Part shown: positions 1 through 64,000 of the stretch, piece after piece
How the letters are laid out: the number at the start of each line of letters is the position of its first letter
Numbering within the stretch: position 1 is the first letter of the stretch
Assembly: GCA_014843695.1 (NCBI GenBank)
Contig: CM026403.1
Coordinates: forward strand, 41,940,572 to 42,004,571
Direction: 5' to 3'
DNA: 64,000 bases
Source of the DNA: Archivesica marissinica
Lineage: Eukaryota > Mollusca > Bivalvia > Venerida > Vesicomyidae
The notes under the pieces: model-generated
Told to the model about the DNA's origin: nothing
Databases searched by the model: none
The model's input: the letters and a program-made list of their open reading frames with translations, nothing else
Made by a program: the position numbers and the translations under genes

Positions 1-713
1 CATATACCGGTAATAATGATGAACATTAAGTATGACAACATATACTGGTAATAATGATGAACATTAAGTATGACGACATATACCGGTAATAATGATGAAC
101 ATTAAGTATGACGACATATACGGTAATAATGATGAACATTAAGTATGACGACATATACTGGTAATAATGATGAACATTAAGTATGACGACATATACCGGT
201 AATAATGATGAACATTAAGTATGACGACATATACGGTAATAATGATGAACATTAAGTATGACGACATATACCGGTAATAATGATGAACATTAAGTATGAT
301 GACATATACTGGTAATAATGATCAACATTAAGTATGATGACATATACTGGTAATAATGATCAACATTAAGTATGACAACATATACCGGTAATAATGATGA
401 ACATTAAGTATGACGACATATACTGGTAATAATGATGAACATTAAGTATGATGACATATACGGTAATAATGATCAACATTAAGTATGACAACATATACCG
501 GTAATAATGATCAACATTAAGTATGATGACATATACTGGTAATAATGATCAACATTAAGTATGACGACATATACCGGTAATAATGATGAACATTAAGTAT
601 GACGACATATACTGGTAATAATGATGAACATTAAGTATGATGACATATACTGGTAATAATGATCAACATTAAGTATGATGACATATACCGGTAATAATGA
701 CCAACATTAAGTA
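1..713. repeat. 38-bp tandem array, about 19 copies, continuing off the window
   Basis: The unit reads catatac(c/t)ggtaataatgatg, then aacattaagtatgaygr. Variants include units missing the cc/tg and gatcaac forms that alternate in blocks, a sign of multi-unit duplication. The array lies in an intron of the SART3 gene and ends against a MITE at 714. Confidence 0.97.
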
Positions 714-929
714 TTAACCTTTGCACGCTGGTGGCAGATAAAGTCATTATTGCAAACAGCATAGCCAGATCAGGCTCTATACTGTTTGCTATTCGGATAG
801 TGGAGCTAAAACACTTGGCTGAATAGCAAACAACATAGATTCTGATCAGACATGGCGCTACACCGCGGCTGATCTGGATCTATGTTGTTTCCAAATGTGA
901 TTTTATTTACTCAGCAAGCAAAGGGTTAA
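714..929. mobile_element. MITE, TTAACCC family (copy 1)
   Basis: The ends are ttaacctttgcacgctg and cagcaagcaaagggttaa, an imperfect inverted repeat. Inside are the paired blocks gcaaacagcatag and ctatgttgtttcc seen in the other copies. It is non-coding and foldback-like. Related copies are at 3835, 22082, 38193 and 62853. Confidence 0.7.
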
Positions 930-971
930 TTGACTGAGATATAGTTATTATTCACCTGTTTGTAACAACAT

Positions 972-1994
972 TGTAACTCAGCATCCATCCCCCGGGCCAG
1001 GATGATGTCATTTGCAACATTGTAACTCGGCATCCATCCCCCGGGCCAGGATGATGTCATTTGCAACATTGTAACTCAGCATCCATCCCCCGGGCCAGGA
1101 TGATGTCATTTGCAACATTGTAACTCAGCATCCATCCCCCGGGCCAGGATGATGTCATTTGCAACATTGTAACTCAGCATCCATCCCCCGGGCCAGGATG
1201 ATGTCATTTGCAACATTGTAACTCAGCATCCATCCCCCGGGCCAGGATGATGTCATTTGCAACATTGTAACTCAGCATCCATCCCCCGGGCCAGGATGAT
1301 GTCATTTGCAACATTGTAACTCAGCATCCATCCCCCGGGCCAGGATGATGTCATTTGCAACATTGTAACTCAGCATCCATCCCCCGGGCCAGGATGATGT
1401 CATTTGCAACATTGTAACTCAGCATCCATCCCCCGGGCCAGGATGATGTCATTTGCAACATTGTAACTCAGCATCCATCCCCCGGGCCAGGATGATGTCA
1501 TTTGCAACATTGTAACTCAGCATCCATCCCCCGGGCCAGGATGATGTCATTTGCAACATTGTAACTCAGCATCCATCCCCCGGGCCAGGATGATGTCATT
1601 TGCAACATTGTAACTCAGCATCCATCCCCCGGGCCAGGATGATGTCATTTGCAACATTGTAACTCAGCATCCATCCCCCGGGCCAGGATGATGTCATTTG
1701 CAACATTGTAACTCAGCATCCATCCCCCGGGCCAGGATGATGTCATTTGCAACATTGTAACTCAGCATCCATCCCCCGGGCCAGGATGATGTCATTTGCA
1801 ACATTGTAACTCAGCATCCATCCCCCGGGCCAGGATGATGTCATTTGCAACATTGTAACTCAGCATCCATCCCCCGGGCCAGGATGATGTCATTTGCAAC
1901 ATTGTAACTCAGCATCCATCCCCCGGGCCAGGATGATGTCATTTGCAACATTGTAACTCAGCATCCATCCCCCGGGCCAGGATGATGTCATTTG
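972..1994. repeat. 49-bp tandem array, about 21 nearly identical copies
   Basis: The unit contains tgtaactcagcatccatccc, then cgggccaggatgatgtcatt. I see one substitution in the whole array (g at about 1028), so it is very young or strongly homogenised. Open frames crossing it are a by-product of the repeat. Confidence 0.97.
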
Positions 1995-2204
1995 TTATAG
2001 GACCTAATGAACTGGTTCCCAGAGCTTCCCATACCGCTGATCAGTTACAGATCGACTCCTACTTTACACCACACTGGGGAGCAGCTAGATGTAAACGAAC
2101 CCATTTATCAAGATTTCTTTCCCTTTTAGTGTTTTCTGAACCTTTCAAGTGTTCTACATTGGCTATTGCTACCACATTCTACCAAATCTCTGACAAAGCA
2201 ACAG

Positions 2205-2470
2205 TTGTTGGTGCTGGGGAGCGAGGGTTAAAATTAACTGGTAGATAACACCAGCATTATCCAGGGTCTGTATTTCCATACATTCACAAGGTGTTCCAGA
2301 TCTATATTTCCATACAGTCACAAGGTGTTCCAGGGTCTATATTTCCATACATTCACAAGGTGTTGGTGCTGGGGAGTGAGGGCTAAAATTAACTGGTAGA
2401 TAACACCAGCATTATCCAGGGTCTATATTTCCATACAGTCACAAGTTGATTGAGGGTCTGTATTTCCATT
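2205..2470. repeat. Compound repeat: 65-bp duplicated block plus about 35-bp units
   Basis: The block gttggtgctggggag to ccagcattatccagg occurs at 2207 and again at 2363. Between and after them are four to five units of (g)tctatatttccatacatt followed by cacaaggtgttc. No coding signal. Confidence 0.8.
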
Positions 2471-2724
2471 AATGATGGCAATAGGGATTTTGCTATTCGA
2501 TATTCGGTCGGGAAGGTATTTGAATATTCAATATAATTCTATCAAAAACTCAAAATCATTCAAACTCAAAAATTGCCAAATTAACCTACTTTCTGTTTTA
2601 CGTGTAAACGTCATAGTCTTCCTATAAGGCAATGCAAATATGACGACGACTCATTCAGTTTTTCGTTATCGACAACTGTACATTCATGGGCATTTTCACA
2701 ATCCAATTTGCATAGATTTTTGTT

Positions 2725-2960
2725 TACATTTTTTTATCGTCGACACCGGTTGCCCATATGAGCGACGCCTCCTGAAGAGATTAGTCATTTTAAATTTTTG
2801 GAGGATAGTGCAATGATACAGACAGAGACCCATTCAAGACTCTCCTTTGGTTCTTTTATGTGCACGGTGTAAAGCACCAACACAAACACCTCACTTTAAA
2901 CTCCCATCTGAAAGACTGTTAATTTTATTAGGGTCAGGTGTGGGATCAAACAGGTTTTCT
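2725..2960 (-). mobile_element. SINE-1 copy, tRNA head decayed
   Basis: This is homologous on the minus strand to the full SINE at 17660-17956. It carries the shared body (ggttcttt..gtgcacggtgt, ctcctgaagagattagtcat, ggttgcccatatgag) but has lost the B-box-like part. Confidence 0.75.
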
Positions 2961-3214
2961 TATTTTCAGAGCGATTTTATTTCCAAACGTGTGACTGAGC
3001 AGACGGCCTATTTGAGAACAATATCATAAAAATCATACTTATTGGTAATATTGAGCAGTTAATTAAACATTTAAGATACATGGGGGTGGATGTTGTTGCA
3101 AAGTGTCTATAATATTTCAAAGGAATGTCCGAGCGAATATTCGTTGCCATCCCTAATTTCCATACATTCCACTTGTCCAGTAAATAGTTATTGCTATGTG
3201 TATGGCATGTGAAG

Positions 3215-3478
3215 CTGAAACAAGTTCCAGGGATCGCAGGTTCGATCCCCCGTCTGACCCTAATAAAATTAACAGTCTTTCAGATGGAACGTTAAACCGA
3301 GGTCTCGTGTCGGTGCTTTACACCGTGCACGTAAAAGAACCAGAGGAGATTCTGGAATGGGTCTCTGTCTGTATCATTGCACTATCCTCCAAAATCTAAA
3401 ATGACTAATATCTTCAGGAGGCGTCGTTCATATGGGTAACCGGTAGCGACGATAAATAAACGTAAAAAAGAAAAAAAA
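3215..3478 (+). mobile_element. SINE-1 copy, 5' truncated in the tRNA head
   Basis: It begins in the tRNA-like head (gggatcgcaggttcgatccc, which contains a B-box-like ggttcgatcc). It continues through the SINE-1 body and ends in the gcgacgataaataaacgtaa tail. It is inverted relative to the copy 250 bp to the left, so the two could pair in RNA. It ends just before exon e15. Confidence 0.82.
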
Positions 3479-3491
3479 AGAAACTGGTTAC

Positions 3492-3683
3492 CTTAAACTC
3501 TACTTTCGTTGTTTCAGTCCTGGCCTTATATTTGGACACATACATCGGCCTGCCTTCTAGTGGTGTCCTGTCAAATGTCAATGCATGACTCACTGCAAAC
3601 TGATCGGCAAACTCAACATAGGCGAATCCTTTTGACTGGCCTTTGAAGTTCTTGATTAATCGGATCTCTTCTATTAAACCACA
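3492..3683 (-). CDS. SART3: SART3 exon e15 (rest of RRM1, RNP1 motif)
   Basis: The acceptor ttttccag precedes 3683. The peptide is CGLIEEIRLIKNFKGQ, SKGFAYVEFADQFAVSHAL, FDRTPLEGRPMYVSKYK. KGFAYVEF is RNP1, with the two aromatic RNA-stacking positions present, and LEGRPMYVS matches human VEGRPMFVS. The donor is TTTAAG|GTAACC at 3491, phase 0. The next exon (RRM2) would be to the left of the window. Confidence 0.95.
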
Positions 3684-6600
3684 CTGGAAAAAAGAAATTC
3701 TTCAACATAGGACATACAGTTGGGACAATTTTAACAAGCAAAGACAATGGGAACCTTTTGCGACAAATAAGAAGCAAATAGAGGCTGAAACAAGTCTAAA
3801 AATGCTAGATTATATGTGGCAACCTAACTCGTCTTTAACCCATTTCATTCTGGATACATTTAAAGGCTTTTGCAAACAACATAGATCCAGATCAGCCGCA
3901 GCGTGACGCTGCGTGCTGATCAGGATCTATGTTGTTTGCTACATAGCCAAGTGTCTTAGCAAGATCATTTGAATTGCAAACAGCATAGAGCCTGATCAGA
4001 CGGAACGTTCTGTGGCAGGTGAAATGGCTCTATGTTATTTGCAAATACTGTTTGAACGGTATCCAGAATCAAATGGGTCAAACAAGATGCGTGTTTGCAA
4101 ATGGAGTCTTCAAAATTTCCGGCTAGCTTTGTTGAAAATACAGGGATATAAATTATTGTCCAATAATTTACTACCTTCTACATCCGCTATGTCGAATTCA
4201 GTCGGACCGAACAAAATACCTTGACATACCCGAAGTGTGACATAACGAATATCGACCATATTTGCCAGGATGATGTTTCTTGTAGATCACAAGCCTCGCC
4301 CGTCTCACATTTGTTCCATAATAAATCATTTTCCAAGTTGTCATTAATACGGAAAGAAACGTTAACACATAAAATAGAAAACACAAAAGTACCAAATAAT
4401 ATACCGGTATTGATAAATATAAATACTGAAACATGACAAAAAAATGGAAAGGAATTTTAGACAAAATTATCTTGAAATGGAAACAAATATATATATTTCG
4501 GGTTTTACGCCTGCATCAGCACCATTTTGGGCTATATCGCCGGCGGACAGTTTACCTAACAACACCTTTCCTGGGCAGGCTCCAGCGGTTAACCAGTACT
4601 TGGGTGCACCAACCTCCGTAAGAAACTGCCAACTTTTTCATATAAATGAGACACGGCCTGAGCGGGGCTCCAACCCGTGACCACCAGTGATCAGGGCCCG
4701 CGCTGGCAATCGCTAGCCTCGCCAATATTGCAAAATTGGCTAATAAAAATTCAGTTTGGCGAAAATGATAAAAACGGCGAAAATGTGTAAAATATCCGAA
4801 AATTGGAAATTCCCCCGTGGCTATTTGTGGAAAATTACTCGGGTCAAGGTGAAATCGTGTCGCGCGTGACTAATATCTCGGACTGGAGAATCATACAAGC
4901 GTGTTGTTTGTTTATTTAATGGGGCATAATGTTTGATTAGTGTGCAAACACGCACTATGAATTCTTATTATATTGAGCAGGTAATAATTAAGAGCAGGGC
5001 GGCATTACATTGTTGTCCAAATCCTTTGTAGACGAAAAGTATGCTACCAAATTGAAAAGCTTTACACGACTGTTAGACGTAAGTATGTCGGCAACTTTTG
5101 TTTTGTTTTTGTTGTCTTTAATTGTGTAAGTTAATTTGAATATCAAAGGAAAGCAGTAATAAATTTGCTACAAACAACCGATGCTATATAAATCGCATGT
5201 TTATGCATATACCACATATTTGCTTTCAAAAGGCATTCAGACACACTGCTAATTTGGTTATTCATTATAGTCTACATTTTGAAATTAAATGGCTCTAAAA
5301 TGAAAATTAGACTCTGGTGTAACTCCACCATCCAAAAAAATCAAAAAGTGATAGACTTTTTCAAGAGGGTTGGAAAGCGGGTCACCCATGGCTTCGCTAT
5401 GATTCAAAATCACAATCTATGTTTTGCAACTTGTGCATCAAAAACCAGAAATGCAATTCATTCACTACCGGTTGTACAAGATGTATCAAATTTGATATAT
5501 GCACTATCATTTGAAATGCACTCCACCATCAGCTTACACATTTAATAAACTGGTGCAGGAATGCATTTTAAAATGATTTTGAAAATGAAAGTGGACACAA
5601 CTTGTCAAGTAATGTATCACTGCAAATGTAACCCTTACCTCAGTTGTAGTTTATGGGCATACAGCATTTAGGTGGTGCAATTGCAAGATACATATAATAC
5701 ATTAATATACTATAAATACTCTGTTTGGGGAAAATGTCGTGCATCAGAATTGGCTAAAGGAAACAAAGATTTGGCTACAAAAAATTAAGAGCCAGAGCAG
5801 GCCCTGGTGATGATAGGCTACAGTGGTATACAAGTCAGCGACCGTAACCACTCGACCACGGAGGCAGACGGAAACAAATATATAGTATCCCTTTCAAAGC
5901 AACCATTGATACAACACTTAGATGGTTTCAATATAAATTTATTAAACGCATCATGAATACAACAATCTATACAAATGTAAGTTAGCTCATTCCAACCCAT
6001 GTGACCTCTGCAACAGCCATGAAGAAAGTATTGAACATTTATTCTGGGAATGTGTACACTCTCAGTATATGTGGAATCAATAAGGGAAATTCTTGACAAA
6101 TAATCATTTATCTGTAGTTCTTTCGTATGAAGCAATCAATGTGTTTTGGGTTTGTTGAAAATGAGTTGAAAGATAATGTTGTCAACTTTATTATTATTTT
6201 GATAAAATTTATTATATTCTGGTCAAAATACCGGAAATATATACCACAATTTGAGAGATTAATCGCATATTTAAACACACGAATCATGATAAATTATACA
6301 AACATGAACAAAAATGGAATCGTTTTTAGCACAAATTGTCAAACATTTCAAAAAATATTTCTTTTTATTATTTTTTAAAATCTACTCTTAATATTCCCGC
6401 ATGTTGCTATCCGATAATTACCTATTTTTTACGTACATGGATATATATTTTTTTGTCAATGGATATACATTTTTTCAGAAAGAAATCCACCAACAATTTC
6501 ACAATAAATGTTTTTTTGGTCCGAAATATTCATAGTTTGATGGAATAGAGCTCTATTCTAGACTACATGTGTATTATTAAAATTGATTACAATAGAACCA

Positions 6601-9600
6601 TGAACGAACAGGTGCATGTTATATGGATATTGACACAGTGTACTAGCAGACAATGCCATTTACGACAGGTGCATGCTATATGGATATTGACACAGTGTAC
6701 TAGCAGAACGACAGGTGCATGTTATATGGATATTGACACAGTGTAGTAGCAGAACGACAGGTGCATGTTATATGGATATTGACACAGTGTACTAGCAGAA
6801 CGACAGGTGCATGTTATATGGATATTGACACAGTGTACTAGCAGAACGACAGGTGCATGTTATATGGATATTGACACAGTGTACTAGCAGAACGACAGGT
6901 GCATGTTATATGGATATTGACACAGTGTACTAGCAGAACGACAGGTGCATGTTATATGGACATTGACACAGTGTACTAGCAGAATGACAGGTGCATGTTA
7001 TATGGATATTGACACAGTGTACTAGCAGAACGACAGGTGCATGTTATATGGATATTGACACAGTGTACTAGCAGAATGACAGGTGCATGTTATATGGATA
7101 TTGACACAGTGTACTAGCAGACAATGCCATGAACGACAGGTGCATGTTATATGGATATTGACACAGTGTACTAGCAGAACAACAAGTGCATGTTATAGGG
7201 ATATTGACACAGCGTACTAGCAGAACGACAGGTGCATGTTATATGGATATTGACACAGTGTACTAGCAGAACGACAGGTGCATGTTATATGGATATTGAC
7301 ACAGTGTAGTAGCAGAACGACAGGTGCATGTTATATGGATATTGACACAGTGTACTAGCAGAACGACAGGTGCATGTTATATGGATATTGACACAGTGTA
7401 CTAGCAGAATGACAGGTGCATGTTATATGGATATTGACACAGTGTACTAGCAGAATGACAGGTGCATGTTATATGGATATTGACACAGTGTACTAGCAGA
7501 ACGACAGGTGCATGCTATATGGATATTGACACAGTGTACTAGCAGAACGACAGGTGCATGTTATATGGAATGACACAGTGTACTAGCAGAACGACAGGTG
7601 CATGTTATATGGATATTGCTGGGTCCATGCTGCTCCCAATTCAGTAGTGGGGCGACCATCCCCTACCCAGTGGGTCCTCAGGTGGCGGATAGGGGAACGA
7701 CCCTCAGATATGGGGGTTTGCTGTGAATTAAATAAGCAGTCCCGGACCATATGGCGGTGTACCTACCAGGACGGGGCAGGATAGCACATGGCAAAGCTAC
7801 TCCTATTAAATACTCCACGTGTCCTACAACGGGTGCATCAGGCGAATATATGGGCCGCCTTAAAAGTCCTAGCCTAAGGCGCATTCTAATAAACCACGGT
7901 ACTACTCATAAACGCAAAATGAATCACAATGACAGAAAGAGTAAACCGAGATGGTGCTGGACCTGTGAAGACCCGCCAGGCAGGTACAGTGCCGGGTTCC
8001 ATACCTCGAAGGAACCCATCCCTAGCTACTGGAGGTCACCCTAAGCCGCCCTGTGGAGCCAGGGGACGGCGAAGGACAGCTACTGGCCGAAACGATAAGC
8101 AGAAACCTCATGCAGTGGAATGCTGAAGGAGTCTTTAACAAAAAGACTGAACTGGAGCAAGTACTACAGGACAAAGAGGTAAGTGTTTGCTGCATACAGG
8201 AAACACACCTGAACAAAGACAAGACGTTCAAAGTACGAGGCTACCAGTGCCTCCGTTCAGACCGACAAGACAGACACAAGGGTGGTGTGCTCACTCTAGT
8301 CCGGAACAACATCAATGCGAGCGAAGTGAAAACCTACCTTGAAGGAGCGGAATACCAGGAGTTCAAGATCAAGACCAAATCATCTGAGTTGAGCCTCGTC
8401 AACTACTACTGCCCAAATGACAAAGCCCTTGCCCTTGACACTATTGAAATCTCAAACAGCCGATACATGGTTGTTGGTGATTTCAATAGTCATTCCCAGA
8501 GTTGGGGATATGCATAGTCTGATAGGCGTGGGGATGAAGTGGAGGACTGGCAGGATGAGCACAACTTGATCCTTGTCAACCAGCCCTATGATGTACCAAC
8601 CTTCTACTCTAGGCGATGGCACACTACTACCTCTCCAGATCTAGCATTCTGCACAGAGGACATCCAGAAAGGTACGGTTAGAGAAGTTGGCGATCAACTT
8701 GGTGGAAGTGACCACAAACCGGTGTTCCTCACAATCAGCAGTGAAGTGATACAGACAGACCATCCCTACCCTAGATGGAACTACAAGAAAGCCAAGTGGA
8801 GTCTCTTTGCTATTCGGTCCAATTCTCTTACTCGAGGCATACAGGTACAAGGAAGAGATGTTTGTTAACAACGTGGTGAAAGAGTTCAACAGCTGCATAC
8901 TCAAAGCTGCCCATGAAACCATCCCTAGAGGTGCGAGAAGAGAATACAAGCCCTACTGGACCAATCAGTTGCAGACCCTCCAAGATGAACTCACTGAAGC
9001 AAGGAACAGGGCAGAAGAACATCCATCACAAGAAAACCATGAACAACTTCAGAAAGCAAAGGCACAGTTTCAAAAATCTAAACTGGAAGCTACACGATGA
9101 AGTTGGAGGGAGAAAACTGCTGCCCTGAACCTTGAGAAGGACGGGAGGAAGTTGTGGAGGCTCACGAAACAGCTAAATGATGAAGAAATTAGCAGACAGA
9201 AAATCATGTTGGATGAGGATGGGAAACTGTTGACCGGCAAAGAGACTGCAGACTGTCTCGCCAAAGCCTACCAGAAAGAGGGCAACATCAAAGTCACACG
9301 CCAACAGCAAAGAGAGGCACGGAAAGAACAGAAGGATAGAAGTAAAAGACATACGAAACAAGACTCCATGAAACTTCCACACCTGGAACTGTACACAGCG
9401 CTCAGACAACTGAAGAAGAGGAAGTCACCAGGACCAGATGGAATCTCCAATGAGATGCTAACTCATCTTGGATGCTCAGTCATGCTGAAACTTCTTGACA
9501 TCTTCAATCTTAGCTGGGAAGAAGGCATAGTTCCGCAGATCTGGAAGGAAGCCACCGTTATCCCAATCTACAAGAACGGCAAGGATAGAAAGAAAGCTTC

Positions 9601-12600
9601 CAGCTATCGCCCTATTAGTCTCACTAGCTGTGTGGTCAAGACAATGGAGAGGATAGTTAGCAAGAGACTCATGTGGTACCTTGAGACAGAAAACCTCCTA
9701 TCCAGGGAACAAGCAGGATTCCGACAGTTCAGATGCACAGAGGACCAGGCAACATACCTCGCTCAGGAAGTTGAGGATGCATTCCAAGACCGGAAGGTAG
9801 TTTTTGCAACCTGGATAGACCTCCAGAAGGCTTTTGACAAAGTCTGGACTGATGGGCTGCTGGTCAAGATGCAACGAAGTGGAATTGCCGACAAGATGCT
9901 CCGATGGACCAAATCCTTCCTACACAATCGCAGAGCCAGAGTACTTGTCGACAACCATAAGAGCAAGAAATTCCTCATCCGACACGGTGTTCCTCAAGGA
10001 GGAGTGATCTCGCCTACGCTGTTCCTCATCTTCATCGATGACTTGCTTGCAGAGCTGCCACATGGTATCAAAGCAGCACTCTATGCTGACGACTTGGTCA
10101 TGTGGTGTGTTGAAGAACATGCAACGACTGCCACATACAGAATGCAGATGGCCGCAGACAAGCTCACAGCATGCGCAGAAGACTGGTGCATCTCTATTAA
10201 TAAGGAGAAGTCGTCAACCACACTCTTCACACTTTCCACCAAACATAAGCTGGAACCATCAAAGTCGGTGGAACTGCCTTGAAGACGGACAATGAGCCAA
10301 CATACTTGGGGGTGACATTTGACAGACGGCAGACATGGAAGCCACATATCCAGAAAGCAGAGGCCAAAGCCAAGCGCAAGCTTGCAATCCTTCGGAAGCT
10401 TGCTGGCACCACATGGGGTGCCAATGATCACATCTTGAAGACTATTTACCAAGGTGTGGTCAGGCCTCACCTGGAATATGGATCCACCGCCTGGACAGCA
10501 TCAGCCAAGACCAACCAACAGACACTTGACAAGGTTCAGAACAAGGCTCTCAGGCTGATCACAGGTGCAATGAAGAGCACTCCAATCAAGACCATGGAGA
10601 AAATTACTTCCATCCAGCCACTGCAAGAACGTGGCGACACAAGAATTCTTCTACAGACAGAGAAGTTTCGATGTCAGGAAGAACAACACCGATGAAGCAG
10701 AGAGTTGAGGCACTAACGAAGAATCGTCTAAAGCGCAGCAGTTTCATCCACCAGTCCAAGAAGCTTGCTCGAAAGCACACCAGCCATCTCCCAGCCAAGA
10801 CATTGCCTCCAACGCCATTCCTATCCAAGCCATGGTTGACAAGCGATGAATCCAAGGTTACCATCTGCAGTACAATCCCATACATGACATCCAGAGATAG
10901 ACAACATGATGACGTCAAACGTGCCCTCACACTAGCACACATCGACAAGAGTTATCCTGGAGAAGCATGGATACAAGTCTACACAGATGGTTCAGCCACA
11001 AAAGCAGTAGCAAACGGAGGAGCAGGAGTGTATGTCCGACACCCAGATGGACACACACAGTCAGTTGCTCTACCTACTGGAGTACACTGCAGCAACTATG
11101 GGTCAGAAGTACAGGCCCTCAAACAGCAGCATCTCTAGTACACAACACTGTGGAGTGTGCCCAGGTTGTTTTCCAGACTGATGCGCTCTCAGTTCTGGAT
11201 GCCCTGTCTAACAACAAAGAACCCCACCTGATGGAAGCCCTTCGAACAGTCAGCGTAACTAAAAGAACTGTCCTCCAGTGGGTACCTGCACACATAGGCA
11301 TCCCTGGCAATGAAGCCGCTGACCAGCTTGCCAAACAAGGTTCTACCGAGAGGCAACCAGACAAAGATTTGACTTACAAGGAGAAATGCACCATAATAAA
11401 ATCTGCATCAAAGCCAAGTCGAGAAGGATGACTACCACCTTCTCACCAGACAGGAGCAAGTCACGATATTCCGGCTTAGAACCGGGCATAACCGCCTGAA
11501 CTTCCATATGTGTCGGAAGCTAGGACTAGCTCCATCAACTGCCTGCAGCTGTAACGTAGGGGACCAGACTGCAGAACACATCCTCCAGGAGTGTCCCGAT
11601 CTTCATGGGCTGAGGAAAACAACCTGGCCAACAGATACCTCTCTCCAGATGAAGTTACATGGCTGCCGGGAGGATCTGAGGAGGACGGCCCATTTCGTGT
11701 TTGCTGCCGGCTTGTCCATGTGATTCGCGAACGACAAGAAGAAGAAGATGGATATTGACATAGTGTACTAGCAGAATGACAGGTGCATGTTATATGGATA
11801 TTGACACAGTGTACTAGCAGAATGACAGGTGCATGTTATATGGATATTGACACAGTGTACTAGCAGAATGACAGGTGCGTGTTATATGGACATTGACACA
11901 GTGTACTAGCAGAACGACAGGTGCATGTTATATGGACATTGACACAGTGTACTAGCAGAACGACAGGTGCATGTTATATGGACATTGACACAGTGTACTA
12001 GCAGAATGACAGGTGCATGTTATATGGACATTGACACAGTGTACTAGCAGAATGACAGGTGCATGTTATATGGATATTGACACAGTGTACTAGCAGAACG
12101 ACAGGTGCATGTTATATGGATATTGACACAGTGTACTAGCAGAATGACAGGTGCATGCTATATGGATATTGACACAGTGTACTAGCAGAAGACAGGTGCA
12201 TGCTATATGGATATTGACACAGTGTACTAGCAGAACGACAGGTGCATGTTATATGGATATTGACACAGTGTACTAGCAGAACGACAGGTGCATGTTATAT
12301 GGACATTGACACAGTGTACTAGCAGAATGACAGGTGCATGTTATATGGATATTGACACAGTGTACTAGCAGAATGACAGGTGCATGTTATATGGACATTG
12401 ACACAGTGTACTAGCAGAATGACAGGCGCATGTTATATGGACATTGACACAGTGTACTAGCAGAATGACAGGTGCGTGTTATATGGACATTGACAGTGTA
12501 CTAGCAGAATGACAGGTGCATGTTATATGGACATTGACACAGTGTACTAGCAGAATGACAGGCGCATGTTATATGGACATTGACACAGTGTACTAGCAGA

Positions 12601-15600
12601 ATGACAGGTGCGTGTTATATGGACATTGACAGTGTACTAGCAGAATGACAGGTGCATGTTATATGGACATTGACACAGTGTACTAGCAGAATGACAGGCG
12701 CATGTTATATGGACATTGACACAGTGTACTAGCAGAATGACAGGTGCATGTTATATGGACATTGACACAGTGTACTAGCAGAATGACAGGTGCATGTTAT
12801 ATGGACATTGACACAGTGTACTAGCAGAATGACAGGTGCATGTTATATGGATATTGACACAGTGTACTAGCAGAATGACAGGTGCATGTTATATGGACAT
12901 TGACACAGTGTACTAGCAGAATGACAGGTGCATGTTATATGGATATTGACACAGTGTACTAGCAGAATGACAGGTGCATGTTATATGGACATTGACACAG
13001 TGTACTAGCAGAACGACAGGTGCATGTTATATGGACATTGACACAGTGTACTAGCAGAATGACAGGTGCATGTTATATGGACATTGACACAGTGTACTAG
13101 CAGAATGACAGGTGCATGTTATATGGACATTGACACAGTGTACTAGCAGAATGACAGGTGCATGTTATATGGATATTGACACAGTGTACTAGCAGAATGA
13201 CAGGTGCATGTTATATGGACATTGACACAGTGTACTAGCAGAATGACAGGTGCATGCTATATGGATATTGACACAGTGTACTAGCAGAATGACAGGTGCA
13301 TGTTATATGGATATTGACACAGTGTACTAGCAGAATGACAGGTGCATGTTATATGGATATTGACACAGTGTACTAGCAGAATGACAGGTGCATGTTATAT
13401 GGATATTGACACAGTGTACTAGCAGAACGACAGGTGCATGTTATATGGATATTGACACAGTGTACTAGCAGAATGACAGGTGCATGTTATATGGATATTG
13501 ACACAGTGTACTAGCAGAACGACAGGTGCATGTTATATGGATATTGACACAGTGTACTAGCAGAATGACAGGTGCATGTTATATGGATATTGACACAGTG
13601 TACTAGCAGAACGACAGGTGCATGTTATATGGATATTGACACAGTGTACTAGCAGAATGACAGGTGCATGCTATATGGATATTGACACAGTGTACTAGCA
13701 GAACGACAGGTGCATGCTATATGGATATTGACACAGTGTACTAGCAGAACGACAGGTGCATGTTATATGGATATTGACACAGTGTACTAGCAGAACGACA
13801 GGTGCATGTTATATGGACATTGACACAGTGTACTAGCAGAATGACAGGTGCATGTTATATGGATATTGACACAGTGTACTAGCAGAATGACAGGTGCATG
13901 TTATATGGATATTGACACAGTGTACTAGCAGAACGACAGGTGCATGCTATATGGATATTGACACAGTGTACTAGCAGAACGACAGGTGCATGTTATATGG
14001 ATATTGACACAGTGTACTAGCAGAACGACAGGTGCATGTTATATGGATAGACACAGTGTACTAGCAGAACGACAGGTGCATGTTATATGGATATTGACAC
14101 AGTGTACTAGCAGAATGACAGGTGCATGTTATATGGACATTGACACAGTGTACTAGCAGAATGACAGGTGCATGTTATATGGATATTGACACAGTGTACT
14201 AGCAGAATGACAGGTGCATGTTATATGGACATTGACACAGTGTACTAGCAGAATGACAGGTGCATGTTATATGGACATTGACACAGTGTACTAGCAGAAT
14301 GACAGGTGCATGTTATATGGACATTGACACAGTGTACTAGCAGAACGACAGGTGCATGTTATATGGACATTGACACAGTGTACTAGCAGAATGACAGGTG
14401 CGTGTTATATGGACATTGACACAGTGTACTAGCAGAACGACAGGTGCATGTTATATGGACATTGACATAGTGTACTAGCAGAATGACAGGTGCATGTTAT
14501 ATGGACATTGACATAGTGTACTAGCAGAATGACAGGTGCATGTTATATGGACATTGACACAGGGTACTAGCAGAATGACAGGTGCATGTTATATGGATAT
14601 TGACATAGTGTACTAGCAGAACGACAGGTGCATGTTATATGGACATTGACACAGCGTACTAGCAGAATGACAGGTGCATGTTATATGGACATTGACAGTG
14701 TACTAGCAGGTTAGGATTGTTAAGCATTTGATTATTATTTGATACTTATTTTATATTTTAATTAAGATTATCCATTACTTGATAATATTTAGCTTTCACT
14801 TTCCTTGGTCTCTTGAAGTTTATTATATTTACGCTTAAGTTTAATTTATACAAATTTATTTTAGCTTGATTGCGAAACATCCATACAACCTATTAATCAC
14901 TCTCGAGACCTCATTCCTGGTGGATTCTTTCGCCACGAGGTGACGGGAGAAGCAACATGGAATTTAAATGCATTGCCTAAGGGCACAATCGTAACAGCTC
15001 GGGCGGGGCTCGAACTACGGGCCTTTCGCACCTGAAGCGAATGTGCTACGATGATTATATTTACGAAAATTTCATGCGAGCTATTTCAAGCTATACATGC
15101 AAAATCTTGTTGAGGACAGGAGAGGTGATTAGAGCTACACCTACAAGTGGAAGTAAGAAGACAGTAGGTGACCCTCCGGGTAATATTCATGATACAGGTG
15201 GGCACCCAAATAGAACCACTGACCTTCCTAGGTTATCTGTGCAGCTTCATCACTGGAAAGAAATGGACAGAAACAACAGATAAGTAGTAATACCTTATTG
15301 AAGAATTTGTGAATTTGGTCCTCATCAATGTTGAACGACAAATTACTGACAAACACTGTTTTGTCGTCCTTGCTGTGGTCTCTTGAGGAACTATCACTGG
15401 CTTCTGTAACATATACATATACGAGTGTTGTATGCAGTTTGGTCTAGATACCGGTACTAGTTGCCCCCATACTAAGCTTCATCATAGTTGACAAGCAGCT
15501 GAAATTCTATTTTCAAAATGGCCATCATTATTTTGTACGGCAACCCACTTATTGTCTATCCGGTATGAAGCTACGGTGCCCGGCCCCCACTTGTTGTCTA

Positions 15601-18600
15601 TCCGGTATGAAGCTACGGTGCCCGGCCCCCACTTGTTGTCTATCCGGTATGAAGCTACGGTGCCCGGCCCCCACTTGTTGTCTATCCGGTATGAAGCTAC
15701 GGTGCCCGGCCCCCACTTGTGATTTTAAAGAGAACACAGATAAAACATATGTATTATACAGTGCAACACAATACCACTAATACTCTCAGGCACGTTACCG
15801 GGGCCCACTTCACTAAAAGGCACTAGCCCGAAGGCATTCATCACATAATTGGGGCCATTATCACTAAATGGTAGTGGTCAGCCATATATTATTCTCTAAG
15901 TAATGCTTACCAGTTTTAAGCTTCTTCCCTGGAGGTCCTTCAGTTTCATCATGCGATTCCTTAAACCCAGGTGGCGGAGCCGACTTTTCTTCTTTGAACC
16001 CAGGGGGTGGGGCTGATTTTTCTTCCTTGAACCCAGGAGGCAGGGCTGACTTTTCATCTTTGAACCCAGGGGGTGGGGCTGATTTTTCTTCCTTGAACCC
16101 AGGAGGCGGCGCTGACTTTTCATCCTTGAACCCAGGAGGTGGCATACTTTTAGCAACTTTTACTGGTACTGGACCAGGCACTTTAAAGCCATCATCAGAG
16201 GTTTCCATAGCTTCTTGCTTACCATCCTGGAACTATAAAAAGTTATTTATGGTATAAAGATGGTGGACAGGCAATTTAAAAGGTATTCTACATGCAATAA
16301 GATTATTCAACAGGCAATTTAAACTGTATTGTAAAGGCAAGTCTATAGGCAATGTAGACTACTTAACAGACACCTTCATGTGTAGTATTAAGGCAATTTA
16401 AACTGTATTGTAAAGGCAAGTCTATAGGCAATGTAGACTACTTAACAGACACCTTCATGTGTAGTATTATGGCAATTTAAACTGTATTCTACATACATAT
16501 TTCAAACTGTATTCAACAGACATTTTCAATTGTGCATATTGAACTGTATTCAACAGACATTTTCAATTGTGCATATTGAACTGTATTCAACAGACATTTT
16601 CAATTGTGCATATTGAACTGTATTCAACAGACATTTTCAATTGTGCATATTGAACTGTATTCAACAGACATTTTCAATTGTGCATATTGAACTGTATTCA
16701 ACAGACATTTTCAATTGTGCATATTGAACTGTATTCAACAGACATTTTCAATTGTGCATATTGAACGGTATTAAACAGATATTTTTCAAATGTATTCTAC
16801 AGGTAATTTCAAATGTATTATACAATGTACAGACAATTTAAACTGAATTCTGAAGACAAGTTCAAATGTACATGGAAATTTGAAATGTATTCAACTAGCA
16901 ATTTGAAACGTATTCAACGGGCAATTTGAAACGTATTCAACAGGCAATTTCAAATGTATTCAACAGGAAATTTCAAATGTATTCAACAGGCAATTTCAAA
17001 TGTATTCAATGGGCAATTTCGAGTGTATTCAACGGGCAATTTCGAGTGTATTGAACGGGCAATTATTCAACGGGCAATTTGAAATGTATTAAGCGGGCAT
17101 TTGAAATGTATTCAGCGGGCAATTTGAAATGTATTCAGCGAGCAATTTGAAATGTATTCAGCGGGCAATTTGAAATGTATTCAGCGGGCAATTTGAAATG
17201 TATTCAGTGGGCAATTTGAAATGTATTCAGCGGGCAATTTGAAATGTATTCAGCGGGCAATTTGAAATGTATTATATTTCACAAGTCATTAATATGTTGC
17301 ACATAATGACAAATTGATCAAAATCGCAAAATATTGCCAATGAGTGGAGATATTATGGTACCGATGACATTATCGACATGTGATATTATATATTAATAGA
17401 ATAAAATAAAAAGAAGTGTTCATTTATTATAGTGTCACCCCTATTGAAAGGGCCAGCCATTACTTCACGAATCCTATCCTTGTAGGCCAGGCACAATCGG
17501 TAACCATTATTTCATTAGCTTTTATTTCACCAACCGACCATATAAGAACGATCCACGACGAGATTCGACCTCCCACTCCATAGACCACGGAGCTGGAAGA
17601 TAGCACTAAACAATATGTAACAAGTATAAAAGTCAAGTTATCATGACAAAGAGGGAAATACAGACGGATCTGTAGTCCAGTGGTGACACGCTGAACTGGT
17701 AATCCAGGGATCGCAGATTCGATCCCCCGTCTGACCCTAATAAAAAGACCCCGTCTTTTAGATGGGACGTTAAACCGAGGTCTCGTGTCAGTGCTTTACA
17801 CTGTGCATGTAAAAGAACCAGAGGAGACTCTGGAATGGGTCTCTGTCTGTATCATTACACTATCCTCCAAAACTCTAAAATGACTAATCTCTTCAGGAGG
17901 CATCACTCATAATATGGGCAACCGGTAGCGACGATAAATATACATAAAACCACCACCAAAGAGGGAAATGAACAATTTCTGAATATTATTATTTCTATAT
18001 ACTGTAAAGGAAAGCAATCTGTATGTCAAATCATACCCATCAAGTATTGCCTTCCAGGGTAGACTGTCTCAATTGTTTATTTGGTTTAAAAAAAAAAAAA
18101 AAACTGTCTCAATGGCAAATAGCAGTGTCGTTCTTAACTAGATGGCGCCACCTGACCCGGTCCCGATACATTTGGAGTGATTCGGATTTTATCGTACTTT
18201 CCTTAGAAAACAATGTAAACACGCTCATACATAATAACACAAAATAATAGATAATTATGCCTTCAACCTGCTGCTGTGTACCTCAGTGTCATTTAAGAGG
18301 AGGACATGAGTTTCCGAAAGATTATGATAGGCGTTCCAAGTGGGTGAACGCGATTAGAAGGATAGACGAATCTTTCAAAGATTGGCAGCCTTCGAAGATG
18401 TAAGCCTTTTTTCTCAACCACCCAACTGAATAATGACATCAACCACGTTATCGTATATAATAGCGTATGCTAGCCGTAAAGTTGTTTATTTTTCCCGGTT
18501 ATACAATTTTAATTCTGTTAGGTGTTGCAATTCAGGTGGAATACATATTCTTGACCATTTTTAACGTCAACTACAAGGATTTGTTTTACATATCATCGTT

Positions 18601-21600
18601 TTATCGACCATTGCATTAACTTAGCACTGTCGGACCTGACCCGTGTTTACGGTTCACAGGATCGCCGCATTTCTCGGTCTTTATTGCTTATTACGCTAAA
18701 ATCTGAAGCAAAATTAATACCTTTCAACCAAATCCATTTTCCTTCCTGTCTGCTTTGCATTTCTCTTCTTTAATTCCGATTTTAACTGTGGTATTGTCAT
18801 AAGACCGAACTTCGATGCCATGTTAATGATGTTTATTCTGCGAGAATTCCAGGACCGGGTACAGTGGCGCCCCTAGCGGCTGCCAAGAAAGATAACTGAC
18901 TGCTATTTGCCATTGAGAGGGTCCAGGCCCCGAGGTTATAAAAAACTTTTCTCAGATCTCAAACTCAAGTGATCTGATTGGTTGATTCTGAGTGTTACTG
19001 TCAGGTGAACCAATCTGATGATGAGAGTTTTGAGATTGAAGAAATGTTTTATAACCTCCAGGCCTTACATCTTTGAAATGAGCTATATTTATGAAAAGTC
19101 ACCGATCAAGATTTTGGTGAAAACATAACCATTTTAATACATTCAAACGGGGGGGGGTCGATCTAAACTGGGAGTGGTAGTGGGATAGTGCATGTTCATA
19201 CTGTCCGATTAGCGCAGTGGTTGGCACGTTCGCTTCTCACCAATGTTGCCCGGGTTCGATACTCTGGACTAGGAAGTATGCGAGATGGTACGGTGAGGTG
19301 GGTTTTCTCCGGTTTCCACCCACACTAATGACCACATTTACGCTTTCATCCGCACCAACGAGAGTAATTAATATAAGTTGTTAAAGCTTGCTACGCAATC
19401 GTTATATAATAAATAGAGCTTAAACTTTATTAAGCATTCCGACAATCTACAGAACTCCAATAATTTGTTCCAAACCTTTCTCTTGTAAGGTTTAATATCC
19501 GTTATAGGTTGCTGTTGTTGCTGCTTCGGCTGTTGCTTGGATGGAGATTGCTTCTGTTGTTGCCCTTGTTGTGATGGCTTCTGCTGCTGTTGAAATTTTC
19601 CAGGTTTTTGTTTCCCTTTCTTGTCCAACTTTTTCATTTGGTCATGGTTGCTACTTTCTGTTTGCTGTAGAATGTAAAGTGCAAAATATGATGACTAATA
19701 TATTGAAGTTAATACCGGTAATGCCTTTTCTTCATATTCTAATATGATTTTAACATTCCAATATTCGGATGTGGAACAAATATTCGTTGCCATCTCTACT
19801 AATAACAGGACTATAAATAAACACATATTTTAGAAACGGTCATATCACAAGGCAGATAAACCATATACCGTATTCGTTTGTGTATAGGTCGCACTGGAGT
19901 ATAAGACGCAGTTAAAAAAACAGAAATTCCAGGGGAAATTGTTTTTTATTTGCTGTATAAAACCCATCTTTGAAGAAAAGGACCAAATGTCGCGAAAACT
20001 AATAATAAATATATGAACACTGATTGTCACTTGTAAGCGTTACTAGTCGTGATAATGACTCTGGTGTATGACCACTAAATCGTTAATATGCCATATTCTC
20101 TCTCTGACCATGTGCCTCGACGTAGGCGGCTAACTTATAATTCGCCGGGTACGATCATGTGTGTGTTTTATGTTTATTTATCGTCGCTACCAATTGCCCA
20201 TATGAGCGACGCCTCCTGAAGAGATTAGTTATTTTAGATATTTGGAGGATAGTGCAACGATACAGGCAAATATCCGTTCCAGAATCTCCTCTGGTTCTTT
20301 TACGGTGTACAGCACCGACACGAGACCTCGGTTTAACGTCCCATCTGAAAGACTGTTAATTTTATTAGGGTCAGACGGGGGATTGAACCTGCAATCCCTG
20401 GATTACCAGTCCAGCGTGTTACCACTGGACTACAGATCAGTCTGTGGGGTTACGATCATCTGCTCATGACTTCATTTATACAATCAGTATAATAACGTGT
20501 TTGACATGTGTCAGTGAGTGAGTAAATCTCAACAAGTTCTAGTATTTAAAGTGACATAATGTCATCCTGTCAACACCTAGTCAAACTTGTCAATCTTAAC
20601 ACAGTAACAATGATAATTAGCGGCACATACGCCAAACAGCAGTCAGTAATTGGTTGTTTGCAAAGCTTGATAACTGTGAACCATCATTAATTTTCCTTCA
20701 ATGAAAGTTGCTTTTGTTGATTTCAATATTTTTTAATAATCTATTTACTATCTAGATTTTCTATTTTTTTATCATAAATTAAATAACATTTTTAACTTTG
20801 AATGATTTCCCACACGATATAGATATATAGACTCAGAACGAAATCCGGAACAAATACGGCACGTTGGTGGATACTATTTGAGGAAAAAAGTGTGTCTTAC
20901 ACACACACACGATTATGGTATTTGGGCCTTCAATATTTTGTGTTTTCTATGTGCTTAGACTATTGTACTACACGTGTAGTTTGCTACCCATTTATCAGGA
21001 AAGTAGTGTCAGCATTATATTGACTTATCTTTACTGCGACTTTCCTTTACAACAAAATAGCACAATTGATAAGGGCTCATTTTAGAGGGCGACATGGGCG
21101 AAATAGTTGCCCTAGAGACCTGACTTCAAACCCTGTTGGCCCCACTTCTCTAAACAATAACTTAACAAAACAAATGTTTTTTTTTACAATTTTCGCCCCA
21201 CATTTTGTCCAGTAAGCTACACTGGCATTGTGAAGCACACCTTTTCCAATGTTGTATTTAATCGTCATACTGTGTATATTAAACCTATTTTGTTGAAATG
21301 TATACAATAGTATCCCCAGTGACCCTAATATCGGTGAATATTAATGAGTGGTGATATCAGAATAAATCCAAATGAACCGCACATGCTCATTGTGTGCTTA
21401 CTATTGACAATTTCCGTCAGATTTCCGCAACTGTCCATAGCAAAAATAAGATGAAATGTCATTTCTATGGGTAAATTTACCTTCATTTATTCAGAACTGA
21501 TTGTTTTCTTTATTACATGAGTTCGTAAGTTTTCGTTCATGTAGTCAATATATAGGTGAATTTCAATGAATTTGTTATCTATCGGCTACATTTGACATTT

Positions 21601-24600
21601 GTAAGGTGCCCGCTACTCATGTGGTCGCCAGATAGGACAGGTGGGGTTTCTCCGGGTACTCCAGTTTCCTCCCACACGAATGACCATATTTACGCTTTCA
21701 TCCGCGCCAACGAGAGTGCTTAATATAAGTTGTTAGAACTTGCTTAGCAATCGTTGTAAAATAAATAAAAGCTTAAACTTACTCATGTGACGTCACATGA
21801 TTGCCTTATATGGCATGTATTGCTACTGGTATAAATGTATTCCGTATATTATGGCATGTATTGCTACTGGTATAAATTGATGAGGCGAAATTTACATCGT
21901 CACCAGTCATTGGTATCACCGCGTAAATAAAAGTTGGACGCCAGTGTTGTTGCTTTCACTTTGTTATTACTTTATAACTGATAGTGCATACAATAAAATA
22001 AATATAATGTTTAATTGAGAAATACAAATATGTTATTGCTTATGTCATCGGTTACCGGTATACATGTACCCAGGATATCATTTAACCCATTTCATTCTGG
22101 ATAAATTTAAAGGCTTTTGCAAACAACATAGATCCAGATCAGCCGCAGCGTGACGCTGCATGCTGATCAGGATCTATGTTGTTTGCTGCATAGCCAAGTG
22201 TCTTAGCAAGATCATCTGAATAGCAAACAGCATAGATCTATGTTGTTTGCAAAAGCCTTTAAATTTATCCAGAATGAAATGGGTTAAGGATGCAATCGCG
22301 TGCTATCAAACTTCTCCCAAACATTTTTACCTCAATTATAATGAATCAATTGCAACTAACCTACCATTATTCCAACCGATTTCAATTGTATAAACTTCAC
22401 AATATATGTTATATTTCGGGTTTTACGCCTGCACCATTTTTGGGCTATATCGCCGGCGGGCAGTTTACCTAACAACACCTTTCCTGGGCAGGCTCCAGCG
22501 GTTAACCAGTACTTGGTGCACCAACCTCCGTAAGAAACTGCCAACTTTTTCATATAAATGAAACACGGTCTGAGCGGGGCTCGAACCCGTGACCATCAGT
22601 GATGATAGGTTACAGTGGTATACAAGTCAGCGACCTTAACCACTCGACCACGGAGGCGGAAAACTTCACAATAAAATACAAGTTTGTTGATTGGGTTTGA
22701 AAAGATGGTACATCTTTACGGAGTCAATTGTAATCTGGTTCTCAGTACCTTTTCTCGCCTCTCATTTATTCGTTCCATCTGTGCCTCACATTTCATAGCA
22801 GCCTGTTCATATTGTTCCAAATTACCTTGGAAACAAAACAAGGAAGATACATCAACATCTTATACAATATATTTACATCGCTACTGCATCTCATACAATA
22901 TATTTACATCACTATTGCATCTCATACAATATATTTACCGGTACATCGCTACTGCATCTCATACAATATATTTACATCGCTATTGCACACACGGTAATCA
23001 CGCCCAATGTAGTTCATACTCCGATGGAAACTATTAACACGCGATTCATTCCTTAAAACAAGGCCACTGCCCAAAGGGAGTTTCAACACCGGTTCATGTT
23101 CATTTTTTGTCAAGTTCAAGGTCACTGGTAAGTGGATAGTTTCTTTAGAACACAGTAAATATTTCTCAAAACCACACCATTATCGCAACAATTGAAGTTC
23201 AAGGTCACTAATGAGGGGTGTGGCTTGCTAGGGGTGGAGGAGGCCCAGTTACAACTAGAAACAGTATACAACTTATAAAACATTAATGATGTTTGTTAAG
23301 ACCTGTCACTGCCACTAGAAAACTGGTTGCTATGTGTCGCTTTCAACTCAGTTAAAATACAACATACACAGTTTTTTTATACTTTATTTATTTTACAACG
23401 ATTGCGAAGCAAGTTTTAACAACTTATATTAATCACTCTCGTTGGCTCGGATGAAAGCATATATGTGGTCATTCATGTGGGAGGAAACCGGAGTACCCGG
23501 AGAAAACCCACCTGTCCGATCTGGCGACCATAGTACCATCTCACATACTTCCCTGTCCGAGGATCGAACCTGGGTCGCATTGGTGAGAAGCGCGCGCGCT
23601 AACCACTGCACTAATCGGACATACACAGTTGTAATTAGGTAAAACCTATGATGTATTCCGCTCTGTTTGTATGCACAATTCAGGTGGCCGAGTGGGGCTT
23701 ATAATTACAATAATGTCAAATTTTTCAATTTATTTGACTCAGTATGGTATAACCGTCACTGCTTTACACATCGGATATTAAATCTTAAATCGTCTTGCAC
23801 AAACATATCCAAATATATTTGTTTCTTGTTGTTAAATTCGTACCAACCATTTACGTCATATTGTGACTCTCAAGCTGTTAATGGTGGAGGACAACCCATG
23901 TAGAACCACCGACCGTCTCCCAGCCAGCTGGATAGCATCAACACTTGACACCCTCAATGGGAACCAACAGCGATGAGGGGCAAGTGATTTGAAGCCAACA
24001 ACCGAAACAACTTTCCCACGGAGGTTCTCAAAACCAAATAAAATTGCAGAAGTATTTTGTGCTTGTATTCAATGGCTACTGTCATACAGCAGCCTTCCAT
24101 CCTATTGTGGTGAATGCAGGCACGGGATCCTCCAAGCATGGCGCATATCTGGGTAGAACCATACACCCTCTGCATGCCAATTGATGGCAGACTACCTTGC
24201 AACACCCCCCCCCGATTGACCTTTCATTGTATGGAAGTGGCAGACTACCTTGCAACACCCCCCCCCGATTGACCTTTCATTGCATGGAAGTGGCAGACTA
24301 CCTTGCAACACACCCCCCCGATTGACCTTTCATTGTATGGAAGTGGCAGACTACCTTGCAACACCCCCCCCCCGATTGACCTTTCATTGTATGGAAGTGG
24401 CAGACTACCTTGCAACACCCCCCCCGATTGACCTTTCATTGTATGGAAGTGGCAGACTACCTTGCAACACCCCCCCTGATTGACCTTTCATTGTATGGAA
24501 GTGGCAGACTACCTTGCAACACACCCCCCGATTGACCTTTCATTGTATGGAAGTGGCAGACTACCTTGCAACACCCCCCCCGATTGACCTTTCATTGCAT

Positions 24601-27600
24601 AGAAGTGGCAGACTACCTTGCAATACACCCCCTGATTGACCTTTCATTGCATGGAAGTGGCAGACTACCTTGCAACAATCCCCATGATTGACCTTTCATT
24701 GCATGGAAGTGGCAGACTACCTTGCAACACACCCCCTGATTAACCTTTCATTGCATGGAAGTGGCAGACTACCTTGCAACACCCCCCTGATTGACCTTTC
24801 ATTGCATGGAAGTGGCAGACTACCTTGCAATACACCCCTGATTGACCTTTCAGTGCATGGAAGTGGCAGACTACCTTGCAACACACCCCGCGATTGACCT
24901 TTCATTGCATGGAAGTGGCAGACTACCTTGCAACACCCCCCCTGATTGACCTTTCATTGCATGGAAGTGGCAGACTACCTTGCAACACACCCCGCGATTG
25001 ACCTTTCATTGCATGGAAGTGGCAGACTACCTTGCAACACTCCCCCCGATTGACCTTTCATTGTATGGAAGTGGCAGACTACCTTGCAACACACCCCCTG
25101 ATTGACCTTTCATTGTATGGAAGTGGCAGACTACCTTGCAACACACCCCCTGATTGACCTTTCATTGCATGGAAGTGGCAGACTACCTTGCAACACACCC
25201 CCTGATTGACCTTTCATTGTATGGAAGTGGCAGACTACCTTGCAATACCCCCCCCCCGATTGACCTTTCATTGTATGGAAGTGGCAGACTACCTTGCAAC
25301 ACACCCCCTGATTGACCTTTCATTGTATGGAAGTGGCAGACTACCTTGCAATACACCCCCTGATTGACCTTTCATTGCATGGAAGTGGCAGACTACCTTG
25401 CAACACCCCCCCCGATTGACCTTTCATTGCATGGAAGTGGCAGACTACCTTGCAACACCCCCCCCCGATTGACCTTTCATTGTATGGAAGTGGCAGACTA
25501 CCTTGCAATACACCCCCTGATTGACCTTTCATTGTATGGAAGTGGCAGACTACCTTGCAACACCCCCCCCCCCGATTGACCTTTCATTGTATGGAAGTGG
25601 CAGACTACCTTGCAACACCCCCCCCCCGATTGACCTTTCATTGTATGGAAGTGGCAGACTACCTTGCAACACCCCCCCCGATTGACCTTTCATTGTATGG
25701 AAGTGGCAGACTACCTTGCAACACACCCCCTGATTGACCTTTCATTGTATGGAAGTGGCAGACTACCTTGCAACACCCCCCCCCCCCGATTGACCTTTCA
25801 TTGTATGGAAGTGGCAGACTACCTTGCAACACACCCCCTGATTGACCTTTCATTGCATGGAAGTGGCAGACTACCTTGCAACACACCCCCTGATTGACCT
25901 TTCATTGCATGGAAGTGGCAGACTACCTTGCAATACACCCCCTGATTGACCTTTCATTGCATGGAAGTGGCAGACTACCTTGCAATACACCCCCTGATTG
26001 ACCTTTCATTGTATGGAAGTGGCAGACTACCTTGCAACACACCCCCGATTGACCTTTCATTGTATGGAAGTGGCAGACTACCTTGCAACACACCCCCTGA
26101 TTGACCTTTCATTGCATGGAAGTGGCAGACTACCTTGCAATACACCCCCTGATTGACCTTTCATTGCATGGAAGTGGCAGACTACCTTGCAACACCCCCT
26201 GATTGACCTTTCATTGTATGGAAGTGGCAGACTACCTTGCAACACACCCCTGATTGACCTTTCATTGTATGGAAGTGGCAGACTACCTTGCAACACACCC
26301 CCTGATTGACCTTTCATTGCATGGAAGTGGCAGACTACCTTGCAACACACCCCATGATTGACCTTTCATTGCATGGAAGTGGCAGACTACCTTGCAACAC
26401 ACCCCATGATTGACCTTTCATTGCATAGAAGTGGCAGACTACCTTGCAATACACCCCCCTGATTGACCTTTCATTGCATGGAAGTGGCAGACTACCTTGC
26501 AACAATCCCCATGATTGACCTTTCATTGCATGGAAGTGGCAGACTACCTTGCAACACACCCCCTGATTAACCTTTCATTGCATGGAAGTGGCAGACTACC
26601 TTGCAACACCCCCCTGATTGACCTTTCATTGCATGGAAGTGGCAGACTACCTTGCAATACACCCCCTGATTGACCTTTCAGTGCATGGAAGTGGCAGACT
26701 ACCTTGCAACAATCCCCATGATTGACCTTTCATTGCAAGGAAGTGGCAGACTACCTTGCAACACACCCCCTGATTGACCTTTCATTGCATGGAAGTGGCA
26801 GACTACCTTGCAACACACCCCCTGATTGACCTTTCATTGCATGGAAGTGGCAGACTACCTTGCAACACCCCCTGATTGACCTTTCATTGCATGGAAGTGG
26901 CAGACTACCTTGCAACACACCCCATGATTGACCTTTCATTGCATGGAAGTGGCAGACTACCTTGCAATACACCCCCTGATTGACCTTTCATTGCATGGAA
27001 GTGGCAGACTACCTTGCAACACACCCCCTGATTGACCTTTCATTGCATGGAAGTGGCAGACTACCTTGCAGACACACCCCCTGATTGACCTTTCATTGCA
27101 TGGAAGTGGCAGACTACCTTGCAGACACACACCCTGATTGACCTTTCATTGCATGGAAGTGGCAGACTACCTTGCAGACACCCCCCCTGATTGACCTTTC
27201 ATTGTATGGAAGTGGCAGACACACCCCCTGATTGACCTTTCATTGCATGGAAGTTAAATATTCAGTTGATCCCATACCTTCCAGTCTCTCAAAGTTAATG
27301 AACGCATCTACAATGGATTCTGGCCAGTCTGCAACAGAGTTTAATGCTCTTTGTAGAACTTTACGACAGTGCTTGTTGTCTCCATAGTTCCTGAAATATT
27401 ATGCCACAAGTTTTAATGAAAGCATCTACAATAGATTCTGGCCAGTCTGCAGCAGAGTTTAATGCTCGTGTAGAACTTTTCATTAGCCAATGCAAAGCAC
27501 AAGACAAGAAAAACTACCCTTACCACTATCAGTCCCCTACCAGGTATTTGCTTATACACAATATTATAGAGCTTTGAAACCGTGGCGTGACACTTGAGTG

Positions 27601-30600
27601 GCACCAGAATAGACCATGAACACTTACTTGAAGATTGAAATAGATGCCTTTTGTAATAGTGAAGATATTTTGACTTTTTACAAATGTTTACCTCAATTTT
27701 CTATGTTAAAAGGGGCATAACTGTGAAAATACTGTTGACAGAATTATGTAACTTGTCCCTATAAACAAATATTCCAAGTTTGAAGTAAATATCTTTATTG
27801 GAAAGATATTTGAGTTTATAAAAACACAAACAGAAATACAGTCAAACCTGCCTTAACGGTCACCTGGTGTCAACGGCCAGTCCGAACCCCTCCCAATGAA
27901 AAGCACTCTATATTGCACCTGGTATTAGCGGCCACCTGGTGTCTGCGGCCAGCGGTCGTATATTTCATCCCAAATGCCATAATCCCACTGCACTAGACGG
28001 TCAGGTGTCATACAAAATGTGTGAAAATTGAATTAACAGAAGCGTGTCAGCTGTTGTGTATTGGCCTTGACATTTAGTAAAATTCCACTACGACGGAGAA
28101 ATACGGAAACTCTCATAAATTTATGATAATGACAATCGGCCGGATTAGTACCGGTAAATAGATTGTACATTAGTGTTTCATTCAAAGAATCTGAGTAATT
28201 ATTGTGTCCCAATTATCGATCCTTGGTGTAATCATAAGGTCTGATTTTGAATGAGGTGTTGAAAAGTGTGTTGTCACTTAAGTTATTTCAAAAGACTGAT
28301 AAATTAATATTTTCACAGACGGGCACCTGTTCACCTATGTTATTTTGAGCAGCAATACGATTTGGGCCAAATCCATACATAATTAGTTTGTTTGTTTCGG
28401 TTTGTTAGCAGTAGTGTGAATAAAACAATAATGACCAGGTAAGTGATAATACGTTTGTTGTCACATATTAAAAGGAAATATTTTGAGGGTCTAACATCAA
28501 AGAAAGTGTTGTTTTTCTCAAAATGGTAATTGCATGGATCAATCAATTTGAATCCTATATGAATTTTGATTTTCAACATTTTTTGTCCAAATGTGTTTCA
28601 TATGCAGTTCGTAACTGGTTTAATATCTACAATTTCTATGTATTAGTGTTAAAACAATGTCGTCTAAACGCAAGTGCCTCACGTTAGAGAATCGTGTTAA
28701 GTGCATAAATTTACTTGAGTCCGGTAAAAGCTCGCATGTTGTGGCCACTGAGTTTGTGAAATGTCTGAACTCATCAAAATTGACCAACAATTTGATACAT
28801 GTGACAACACATTGACCGACTGGGACAGACCAACCAATGAGATACTTTCGGATATGCATTCAATTCCCGAGATCGAGAGCCCCAGAGGATGACTCCTCCG
28901 CCCCGCCCCGCCCCGTGTCTGTCAGTGATGCTGGCGAGTGTCTTTCCATGTTAAGGAACTTTGCACTGAGCAAGAACCACAAACCTATTTTAGATATGAT
29001 TATGAATACTGAGGACTTGTTTGTTAAATTCAGAGCAGACTATACAGTTAAGCAACCAAAAATCAGTGAGTTGGTCAAGTAGACTGTACAGTGGACTGGA
29101 GTCATTGGGTTCAATGGATCTAGTGATGTTTACAATCATTACATGCATTCATTCAGGAACCCTGTATTTATAGTACATCACACTATTATACGTGTACATA
29201 TGTGTAAATAAACTCATGATTGTCGCTACAACATTGGTGTCTTTTGTTGTTGATGATGGTGCATGTATTTTGATCATTGGTGGCCATCCACATCCAGATG
29301 AACCACACCTGCATTAAGTGGTTACCTGCCTTAAGCAACCAAAATAGTCATTTCCCTTGAGTGGCTGCTTAAGGCAGGTTTGACAAACGACAGCCATTTA
29401 GCTATCATGAAGTGGATAAGTAGTCGCCATATCTATCCCACCTCCATAGATATTACTGGAACTACATAGAGATTTAGGTTAATAATTTTATACTATTATA
29501 TCTCCATACAAACGACAGCCATTTAGCTATCATGCAGTGGATAAGTAGTCGTCATATCTATCCCACCTCCATAGATATTACTGGGACTACATAGAGATTT
29601 GGTTAATATACTATTATATCTCCATACAAACGACAGCCATTTAGCTATCATGCATTGAATAATTAGTCGCCATATCTATCCCACCTCCATAGATATTACT
29701 GGGACTACATGAGATTCTGGCCATTATTATGAACATTGGTTCGACTACTACATTGTCGTATTGGTAATGGCGTAAAGAGGTGCTTCTATGAGGGAAAGCG
29801 TTAAGGAAAATAATTCTAGAGTTACTGGGGGGTGGGGGGGGATTTGGACATTATTTGGGTAGGAACACAGGTACTCGAGATATATCTATACTAGAGGGGG
29901 GTCGGGTCTATGATAGATGTACAAGGCTTGTTGGTTCAGATTGTAGGACACACTCCATTATGTTGTTACATATTTACACCAATCATGATTAAATTCCATT
30001 TTTTACCAATACAAGGGCTATAACTCTGGAGCTACTGATTGCAGTTGGAACGGATTGGTTGGATGCCAGCCATTTAATTTGTGGCTACATATTTGTACCA
30101 AATATTAATAAATTCCTATTCCTAAAACTCGATTTCTGTACATTAATCTGGCCAGAAGTAAAATGCAAAAACATTATTTGTTCACATTAGAGATTCACAT
30201 TGGTGTTCCAACAAGCTTGTCAATTCACCTTTCAAACCGGAAGTATTCCATCCAAAGTGCTGCTTCATTAGCTCGACCCGCAGCCATAATCTCTGCCCAC
30301 AGTTCTCTCCCCTTCTCTAAATTCTTGCAAAACTTTGCCTGAATGAAAGAATTTAGATTTAAGTATAACACTGTTTGGAGTACTAGGGTTTCTAGTCAAT
30401 AACTTACCACGATTGTTTGGTTTTTGGTGCTTAGCGCTTCACCAACAGATTAGGCCATATGGCGACTCTAGTTGCTACTCCTGCCTCTCCGAGAGTCACT
30501 GATGCAGACAGCACCTGCGTAGAACCATAGATCTTACACACGCCAGAATTCAACACCCCCAGTGGGATTCGAACCTACAGCGATGAGGGACAATGATTTG

Positions 30601-33600
30601 AAGTAAATGACCGTAACCACTCAGCCACCAATAACCAACCTGCACAGGCTGTACTGCACAAACAGTGTATCAGATATACATGTATGTAATTTTACATGAC
30701 TAAAAATATCTCACTGAAATGATAGATGCATGTCTGTTAGGGCATGTGTGTAAACCCAGTTTCCGAAGCCGACGTTATAAGAAACTAATGTGCTTATCGC
30801 TATACAAACAGAAACAAGAGCTGCCAGCATGACAGAGCTCTCAAATACTTGATCAAACTTTCAGTCAAGTGAACATCGACACAAAATATTATATACAGTC
30901 AACTTGCTCCTGCTACTACGTGTATTAAGGATCTTCGTTATATCAATTTTACTATATAATTTAAATGTATTAAGTGATCTTCGTTATATCAATTTTACTA
31001 TATAATTTAAATGTATTAAGTGATCTTTGTCATATCAATTTTACTATATAATTTAAATGGATTAAGGAGATTTGTCATATCAATTTCAATATATAATTTA
31101 AATGGATTAAGTGGCCGTTATCACGTCAATTTTAATATATAATTTAAATGGATTAAGTGGCCTTTATCATGTCAATTTTACTATATAATTTAAATGGATT
31201 AAGTGACCGTTATCATGTCAATTTTACTATATAATTTAAATGGATTAAGTGACCTTTATCATGTCAATACTACTATATAATTTAAATGGATTAAGTGACC
31301 TACCCCTAATTGCGACCAACGACGGTCGTTATTCTCCAAAATCGTTTGATGTTCTTTGATAAGCAACCTTGTCATAAAATGCAATCAATTTTCATTCAAT
31401 TTCGATCCGATAATGCCAAACAAGTAGCCAATATTGACACCTTTAATTATCGAAACAAATTTAACCAAGAGACATATCCTCAGGTAATTATCGAGGCTTT
31501 AAAAAGGTGCGAAAAACATTTCAAAAGTTAAGTGACAATCAATTTCGTTATTCATCGGCAATTCTGCGAATTTACGGGTTAAAACATGTTAATAAGAAAC
31601 TAGTTTGATGGGGAAAACACTTGGTCATGGAACATCACGAATATTTAGACAGCCAGTATAAAAATAGAATAAACCAATCGCTGTTTCCCAGATAATTTAC
31701 CATGACCGTATAAAATGGAAGTATATAACCAAAATATCTAAAAGATTTTAAGTGATAAACACTCGTACGAAAATCTAAGTCGTCAAGGAAATGTCTATAT
31801 ACCTAGTGCTAACTACGGGCCACCCGATTGAACTGTCTAGGTTTAAAGGTGGTAGGAAAATCGCCGATGAAATGTGGGTCGGCAGCACAATTTACCCAAA
31901 TACACCTATATTGCTTAAAACTGCTTACTTATTGAATTGAGATAGACTTCAGATAATTGATTGAAATAATTGACACATAGGACACTGACATTGATGCAGA
32001 ATCTACTTATGGCTGAAATGGGAGTTGGTAATACTAGAGTGCAACCATTCTGAAAAGTAAAGTTTAACCCTTTCCTTCATAGAGATTTAGGTTAATATAC
32101 TATTATATCTCCATACAAACGACAGCCATTTAGCTATCATGCAGTGGATAGGTAGTTGCCATATCTATCCCACCTCCATAGATATTACTGGGACTACATA
32201 GTGATTTAGGTTAATATACTATTGTATCTCCATACAAACGACAGCCATTTAGCTATCATGCAGTGGATAGGTAGTTGCCATATCTACCCCACCTCCATAG
32301 ATATTACTGGGACTACATAGAGATTTAGGTTAATATACTATTATATCTCCATACAAACGACAGCCATTTAGCTATCCTGCAGTGGATAAGTAGTCGCCAT
32401 ATCTATCCCACCTCCATAGATATTACTGGACTACACGAGATTCTGGACTTTATTAAGAAGATTGGTTTGGCTACTACATTGTCAATGCATGTCGTATTGG
32501 TAATGGCGTCAAAAGGTGCTTCTATGAGGGAAAGGGTTAATGTATGTTGTATTGGTAATGGCGTCAAAAGGTGCTTCTATGAGGGAAAGGGTTAATGTAT
32601 TAGGGTTTTCTCTAGAGCGGAATGGCAGGGCGCCGCGCCCTGCCCCTTTTCAGCCCCGCCCTTTTGCCCTTTATGCCCGCCCTTTTGCCTGATTTGTTCC
32701 GCCCTGTTGCCCAAACTAGAACCACGACTCTTTGATCATGCTTAATTAGCTGTCAATCATCGTAAGGTAGGTTAACGGTCAACCGTATATTAGCCGATAC
32801 GTGTGATCTGTTTAATTTATCAATAATTAGTATATACTGTACACAACAGCTGGGGGCATAATTATGCCGATACCATAAGAAATCGATTAATTGGTGATAA
32901 TTGGATGACTGCAACTGTTAAAAAAAAGAAGAAGTAGGGCCTATGATTGTAACACCTAGTATTTCGAGGTGGGTTGTTTTACAATCAGGGTACACAACTA
33001 GTCTCATAAGGGTGCAAAATTGAAGTGTATCATTTAGCTTAAAAATTATTTTTATTTCATAGCAAACTGGTTAAATGTGATTACGTGAAAAAATTTAGGC
33101 GTCAATGTTGCCGATGTTGATTTTTTGGCCTAAAACATATGTTCACGAGTAATGAGCCAATGTTGTATTTCTCGGAGAGGACATTTTTTGACGGAATCAT
33201 AGATACCCATCTTTTGGCCCACATTACAACTAAAACGGCAGAACTTGTATACAAAATGATTCATGCAACTTCATGTAATATTTCTGTAGATTATTTATTT
33301 AAAAAAATGCGTCCATATCATTTTTGATGAGAATGGAAAATGGAGGACATTTCGGAGAGGACATATTTTGACGGAATCTGTATCATATTTTCGGATCACA
33401 TACACGAGAAATAAAATTTTCACAATCTTGCGAAGTTTATTTTGATTACATTCCAAAACATTTATATGCTTGATTATTCAGCTTTTATTACCAACTAATG
33501 GTGGTTTTAGGGGAGTGAGCCTACTCAAATATTATAATTAGTCAAATGAGACTGATGTTTATTGTCCAAAACTTGCCATTTTGCCATATTTCAGTCAATA

Positions 33601-36600
33601 ATTATGTCAATAATTATGTGATTTGAATAATTTTTTCGCTATGGTAGACATATACAACAGGACTGAATGCTTTAACATACTTAGTTGCTAGTATAAGTAC
33701 AGATAATTACCCATATTATTTAATTGTGTGGCATTAACCTACATGTACCCTGATTGTAAAACAACCCAGAATTAGTTTTAACGTAATTACCATTGAATGT
33801 AGACATATTCAAAACGTAGATGCAAGACATGTTACTTAAAATAGAACTGGTTTCGCGCATTTCCGTTAGTCAATTGAACTACACGCTCCGAAAAGTCCCA
33901 AAAGTTACCTCATTTACAATCGGAACGAACCGGGCTGAGTGCGCGCGCAAGATGACGAAGAGTTGTCGTTATTTCAAAGGAAAATAGACTGACAAGGGAA
34001 ACAACTCATTTAGCGACAATCACCTTAGACCACTGTTTTCTATTTGGTGAATTTGAAAAAAAACGTAAAATCTTTATCTCAACCAGCCGATCAGAATATA
34101 GTATCAACCACGCATAAAGAACGCCTTCATCACTTGCTCCGTCCAGGGTTATGGTCAAAACGCGTGGTTGATGTCATTATTCAGTTGGGTGGTTGAGAAA
34201 AAAGGCTTGCCGAAAATTATGGGACATAGGGCTATTTACAGTACGAACAGAATTATTTGGGATTTCCGAAATGGACATCAAAATACCGAAATGGACTATT
34301 TATACAAGCTTCATCATATTGATTTCGTTCTGAATTGTGCTTTTCAAACCCGCTTTCAATTTGGGCAACGTTTTACAGCAAATTACCTTAGCATTTGAGC
34401 AAACTTTCTATCAGGTTTGGTCTGAAAACTCTTGTTAAAATATGCATCAGAAGCCTCTCATAATAAAGAATGTAGTTATCTTCTTCTTCTTCTTGGTTTA
34501 CATAGTTCCCACGGCAGTCAAAAACACTGATAATATATTATCTTGGCAGCCATTTTGACTGGCAAGTTTTATTAACGGCAATTTCATGATTTTACTAGTA
34601 ATTCTTTAATTGCAATAACTTTATTAATTTTGGTTTCTTAATATAAAATTTGGTATGATTTTAAAGGTATTAAATTGTACTTTTTAAATATTAATTTATT
34701 TTTTGACAGTGATGTATGGATTATAAATTATAAGAACTTAACTTGCACCTATTTTTGAAAGTCTATTTTCACAGTTGAAATATTAATATACAGGTAAATT
34801 ATTATGTATTCGTTATTGATATGAAATTTGTGAAATGATACAAAAAATATGTCCATTGAGAGCTTTCCAGCAATGTATGAACCATGGTGATGGGATGAAA
34901 AATAAATATTTTATGAAGAAAACAAAATTACGCTACTATATATTATATATAATATCTGATCAACTTTGCCATTCAAAATGGCAGCCACAGTAGGAATGAT
35001 GACGTCACACGGGAACTATGTATAGAGGATTATGTGTCGTCGCTGGTGAATTTTGAGATGATGATATTTACAATGATTAATTAACAAATAAGTGAATGTC
35101 CAAAGACAAATATACTACAGTGATTGTTTAAGATTTTGTACATAGAGTGAATGCTTTAGATCATGGTTGGGAGGGCATTTACGGGGGGGATAAGTGCTTT
35201 AAAGCCATCAACTGTTATTGCTTCATGTGCAGCAAGGGGTAACAAGTTCCATTGGATGACGGTTCTTGGATAAAAAGAGAATTTGTATGAATCTTTGTTG
35301 ACAGGGATGTGTTTATAACAATATGGGTTTGTGTGTCTGGTTATGTTGTCTACGGGTATCAAAAGGTTTATGGGAATGTTTACAGCTACTATTTGGTGTA
35401 TTATTTTATAATAAAATACATGTTTTAATGTTTTCTCGGTGGGGGTGGGGTGACGGCCCGGCCCCACCGCACCCTCTTGCGGCTAAAAATCCACCCTGCC
35501 CTTTTTCTGGCCCACCCTGCCCTTTTTACCACTCTAGAATAAACCCTAATGTATGTTGTATTGGTACTGGTAATGGCATCAAGAGGTGCCTCTATGAGGG
35601 AAAGGGTTAATGTATGTTGTATTGGTAATGGCGTCAAAAGGTGCTTCTATGAGGGAAAGGGTTAATGTATGTTGTATTGGTAATGGCGTCAAAAGGTGCT
35701 TCTATGAGGGAAAGGGTTAATGTATGTTGTATTGGTAATGGCGTCAAAAGGTGCTTCTATGAGGGAAAGGGTTAATGTATGTTGTATTGGTAATGGCGTC
35801 AAAAGGTGCTTCTATGAGGGAAAGGGTTAATGTATGTTGTATTGGTAATGGCGTCAAAAGGTGCTTCTATGAGGGAAAGGGTTAATGAAATGTGTGTCGG
35901 CAGCACAATTTACCCAAATACACCAATATATACACCTATATTGCTTAAGTACTTCAAGATGAATAAAATAATGTTTCATCTTAGACAGTATCATGGACCT
36001 ACAGGGACTGCTTGTCAGCTTCAGACCCGAGGTTCAAAGCAAGAAACCAAAGAGAGATTATTCTTTAGACAAACTCAGTTTTGTAAATTTAGTTACCAAG
36101 ATACAGACTTGTATAAAGAAGCTACATGTAAAATTTACTCCGATTTTATAAATCGGACAAGTACCACAATTCCTACTAAATACATAGTTGTCTAACTAGT
36201 TCTTAAGACGGGTAAGTTTATTTATGAAGTTTGGCTCAACTATTTTACACAGACTTAACTTTGGCATGTGGCAGATAGATGTACACATTATTACCTCCGT
36301 CAGAGCCCAGAACTGTCTTAGAGTTCCATTGGGGTCTCCTTCTGCACCATAATCTGAAAATATAATTAATTAATTATAACATATATACAGAAAAACCCCT
36401 CTAATCTGGACCCCCATCTAATCCGGAATCGCGTCCAAATCGGACAAAGTTTTACTTTCTATTTTCATTGTAATAAAAACCCTTATAATCCGGAACAACT
36501 CTATTTCGGAAACCCGTAATATTTTGTGTATTTTCAACACAAAATGACCCCTCTACACCAGTCAAGGGATGATTCTTGTGTATTGTCATAAAAGTGACAG

Positions 36601-39600
36601 CATTCTATTGTTTACCGATTGTCCTCGCCGTGTTTTTCGCAAGCTGTGAAAATGGCACTTTGAACTACGTATAATTGGTGGGTAGTTGACATTAGCAGCA
36701 CATCCATCTAAGTGTACATGTATAAGAATAGAACTATCTTTACAGGGGAAACTTAAACTGATCAATGAGCCGGAGACTTTGCCAAAGCCAACATTAAATT
36801 GTGCTTAAATAAGACTTCTTTTATGACGTTACAATAACTTAGCCGAAATGAAAGTTGACATTAATTTCTCTTTGGTATGCTTTCTGGCACTCACTGAGAA
36901 GTACATGCACAGTCCATGACAACATGCACAGTCCATGACAACATGCACAGTCCATGACAACATGTACAGTCCATGACAATATGTACAATCCATGACAACA
37001 TGCACAGTCCATGACAACGTGCACAGTTCATGACAACATGCACAGTCCATGACAACATGCACAGTTCATGACAACATGCACAGTCCATGACAACATGCAC
37101 AGTTCATGACAACATGCACAGTCCATGACAACATGCACAGTTCATGACAACATGTACAGTACATGACAACATGTAGTGGAATGATACAGACAGAGACACA
37201 TTCCAGAATTTCCCCTGGTTCTTTTAAGTGCACGGTGTAAAGCACCTACATGAGGCCTCAGTTTAAAGTCCCATTTGAAAGACTGCTAATTTTATTATGG
37301 TCAGACAGGGGATCGAACCTAAAATATATTTGCAAACAATAGAGCCAGGCGGAAAATAACTTTTTTGACCGTTTGGTGTGAGTGAAGGATTTACATTGCT
37401 GTATGCAAGATTACAATGAGACCGTTTCATGCTTCAGGGCTGGTGTTCTGGACACTACGACTGTCTACTTACTATCCAACTGTTCTATTGCTGTCTCCAG
37501 GGACAGTCGGAATGTTTGCAGTTCTTCTGAGTGATCTGGAATGATATAATTCCGAGCACTTAAAACAATTTCCAGCTTCCAAAAGAACAATGCAAGAATT
37601 AATAGACTGAATAACAGATTCTGAAAACACATAGATCACTTCATACGACTCTTCAATTGAACAACAAATTCATGATGATTTTGTGAATAAATACCTGTAA
37701 AGGGAGATAACTTATAAATTATATTTTCACAAAACCAAATTAGATTTGTAGGCATATTTTCAAAATTTTACTTAAAATCCGATTAAACTTTTATTGAAAA
37801 CAGAAATATATGATTGTAACACAATTTGTAATCATCCTATTTCTTAGAATGTCTCGGATCAGTCAAACCTGTCTATAAAGGCCACCCACTGGAAAGACAA
37901 AAAGTGGCCTTTGTTGGCAGGTGGCCTCTCAATAGAGGGTTAAAATGCATTGAAAATGGCTCAACGGGAGAGAAAAATGGTGGTCTTTAGAGACAGGTTA
38001 TTCATATTCAGCCTTTATTCGGAGGTGGCCTTTAGCACAGGTTTAGTTTAAACAATATTTTATTTCAATGAATATACATAGTATAATGGTCACAATAAGA
38101 AAAATACATGTAGGATTGAGGAGAAAGCAACTTGCTTATATGGTTACCTCTTTCCTTTAGCACAGGTTTGACTGTAATTGCATATTGAGGCTTTAACCCA
38201 TTCAACACCAAGTAACTGACATGGACTGGTCCATGATATTTTTAGACAAATAAATTAATAACAAAATTACATTTGGATCAGTTCATTTATCAAAATGGGT
38301 AATTTTTTATCTAAAAATAGTTATATTACTTGAAAAAAGTGCAGATCCTGATGAGACGGCTCGGTCACGAGCCGGCTCATCTGGATCTACACTTTTTTGT
38401 AAGCCAATTTAGAGGTATGTGGTTTGAAAGGGTTAACAGATCTGAATTTGGTAATTACCTGCATCCCACTTGATTCGTCTTCTTAAATAGTCTACAAACG
38501 TTGTCCACAGTGATAACACCTGTGATCCTTGTGAGAAACCAGAGGATAAAGCTGCCTCAAACACACCTGAAGTATTCACAAGCAAATTCGATTGTTGTTA
38601 CAGACGCTACACCATCATAAACATTGGAGGCATTCACAAATTAAACAGTAGATTAAAAACAGCCTTCAGATCATAGAAATTCGGTTTGGAGGAATTAATG
38701 CTGTGACAATTCCAGAAATGAATCCAATACACTTCCCAGAACTGAATCCAGTAACCTTTCCAGAACTGAATCCAGTAACCTTCCCAGAACTGAATCCAGT
38801 AACCTTCCCAGAATTGACCAGCCTACCCTTCACCCTGACTCTGTTATATACTAAGTGACTATGACCAGCCTACCCTTCACCCTGACTGTTATATACTAAG
38901 TGTCTATGACCAGCCTACCCTTCACCCTGACTGTTATACACTAAGTGTCTATGACCAGCCTACCCTTCACCCTGACTCTGTTATATACTAAGTGACTATG
39001 ACCAGCCTACCCTTCACCCTGACTGTTATACACTAAGTGACTATGACCAGCTTACCCTTCACCCTGACTATGTTATACACTAAGTGACTATGACCAGCTT
39101 ACCCTTCACCCTGACTCTGTTATATACTAAGTGACTATGACCAGCCTACCCTTCACCCTGACTGTTATACACTAAGTGACTATGACCAGCCTACCCTTCA
39201 CCCTGACTTATACACTAAGTGACTATGACCAGCTACCCTTCACCCTGACTGTTATACACTAAGTGACTATGACCAGCTTACCCTTCACCCTGACTCTGTT
39301 ATATACTAAGTGACTATGACCAGCCTACCCTTCACCCTGACTGTTATACACTAAGTGTCTATGACCAGCCTACCCTTCACCTCGACTGTTATACACTAAG
39401 TGTCTATGACCAGCTTACCCTTCACCCTGACTCTGTTATATACTAAGTGACTATGACCAGCCTACCCTTCACCCTGACTCTGTTATATACTAAGTGACTA
39501 TGACCAGCTTACCCTTCACCCTGACTCTGTTATATACTAAGTGACTATGACCAGCTTACCCTTCACCCTGACTCTGTTATATACTAAGTGACTATGACAA

Positions 39601-42600
39601 GCCTACCCTTCACCCTGACTGTAATACACTAAGTGACTATGACCAGCTTACCCTTCCCCCTGACTGTTATATACTAAGTGACTATGACCAGCTTACCCTT
39701 CACCCTGACTCTGTTATATACTAAGTGACTATGACCAGCTTACCCTTCACCCTGACTCTGTTATACACTAAGTGACTATGACCAGCCTACCCTTCACCCT
39801 GACTCTGTTATACACTAAGTGACTATGACCAGCCTACCCTTCACCCTGACTGTTATACACTAAGTGTCTATGACCAGCCTACCCTTCACCCCGACTGTTA
39901 TACACTAAGTGTCTATGACCAGCTTACCCTACACCCTGACTCTGTTATACACTAAGTGACTATGACCAGCCTACCCTTCACCCTGACTGTTATACACTAA
40001 GTGACTATGACCAGCTTACCCGTCACCCTGACTGTTATACACTAAGTGACTATGACCAGCCTACCCTTCACCCTGACTCTGTTATACACTAAGTGTCTAT
40101 GACCAGCCTACCCTTCACCCTGACTGTTATACACTAAGTGTCTATGACCAGCTTACCCTTCACCCTGACTCTGTTATACACTAAGTGTCTATGACCAGCC
40201 TACCCTTCACCCTGACTTATACACTAAGTGACTGTGACCAGCTTACCCTTCACACTGACTCTGTTATATACTAAGTGACTATGACCAGCCTACCCTTCAC
40301 CCTGACTCTGTTATACACTAAGTGACTATGACCAGCCTACCCTTCACCCTGACTGTTATATACTAAGTGACTATGACCAGCCTACCCTTCACCCTGACTC
40401 TGTTATACACTAAGTGACTATGACCAGCTTACCCTTCACCCTGACTCTGTTATATACTAAGTGACTATGACCAGCCTACCCTTCACCCTGACTCTGTTAT
40501 ATACTAAGTGACTATGACCAGCCTACCCTTCACCCTGACTCTGTTATACACTAAGTGACTATGACCAGCCTACCCTTCACCCTGACTCTGTTATACACTA
40601 AGTGACTATGACCAGCTTACCCTTCACCCTGACTCTGTTATATACTAAGTGACTATGACCAGCCTACCCTTCACCCTGACTCTGTTATATACTAAGTGAC
40701 TATGACCAGCCTACCCTTCACCCTGACTGTTATACACTAAGTGACTATGACCAGCCTACCCTTCACCCTGACTGTTATACACTAAGTGACTATGACCAGC
40801 TTACCCTTCACCCTGACTCTGTTATACACTAAGTGACTATGACCAGCCTACCCTTCACCCTGACTGTTATACACCAAGTGTCTATGACCAGCTTACCCTT
40901 CACCCTGACTCTGTTATATACCAAGTGACTATGACCAGCCTACCCTTCACCCTGACTCTGTTATACACTAAGTGTCTATGACCAGCCTACCCTTCACCCT
41001 GACTCTGTTATATACTAAGTGACTATGACCAGCCTACCCTTCACCCTGACTGTTATACACTAAGTGACTATGACCAGCCTACCCTTCACCCTGACTCTGT
41101 TATATACTAAGTGACTATGACCAGCTTACCCTTCACCCTGACTGTTATATACTAAGTGACTATGACCAGCCTACCCTTCACCCTGACTGTTATACACTAA
41201 GTGACTATGACCAGCTTACCCTTCCCCCTGACTGTTATATACTAAGTGACTATGACCAGCTTACCCTTCCCCCTGCTGTTATACACTAAGTGACTATGAC
41301 CAGCCTACCCTTCACCCTGACTTATACACTAAGTGACTATGACCAGCCTACCCTTCACCCTGACTCTGTTATATACTAAGTGACTATGACCAGCTTACCC
41401 TTCACCCTGACTCTGTTATATACTAAGTGACTATGACCAGCCTACCCTTCACCCTGACTGTTATACACTAAGTGACTATGACCAGCCTACCCTTCACCCT
41501 GACTCTGTTATACACTAAGTGACTATGACCAGCTTACCCTTCACCCTGACTCTGTTATATACTAAGTGACTATGACCAGCTTACCCTTCACCCTGACTCT
41601 GTTATACACTAAGTGACTATGACCAGCTACCCTTCACCCTGCTCTGTTATATACTAAGTGACTATGACCAGCCTACCCTTCACCCTGACTCTGTTATACA
41701 CTAAGTGACTATGACCAGCCTACCCTTCACCCTGACTCTGTTATATACTAAGTGACTATGACCAGCTTACCCTTCACCTGACTCTGTTATCTAAGTGACT
41801 ATGACCAGCTACCCTTCACCCTGACTGTTATACACTAAGTGACTATGACCAGCCTACCCTTCACCCGACTGTTATACACTAAGTGACTATGACCCTACCC
41901 TTCACCCTGACTCTGTTATACTAAGTGACTATGACCAGCTACCCTCACCCTGACTTTATAACAAGTGCTATGACCAGCTACCCTCACCCTGACTTAACAA
42001 GTGACTATGACCAGCTACCCTTCACCCTGACTCTGTTATAACTAAGTCTATGACCAGCTACCCTTCACCCTGACTGTTATACACTAAGTGACTATGACCA
42101 GCCTACCCTTCACCCTGACTGTTATACACTAAGTGACTATGACCAGCCTACCCTTCACCCTGACTCTGTTATATACTAAGTGACTATGACCAGCTTACCC
42201 TTCACCCTGACTCTGTTATATACTAAGTGACTATGACCAGCCTACCCGTCACCCTGACTGTAATACACTAAGTGACTATGACCAGCTTACCCTTCCCCCT
42301 GACTCTGTTATATACTAAGTGACTATGACCAGCCTACCCTTCACCCTGACTGTTATACACTAAGTGTCTATGACCAGCCTACCCTTCACCTCGACTGTTA
42401 TACACTAAGTGTCTATGACCAGCTTACCCTTCACCCTGACTCTGTTATATACTAAGTGACTATGACCAGCCTACCCTTCACCCTGACTCTGTTATATACT
42501 AAGTGACTATGACCAGCTTACCCTTCACCCTGACTCTGTTATATACTAAGTGACTATGACCAGCTTACCCTTCACCCTGACTCTGTTATATACTAAGTGA

Positions 42601-45600
42601 CTATGACAAGCCTACCCTTCACCCTGACTGTAATACACTAAGTGACTATGACCAGCTTACCCTTCCCCCTGACTGTTATATACTAAGTGACTATGACCAG
42701 CTTACCCTTCACCCTGACTCTGTTATATACTAAGTGACTATGACCAGCTTACCCTTCACCCTGACTCTGTTATACACTAAGTGACTATGACCAGCCTACC
42801 CTTCACCCTGACTCTGTTATACACTAAGTGACTATGACCAGCCTACCCTTCACCCTGACTGTTATACACTAAGTGTCTATGACCAGCCTACCCTTCACCC
42901 CGACTGTTATACACTAAGTGTCTATGACCAGCTTACCCTACACCCTGACTCTGTTATACACTAAGTGACTATGACCAGCCTACCCTTCACCCTGACTGTT
43001 ATACACTAAGTGACTATGACCAGCTTACCCGTCACCCTGACTGTTATACACTAAGTGACTATGACCAGCCTACCCTTCACCCTGACTCTGTTATACACTA
43101 AGTGTCTATGACCAGCCTACCCTTCACCCTGACTGTTATACACTAAGTGTCTATGACCAGCTTACCCTTCACCCTGACTCTGTTATACACTAAGTGTCTA
43201 TGACCAGCCTACCCTTCACCCTGACTTATACACTAAGTGACTGTGACCAGCTTACCCTTCACACTGACTCTGTTATATACTAAGTGACTATGACCAGCCT
43301 ACCCTTCACCCTGACTCTGTTATACACTAAGTGACTATGACCAGCCTACCCTTCACCCTGACTGTTATATACTAAGTGACTATGACCAGCCTACCCTTCA
43401 CCCTGACTCTGTTATACACTAAGTGACTATGACCAGCTTACCCTTCACCCTGACTCTGTTATATACTAAGTGACTATGACCAGCCTACCCTTCACCCTGA
43501 CTCTGTTATATACTAAGTGACTATGACCAGCCTACCCTTCACCCTGACTCTGTTATACACTAAGTGACTATGACCAGCCTACCCTTCACCCTGACTCTGT
43601 TATACACTAAGTGACTATGACCAGCCTACCCTTCACCCTGACTCTGTTATATACTAAGTGACTATGACCAGCCTACCCTTCACCCTGACTCTGTTATACA
43701 CTAAGTGACTATGACCAGCCTACCCTTCACCCTGACTGTTATACACTAAGTGTCTATGACCAGCCTACCCTTCACCCCGACTGTTATACACTAAGTGTCT
43801 ATGACCAGCTTACCCTTCACCCTGACTCTGTTATACACTAAGTGACTATGACCAGCCTACCCTTCACCCTGACTGTTATACACCAAGTGTCTATGACCAG
43901 CTTACCCTTCACCCTGACTCTGTTATATACCAAGTGACTATGACCAGCCTACCCTTCACCCTGACTCTGTTATACACTAAGTGTCTATGACCAGCCTACC
44001 CTTCACCCTGACTCTGTTATATACTAAGTGACTATGACCAGCCTACCCTTCACCCTGACTGTTATACACTAAGTGACTATGACCAGCCTACCCTTCACCC
44101 TGACTCTGTTATATACTAAGTGACTATGACCAGCTTACCCTTCACCCTGACTCTGTTATATACTAAGTGACTATGACCAGCCTACCCGTCACCCTGACTG
44201 TAATACACTAAGTGACTATGACCAGCTTACCCTTCCCCCTGACTCTGTTATATACTAAGTGACTATGACCAGCTTACCCTTCCCCCTGACTGTTATACAC
44301 TAAGTGACTATGACCAGCCTACCCTTCACCCTGACTGTTATACACTAAGTGACTATGACCAGCCTACCCTTCACCCTGACTCTGTTATATACTAAGTGAC
44401 TATGACCAGCTTACCCTTCACCCTGACTCTGTTATATACTAAGTGACTATGACCAGCCTACCCGTCACCCTGACTGTAATACACTAAGTGACTATGACCA
44501 GCTTACCCTTCCCCCTGACTCTGTTATATACTAAGTGACTATGACCAGCTTACCCTTCACCCTGACTCTGTTATATACTAAGTGACTATGACCAGCTTAC
44601 CCTTCACCCTGACTCTGTTATACACTAAGTGACTATGACCAGCTTACCCTTCACCCTGACTCTGTTATATACTAAGTTACTATGACCAGCCTACCCTTCA
44701 CCCTGACTCTGTTATACACTAAGTGACTATGACCAGCCTACCCTTCACCCTGACTGTTATACACTAAGTGACTATGACCAGCCTACCCTTCACCCTGACT
44801 CTGTTATACACTAAGTGACTATGACCAGCTTACCCTTCACCCTGACTCTGTTATACACTAAGTGACTATGACCAGCCTACCCTTCACCCTGACTGTTATA
44901 CACTAAGTGACTATGACCAGCTTACCCTTCACCCTGACTCTGTTATACACTAAGTGTCTATGACCAGCCTACCCTTCACCCTGACTGTTATACACTAAGT
45001 GTCTATGACCAGCTTACCCTTCACCCTGACTCTGTTATACACTAAGTGTCTATGACCAGCCTACCCTTCACCCTGACTTATACACTAAGTGACTGTGACC
45101 AGCTTACCCTTCACACTGACTCTGTTATATACTAAGTGACTATGACCAGCCTACCCTTCACCCTGACTCTGTTATACACTAAGTGACTATGACCAGCCTA
45201 CCCTTCACCCTGACTGTTATATACTAAGTGACTATGACCAGCCTACCCTTCACCCTGACTCTGTTATACACTAAGTGACTATGACCAGCTTACCCTTCAC
45301 CCTGACTCTGTTATATACTAAGTGACTATGACCAGCCTACCCTTCACCCTGACTCTGTTATATACTAAGTGACTATGACCAGCCTACCCTTCACCCTGAC
45401 TCTGTTATACACTAAGTGACTATGACCAGCCTACCCTTCACCCTGACTCTGTTATACACTAAGTGACTATGACCAGCTTACCCTTCACCCTGACTCTGTT
45501 ATATACTAAGTGACTATGACCAGCCTACCCTTCACCCTGACTCTGTTATATACTAAGTGACTATGACCAGCCTACCCTTCACCCTGACTCTGTTATACAC

Positions 45601-48196
45601 TAAGTGACTATGACCAGCCTACCCTTCACCCTGACTGTTATACACTAAGTGACTATGACCAGCCTACCCTTCACCCTGACTCCATTATACACTAAGTGAC
45701 TATGACCAGCCTACCCTTCACCCTGACTGTTATACACTAAGTGACTATGACCAGCCTACCCTTCACCCTGACTGTTATACACTAAGTGACTATGACCAGC
45801 TTACCCTTCACCCGGCTGTATGCCTGGCCTGCTCTCTCTAAACTGAGCATGTAGTTTTGCCAGAGTTGTACACACCATGGACAGTTCCGGACACATCTCT
45901 CGTAAACATCCATACTGATACTAGGCACCCGTAATGTGTGATCCTGCAATTCATTATAGTTGTTAATGTTAACACTACAAAACTAAACAAATGTCAATCA
46001 CACAGTATTTAATGATGTTTTAATGGCTTGCATTGAGACAAAGGACTGGATCAGTGGTCCAGTGGTATACATGCTGGACAACAAATCCAGGGGGTCACAG
46101 GTTTGATCCCCCGTCCCATCGCGGTGCGAACGTGCATGCGTGTTTTACGTTTATTTATCGTTGTTACCAGTTGCCCATATGAGCCACGCCTCCTGAAGAG
46201 ATTAGTCATTTTAGATTTTTGGAGGATAGTGCAATGATACAGACAGAGACCCATTCCAGTCTCCTCTGGTTCTTTTACGTGCACAGCACCAGAGATAATT
46301 TCCTGGTATAAATGTTCTATAAAACAGACATTACTGTAGCCACTAGATTTAATTGAGATAATTTCCTGGTACAAATGTTCTATAAAACAGACATTACTGG
46401 AGCCACTAGATTTAATTGAGATAATTTTCTGGTACAAATGTTCTATAAAACAGACATTACTGGAGCCACTAGATTTAACCGAGATACCTTTCTGGTACAA
46501 ATGTTCAACAAACCAGATATTTAGTGTACTGTAGCCACAAGGTGGAGTCGAGACAATTGTCCTGTATTCCTCTTTCATACAAACACTGTATTCTGGCCGG
46601 GTCGCCGTCCTTCTGCTCGTACCTGATATATTCCTGGTACTGTTCAAGTCGTGGAGCCGCTGCTGCAGTCTATAAATACATTGAAAGACTGCCTCAGAAC
46701 ACTGTCACTTTGAATGTGCTGCACAATTATCTCGGGATATTCTCAGGAGCAGATGACTAGACACAAGTACCATCTTATTTTTCAACAATCTATTCAGATC
46801 TTAAGTATAATTTTGAATATATAGATATACAGTCAAACCTCTCTAGAGCAAACACCATCCGGATACATCGAGATTGGTTGTTGTAGAGAGGTTGTTGTTC
46901 TAGGGAGGTTCAACTTTTTGAAGTCTGGAAATGCGCGAATAGTCAGTTTATAGTCGGTGGCTCATACTGAATTGAATATAGAGTATACAGAATGGGGTCC
47001 TATGTACAATTGTACTTTCGGTAAATATTCAAAAACATTCTAAAACTGACTCAAAGCATTGAAAATTCAACTTCTTTTTAATACATATAACTATACAGTA
47101 TACATATATCAGTCTGAAACTAAACACAGATTTTTTGTTTGCTTAAAAAAGTCACTGATTTTACTCTGAGGTCCAGCTGAGGACACAATGTGTTTAAAAT
47201 CCCCCAGATTATGCAAATCTAGACAATTGTGTACATATAACGATTTATGTTTTCAATAGATCAAAGTCAAAACATCTGATAAATTACGCATTTCAATTGT
47301 ATAAAAAACAAACAACATAAAACATAGATCTGTCGCATCACGGCAATTATCACTTCCATGATAAATTTCATATTGTATATATATATATTCAAACACATAA
47401 CTGTTAGGAAACCAGACGTATACATAGTGTGATTCTATTGTTAGCTATTTTTAGAATTGGGAAATACAGTGGAACCTCTCTAAACCGGACATCTTCGGGA
47501 CTGGATAAAAAGTTCGGTTTACAGAGGTTTCCGGTTTTCAGAGGTTTTTTATTGATGTGTTTTCAAAACTGCATAATTTATAACCTTTGTAAAGTACATA
47601 TGTCTTTTTATAGTTTATACTGTATTATTGCAAATACAAATGTACAATATATCAGAGTATGGAATGGACCATATGATGAACACAGTTTATGTTACACAAA
47701 TATCTCTTTATTTTACAAACAACTATAAGTGTTTTACTTGTGTACATGTATCTCTATAGAAAATAAACATAAAAACTGCAGTGAATGTTCCTTGTTCAGT
47801 TATGTACATGTACATGTATTAGTCTTTCTTAAAGAAAGACTCGAGAGTAGTTTGACTCTTCTCGTAACATCTTGCTCTAACTATCTTGTTCTTGGTCATA
47901 TATATCATGTCCTGAATCTTCTCTAAGTAATCAACATCAACACTTATAGCAAAGTTTTTGAATTGCTCCAGCATGTTGCGCACATCACTGTGGTTCATTT
48001 CACTGCCTGGTAAGGGTGTGTCAACTTCCTCCCCATCACTGTCTGCAGTAGGCTCTCCCGATTGCTCCTTGTACGTTTCCACTAGGTTTTGCTCCCAGTC
48101 TGTGGAAGTGTCCTCTGTTGGGATATCCACCTCCATTTGGTCAATGTCTTCCATAGTGAATTGGAATTCACTGATGAGATCTGCTAAAGGCACATT

Positions 48197-48249
<53 letters not shown>

Positions 48250-51200
48250 AGTTAGTGATGTTAGCACTTTCAGCATCACGGAATCCAACAGACCCAAAGC
48301 ACTTGACTACCGTTTCAACTTTAACTTTGTCCCACGCTTTCACCGTCCAACCAATTGCATCAAGCAGTGTCACCTCCTTACAGAGTTCCTGAGCAGAACT
48401 GTCCATTTTACTTAACAAGCATCTTAACATGAACTTTCTGTAGTAAGCTTTAAACGCACGAATAATTCCTTGATCTAATGGCTGAAGGTGGGAAGTGGTG
48501 TTTGCCGGAAGGAACTTAATTAGCACATGTGATAGACTGTAATCATCTTCCTTTCCGTGAGAGGAAGCATTATCCAGCATAAGGAGAATCTTCCTGCCCT
48601 GTCTGCGCATGTCAGAGTTAAGTTCCGTAATCCATTCCGAGAATACTTTATTGTTCATCCACGCTTTCTTGTTGGCCACATATTTCACTTTCAAATCTGA
48701 TTTTTTCACATTTTTGAAACATCGTGGATTTTGTGCTTTGCCTATCACCAGAGGCTTAAGCTTTTCACCTCTTACACTGCACGTAAACATCACCATTACT
48801 CAGTCTTTGGACACCTTAGCCCCTTTGGTCAAAGTCCCTTTAGCTGCTAGAGTCTTATCTGGTAGGGCTCTGAAATACAGACCAGTCTCATCACAATTGA
48901 AAACATTATCAAGTGAGTACTCAAATCTCCAAGAACTCCGGGATTCTAGACTTAAATCCTTTCAGTAGATCCTGATTGACACCAGCACTTTCACCTGACA
49001 CTTTAAATTCCTTGACAGAATGACGGTCCTTCCATTTCTCCAGCCACCCATTAGATGCCTTAAAACCACTGAATCCTAATTCATGTGCAAAGTGAAGAGC
49101 CTTCTCCTGGATAATTGGACCTGACACAGGAATATTCTTAGCCCGAACTGAACGGAACCAGTCCCACACTAATTCATTTAACCGTTCAAACTTGGGTTTC
49201 ATTGCCGAATCTCAATTTCTCAGGGGTGGCATTCTTTTCCCAATGACCTTTGTAGACGTCCTTCTTTTTAATGATGTCTCCAACTGTGGACTTTCCGACT
49301 CCGTATTTCTCGGCGGCCAGAACCTAAAATGCAAAATAATGAACATTAATTTTGATGTTCATTATTTTGATAAGAATTGATAAAATTCAGAATTAAACAC
49401 ATTACATAAGTACACCGATGCCGATTTCCATAAAATGTCATAAATTGCAACAAAAATCTCGAGAAATTTAGTAGAAAATCTCACCTTAATTGTTGGTTTT
49501 GGTCTAGCTTCCGATTGCCTAATTAGGTTAATTTTATCCTCAAGGGACAGCACAATTCTTCTACGTTTAGACGGCGGTTGTGACATGATTGAAACAAATA
49601 TAAAGTGATGAAATATTTTTGAAAAACAGTTCTTTAAATATTATTTTGTAAAACAAATGGTCAAAAGTTGCGAAAATCATAATTATCTTGTGTGACTGGA
49701 TTATATTGTGCTTTCACAGGTGATCAAACGGTTGCATCAAACAATAAATTACGAGGTTCACAAAATCCATTATTCGTTATCAAACAAAGTTTTATAATTG
49801 CCTATAATCTACACGTGATTATAACATAATCCCCCAGTTAGCCGACAAATTAACTGTACACGAGTGTTAATTGCAGTAGTCATCAATCAGCCTGACATCT
49901 TATAATCTTGCGCGATTATCACACGTTCATAGATCAAACACGCACCGTTAAAAACGAGATTGGAAAGTGTCAGCAGCGTGTCATTTTATGACGGAATACA
50001 CAAACAAATTCAACACGTTTTAGTTTATTGATGAAGACCTATGTCGCCTAAAAGTTGTTCCAGTTTTGGGAGGTGAAATTACATCAATCTGTACCCAAAT
50101 TATGCAAATTTTTCGTCCGGTTTCCGGAGTTGAGAGGTTCCGGTATTCAGAGTGATTTTATGTAAGAAATAAAGAAGAAACAATTCGGGACTTTCAAAAA
50201 CGTCCGGTTTTGGGAGTATTCCGATTTAGAGAGGGTCCGGTCTTGGGAGGTTCCACTGTACAGGTAAAAGATATTTTGGGATTATTGTCTGTTCTTGGGA
50301 GGTTTTATGCATCGATGGGTGGGAAATTGACTGTCGTTGTGCGTTGTTGAGAGGTGTCGTTCGTGAGAGGTGAAATTACATTAAAATCCAACAGGAGGGA
50401 ATAAAAGTGACGTTATACGACCTTCTTGACTGATCCATGCTAATTGTAAATATATACAGTGGAACCCCTCTAAAGCGGAATTCCCTCCAAACGCAACGAT
50501 TTTCCCGGTATATATATATACAGTGGAACCCCTCTAAAGCGGAATTCCCTCCAAACGCAACGATTTTCCCGGTCAAAATATTTTCCCTAATTTGTATAAA
50601 CTAATACACTACCAGTCTGTTGACGGCATTCAATTATGGTGATGGGCGTTTGAAGCTTATTGACAATTCAGTGCCTCGGGTAAAACATCTGTCTCGGATT
50701 AATGTATGGCTTTGGATTATCGAACAATATGGGCAATTAGCATGGATCAGTCAAGAAGGTCGTATATCGTCTGATTTTATTAGTTAATTGGATAATTAAC
50801 AGTCATCGTAAACTTCACAGCAGTGCCGTAGACATTCAAATATTGATAGTGTCAAAAGTTATATTTTTTTAAAGCACTTGCCCTACTGGGCTGCCAGCAG
50901 GAAACCTTTGCTTGTCTGGCAGTCATTAGCACTTGTCCCGGGCAGCCGGGTCATAGATTTGACTGTGCCGATGTATACATATATTATTGTATCTGAAATT
51001 TGTTAAAAACTTCATCCCCTCCGATATAAACCCCTCCAAATGGAACTTCTCTGGTTCGGAGGTGGATCGGTTTAGAGGAGTTTCACTGTATATGTTATAT
51101 AAGGAACTGCTCCTTGTGAAATTACCATTTGGAAATGACCTCACTTATGGACAATTCTTTTCAATATTTACCAGTTTCTCGTCATAAGGTTGAATTTCTA

Positions 51201-54200
51201 CTATTTGGATCAAAGCTGTTTGATCATATGCCTGCTTTGTCTACTTGTACGAAATATTTACCAGTTTCTCTTCGTATGGTTTTACCTTCTCCAGTTTGAT
51301 CAGAGCCTTATTGTACGCCTGCTTTGTCTACTTGTACGAGACATTTACCAGTTTCTCTTCGTATGGTTTTACTTTCTCCAGTTTGATCAATGCCTTATTG
51401 TACGCCTGCTTTGTCTACTTGTATGAAATATTTACCAGTTTCTCTTCGTATGGTTTTACTTTCTCCAGTTTGATCAGAGCCTTATTGTACGCCTGCTTTG
51501 TCTACTTGTATGAAATATTTACCAGTTTCTCTTCGTATGGTTTTACTTTCTCCACTTTGATCAGAGATTAATTGTATGCCTGCTTTGTCTACTTGTACGA
51601 AATATTTACCAGTTTCTCTTCGTATGGTTTTACTTTCTCCAGTTTGATCAGAGCCTTATTGTACGCCTGCTTTGTCTACTTGTACGAGACATTTACCAGT
51701 TTCTCTTTGTATGGTTTTACTTTCTCCAGTTTGATCAGAGCCTTATTGTATGCCTGCTTTGTATACTTGTACGAGATATTTACCAGTTTCTCTTCGTATG
51801 GTTTTACTTTCTCCAGTTTGATCAGAGCCTTATTGTACGCCTGCTTTGTATACTTGTACGAGATATTTACCAGTTTCTCTTCATATGGTTTTACTTTCCC
51901 CAGTTTGATCAGAGCCTTATTGTACGCCTGCTTTGTCTACTTGTACGAGATATTTACCAGTTTCTCTTCGTATGGTTTTACCTTCTCCAGTTTGATCAGA
52001 GCCTTATTGTATGCCTGCTTTGTCTACTTGTACGAGATATTTACCATTTTCTCTTCATATGGTTTTACTTTCTCCAGTTTGATCAGAGCCTTATTGTACG
52101 CCTGCTTTGTGTACTTGTACAAAATATTTACAAGTTTCTCTTCGTATGGTTTTACCTTCTCCAGTTTGATCAGAGCCTTATTGTACGCCTGCTTTGTCTA
52201 CTTGTACGAGATATTTACCAGTTTCTCTTCGTATGGTTTTACTTTCTCCAGTTTGATCAGAGCCTTATTGTACGCCTGCTTTGTATACTTGTCTGGTTCA
52301 TCCTGTAGCCAATCCTTATATTCGTCAAAAGTCTCTTCCAAGCCTGGAACATATATCCTGGATATGTAATATTAATCTAGAATTGTGACACAGATGCCCC
52401 TGCTGGGTTTTCAACATCCATTCAAACCACTCTTCCATTTAAGAAAATGACCGTAACCTTGAACCTAAGTGTTTCATGTGACCACACTAACCTTGAACCT
52501 CTAAGTGTTTCATGTGACCACACTAACCTTGAACCTCTAAGTGTTTCATGTGACCACACTAACCTTGAACCTAAGTGTTTCATGTGACCACGCTAACCTT
52601 GAACCTAAGTGTTTCATGTGACCACACTAACCTTGAACCTAAGTGTTTCATGTGACCACACTAACCTTGAACCTAAGTGTTTCATGTGACCACACTAACC
52701 TTGAACCTAAGTGTTTCATGTGACCACACTAACCTTGAATCTAAGTGTTTCATGTGACCACGCTAACCTTGAACCTAAGTGTTTCATGTGACCACACTAA
52801 CCTTGAACCTAAGTGTTTCATGTGACCACACTAACCTTGAACCTAAGTGTTTCATGTGACCACACTAACCTTGAACCTAAGTGTTTCATGTGACCACACT
52901 AACCTTGAACCTAAGTGTTTCATGTGACCACGCTAACTAACTTTGAACCTAAGTGTTTCATGTGACCACACTAACCTTGAACCTAAGTGTTTCATGTGAC
53001 CACACTAACCTTGAATCTAAGTGTTTCATGTGACTACGCTAACCTTGAACCTAAGTGTTTCATGTGACCACGCTAACTAACCTTGAACCTAAGTGTTTCA
53101 TGTGACCACACTAACCTTGAACCTAAGTGTTTCATGTGACCACGCTAACTAACCTTGAACCTAAGTGTCTCATGTGACCACGCTAACTAACCTTGAACCT
53201 AAGTGTTTCATGTGACCACACTAACCTTGAACCTAAGTGTTTCATGTGACCACACTAACCTTGAACCTAAGTGTTTCATGTGACCACACTAACCTTGAAC
53301 CTAAGTGTTTCATGTGACATGTGACCACACAAACCTTGAACCTAAGTGTTTCATGTGACCACACTAACCTTGAACCTAAGTGTTTCATCTGACCACACTA
53401 ACCTTGAACCTAAGTGTTTCATGTGACCATGCTAACCTTGAACCTAAGTGTTTCATGTGACCACACTAACCTTGAACCTAAGTGTTTCATGTGACATGTG
53501 ACCACACAAACCTTGAACCTAAGTGTTTCATCTGACCACACTAACCTTGAACCTAAGTGTTTCATGTGACCACGCTAACCTTGAACCTAAGTGTTTCATG
53601 TGACCACACTAAGCTTCAACCTAAGTGTTTCATGTGACCACGCTAACTAACCTTGAACCTAAGTGTTTCATGTGACCACACTAACCTTGAACCTAAGTGT
53701 CTCATGTGACCACGCTAACTAACCTTGAACCTAAGTGTTTCATGTGACCACGCTAACTAACCTTGAACCTAAGTGTTTCATGTGACCACACTAACCTTGA
53801 ACCTAAGTGTTTCATGTGACCACACTAACCTTGAACCTAAGTGTTTCATGTGACCACGCTAACCTTGAACCTAAGTGTTTCATGTGACCACACTAAGCTT
53901 CAACCTAAGTGTTTCATGTGACCACGCTAACTAACCTTGAACCTAAGTGTTTCATGTGACCACACTAACCTTGAACCTAAGTGTCTCATGTGACCACGCT
54001 AACTAACCTTGAACCTAAGTGTTTCATGTGACCACGCTAACTAACCTTGAACCTAAGTGTTTCATGTGACCACACTAACCTTGAACCTAAGTGTTTCATG
54101 TGACCACACTAACCTTGAACCTAAGTGTTTCATGTGACCACACTAACCTTGAACCTAAGTGTTTCATGTGACCACGCTAACCTTGAACCTAAGTGTTTTG

Positions 54201-57200
54201 TGTGACATGTGACCACACTAACCTTGAACCTAAGTGTTTTGTGTGACATGTGACCACGCTAACCTTGAACCTAAGTGTTTTGTGTGACATGTGACCACAC
54301 TAACCTTGAACCTAAGTAATTCATGTGACCACGCTAACCTCCAACCTAAGTGTTTCATGTGACCACGCTAACTTTGAACATAAGTGTTAAAGTGTGGAAG
54401 TCGTGATAGCGCAGTGGATGTGCGTTCGCTTCAGGTGCGAAAGGTCCGGAGTTTGAGCCCCGCTGGAGCTGTTACGATTGGTTTAAACATATTTATTCCA
54501 CTATATACATTCACAAAACAATACATGCACACAAAATCAAAGAATAGGAAAGGATCAAAACGGAAGCAGAACGTATATAGTTTCTCTCCTTGCAGTTCAA
54601 AATACACAGTACTATTTTGGACGGTGTGGAGCTAATATATGTATACCAAATGTGCATATTGCTTAGAAATGACAGGAATATAATACCAGTAAGAAAGCAG
54701 AAGAAAGAGAAGATATTTGAGAATGTAGCGCAGGCAGACAGGGGTAAAGTCATCAAGTGCACGTCTTATATACATGGGGTCTTATATGTATGGGGTTTCA
54801 CTCAAAGAATCGTTTTGTATCACAAATGAAGCTATGGACATATTCAAATATTATTTTGTTATGTCATCTGTCAGGTCTCCTCGCCATGTAGGATAGTATG
54901 CAGATTAGCAGTAGGGCATAACCTTAGCACATTGTGTAGGAAATCAATTCGAATATTAGAATAGTATGTACATTCAAAGAAAAAGTGGTAGCTGTTTTCG
55001 TTGGATCTACAGCGGCATAGTGGTGATTGAATTAGGTTTTTTAAAAAGAGATGCTCGTGGAGCCCACTTGACTTGGTTCTAATTTGTGTATGTAATACTT
55101 GTAGGTATCTATCACCATAATAGAAGAACGTCGGGAGTTTTTCTTTTATCTTTGTTTATATAGTTTTTAAAGGTGTTTAGAGTTGTGGCATTCCTAACGT
55201 TACTCTCTAGGTCATTCCATTCTCTTATTACGGATGGTAAAAATGAATTGTAGTATGAAGTTGTCCTGCAGTCAATTGATCGTATAGCGTCAGCATTTCG
55301 AAGATTATATCGACTAATTGAAGCAACAGTTGCAGGTACAAGATCAGATAAGTAATTTAAATTAGTTTATGTTTGTATCTACGGGTACTTAAAGGTTCCC
55401 AGTTAACTTCATTTTGTAGATCAATTAATGAAACTAGTTTAGATGCACCTGTTGCGATTCTGGCAGCCTCGTTTTGAATTTTTTCTATTTCATTTTTTAC
55501 GAATTCGGGACAATTATCCCATACAACATCTGAATATTCTAAAATAGGGCATATGAATGATGTATAAATTATCTCTAAGGATTTACGATCAAGTTTGTAT
55601 TTTAATTTCCGCATTATGTATATTCGTTTCCATGCCTTTTCCTTAATGTAAGTGAGGTGAGTATGCCAAGTACAATTTTTAGTTAAAAATAATCCCAAGT
55701 GCTTATGTGAACTAACCTCTAATATTGGGACGTTGTTCATTGTTAATGGTAAATATTGTCGTGCATGGCGAGCTCTGGAGAAAGTTATAATTTCTGATTT
55801 AGACGGATTGAATGTAATGCACCAGTTTGATGCCCATGTGGATATTGCCTGTATATCACTTTGAAGAATAACATCAGCTAAGTTAATATCTTGGACAATA
55901 ATATACAAAGATGTATCATCGGCAAATAGCCGTATATTGCTTTGAATTTCATTAACAATATCATTAATAAATATTAAGAATAATAGAGGGCCTAATATGG
56001 AACCCTGCGGTACTCCGGCACGCAAATATAGCCATTCAGAGGTAGCGCCTGGAAGTACAACACGTTGTCGCCTACTGCTTAGATAATCAGTAAACCAGTC
56101 ATGTAAATCACCTGTAATGCCAGCGGATTTCAGTTTTACAAGAAGACCACGGTACCACACCTTATCAAAAGCTTTACTTATATCTAAAAACACTGCTCGA
56201 ACGTCGAGGCCATCATCAAGAGCTTTACAAAAGGTATCATACAAGAAAGTCAACTGATTGACGGTGGAATCACCTGGAAGAAAACCAGATTGAAACTGGG
56301 TTAGAAAATTATTACTTGTAAGATTATTAAAAATATATTTGAAAACTATACGCCCGAAAACCTTTTCCATTGTGTTCAATAATGAAATAGGTCTGTAGTT
56401 AGATGGTAGTTTTGGATCACCGTTTTTAAATATCACCGATACATTCGCTTCCTTCCAACTACTGGGTAATTTGCACTGCCTTAAAGATAAATTAAAAATA
56501 TCACATAAAGGTTTCGAAAGCTCATAGCAGGCTTCTTTAAGTATTCTATTACTAAGTCCATCAGGACCAGATGCTGTTACGATTGTGCCCTTAGGCAAGG
56601 CATTTAAATTCCACGTTGCCTCTTCTCTCCCTCGTGGCGATGGATTCCATCAGGAATGAGATCTCGAGAGCGATTAATATAAGTTGTAAGAACTTGTTTC
56701 ACAATCAAGCTAAAATAAATTTGTATAAACTAAACATAAGTGTTTCGTGTGACATGCTATCATTTTATGGTGATCACCAGTGTCACTTATTTCAAAAATC
56801 TCTGAAATCTGAAAATGTTAAAGAGCGTATTTTGATGAGGACCTGTACTTACTTTCTAGATGGATGGTTAGTTGTATTTTGAAGAGTGTCTGTACATGTT
56901 ACTTACTTTGTAGAGGGACGGTGAGCTGTCTTTTGAAGAGTGCCGCTACCCGGTCATGTTGTTCACTGAATTTATTTTCCAGCTCTTTTGTTGGAACACA
57001 TCCTGGATCGGGCTGTAATACACAACAAAAGTAGCATCAAATATAATGTGTAAGCATCTATTACTAGATTTGAGAATTTATTTTTGTTTGTTTTTTGGGG
57101 CTACGGTTATATGGCGACTCTCCAGCTATTATTGGTGGAGGACAGAACCTCACACAGACCGCAAGCCAGTACTGCAGAACCTCACACAGACCGCAAGCCA

Positions 57201-60200
57201 GTACTGCAGAACCTCACACAGACCGCAAGCCAGTACTGCAGAACCTCACACAGACCGCAAGCCAGTACTGCAGAACCTCACACAGACCGCAAGCCAGTAC
57301 GGCAGAACCTCACACAGACCGCAAGCCAGTACCTCACACAGACCGCAAGCCAGTACTGCAGAACCTCACACAGACTGCAAGCCAGTACTGCAGAACCTCA
57401 CACAGACCGCAAGCCAGTACGGCAGAACCTCACACAGACCGCAAGCCAGTACGGCAGAACCTCACACAGACCGCAAGCCAGTACTGCAGAACCTCACACA
57501 GACCGCAAGCCAGTACTGCAGAACCTCACACAGACCGCAAGCCAGTACTGCAGAACCTCACACAGACCGCAAGCCAGTACGGCAGAACCTCACACAGACC
57601 GCAAGCCAGTACGGCAGAACCTCACACAGACTGCAAGCCAGTACGGCAGAACCTCACACAGACTGCAAGCCAGTACGGCAGAACCTCACACAGACTGCAA
57701 GCCAGTACGGCAGAACCTCACACAGACTGCAAGCCAGTACGGCAGAACCTCACACAGACTGCAAGCCAGTACGGCAGAACCTCACACAGACTGCAAGCCA
57801 GTACGGCAGAACCTCACACAGACCGCAAGCCAGTACCTCACACAGACTGCAAGCCAGTACGGCAGAACCTCACACAGACCGCAAGCCAGCTGGATAAGCT
57901 TCCTCACATGATAGAACTTGACACCCCCCAGTGGGATTCAAACTTACAGCGGTGAGGAGCAAGTGATCTGAAGCGAACGACCTTAATCCTTGGCCCCGGA
58001 GAATTTCTTGTTAACTTATTGTAGGAATTTCTTGTTGCAAATTCACGTTCATGTAGTACCTTCAGTGTTTTACTGCTCAATGTATTGTTAACCTTGTCAC
58101 AATACATTGCAGCTAATTGCTCATGTCAACTCGACTCAACTTTATTTGGCTAATCAGTAACACACTACAGTCAAACCTGTGTTAGTGGTCACCTCTATTA
58201 AGCAGCCAACCTGCATTAAGCAGCCAGTTTCCAGATTCCCAATATGTTGTTTTGCTATACATTTGACCTCTATTAAGCAGCTGTCTGTACTAAGCAGCCA
58301 CTTTTTGTGATTCCCTTGGCTGGCTGCTTAAGGCATGTTTGACTGTATACCTAAAACCAAAACCATATATATATGCAAAGAAATAGGGTGTAAAGGTGTT
58401 TGTTTATTATATTTCACCCCTATTTAATGGGCCAGCCATTTCTGACTTATGAGAAACCTTTTTTTATGAACATTAGTACTTCTCGACTCCAATGATTGTA
58501 AGCCAGATGCCAGGCTTGTAGGCAATCGGTAACCATTATTTAACTAGCTGGCCCCTCACCAACTGGCCATAGCAGAACGAACCTCTTACGAGGTTCGAAT
58601 ATTCGACCCCCCACTCTGTAGGTGGACGCCTTAACCACTAGGCCACGGAGACGGTATACAAACAAATTAAATATAAAGTAAATATTGTATATACAATACA
58701 GTCTACATCTCTTCTATGATCTATCAAAGTCGGTTATGTCAATTTCTCTGGTTATCTCAAAGTCCCGTTTCAGATACTATCATTTTAAACACGATTGCCT
58801 CGGTATTGGTACGAGCATGGCATATGGCGGTTGGATTTTTAGCGCCTAATACCTCATGCAGCTTTTGAATAGTTGATCATGCAACACTGCTTATGGTATC
58901 AAAACCGGCCAATCAATGATACTGTTAAATACTCATCCACAAAACCGGCCAATCAATGATACTGTTAAATACTCATCCACAAAACCGGCCAATCAATGAT
59001 ACTGTTAAATACTCATCCACATTTTTACACTAGAAAAACCGCAGGTCCATGGCATGATGATCCAATCAGACACAACAAGAACACTACTCTACAAGACATC
59101 AGCCAGCAACATCTACATATCACCACGAATAATCGACGGTGCAAGGCACGTACCGCACCATCATCAGACACAACAAGAACACTACTCTACAAGACATCAG
59201 CCAGCCAACATCTACATATCACCACGAATAATCGACGGTGCAAGGCACGTACCGCATCATCATCAGACACAACAAGAACACTACTCTACAAGACATCAGC
59301 CAGCAACATCTACATATCACCACGAATAATCGACGGTGCAAGGCACGTACCGCACCATCATCAGACACAACAAGAACACTACTCTACAAGACATCAGCCA
59401 GCAACATCTACATATCACCACGAATAATCGACGGTGCAAGGCACGTACCGCACCATCATCAGACACAACAAGAACACTACTCTACAAGACATCAGCCAGC
59501 AACATCTACATATCACACGAATAATCGACGGTGCAAGGCACGTACCGCACCATCATCAGACACAACAAGAACACTACTCTACAAGACATCAGCCAGCAAC
59601 ATCTACATATCATCACGAATAATCGACGGTGCAAGGCACGTACCGCACCATCATCAGACACAACAAGAACACTACTCTACAAGACATCAGCCAGCAACAT
59701 CTACATATCATCACGAATAATCGACGGTGCAAGGCACGTACTGCATCATCATCAGACACAACAAGAACACTACTCTACAAGACATCAGCCAGCAACATCT
59801 ACATATCATCACGAATAATCGACGGTGCAAGGCACGTACTGCATCATCATCAGACACAACAAGAACACTACTCTACAAGACATCAGCCAGCAACATCTAC
59901 ATATCACCACGAATAATCGACGGTGCAAGGCACGTACCGCACCATCATCAGACACAACAAGAACACTACTCACAATACAAGACATAGCCAGCAACATCTA
60001 CATATCACCACGAATAATCGACGGTGCAAGGCACGTACCGCACCATCATCAGACACAACAAAACACACTCTACAAGACATCAGCCAGCAACATCTACATA
60101 TCACCACGAATAATCGACGGTGCAAGGCACGTACCGCATCATCACAGACACAACAAGAACACTACTCTACAAGACATCAGCCAGCAACATCTACATATCA

Positions 60201-63200
60201 CCACGAATAATCGACGGTGCAAGGCACGTACCGCACCATCATCAGACACAACAAGAACACTACTCTACAAGACATCAGCCAGCAACATACATATCACCAC
60301 GAATAATCGACGGTGCAAGGCACGTACCGCACCATCATCAGACACAACAAGAACACTACTCTACAAGACATCAGCCAGCAACATCTACATATCACCACGA
60401 ATAATCGACGGTGCAAGGCACGTACCGCACCATCATCAGACACAACAAGAACACTACTCTACAAGACATCAGCCAGCAACATCTACATATCATCACGAAT
60501 AATCGACGGTGCAAGGCACGTACCGCACCATCATCAGACACAACAAGAACATTACTCTACAAGACATCAGCCAGCAACATCTACATATCACCACGAATAA
60601 TCGACGGTGCAAGGCACGTACCGCACCATCATCAGACACAACAAGAACACTACTCTACAAGACATCAGCCAGCAACATCTACATATCATCACGAATAATC
60701 GACGGTGCAAGGCACGTACTGCATCATCATCAGACACAACAAGAACACTACTCTACAAGACATCAGCCAGCAACATCTAATATCCACGAATAATCGACGG
60801 TGCAAGGCACGTACCGCACCATCATCAGACACAACAAGAACACTACTCTACAAGACATCAGCCAGCAACATCTACATATCACCACGAATAATCGACGGTG
60901 CAAGGCACGTACTGCATCATCATCAGACACAACAAGAACACTACTCTACAAGACATCAGCCAGCAACATCTACATATCACCACGAATAATCGACGGTGCA
61001 AGGCACGTACCGCACCATCATCAGACACAACAAGAACACTACTCTACAAGACATCAGCCAGCAACATCTACATATCACCACGAATAATCGACGGTGCAAG
61101 GCACGTACTGCATCATCATCAGACACAACAAGAACACTACTCTACAAGACATCAGCCAGCAACATCTACATATCACCACGAATAATCGACGGTGCAAGGC
61201 ACGTACCGCACCATCATCAGACACAACAAGAACACTACTCTACAAGACATCAGCCAGCAACATCTACATATCACCACGAATATCGACGGTGCAAGGCACG
61301 TACCGCACCATCATCAGACACAACAAGAACACTACTCTACAAGACATCAGCCAGCAACATCTACATATCACACGAATAATCGACGGTGCAAGGCACGTAC
61401 CGCACCATCATCAGACACAACAAGAACATACTCTACAAGACATCAGCCAGCAACATCTACATATCATCACGAATAATCGACGGTGCAAGGCACGTACCGC
61501 ATCATCATCAGACACAACAAGAACACTACTCTACAAGACATCAGCCAGCAACATCTACATATCACCACGAATAATCGACGGTGCAAGGCACGTACCGCAC
61601 CATCATCAGACACAACAAGAACACTACTCTACAAGACATCAGCCAGCAACATCTACATATCACCACGAATAATCGACGGTGCAAGGCACGTACTGCATCA
61701 TCATCAGACACAACAAGAACACTACTCTACAAGACATCAGCCAGCAACATCTACATATCACCACGAATAATCGACGGTGCAAGGCACGTACCGCACCATC
61801 ATCAGACACAACAAGAACACTACTCTACAAGACATCAGCCAGCAACATCTACATATCACCACGAATAATCGACGGTGCAAGGCACGTACTGCATCATCAT
61901 CAGACACAACAAGAACACTACTCTACAAGACATCAGCCAGCAACATCTACATATCACCACGAATAATCGACGGTGCAAGGCACGTACCGCACCATCATCA
62001 GACACAACAAGAACACTACTCTACAAGACATCAGCCAGCAACATCTACATATCACCACGAATAATCGACGGTGCAAGGCACGTACCGCACCATCATCAGA
62101 CACAACAAGAACACTACTCTACAAGACATCAGCCAGCAACATCTACATATCACCACGAATAATCGACGGTGCAAGGCACGTACCGCACCATCATCAGACA
62201 CAACAAGAACACTACTCTACAAGACATCAGCCAGCAACATCTACATATCACCACGAATAATCGACGGTGCAAGGCACGTACCGCACCATCATCAGACACA
62301 ACAAGAACACTACTCTACAAGACATCAGCCAGCAACATCTACATATCACCACGAATAATCGACGGTGCAAGGCACGTACCGCACCATCATCAGACACAAC
62401 AAGAACACTACTCTACAAGACATCAGCCAGCAACATCTACATATCACCACGAATAATCGACGGTGTAAGGCACATACTACTAATCATCTTAGAACGCTCG
62501 CCCACATGGTTCGCCGGAGTCGAGGATAAATAAACTCAATCATCATCTGATAATGATCCCAGATGATGGATCCCATATGGTGATCCCAGATGATGGATCC
62601 CAGATGATGGATCCCAGATGCTGATCCCAGATGATGATCCCAGATGGTGATCCCAAGATCCCTCATCTCACTAGTATGACACTGTGTCATGGAAATTTAT
62701 TTAAATTACTAGTAAATGAGTTGTCTGGGGATAGTTGTCAATTAGTGTAAAACACACTGAAAATTACAGCCCCGATATAGTCCATACAACAAAGTTGTTG
62801 ACTATCTAATTAAGTTTACTGACAAACCCAATATCCCCCCTCGGCTTATGGTTTAACCCATTCAACACCAAGTATGGTCCATGATATTTTTAGACCAATA
62901 AATTAAAAAGAAAATTACATTTGAACAAGTTGATTTATCAACATGGGTAATTTTGTCTAAAATTTGTGACAATACTGGCATAAAGTGCAGATCCTGATGA
63001 GACAGCTCATCATTGGATCTACACTTTTTGTAAGGGCTGTGGTGTTGAAAGCGTTATGGCCAACATATCGGTGATCATTTATGGTAATAGATGGGCATAG
63101 TTAAACTGAATCCTACCAAAAGACCAGCTAGTATGGCGTTCTCAAACTCTCTGAATGCCTCCCAAAGGTTAGCACCCTCGGTTACATGCAGTCCACATGC

Positions 63201-63301
63201 AGTGAGTGCTTGGTCAAACACATCTCTGACCTTCCGGACACCATCGTCTCCTCCCATCCCACCAATAGAGAATTGTACATACTCTAACCATATCGGAATG
63301 G
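3492..63301 (-). CDS. SART3: SART3-like gene, partial: 15 internal exons of the U4/U6 snRNP recycling factor
   Basis: In animals SART3 (Prp24/p110-like) is a nuclear RNA-binding protein. Its HAT repeats bind partner proteins and its RRMs bind U6, promoting U4/U6 re-annealing after splicing. I joined the exons 63117-63301, 56907-57012, 52219-52343, 46514-46669, 45805-45943, 38459-38566, 37473-37535, 36295-36353, 30229-30338, 27278-27390, 22749-22825, 19476-19664, 15911-16226, 15294-15403 and 3492-3683. All have AG/GT borders, and the fourteen junction phases (0,1,0,0,1,1,1,0,2,1,0,0,1,0) keep one open frame of about 682 residues. From memory of the human protein, the HAT part aligns almost gap-free; landmarks are VRNCPW, DYLRRR, KGRELW and HCRKVL. 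RRM1 shows RNP2 (VFVSNL) and RNP1 (KGFAYVEF). About 190 N-terminal residues, RRM2 and the C-terminus are outside the window. Introns run from 0.5 to 11.6 kb and hold nearly every other feature listed. No stop or frameshift was seen in the joined exons. Confidence 0.95.
3835..4080. mobile_element. MITE, TTAACCC family (copy 2)
   Basis: The ends ttaacccatttcattctgga and tatccagaatcaaatgggtca are inverted. Inside is a strong palindrome, gcaaacaacatagatccaga against its partner near 3930, centred on agcgtgacgct. It lies 150 bp upstream of the e15 acceptor. Confidence 0.82.
4081..4490. other. Intronic stretch without a recognised feature
   Basis: AT-rich sequence with short overlapping open frames on both strands, none resembling a known domain. 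I see no repeat or hairpin of note. Confidence 0.6.
4497..5872 (-). mobile_element. SINE-6 copy split by a DNA element
   Basis: The two parts 4497-4691 and 5807-5872 join into a copy of the SINE at 22418-22660. The shared blocks are cgggttttacgcctgca, ctatatcgccggcgg and ccaaccactcgaccacggag. On the minus strand the right end is a tRNA-like head (gtggtcgagtggttacggtc, then cgggtt..agccccgctc). A 1.1-kb element with its 5-bp duplication separates the halves. Confidence 0.85.
4692..5806. mobile_element. Non-autonomous DNA element, 1115 bp, with 5-bp target duplication
   Basis: The termini are cagggcccgcgctggc and gccagagcaggccctg, imperfect inverted repeats. Flanks are gtgat at 4687-4691 and gtgat at 5807-5811. 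The intact SINE at 22590 has a single gtgatgat there, so the pre-insertion site and the 5-bp duplication can be read directly. The interior is AT-rich with no transposase-like frame. Five-bp duplications are known for a few superfamilies such as Transib, but the CAGGG terminus does not fit Transib, so I leave the class open. Confidence 0.8.
5930..6400 (+). pseudogene. LINE remnant, C-terminal zinc-motif region (Tx1/L1-like)
   Basis: In the plus direction, NNLYKCKLAHSN, CDLCNSHEESIEHLFWEC and, after frameshifts, INVFWVC and KFIIFWSKYRKYIPQFERL can be read. A C..C followed by EE..EHLFW.C and a trailing FI-x-KYI segment is the C-terminal part of L1/Tx1-type LINE ORF2 proteins. Stops and frameshifts show it is dead. 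No 5' parts are present. Confidence 0.65.
6600..7618. repeat. 46-bp satellite, left block (about 21 copies)
   Basis: The unit is acgacaggtgcatgttatat then ggatattgacacagtgtactagcaga. The block is cut at 7618 by a LINE and resumes at 11748 with the same unit. The copies at 6600-6700 and 7120-7145 carry an extra aatgccat insertion. Confidence 0.97.
8053..8868 (+). pseudogene. LINE endonuclease domain, interrupted
   Basis: The frame reads LMQWNAEGVFNKKTELEQ, VCCIQETHLNKD and VVGDFNSHSQSWGY. It is then cut by a TAG at 8515-8517 and continues in the same frame with EDWQDEHNLILVNQP, SPDLAFC and GGSDHKPVFLTI. QETH, GDFN and SDHKP are the catalytic motifs of APE-like LINE endonucleases. A frame change near 8820 leads into the linker before the RT. 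Confidence 0.9.
8807..10695 (+). pseudogene. LINE reverse transcriptase, interrupted
   Basis: The linker from 8807 has a TGA at 9098-9100 and then continues in frame. RT motifs follow: KSPGPDGISNEML, WKEATVIPIYKNGKD, SYRPISLTSC, EQAGFRQ, DLQKAFDKVW, GVPQGGVISPTLF and ALYADDLVMW with the YADD catalytic centre. A frame change near 10280 leads into TYLGVTFDRRQTW and the thumb region up to 10695, followed by another frame change. Confidence 0.93.
10671..11723 (+). pseudogene. LINE RNase H and C-terminal cysteine motif, interrupted
   Basis: VYTDGSATKAVANGGAGV supplies the first aspartate of RNase H. After a frame change near 11130, FQTDALSVLDAL and QWVPAHIGIPGNEAADQLAK supply the rest, with the GNEAAD aspartate. 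The C-terminal CRKLGLAPSTACSCNVG, EHILQECP is the usual cysteine motif ending I/Jockey-group ORF2 proteins. An RNase H is typical of the I group, which argues against Jockey proper or CR1. Confidence 0.88.
11748..14709. repeat. 46-bp satellite, right block (about 64 copies)
   Basis: Same unit as 6600-7618. Polymorphic positions (ggatattg/ggacattg, aacgac/aatgac, catgtt/catgct/cgtgtt) recur in blocks. A roughly 140-bp pattern containing a unit shortened to gacagtgtac repeats near 12490, 12630 and 14690, showing multi-unit duplication. Confidence 0.97.
14860..15045 (-). mobile_element. SINE-3 copy
   Basis: On the minus strand it reads cgtagcacattcgcttcagg, a gggttcgagcccc-like B box (here tagttcgagccccgcc), then gcccttaggcaatgcattta and the gattaata tail. 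Other copies are at 54402-56735 (split) and 63717-63953. Confidence 0.8.
15294..15403 (-). CDS. SART3: SART3 exon e14 (start of RRM1, RNP2 motif)
   Basis: The acceptor gttacag and donor AAG|GTATTA (phase 0) enclose EASDSSSRDHSKDDK and TVFVSNLSFNIDEDQIHKFF. VFVSNL is the RNP2 strand of an RRM and matches human ITVFVSNLPYS. The RRM continues in e15, 11.6 kb away. Confidence 0.95.
15555..15722. repeat. 42-bp tandem repeat, 4 copies
   Basis: The unit reads tgtctatccggtatgaagct then acggtgcccggcccccact. It is identical in all four copies and sits in the 0.5-kb intron between e13 and e14. Confidence 0.95.
15911..16226 (-). CDS. SART3: SART3 exon e13 with in-frame PPPGFK repeats
   Basis: The acceptor gttccag precedes 16226 and the donor ACTG|GTAAGC follows 15911 (phase 1). 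The exon starts DGKQEAMETSDDGFKVPGP. It then holds six tandem copies of an 11-residue unit, (P)PPGFK[E/D]EKSA (33 bp each, 16148-15950), and ends GPPGKKLKTG. The repeat lies between the basic linker and RRM1, where the human protein has an unstructured acidic segment. I know of no PPPGFK repeat in vertebrate SART3. Confidence 0.88.
15950..16148 (-). repeat. SART3: 33-bp in-frame coding repeat in SART3 exon e13
   Basis: Six copies of a unit encoding PPPGFK[E/D]EKSA. E and D alternate at the seventh position, suggesting doubling of a two-unit block (66 bp). The length is a multiple of three, so the frame is kept. Confidence 0.93.
16275..16470. repeat. Direct duplication of about 88 bp
   Basis: The block caatttaaactgtattgtaa to accttcatgtgtagtatta occurs twice in a row. 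It leads into the 37-bp array. Confidence 0.88.
16500..17275. repeat. Two related arrays: 37-bp (about 7 copies) then 24-bp (about 18 copies)
   Basis: The first unit is ttcaacagacattttcaatt, then gtgcatattgaactgta, nearly identical in all copies. From about 16790 the unit drifts to ttcaacrggcaatttgaaat followed by gtat, with ttcagcgggc forms to the right. Both share a 'Tgtattcaac-gcaattt' core, so the 37-bp unit probably arose from the shorter one. Confidence 0.93.
17410..17605 (-). mobile_element. SINE-4 copy, diverged
   Basis: It shares cacccctatt..gggccagccat, cggtaaccatta and cc(c)actcca with the better copy at 58385-58657. On the minus strand the tRNA-like head is at the right. Confidence 0.65.
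17660..17956 (+). mobile_element. SINE-1, complete copy with 13-bp target duplication
   Basis: Perfect duplications caaagagggaaat flank it at 17647-17659 and 17957-17969. The 5' part is tRNA-like: tagtccagtggtgacacgct resembles an A box and gattcgatccc a B box. The body of about 200 bp is shared with copies at 2725, 3215, 20159, 37172 and 46133. The 3' end is gcgacgataaatatacataa. It is the reference copy for this window. Confidence 0.93.
18108..18917 (+). mobile_element. TIR DNA element carrying a THAP-domain exon
   Basis: The termini ctcaatggcaaatagcagt and actgctatttgccattgag are a perfect 19-bp inverted repeat. The similarity extends inward with gaps to the ggcgcc and cccgg blocks. It is too short for a transposase but keeps the first coding exon (THAP). 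It is probably an internal deletion derivative of an element whose transposase begins with THAP (P-like and some other superfamilies do). No clean target duplication was seen. Confidence 0.8.
18257..18399 (+). pseudogene. THAP zinc-finger first exon (N-terminal half of the domain)
   Basis: The start MPSTCCCVPQCHLRGG is followed by HEFPKDYDRRSKWVNAIRR and DWQPSK. This is the first half of a THAP finger: C-x4-C, FPKD, R..KWV.AI and W.PSK. The partner cysteine and histidine (C..H) would be in the next exon. A consensus donor AT|GTAAGC ends the exon at 18399. No second exon is present before the right end of the element. Confidence 0.8.
18930..19056. mobile_element. Small foldback MITE (127 bp) with 8-bp target duplication
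   Basis: tccaggcc at 18922-18929 and 19057-19064 flanks a near-palindrome. Its arms run gaggttataaaaaacttttc, tcagatctcaaactc and the reverse. An 8-bp duplication fits a hAT or P type element. It is adjacent to the THAP element. Confidence 0.82.
19203..19436 (+). mobile_element. SINE-2 copy
   Basis: The tRNA-like head gattagcgcagtggttggca and the B box cgggttcgatact are followed by ggtgggttttctccggttt and the tail taatataagttgttaaagct. It ends only about 40 bp past the e12 donor on the opposite strand. Other copies are at 21604 and 23375. Confidence 0.85.
19476..19664 (-). CDS. SART3: SART3 exon e12 (Q/K-rich low-complexity linker)
   Basis: The acceptor ttctacag precedes 19664. The 63-codon exon begins QTESSNHDQMKKLDKKGKQK and continues as a run of Q, K, P and S. 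It ends ITDIKPYKRK at a weak donor AAAG|GTTTGG. Human SART3 has a K/R-rich nuclear localisation and LSm-interacting region at this place; here the basic residues are kept but diluted by glutamines. The donor call is the least certain part; it is supported by phase 0 into e13. Confidence 0.82.
19855..19930. repeat. Possible transposon end (ccgtattcg type)
   Basis: ccgtattcgtttgtgtatag followed by gtcgcactggagtataagac resembles an interspersed repeat end I associate with animal DNA transposons. I do not find the opposite end here. Confidence 0.35.
20159..20450 (-). mobile_element. SINE-1, complete copy with 9-bp target duplication
   Basis: tacgatcat at 20150-20158 and 20451-20459 flanks a full minus-strand SINE-1. 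The tRNA-like head (tagtccagtggtaacacgct on the minus strand) is at the right and the tail at the left. Confidence 0.92.
20460..21603. other. Intronic stretch without a recognised feature
   Basis: AT-rich, with a short (ac)n run near 20900. A tRNA-like or SINE relic may be present near 21080-21145 (minus strand, ggttcaaa-like), but it is too diverged to call. Confidence 0.55.
21604..21785 (+). mobile_element. SINE-2 copy, 5' truncated
   Basis: It shares ggtggggtttctccgggta, cctcccacacgaatgacca, gctttcatccgcgccaacga and the ataagttgttagaacttgct tail with the copies at 19203 and 23375. The tRNA head is missing. Confidence 0.85.
22082..22287. mobile_element. MITE, TTAACCC family (copy 3, best preserved)
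   Basis: The ends ttaacccatttcattctgga and tccagaatgaaatgggttaa are perfect. The inverted repeat runs about 53 bp inward through aaaggcttttgcaaacaaca. The middle keeps the cagccgcagcgtgacgctg palindrome. It is non-coding. Confidence 0.92.
22418..22660 (-). mobile_element. SINE-6 copy (intact reference)
   Basis: On the minus strand the head ccgtggtcgagtggttaagg and gggttcgagccccgctcag form a tRNA-like promoter with A and B boxes. The tail at the left reads cgtaaaacccgaaatataac. This copy shows the undisturbed target gtgatgat used to size the insertion at 4692. Confidence 0.85.
22749..22825 (-). CDS. SART3: SART3 exon e11 (charged linker after HAT domain)
   Basis: The acceptor tttccaag and donor AAAAG|GTACTG enclose NLEQYEQAAMKCEAQ and MERINERREK, corresponding to human SLEDWDIAVQKTETRLARVNEQR. 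The frame joins e10 (phase 1) and e12 (phase 0). A 31-bp repeat (22858-22985) lies about 35 bp upstream of the acceptor. Confidence 0.92.
22858..22990. repeat. 31-bp tandem repeat, about 4 copies
   Basis: The unit is ctcatacaatatatttacat followed by cgctactgcat. One copy has an extra accggt. It lies 35 bp upstream of the e11 acceptor. Confidence 0.92.
23000..23370. other. Intronic stretch without a recognised feature
   Basis: It contains two similar gttcaaggtcact phrases (about 23115 and 23200) and otherwise nothing I can classify. Confidence 0.5.
23375..23622 (-). mobile_element. SINE-2, full-length minus-strand copy
   Basis: On the minus strand it runs gtccgattagtgcagtggtt, B box ggttcgatcctcggac, ggtgggttttctccgggtac, then the tail ataagttgttaaaacttgct. 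It ends in an AT-rich end. It is the most complete copy of the family here. Confidence 0.88.
23860..24030 (-). mobile_element. SINE-5 fragment
   Basis: It shares ggtggaggacaa, cagccagctggata, cacttgacacc and the cagcgatgaggggcaagtga block with 57095-57995 and 30430-30640. It is decayed. Confidence 0.6.
24180..27255. repeat. About 53-bp tandem array with variable C-tract, about 57 copies
   Basis: The unit is tgattgacctttcattgcat, then ggaagtggcagactaccttg, then caacac plus a C-run of 4 to 11. Unit length varies mainly through the C-run. The last units at 27060-27190 carry a cagacacac variant. In the SART3 transcript (minus strand) each unit has a G-run and a donor-like CAAG|GTAGTC. The array starts 23 bp past the e10 donor. 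Confidence 0.97.
27278..27390 (-). CDS. SART3: SART3 exon e10 (last HAT repeats)
   Basis: The acceptor atttcag and donor GAAG|GTATGG (phase 1) enclose NYGDNKHCRKVLQRAL and DWPESIVDAFINFERLEG, matching human GDTQHCRKALHRAV..YPEHVCEVLLTMERTEG. A second, diverged copy of part of the exon (27412-27475, tgaaagcatctacaatagat.. to tttaatgctcg) lies just upstream in the intron and looks like a broken tandem duplicate. The C-rich 53-bp array starts 23 bp past the donor. Confidence 0.93.
27391..27838. other. Intronic stretch with a partial exon-like duplicate
   Basis: 27412-27480 repeats part of exon e10 (gcatctacaatagattctgg, ccagtctgcagcagagttta) with changes and no splice sites. This looks like a dead duplicate of about 65 bp. 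The rest is AT-rich without features. Confidence 0.6.
27839..29384 (+). mobile_element. Tigger/pogo-type element, internally deleted
   Basis: The left end cagtcaaacctgccttaac follows TA. The right end ttaaggcaggtttgac is its inverse, with the last bases lost. The interior carries the two ends of a Tigger-type transposase frame but lacks the catalytic core. Terminal cagtcaaacct with TA target sites is typical of pogo/Tigger elements; smaller relatives are at 37860 and 58168. Confidence 0.85.
28657..29082 (+). pseudogene. Tigger transposase relic (N-terminal HTH and C-terminal tail)
   Basis: MSSKRKCLTLENRVKCINLL, then ESGKSSHVVATEF, is the start of the CENP-B/Tigger N-terminal helix-turn-helix. 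It breaks off near 28760 and continues with the acidic C-terminal tail (SVSDAGECLSMLRNFALS, VKFRADYTVKQPKISE, stop). The middle, with the DDD catalytic residues, has been deleted, and a frame change lies near 28885. Confidence 0.8.
29385..29715. repeat. About 120-bp tandem repeat, 3 copies (block A)
   Basis: The unit runs aaacgacagccatttagcta, ccatatctatcccacctcca, tagatattactgg, then tatactattatatctcca. The same repeat returns at 32075-32440. Confidence 0.93.
29811..30228. other. Intronic stretch, G-rich spots only
   Basis: A ggggggtggggggg tract is at about 29825 and gaggggggtcggg at 29893. Otherwise AT-rich with no recognised gene or repeat. Confidence 0.55.
30229..30338 (-). CDS. SART3: SART3 exon e9 (HAT repeats)
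   Basis: The acceptor cattcag and donor AG|GTGAAT (phase 2) enclose AKFCKNLEKGRELW and NEAALWMEYFRFER. This matches human LCNNMQKARELWDSIM..ANMWLEYYNLER, a classic HAT pair. Confidence 0.94.
30420..30640 (-). mobile_element. SINE-5 copy
   Basis: On the minus strand it runs ggtggctgagtggttacggt, B box ggttcgaatcccactggggg, then the body with ggttctacgcaggtgctg and atatggcctaatc. Relatives are at 23860 and 57095. Confidence 0.8.
30920..31300. repeat. 46-bp AT-rich tandem repeat, about 8 copies
   Basis: The unit is tgaycttyrttatatcaattt then tactatataatttaaatg and gattaag. Copies diverge progressively to the right (gtcatatc, atcatgtc). Confidence 0.93.
31301..32074. other. Intronic stretch; 31880-31945 is duplicated at 35887
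   Basis: There is a 73-codon open frame at 31310 with no family resemblance. The block gaaatgtgggtcggcagcac, ccaaatacacctatattgct recurs at 35887-35950, so this is part of an interleaved duplication. Otherwise nothing. Confidence 0.6.
32075..32600. repeat. About 120-bp repeat (3 copies) followed by 55-bp repeat (2 copies)
   Basis: 32075-32440 repeats the unit of 29385-29715. 32480-32600 holds taatgtatgttgtattggta, atggcgtcaaaaggtgcttc, tatgagggaaagggt, the 55-bp unit that continues at 35549. A transposable element at 32601-35548 splits the 55-bp array. Confidence 0.92.
32971..33767. mobile_element. Nested TIR element, 797 bp
   Basis: The termini gggttgttttacaatcaggg and ccctgattgtaaaacaaccc are a perfect 20-bp inverted repeat, extending to 23-24 bp. 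Inside, cggaatca/ggagaggacat phrases occur twice (33172 and 33352). There is no coding match and the target duplication is unclear. Confidence 0.8.
34163..34208. other. 46-bp match to the THAP element intron
   Basis: This is the reverse complement of 18402-18447 without a mismatch, the sequence just after the THAP exon donor. It indicates that part of the nested 2.9-kb element, or an insertion in it, derives from the same THAP transposon family in opposite orientation. Confidence 0.85.
34501..35020. mobile_element. Nested TIR element, 520 bp, TA flanks
   Basis: The termini catagttccc and gggaactatg are flanked by TA (34499-34500, 35021-35022). A second inner inverted pair is ggcagccattttga with tcaaaatggcagcc. 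AT-rich, non-coding; a mariner/pogo-type TA target is possible. Confidence 0.72.
35100..35420 (-). pseudogene. LINE ORF2 C-terminal fragment
   Basis: In the minus direction it reads NPYCYKHIPVNKDSYKFSF, YPRTVIQWNLLPL and VDGFKALI. The pattern KDSYK-SF-PRTI-WN-LP is the C-terminal end of many non-LTR ORF2 proteins in invertebrates. No RT part is present. Confidence 0.6.
35549..35885. repeat. 55-bp tandem repeat, about 6 copies, right part
   Basis: The unit is the same as at 32480-32600. The first copy has a 7-bp insertion (ctggtaa) and cctc for cttc; the others are identical. Confidence 0.95.
36295..36353 (-). CDS. SART3: SART3 exon e8 (HAT repeats)
   Basis: This is a 59-nt exon with acceptor ttttcag and donor GAG|GTAATA, phase 0. 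It encodes NYGAEGDPNGTLRQFWALTE, aligned without gaps to human FNESGDPSCVIMQNWARIE. The GDP signature and the aromatic W of the HAT motif are kept. Confidence 0.9.
36354..36900. other. Intronic stretch with a Tigger-like terminus
   Basis: 36390-36510 has cagaaaaacccctctaatct and ctaatccggaatcg, resembling Tigger-type ends of the cagtggaacccctctaa class. I see no matching right end. The rest is featureless. Confidence 0.5.
36903..37172. repeat. 19-bp tandem repeat, about 14 copies
   Basis: The unit is catgacaacatgcacagtc, with c/t variants (agttcatg, atgtacag). It is in the intron between e7 and e8. Frames such as HVVMDCACC on the minus strand are artefacts of the repeat. Confidence 0.95.
37172..37322 (-). 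mobile_element. SINE-1 fragment
   Basis: It shares ggaatgatacagacagaga, ggttcttttaagtgcacgg and gtcagacaggggatcgaacc with the full copies. It is truncated in the head and tail. Confidence 0.75.
37473..37535 (-). CDS. SART3: SART3 exon e7 (HAT repeats)
   Basis: This short 63-nt exon has acceptor ttccag and donor ATA|GTAAGT. It encodes DHSEELQTFRLSLETAIEQLD, corresponding to human SKELEELRAAFTRALEYL. Phases 1 and 1 join cleanly to e6 and e8. It is too small to be found as an isolated open frame; the phase match and the family alignment support it. Confidence 0.9.
37860..38174. mobile_element. Pogo/Tigger-type MITE (315 bp)
   Basis: The ends cagtcaaacctgt and acaggtttgactg are inverted, with TA on the right. 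Internal ggtggcctttagcacaggttt occurs twice, the second as the terminus. It is in the e6-e7 intron. Confidence 0.82.
38193..38436. mobile_element. MITE, TTAACCC family (variant copy 4)
   Basis: It has ttaacccattcaaca and tttgaaagggttaa ends. A long central palindrome runs gtgcagatcctgatgagacg, centred on cggtcacg, to ctcatctggatctacac. It shares the variant core with 62853-63056, so the family has two subfamilies. Confidence 0.82.
38459..38566 (-). CDS. SART3: SART3 exon e6 (HAT repeats)
   Basis: The acceptor acttcag precedes 38566 and the donor GCAG|GTAATT follows 38459 (phase 1). The peptide VFEAALSSGF and LWTTFVDYLRRRIKWDA matches human FEKALNAGF..EIWQAYLDYLRRRVDF. It closes the 7.2-kb intron filled by the 43/47-bp array, whose left edge is about 250 bp upstream of this acceptor. 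Confidence 0.94.
38710..38815. repeat. 25-bp tandem repeat, 4 copies
   Basis: The unit is ccagaactgaatccagtaac followed by cttcc. It directly abuts the left edge of the 43/47-bp array. Confidence 0.88.
38816..45815. repeat. 43/47-bp tandem array, about 150 copies, anchored on the e5 splice donor
   Basis: The unit is ctctgttatacactaagtga, then ctatgaccagcytaccct, then tcaccctga. A shorter form lacks ctct. On the minus strand it contains GGGTGAAGG|GTARGC, which is exactly the e5 exon end and donor; the array begins at that junction. Higher-order duplication is visible: marker units at about 39373 and 42387, and 40226 and 43237, are about 3.01 kb apart. The segment 41760-42060 has many one-base gaps not seen elsewhere. 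Confidence 0.97.
45805..45943 (-). CDS. SART3: SART3 exon e5 (HAT repeats); its donor lies inside a 7-kb array
   Basis: The acceptor attgcag precedes 45943. The peptide DHTLRVPSISMDVYERCVRNCPW, followed by LWQNYMLSLERAG, is diagnostic of SART3 (human AIRNCPW..LW..YLLAMER). The donor is AAGG|GTAAGC at 45804, phase 1, joining SRVKG to VFEAAL of e6. The last nine exon bases (GGGTGAAGG) and the donor are identical to the minus-strand repeat unit of the 38.8-45.8 kb array, which starts at this junction. Confidence 0.94.
46046..46290 (-). mobile_element. SINE head joined to an inverted SINE-1 body
   Basis: 46046-46115 is a tRNA-like head on the plus strand (agtggtccagtggtatacat, acaggtttgatcccccgtc). 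46133-46290 is a SINE-1 body on the minus strand, its 3' tail facing the head. The body is cut off by the 63-bp array. This is a head-to-tail-inverted chimera, not a standard copy. Confidence 0.7.
46292..46550. repeat. 63-bp tandem repeat, about 4 copies, overlapping the e4 splice donor
   Basis: Units start at 46292, 46355, 46418 and 46481. The fourth runs into the end of exon e4. The minus-strand unit has gtggctccagta then atgtctg and ttttatagaacatttgtacc. The exon has gtggctacagta..tatctg|gtttgttgaacatttgtacc. The true junction is therefore a diverged unit, and the intronic copies have lost the GT. Confidence 0.9.
46514..46669 (-). CDS. SART3: SART3 exon e4 (HAT repeats); weak donor, partly copied into a 63-bp array
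   Basis: The acceptor tatag precedes 46669. The peptide is TAAAAPRLEQYQEYI, KDGDPARIQCLYERGI, LWLQYTKYL, aligning without gaps to human APRLAEYQAYIDFE..GDPARIQLIFERAL. The frame and the next exon (DHTLRVPS) fix the donor as CTG|GTTTGT, a weak consensus. Reading on past it meets TGA two codons later. The last about 37 exon bases and the first about 33 intron bases are a diverged copy of the 63-bp unit repeated to 46292. Confidence 0.9.
46829..46922. mobile_element. Left end of a Tigger-like element
   Basis: cagtcaaacctctctagagc after TA, with ttgtagagaggttgttgttc and tagggaggttc downstream, resembles a pogo-type end. Related sequence (cttgggaggtttt, gttgagaggtgtcgttcgtg) lies at 50290-50390 beyond the inserted Tigger. 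The outer element may thus have been split. Confidence 0.5.
47467..50258 (-). mobile_element. Tigger-type DNA transposon, 2.8 kb, decayed
   Basis: The ends cagtggaacctctctaaacc and tcttgggaggttccactg are inverted and flanked by TA (47465-47466 and 50259-50260). The interior holds a minus-strand transposase in at least two exons. It belongs to the pogo/Tigger group by its CENP-B-like N-terminus, its DDD core and its TA target. Confidence 0.92.
47819..49586 (-). pseudogene. Tigger transposase with disrupted frame
   Basis: Exon 1 (from 49586) starts MSQPPSKRRRIVLSLEDK and ends TIK at a donor AAG|GTGAGA. An acceptor ttttag at about 49327 resumes with VLAAEKYGVGKSTVGDI (psq-type HTH). After a frame change, 49202-48921 gives WDWFRSVRAKNIPVSG and NGWLEKWKDRHSV (CENP-B second HTH). 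A frame change near 48920 leads to FNCDETGLYFRALP with the first catalytic D. A TGA lies just before 48796. Then LLMLDNASSHGK and HLQPLDQGIIRAFKAYY supply the other two D residues. A tract of about 19 aspartates (ATC repeats, 48192-48250) interrupts the C-terminal tail. At least three lesions make it inactive. Confidence 0.9.
50457..51088. mobile_element. Tigger-type MITE with duplicated left end
   Basis: cagtggaacccctctaaagc occurs at 50457 and again at 50521, a 64-bp tandem copy of the end. The right end is gaggagtttcactg at 51088 before TA. An inverted pair (tacgaccttcttgactgatc at about 50416 and its reverse at about 50740) overlaps the left part. Confidence 0.78.
51165..52294. repeat. 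87-bp tandem array, about 13 copies, made of the exon e3 end and its donor
   Basis: The unit (plus strand) is tacttgtacgagatatttac, cagtttctcttcgtatggtt, ttactttctccagtttgatc, agagccttattgtacgcctg, ctttgtc. On the minus strand it encodes KQAYNKALIKLEKVKPYEEKL followed by gtaaat, as in exon e3. The unit is 29 codons long. Most copies have TAG where e3 has TAT, so read-through would stop at once. The first unit at 51165-51240 is diverged. Confidence 0.96.
52219..52343 (-). CDS. SART3: SART3 exon e3 (HAT repeats); its 3' end is the unit of an 87-bp array
   Basis: The acceptor is gttccag before 52343, completing a serine codon with the last base of e2. The peptide reads LEETFDEYKDW, YNKALIKLEKVKPYEEKL, matching human YNKALQQLEKYKPYEE. 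The donor is CTG|GTAAAT at 52218, phase 0. About 75 bp of this exon's 3' end plus 12 bp of intron form the repeat unit of the array that continues to 51165, so the true donor is followed by about a dozen near-identical copies. Confidence 0.93.
52440..54385. repeat. 34-bp tandem array, about 57 copies
   Basis: The unit is cctaagtgtttcatgtgacc followed by acactaaccttgaa. Variants are ctaactaa insertions, cctctaagt in the first units and tgtgacatgtgacc near the right end. A block of about 300 bp (53570-53760 and 53840-54050) is repeated. On the transcribed strand each unit has CAAG|GTTAGT. It starts 95 bp upstream of the e3 acceptor. Confidence 0.96.
54481..56572 (-). mobile_element. LINE (CR1/Jockey-like), 5' truncated, with 13-bp target duplication
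   Basis: gctgttacgattg at 54468-54480 and 56573-56585 flanks it exactly. On the minus strand it starts inside the RT domain and runs to a 3' end tttattccactatatac-inverse without poly(A). There is no endonuclease, so it is a truncated, dead-on-arrival copy. The FADD active site and the C-terminal cysteine motif suggest the CR1/Jockey side of the LINEs; no RNase H was seen. Confidence 0.9.
55357..56572 (-). pseudogene. LINE reverse transcriptase, 5' truncated
   Basis: SGPDGLSNRILKEACYEL, WKEANVSVIFKNGDP, NYRPISLLNT, QFQSGFLPGDST, FLDISKAFDKVWY, RAGVPQGSILGPLLF and RLFADDTSLY are the RT motifs in order, with FADD as the catalytic pair. The thumb follows (HKHLGLFLTKNCTWHTH, ILEYSDVVWDN). The first codons (MPKGTIVTA) come from the flanking SINE. 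The frame stops at 55357; in another frame the C-terminus continues to about 54870 (ISRYNLRNADAI, YYNSFLPSVIREWNDL, CRCRSNENSYHFFFEC). Confidence 0.93.
56907..57012 (-). CDS. SART3: SART3 exon e2 (HAT repeats)
   Basis: The acceptor tattacag precedes 57012 and the donor A|GTAAGT follows 56907, an excellent consensus, in phase 1. The peptide runs PDPGCVPTKELENKF, then VAALFKRQLTVPLQ, matching the HAT helix that reads LFRRQLAIPL in the human protein. The first part (PDPG to NKFSEQ) is an extension relative to human, which I believe is common in non-mammalian orthologues. An expanded SINE and its 32-bp array begin about 80 bp upstream of the acceptor. Confidence 0.92.
57095..57995 (-). mobile_element. 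SINE-5 copy containing a 32-bp array
   Basis: The left flank (atatggcgactctccagct, ggtggaggacagaacc) and right flank (cagctggataagctt, cttgacaccccccagtggga, gcggtgaggagcaagtgatc) are SINE-5 sequence, as at 30430 and 23860. The 32-bp units between them begin and end with SINE sequence (cagaacc..gcaagccagc). The array therefore grew from within the SINE. Confidence 0.82.
57146..57895. repeat. 32-bp tandem array, about 24 copies
   Basis: The unit is cagaacctcacacagaccgc followed by aagccagtactg. Variants are ctgcag/cggcag and accgc/actgc. Two shortened units at 57320 and 57830 lack cggcagaa. Thirty-two is not a multiple of three, so all three frames stay open across it; this is not evidence of coding. 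Confidence 0.97.
58168..58345. mobile_element. Pogo/Tigger-type MITE (178 bp)
   Basis: cagtcaaacctgtgttagtg and ttaaggcatgtttgactg are inverted ends with TA on both sides (58166-58167, 58346-58347). The interior has three ta(t/c)taagcagcca phrases. It is a short relative of the element at 27839. Confidence 0.88.
58385..58657 (-). mobile_element. SINE-4 copy
   Basis: On the minus strand it runs gtctccgtggcctagtggtt, aaggcgtccacctacagagt (A-box side), ggggtcgaatattcgaacct (B-box-like), then the body ending in aaatataataaacaaacacc. A weaker copy is at 17410. Confidence 0.82.
58898..59020. repeat. 40-bp tandem repeat, 3 copies
   Basis: The unit is aaaaccggccaatcaatgat followed by actgttaaatactcatccac. 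All three are identical. Confidence 0.95.
59064..62475. repeat. 98-bp tandem array, about 35 copies
   Basis: The unit contains caccatcatcagacacaaca, agaacactactctacaagac, atcagccagcaacatctaca, tatcaccacgaataatcgac, ggtgcaaggcacgtaccg. Variants (accgcaccat/actgcatcat, atcacca/atcatca) alternate, showing two-unit duplication at 60.8-62.0 kb. One-base deletions occur (60070, 60290, 61280, 61370, 61430). Ninety-eight is not a multiple of three, so the long open frames are repeat artefacts. Confidence 0.97.
62548..62660. repeat. 14-15-bp repeat gatcccagatgatg, about 8 copies
   Basis: The unit is gatcccagatgatg, with tggatcc and catatgg variants. The sequence is partly palindromic (ggatcc). Confidence 0.9.
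62853..63056. mobile_element. MITE, TTAACCC family (variant copy 5)
   Basis: It shares ttaacccattcaacaccaag, tccatgatatttttagac, gtgcagatcctgatgagac and ggatctacactttttgtaag with 38193-38436. The right end is mutated (gcgttat). It lies 60 bp past the e1 donor. Confidence 0.82.
63117..63301 (-). CDS. SART3: SART3 exon e1 (HAT repeats)
   Basis: The acceptor is ttacag at 63302-63307. The exon begins inside a codon, so two bases complete a split alanine codon, and then reads IPIWLEYVQFSIGGMGG, later VRKVRDVFDQAL and LWEAFREFENAI. This matches the HAT motif (W..Y, R.(V/I)(F/Y)(E/D)(R/Q)AL) and the human stretch around GQYSVGGIG to EFESAI. The chosen donor is TTG|GTAGGA at 63116, phase 0. An alternative donor lies a few bases upstream at CTG|GTCTTT. 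The preceding exon is outside the window. Confidence 0.9.
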
Positions 63302-63394
63302 CTGTAAGTAGAAAGCACAATACAGATTCTCACAATCATTTCTTGTCTTTTACATGTGATTTTTCTTCTAATGGAAAACCAAACTCAATTCATC

Positions 63395-63515
63395 CATTAC
63401 CGGTAATAATAAAATTCATCCATTACCGTTAATAATAAAATTCATCCATTACCGGTAATAATAAAATTCATCCATTACCGGTAATAATAAAATTCATCCA
63501 TTAATAATAAAACCA
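63395..63515. repeat. 26-bp tandem repeat, about 5 copies
   Basis: The unit is aataataaaattcatccatt followed by accggt. It is upstream of the e1 acceptor. Confidence 0.93.
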
Positions 63516-63716
63516 CCAATTACAAAGTTTCTGATGATTTTGAAAACATATATCTATAAAAGGAGACAATTTACTGAGTGTAATTTTCACAAAATCTAAA
63601 ATTCATTTCTGGGCAGATTGTTAAGATTTTAATTAAAATCAGCATAATTGATTAGTGACAAATGTAAATATATAACAGTAATCATGGTTTCTAATCATCT
63701 GCAGGATCATCTACAG

Positions 63717-63953
63717 GAAGTCGTGATAGCGCAGTGGATGCGCGTTCGCTTCAGGTGCGAAAGGTCCGGAGTTCGAGCCCCACTGGAGCCGTTACGATTG
63801 TGCCCTTAGGCAAGGCATTTAAATTCCACGTTGCCTCTTCTCTCTCCCTCGTGGCGATGGATTCCATCAGGAATGAGGTCTCGAGAGTGATTTATATAAG
63901 TTAAAATAACTTGTTTCGCAATCGAGCTAAAATAAATTTGTATAAACTAATCA
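63717..63953 (+). mobile_element. SINE-3, complete copy
   Basis: The head gtgatagcgcagtggatgcg and B box ggagttcgagccccactgga are followed by gcccttaggcaaggcattta, the ctcgtggcgatggattccat block and the tail aaataaatttgtataaacta. The tail resembles that of SINE-2, so the two families share a 3' end. Confidence 0.88.
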
Positions 63954-64000
63954 TCTGCTCCTCACATCTTAGTGAGCAGCACACTCTAGATGTTCTCTCC

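Follow-up and report, generated by a model that had tools for sequence, protein, structure and literature searches.

Tandem arrays spanning consecutive 5' splice junctions of SART3 in the bivalve Archivesica marissinica

SART3 and its donor-spanning arrays

The window, that is, the whole 64,000-nt stretch of bivalve DNA that was analysed, contains a minus-strand gene for SART3, a factor that serves the splicing machinery, with Mercenaria mercenaria as its best match, and the peptide encoded by exons e3-e6 matches solved structures of human SART3 (5jpz, E=2.8e-53). Exons e1-e11, when joined, form a single open frame. Among the eight aligned orthologue models, all from bivalves or chitons, those of Mercenaria, Mactra, Dreissena and Mizuhopecten (4/8) align without gaps over the e3/e4, e4/e5 and e5/e6 joins, and the remaining four carry indels of 1-2 residues near a join. 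The exons and repeats concerned are listed in Table 1.

Table 1. SART3 exons, donor-spanning arrays and degenerate copies in window coordinates (a slash marks the exon-intron junction)
Feature	Positions	Strand	Description	Basis
Exon e2	56907..57012	-	ends AAA/GTAAGT	joined frame
Second, degenerate e2-donor copy	56846..56895	-	50 nt, 82%	self-alignment, BLAST; absent from TRF list
Exon e3	52219..52343	-	125 nt; ends CTG/GTAAAT	frame continuity and homology
e3-donor array	51230..52292	-	period 87, 12.2 copies	TRF, self-alignment, BLAST
Exon e4	46514..46669	-	156 nt; ends CTG/GTTTGT	joined frame
e4-donor array	46292..46521	-	period 63, 3.7 copies	TRF, homology, BLAST
Exon e5	45805..45943	-	139 nt; ends AAGG/GTAAGC	joined frame, phase with e6
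e5-donor array	38815..45813	-	unit 43/47 bp, about 152 copies	TRF, BLAST
Exon e6	38459..38566	-	both junctions outside arrays	
e10 copy (exon positions 29-96)	27413..27479	-	68 nt, 93%; intron 9, upstream of e10 acceptor	

A preliminary description of this DNA had placed three consecutive exon ends in tandem arrays, and the donors of e3, e4 and e5 do lie inside TRF arrays with units of 87, 63 and 43/47 bp, each unit containing the exon end together with the 5' splice junction. The e3 unit joins the 73 terminal nucleotides of the exon to 14 nt of intron 3; the donor GT is kept in 13/13 registers, an extra degenerate register bearing a donor motif is present at 51172, and in a test for selection on the exonic part of the copies, 8 of the 15 distinct changes fall at codon position 3 (P=0.09, not significant). 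The e4 donor region matches its own array over 113 nt, about 53 of them exonic (76%, E=1e-17), and GT, as read from the sequence, is absent at the junction position in all three e4 copies. For the e5 array, TRF gives periods of 47, 92 and 139, the 152 copies being the count for period 47, and GNGTGAAGG/GT is retained at 133 sites with the genuine donor counted in. Starting at the e5 donor, this array accounts for 6,990 nt (97%) of intron 5, whose full length is 7,238 nt, leaving about 250 nt outside it. It also contains an internal block repeat, with 1,385 pairs of identical 150-mers at an offset of 3,009 bp, and long block repeats inside the array are expected under array turnover.

In BLAST searches within the window, matches extending 5 nt or more beyond the junction in both directions numbered 1 for e2, 12 for e3, 3 for e4 and 150 for e5. 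Within the window, the e2-e5 probes gave 169 non-self matches, each of them local to the exon from which its probe came, and a dispersed element inserted at the donors was rejected accordingly. The sole antisense match of the e4 probe (38 nt, 74%, E=0.015) is the e4 acceptor region matching itself imperfectly in inverted orientation. Between positions 38000 and 57200, no structured RNA was matched in Rfam at gathering thresholds. Alignment of the terminal 50 exonic nucleotides with the next 600 nt gave scores reached by none of 300 shuffles at the donors of e2, e3 and e4 and by 28/300 at that of e5, because the exonic part in common is only about 9-15 nt long there.

The duplicated e2 donor, with its two copies, had escaped the preliminary description, and together with the e3-e5 arrays it brings the number of consecutive affected donors to four. 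Intron 9 holds a copy of part of e10, which was considered as a possible counterpart at an acceptor and rejected, since no acceptor-like sequence lies beside the copy and 308/500 shuffles score equally well. Gapped matches at the acceptors of e2 (weak; 1/300 shuffles) and e9 (16/300 shuffles) were not counted as events.

Donor copies and read-through

Predicted U1 pairing is similar for the e5 sites (median -8.6 kcal/mol) and the genuine e5 donor (-8.9 kcal/mol), so that any neglect of the copies is not explained by weaker sites; in the e3 array it is identical in 12 of the 13 registers, the genuine one counted in. Read-through past the donors of e2, e3, e4 and e5 meets a stop after 2, 6, 2 and 7 codons, respectively. 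Use of the e3 copies as alternative coding exons was therefore rejected: the 87-nt unit keeps the frame, yet the stop follows after 6 codons. At the position of that stop, TAG is present in 8/11 copies.

Junction-spanning minisatellites as the probable identity of the arrays

In anatomy, the arrays belong to a little-known kind of repeat described in lancelets, the 'mirage' minisatellites, whose original description, in Adh, is reportedly due to Canestro and co-workers. Length instability between haplotypes and somatic instability are among the traits of mirages. PMC3087553 and PMC3902484 describe amphioxus mirages in Adh3, troponin C, the globins BflGb6 and BflGb9 and PGBD5, with units of 10 to 160 bp, many of which carry a splice signal, at both 5' and 3' exon boundaries; splicing is reported to be normal, and the two BflGb6 haplotypes have 3 and 6 units. 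The SART3 repeats likewise span exon-intron boundaries in tandem at e3, e4 and e5, with a degenerate duplicate at e2, and the e3 and e5 units hold exon sequence plus a splice signal, whereas the e4 copies lack GT. The SART3 case differs in occurring in a bivalve and at four consecutive donors within one gene, in the scale of the e5 array, which at about 152 copies and 7 kb fills its intron, and in that no acceptor in the window lies inside any array, unlike the two-sided distribution in amphioxus.

Other systems offer partial parallels. Unit lengths and copy numbers resemble those of ordinary intronic minisatellites elsewhere in the window, but the SART3 units include coding sequence and a splice junction. 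A model of intron gain through duplication of AGGT-containing exon sequence, named in PMC4974935 on a potato RdRp case, likewise involves tandem duplication over a splice junction or close to it; the SART3 copies, however, sit in existing introns. Intronic minisatellites and exon-4 duplications are also described for earthworm metallothionein in PMC12783039. Among the abstracts listed in literature searches, there was no report of junction-spanning minisatellites in molluscs.

Beyond the observed array anatomy, the intact frame and the early stops on donor skipping, the SART3 arrays are probably junction-spanning minisatellites of this kind, non-functional repeats that are tolerated, and there is no evidence of a new mechanism. 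Seeding may have occurred when short tandem duplications, in a minisatellite-rich stretch, happened to catch an exon end with its 5' splice site, and unequal exchange or slippage would then have enlarged the arrays within the introns. If the first, exon-proximal donor is used, the copies would leave with the intron, so that exon length and protein remain unchanged, and arrays at donors could be tolerated for this reason. Donor duplications might also survive more readily than acceptor ones, because in the transcript a genuine donor precedes its copies, while copies of an acceptor would come ahead of the genuine one and be spliced into mRNA; such asymmetric selection between donors and acceptors is plausible, although it is the weak step of the scheme and the point at which it overlaps with coincidence. 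The near-equality in U1 pairing between the e5 copies and the genuine donor sits uneasily with this interpretation.

Placement of arrays at donors and acceptors

The 38 arrays of the window occupy 43% of its length; in 35, no placed junction falls within the array. In a set of 14 donors and 15 acceptors, with the e12 donor left out, three donors (e3, e4 and e5) and no acceptor lie inside arrays, which upholds the earlier observation that arrays straddle donors and never an acceptor. It is possible, if rather less likely than the mirage interpretation of tolerated, non-functional repeats, that the distribution is coincidental, with repeats of mirage anatomy so densely packed that some land on junctions without bias or selection; this account departs from the preferred explanation solely in the asymmetry step. 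Under random placement of the 38 arrays, at least three straddled junctions of either kind are not unusual (P=0.12), and donor:acceptor splits of 3:0 (P=0.125) and 4:1 (P=0.19) are compatible with chance, but at least three donors are caught less often (P=0.017), and with a stricter set of 24 arrays (at least 3 copies, unit of at least 20 bp) the values are P=0.005 for at least three donors and P=0.048 for at least three junctions. The same donor figure counts against the mirage interpretation, as four consecutive affected donors with no acceptor array are more donor-biased than the simple null.

The preliminary description had proposed a mechanism acting at 5' splice junctions, for example R-loops or transcription-linked repair, or else selection. 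A mutational mechanism specific to these junctions, by which exon ends would seed arrays more often, is unlikely. The run of four donors from e2 to e5 and the probability of three consecutive donors under random placement (P=0.0007 for 38 arrays, P=0.0002 for 24) point towards it, as does the excess of at least three donors. The consecutive pattern was, however, picked post hoc, donor and acceptor counts do not differ significantly (Fisher 3/14 vs 0/15, P=0.10; with e2 and e10 counted, 4/14 vs 1/15, P=0.17), and amphioxus mirages, in the papers cited above, occur at both boundaries. Moreover, when two mid-array units per array were sampled, no sense-strand excess of donor-like U1 pairing was found across the 38 arrays (Wilcoxon P=0.55), nor in the 35 left after removal of the three donor arrays (P=0.26). 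The earlier interpretation is supported in part, and R-loops or another mutational process at 5' splice sites receive no positive support here. For autoregulation through SART3 or U6, which the preliminary description had raised as pure speculation, no relevant evidence was found.

A regulatory role is highly improbable, whether the copies act as rows of decoys that pair with U1 and delay splicing, adjust SART3 output through poison isoforms, or shield long introns from premature polyadenylation. The 133 e5 sites, with the genuine one included, do keep GG/GT with strong predicted U1 pairing, the e3 registers are nearly uniform in this respect (12/13), and any later donor, if used, brings a stop within 7 codons. 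Near-identical arrays nevertheless retain sites without need of selection, GT is lost in all e4 copies, and arrays in general have no donor-like strand bias. False expansion of the repeats during assembly, for which the long exact repeats at the 3,009-bp offset might speak, is scarcely credible, as the array copies are not identical to each other and the gene frame is consistent with all three separate arrays and with both degenerate duplications. The copy number in the assembly may be wrong.

Implications for molluscan genes

Repeats were also seen in SART3 models of other molluscs, namely at the e11 end in M. coruscus, at the e7 start in N. lapillus and in the e14 region in M. edulis (exon-edge labels reflect our own reading against the window's exons), these being three of the six proteins flagged among 146 scanned. 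The Mytilus coruscus model suggests that gene predictors may take such copies for coding sequence. The SART3 arrays extend an oddity of lancelets to a mollusc at much larger scale, and intron 5, with only about 250 of its 7,238 nt outside the array, shows how an intron could lengthen starting at its 5' end. With about 130 close copies of a single donor, the pre-mRNA is a natural experiment in how splice sites are chosen. It is conceivable, albeit doubtful, that minisatellites in bivalves are seeded preferentially at exon ends, or preferentially tolerated there, and that donor arrays constitute a general route of intron growth, leaving tens to hundreds of U1-binding sites that splicing must ignore; if so, the affected genes would lend themselves naturally to testing how the first 5' splice site is picked out from many near-identical ones.

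Tandem arrays at the exon ends of SART3

The gene, which lies on the minus strand of the window, was identified from the peptide of the e3–e6 exons in the preliminary description, which matched human SART3 crystal structures (E ~1e-53). With the human SART3 sequence as a locator, and with sequence and splice motifs, 15 exons were placed and numbered along the gene (e1–e15). Joining e1–e11 gives a single uninterrupted frame; e12 is the least certain exon; its acceptor (3′ splice junction) was counted, and its donor (5′ splice junction) enters none of the donor counts. The top-scoring relative was a Mercenaria mercenaria SART3 model, 75% identical in an alignment covering 86% of the query, which makes a bivalve host very likely, perhaps one close to the venerids. 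The M. mercenaria SART3 model P0028 also carries a repeat similar to the coding minisatellite within e13.

The 71 rows reported by TRF were merged by hand into 38 arrays (the complex at 16267–17273 being split in four and a CAT run omitted), which span 27,422 bases, or 43% of the window. Arrays with 87-, 63- and 47 (43/47)-bp units contain the donors of e3, e4 and e5, respectively, and none of the 15 placed acceptors lies inside any of the 38 merged arrays; the earlier claim that three arrays straddle these donors and none an acceptor is thus borne out. The e3 unit combines 73 nt of exon end with 14 nt of intron, and GTAAAT is kept in all 13 registers (12 spaced by 87 and one by 90), with predicted U1 pairing, a duplex-energy estimate using the U1 5′ end and not a trained splice-site score, identical in 12 of the 13. 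At e4, the best long BLAST match covers 113 nt (76%, E=1e-17; approximately 53 nt exonic), and the junction GT is absent from all three copies. Units of the e5 array have 9–15 nt of exon plus intron in common, and 133 sites including the genuine donor retain GNGTGAAGG|GT (86 GTAGGC, 41 GTAAGC, 5 GTAGCT and 1 GTAGGG). Intron 5 is 7,238 nt long, of which this array fills 6,990 nt, and the array's long exact block repeats point to block duplication inside it or an assembly effect.

Features located in the window
Feature	Position	Strand	Description
Array at the e5 donor	38815–45813		1,385 identical 150-mer pairs at offset 3,009 bp; further block repeats at 4,861 and 1,852
Array of ~58 copies	24185–27254		52-bp unit; begins 24 nt downstream of e10 donor; AAG|GTAGTC on sense strand
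Coding minisatellite within e13	15957–16142	-	33-bp unit, PPPGFK(E/D)EKSA
Open frame	47819–49640	-	pogo/Tigger-type transposase-like, by eye only
Open frame	8026–11723	+	LINE-type reverse transcriptase-like, by eye only
Open frame	55357–56649	-	LINE-type reverse transcriptase-like, by eye only

Further copies at or near junctions

At 14 donors and 15 acceptors, the 50 exonic nt next to the junction were compared with 600 nt of adjacent intron against 300 dinucleotide shuffles. The observed score was reached by no shuffle at donors e2, e3 and e4 and acceptor e10, by 1 at acceptor e2, by 16 at acceptor e9, by 28 at donor e5, because little exon is involved there, and by at least 61 at the remaining 22 junctions. 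BLAST recovered a second copy of the e2 donor region (50 nt, 82%), so that, counted together with the e3–e5 arrays, four consecutive donors are affected. It also recovered a copy of exon 10 (68 nt, 93%) upstream of the e10 acceptor; no recognisable acceptor was found in this copy, which represents either an acceptor-side duplication after loss of the decoy acceptor or another event. Matches crossing the junction by at least 5 nt on each side numbered 1, 12, 3 and 150 for e2, e3, e4 and e5, and all 169 non-self matches of the e2–e5 probes were local. Arrays also lie near the e10 donor (within 24 nt), the e11 acceptor (within 31 nt) and the e13 acceptor (within 35 nt), and the 52-bp array near the e10 donor may be a donor array whose exon part has been lost.

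Chance and a possible junction-directed process

Random placement of one unit per array along the collapsed sequence gave expected values of 0.58 for donors and 0.62 for acceptors with the 38 arrays, and P=0.017 for at least three donors, 0.12 for at least three junctions of either kind and 0.0007 for three consecutive donors; the 24 arrays with at least 3 copies and units of at least 20 bp gave 0.005, 0.048 and 0.0002. The values for three consecutive donors are post hoc, and this null does not cover the degenerate events at e2 and e10. Taken alone, the contrast between donors and acceptors lacks statistical significance (3/14 vs 0/15, P=0.10; 4/14 vs 1/15 with e2 and e10, P=0.17). A general process favouring 5′ splice sites would be expected to leave the arrays more donor-like on the sense than on the antisense strand; no such sense excess was seen (38 arrays, P=0.55; 35 arrays, P=0.26).

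Mirages and a proposed tolerance of donor-spanning arrays

Two papers on amphioxus describe repeats named mirages: exon-intron boundaries, 5′ and 3′ alike, are duplicated in tandem in the manner of a minisatellite. The genes concerned are Adh3, troponin C, globins and PGBD5, with splicing reported as normal and length as unstable (PMC3087553; PMC3902484). The window arrays share this anatomy and fall within the anatomical definition of mirages. Among 146 proteins scanned by our own rule, six have internal repeats (P0001, P0020, P0026, P0042, P0057 and P0132). By our reading, the repeat corresponds to the exon 11 end in Mytilus coruscus P0026, the exon 7 start in Nucella lapillus P0057 and a region at the exon 14 start in Mytilus edulis P0020. 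These three SART3 models may hold traces of mirage-like duplications in other molluscs, possibly through gene predictors reading across similar repeats; being gene models and not DNA, they serve as leads only, and they point to the involvement of both exon edges. In Mya arenaria, model P0013 apparently lacks most of e5, and SART3 is apparently divided between P0013 and P0025.

In the most likely account, a duplicated donor sits downstream of the genuine one and leaves the mRNA unchanged if the first donor is used. Use of a later donor at e2–e5 leads to a stop codon within 7 codons, so the resulting transcripts would serve no purpose or be degraded. An acceptor copy, by comparison, would sit upstream of the genuine acceptor and be met first. 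Given these opposite positions, arrays that span a donor should more often be tolerated than those that span an acceptor, and a donor bias would be predicted through selection alone, without any mechanism at the junction.
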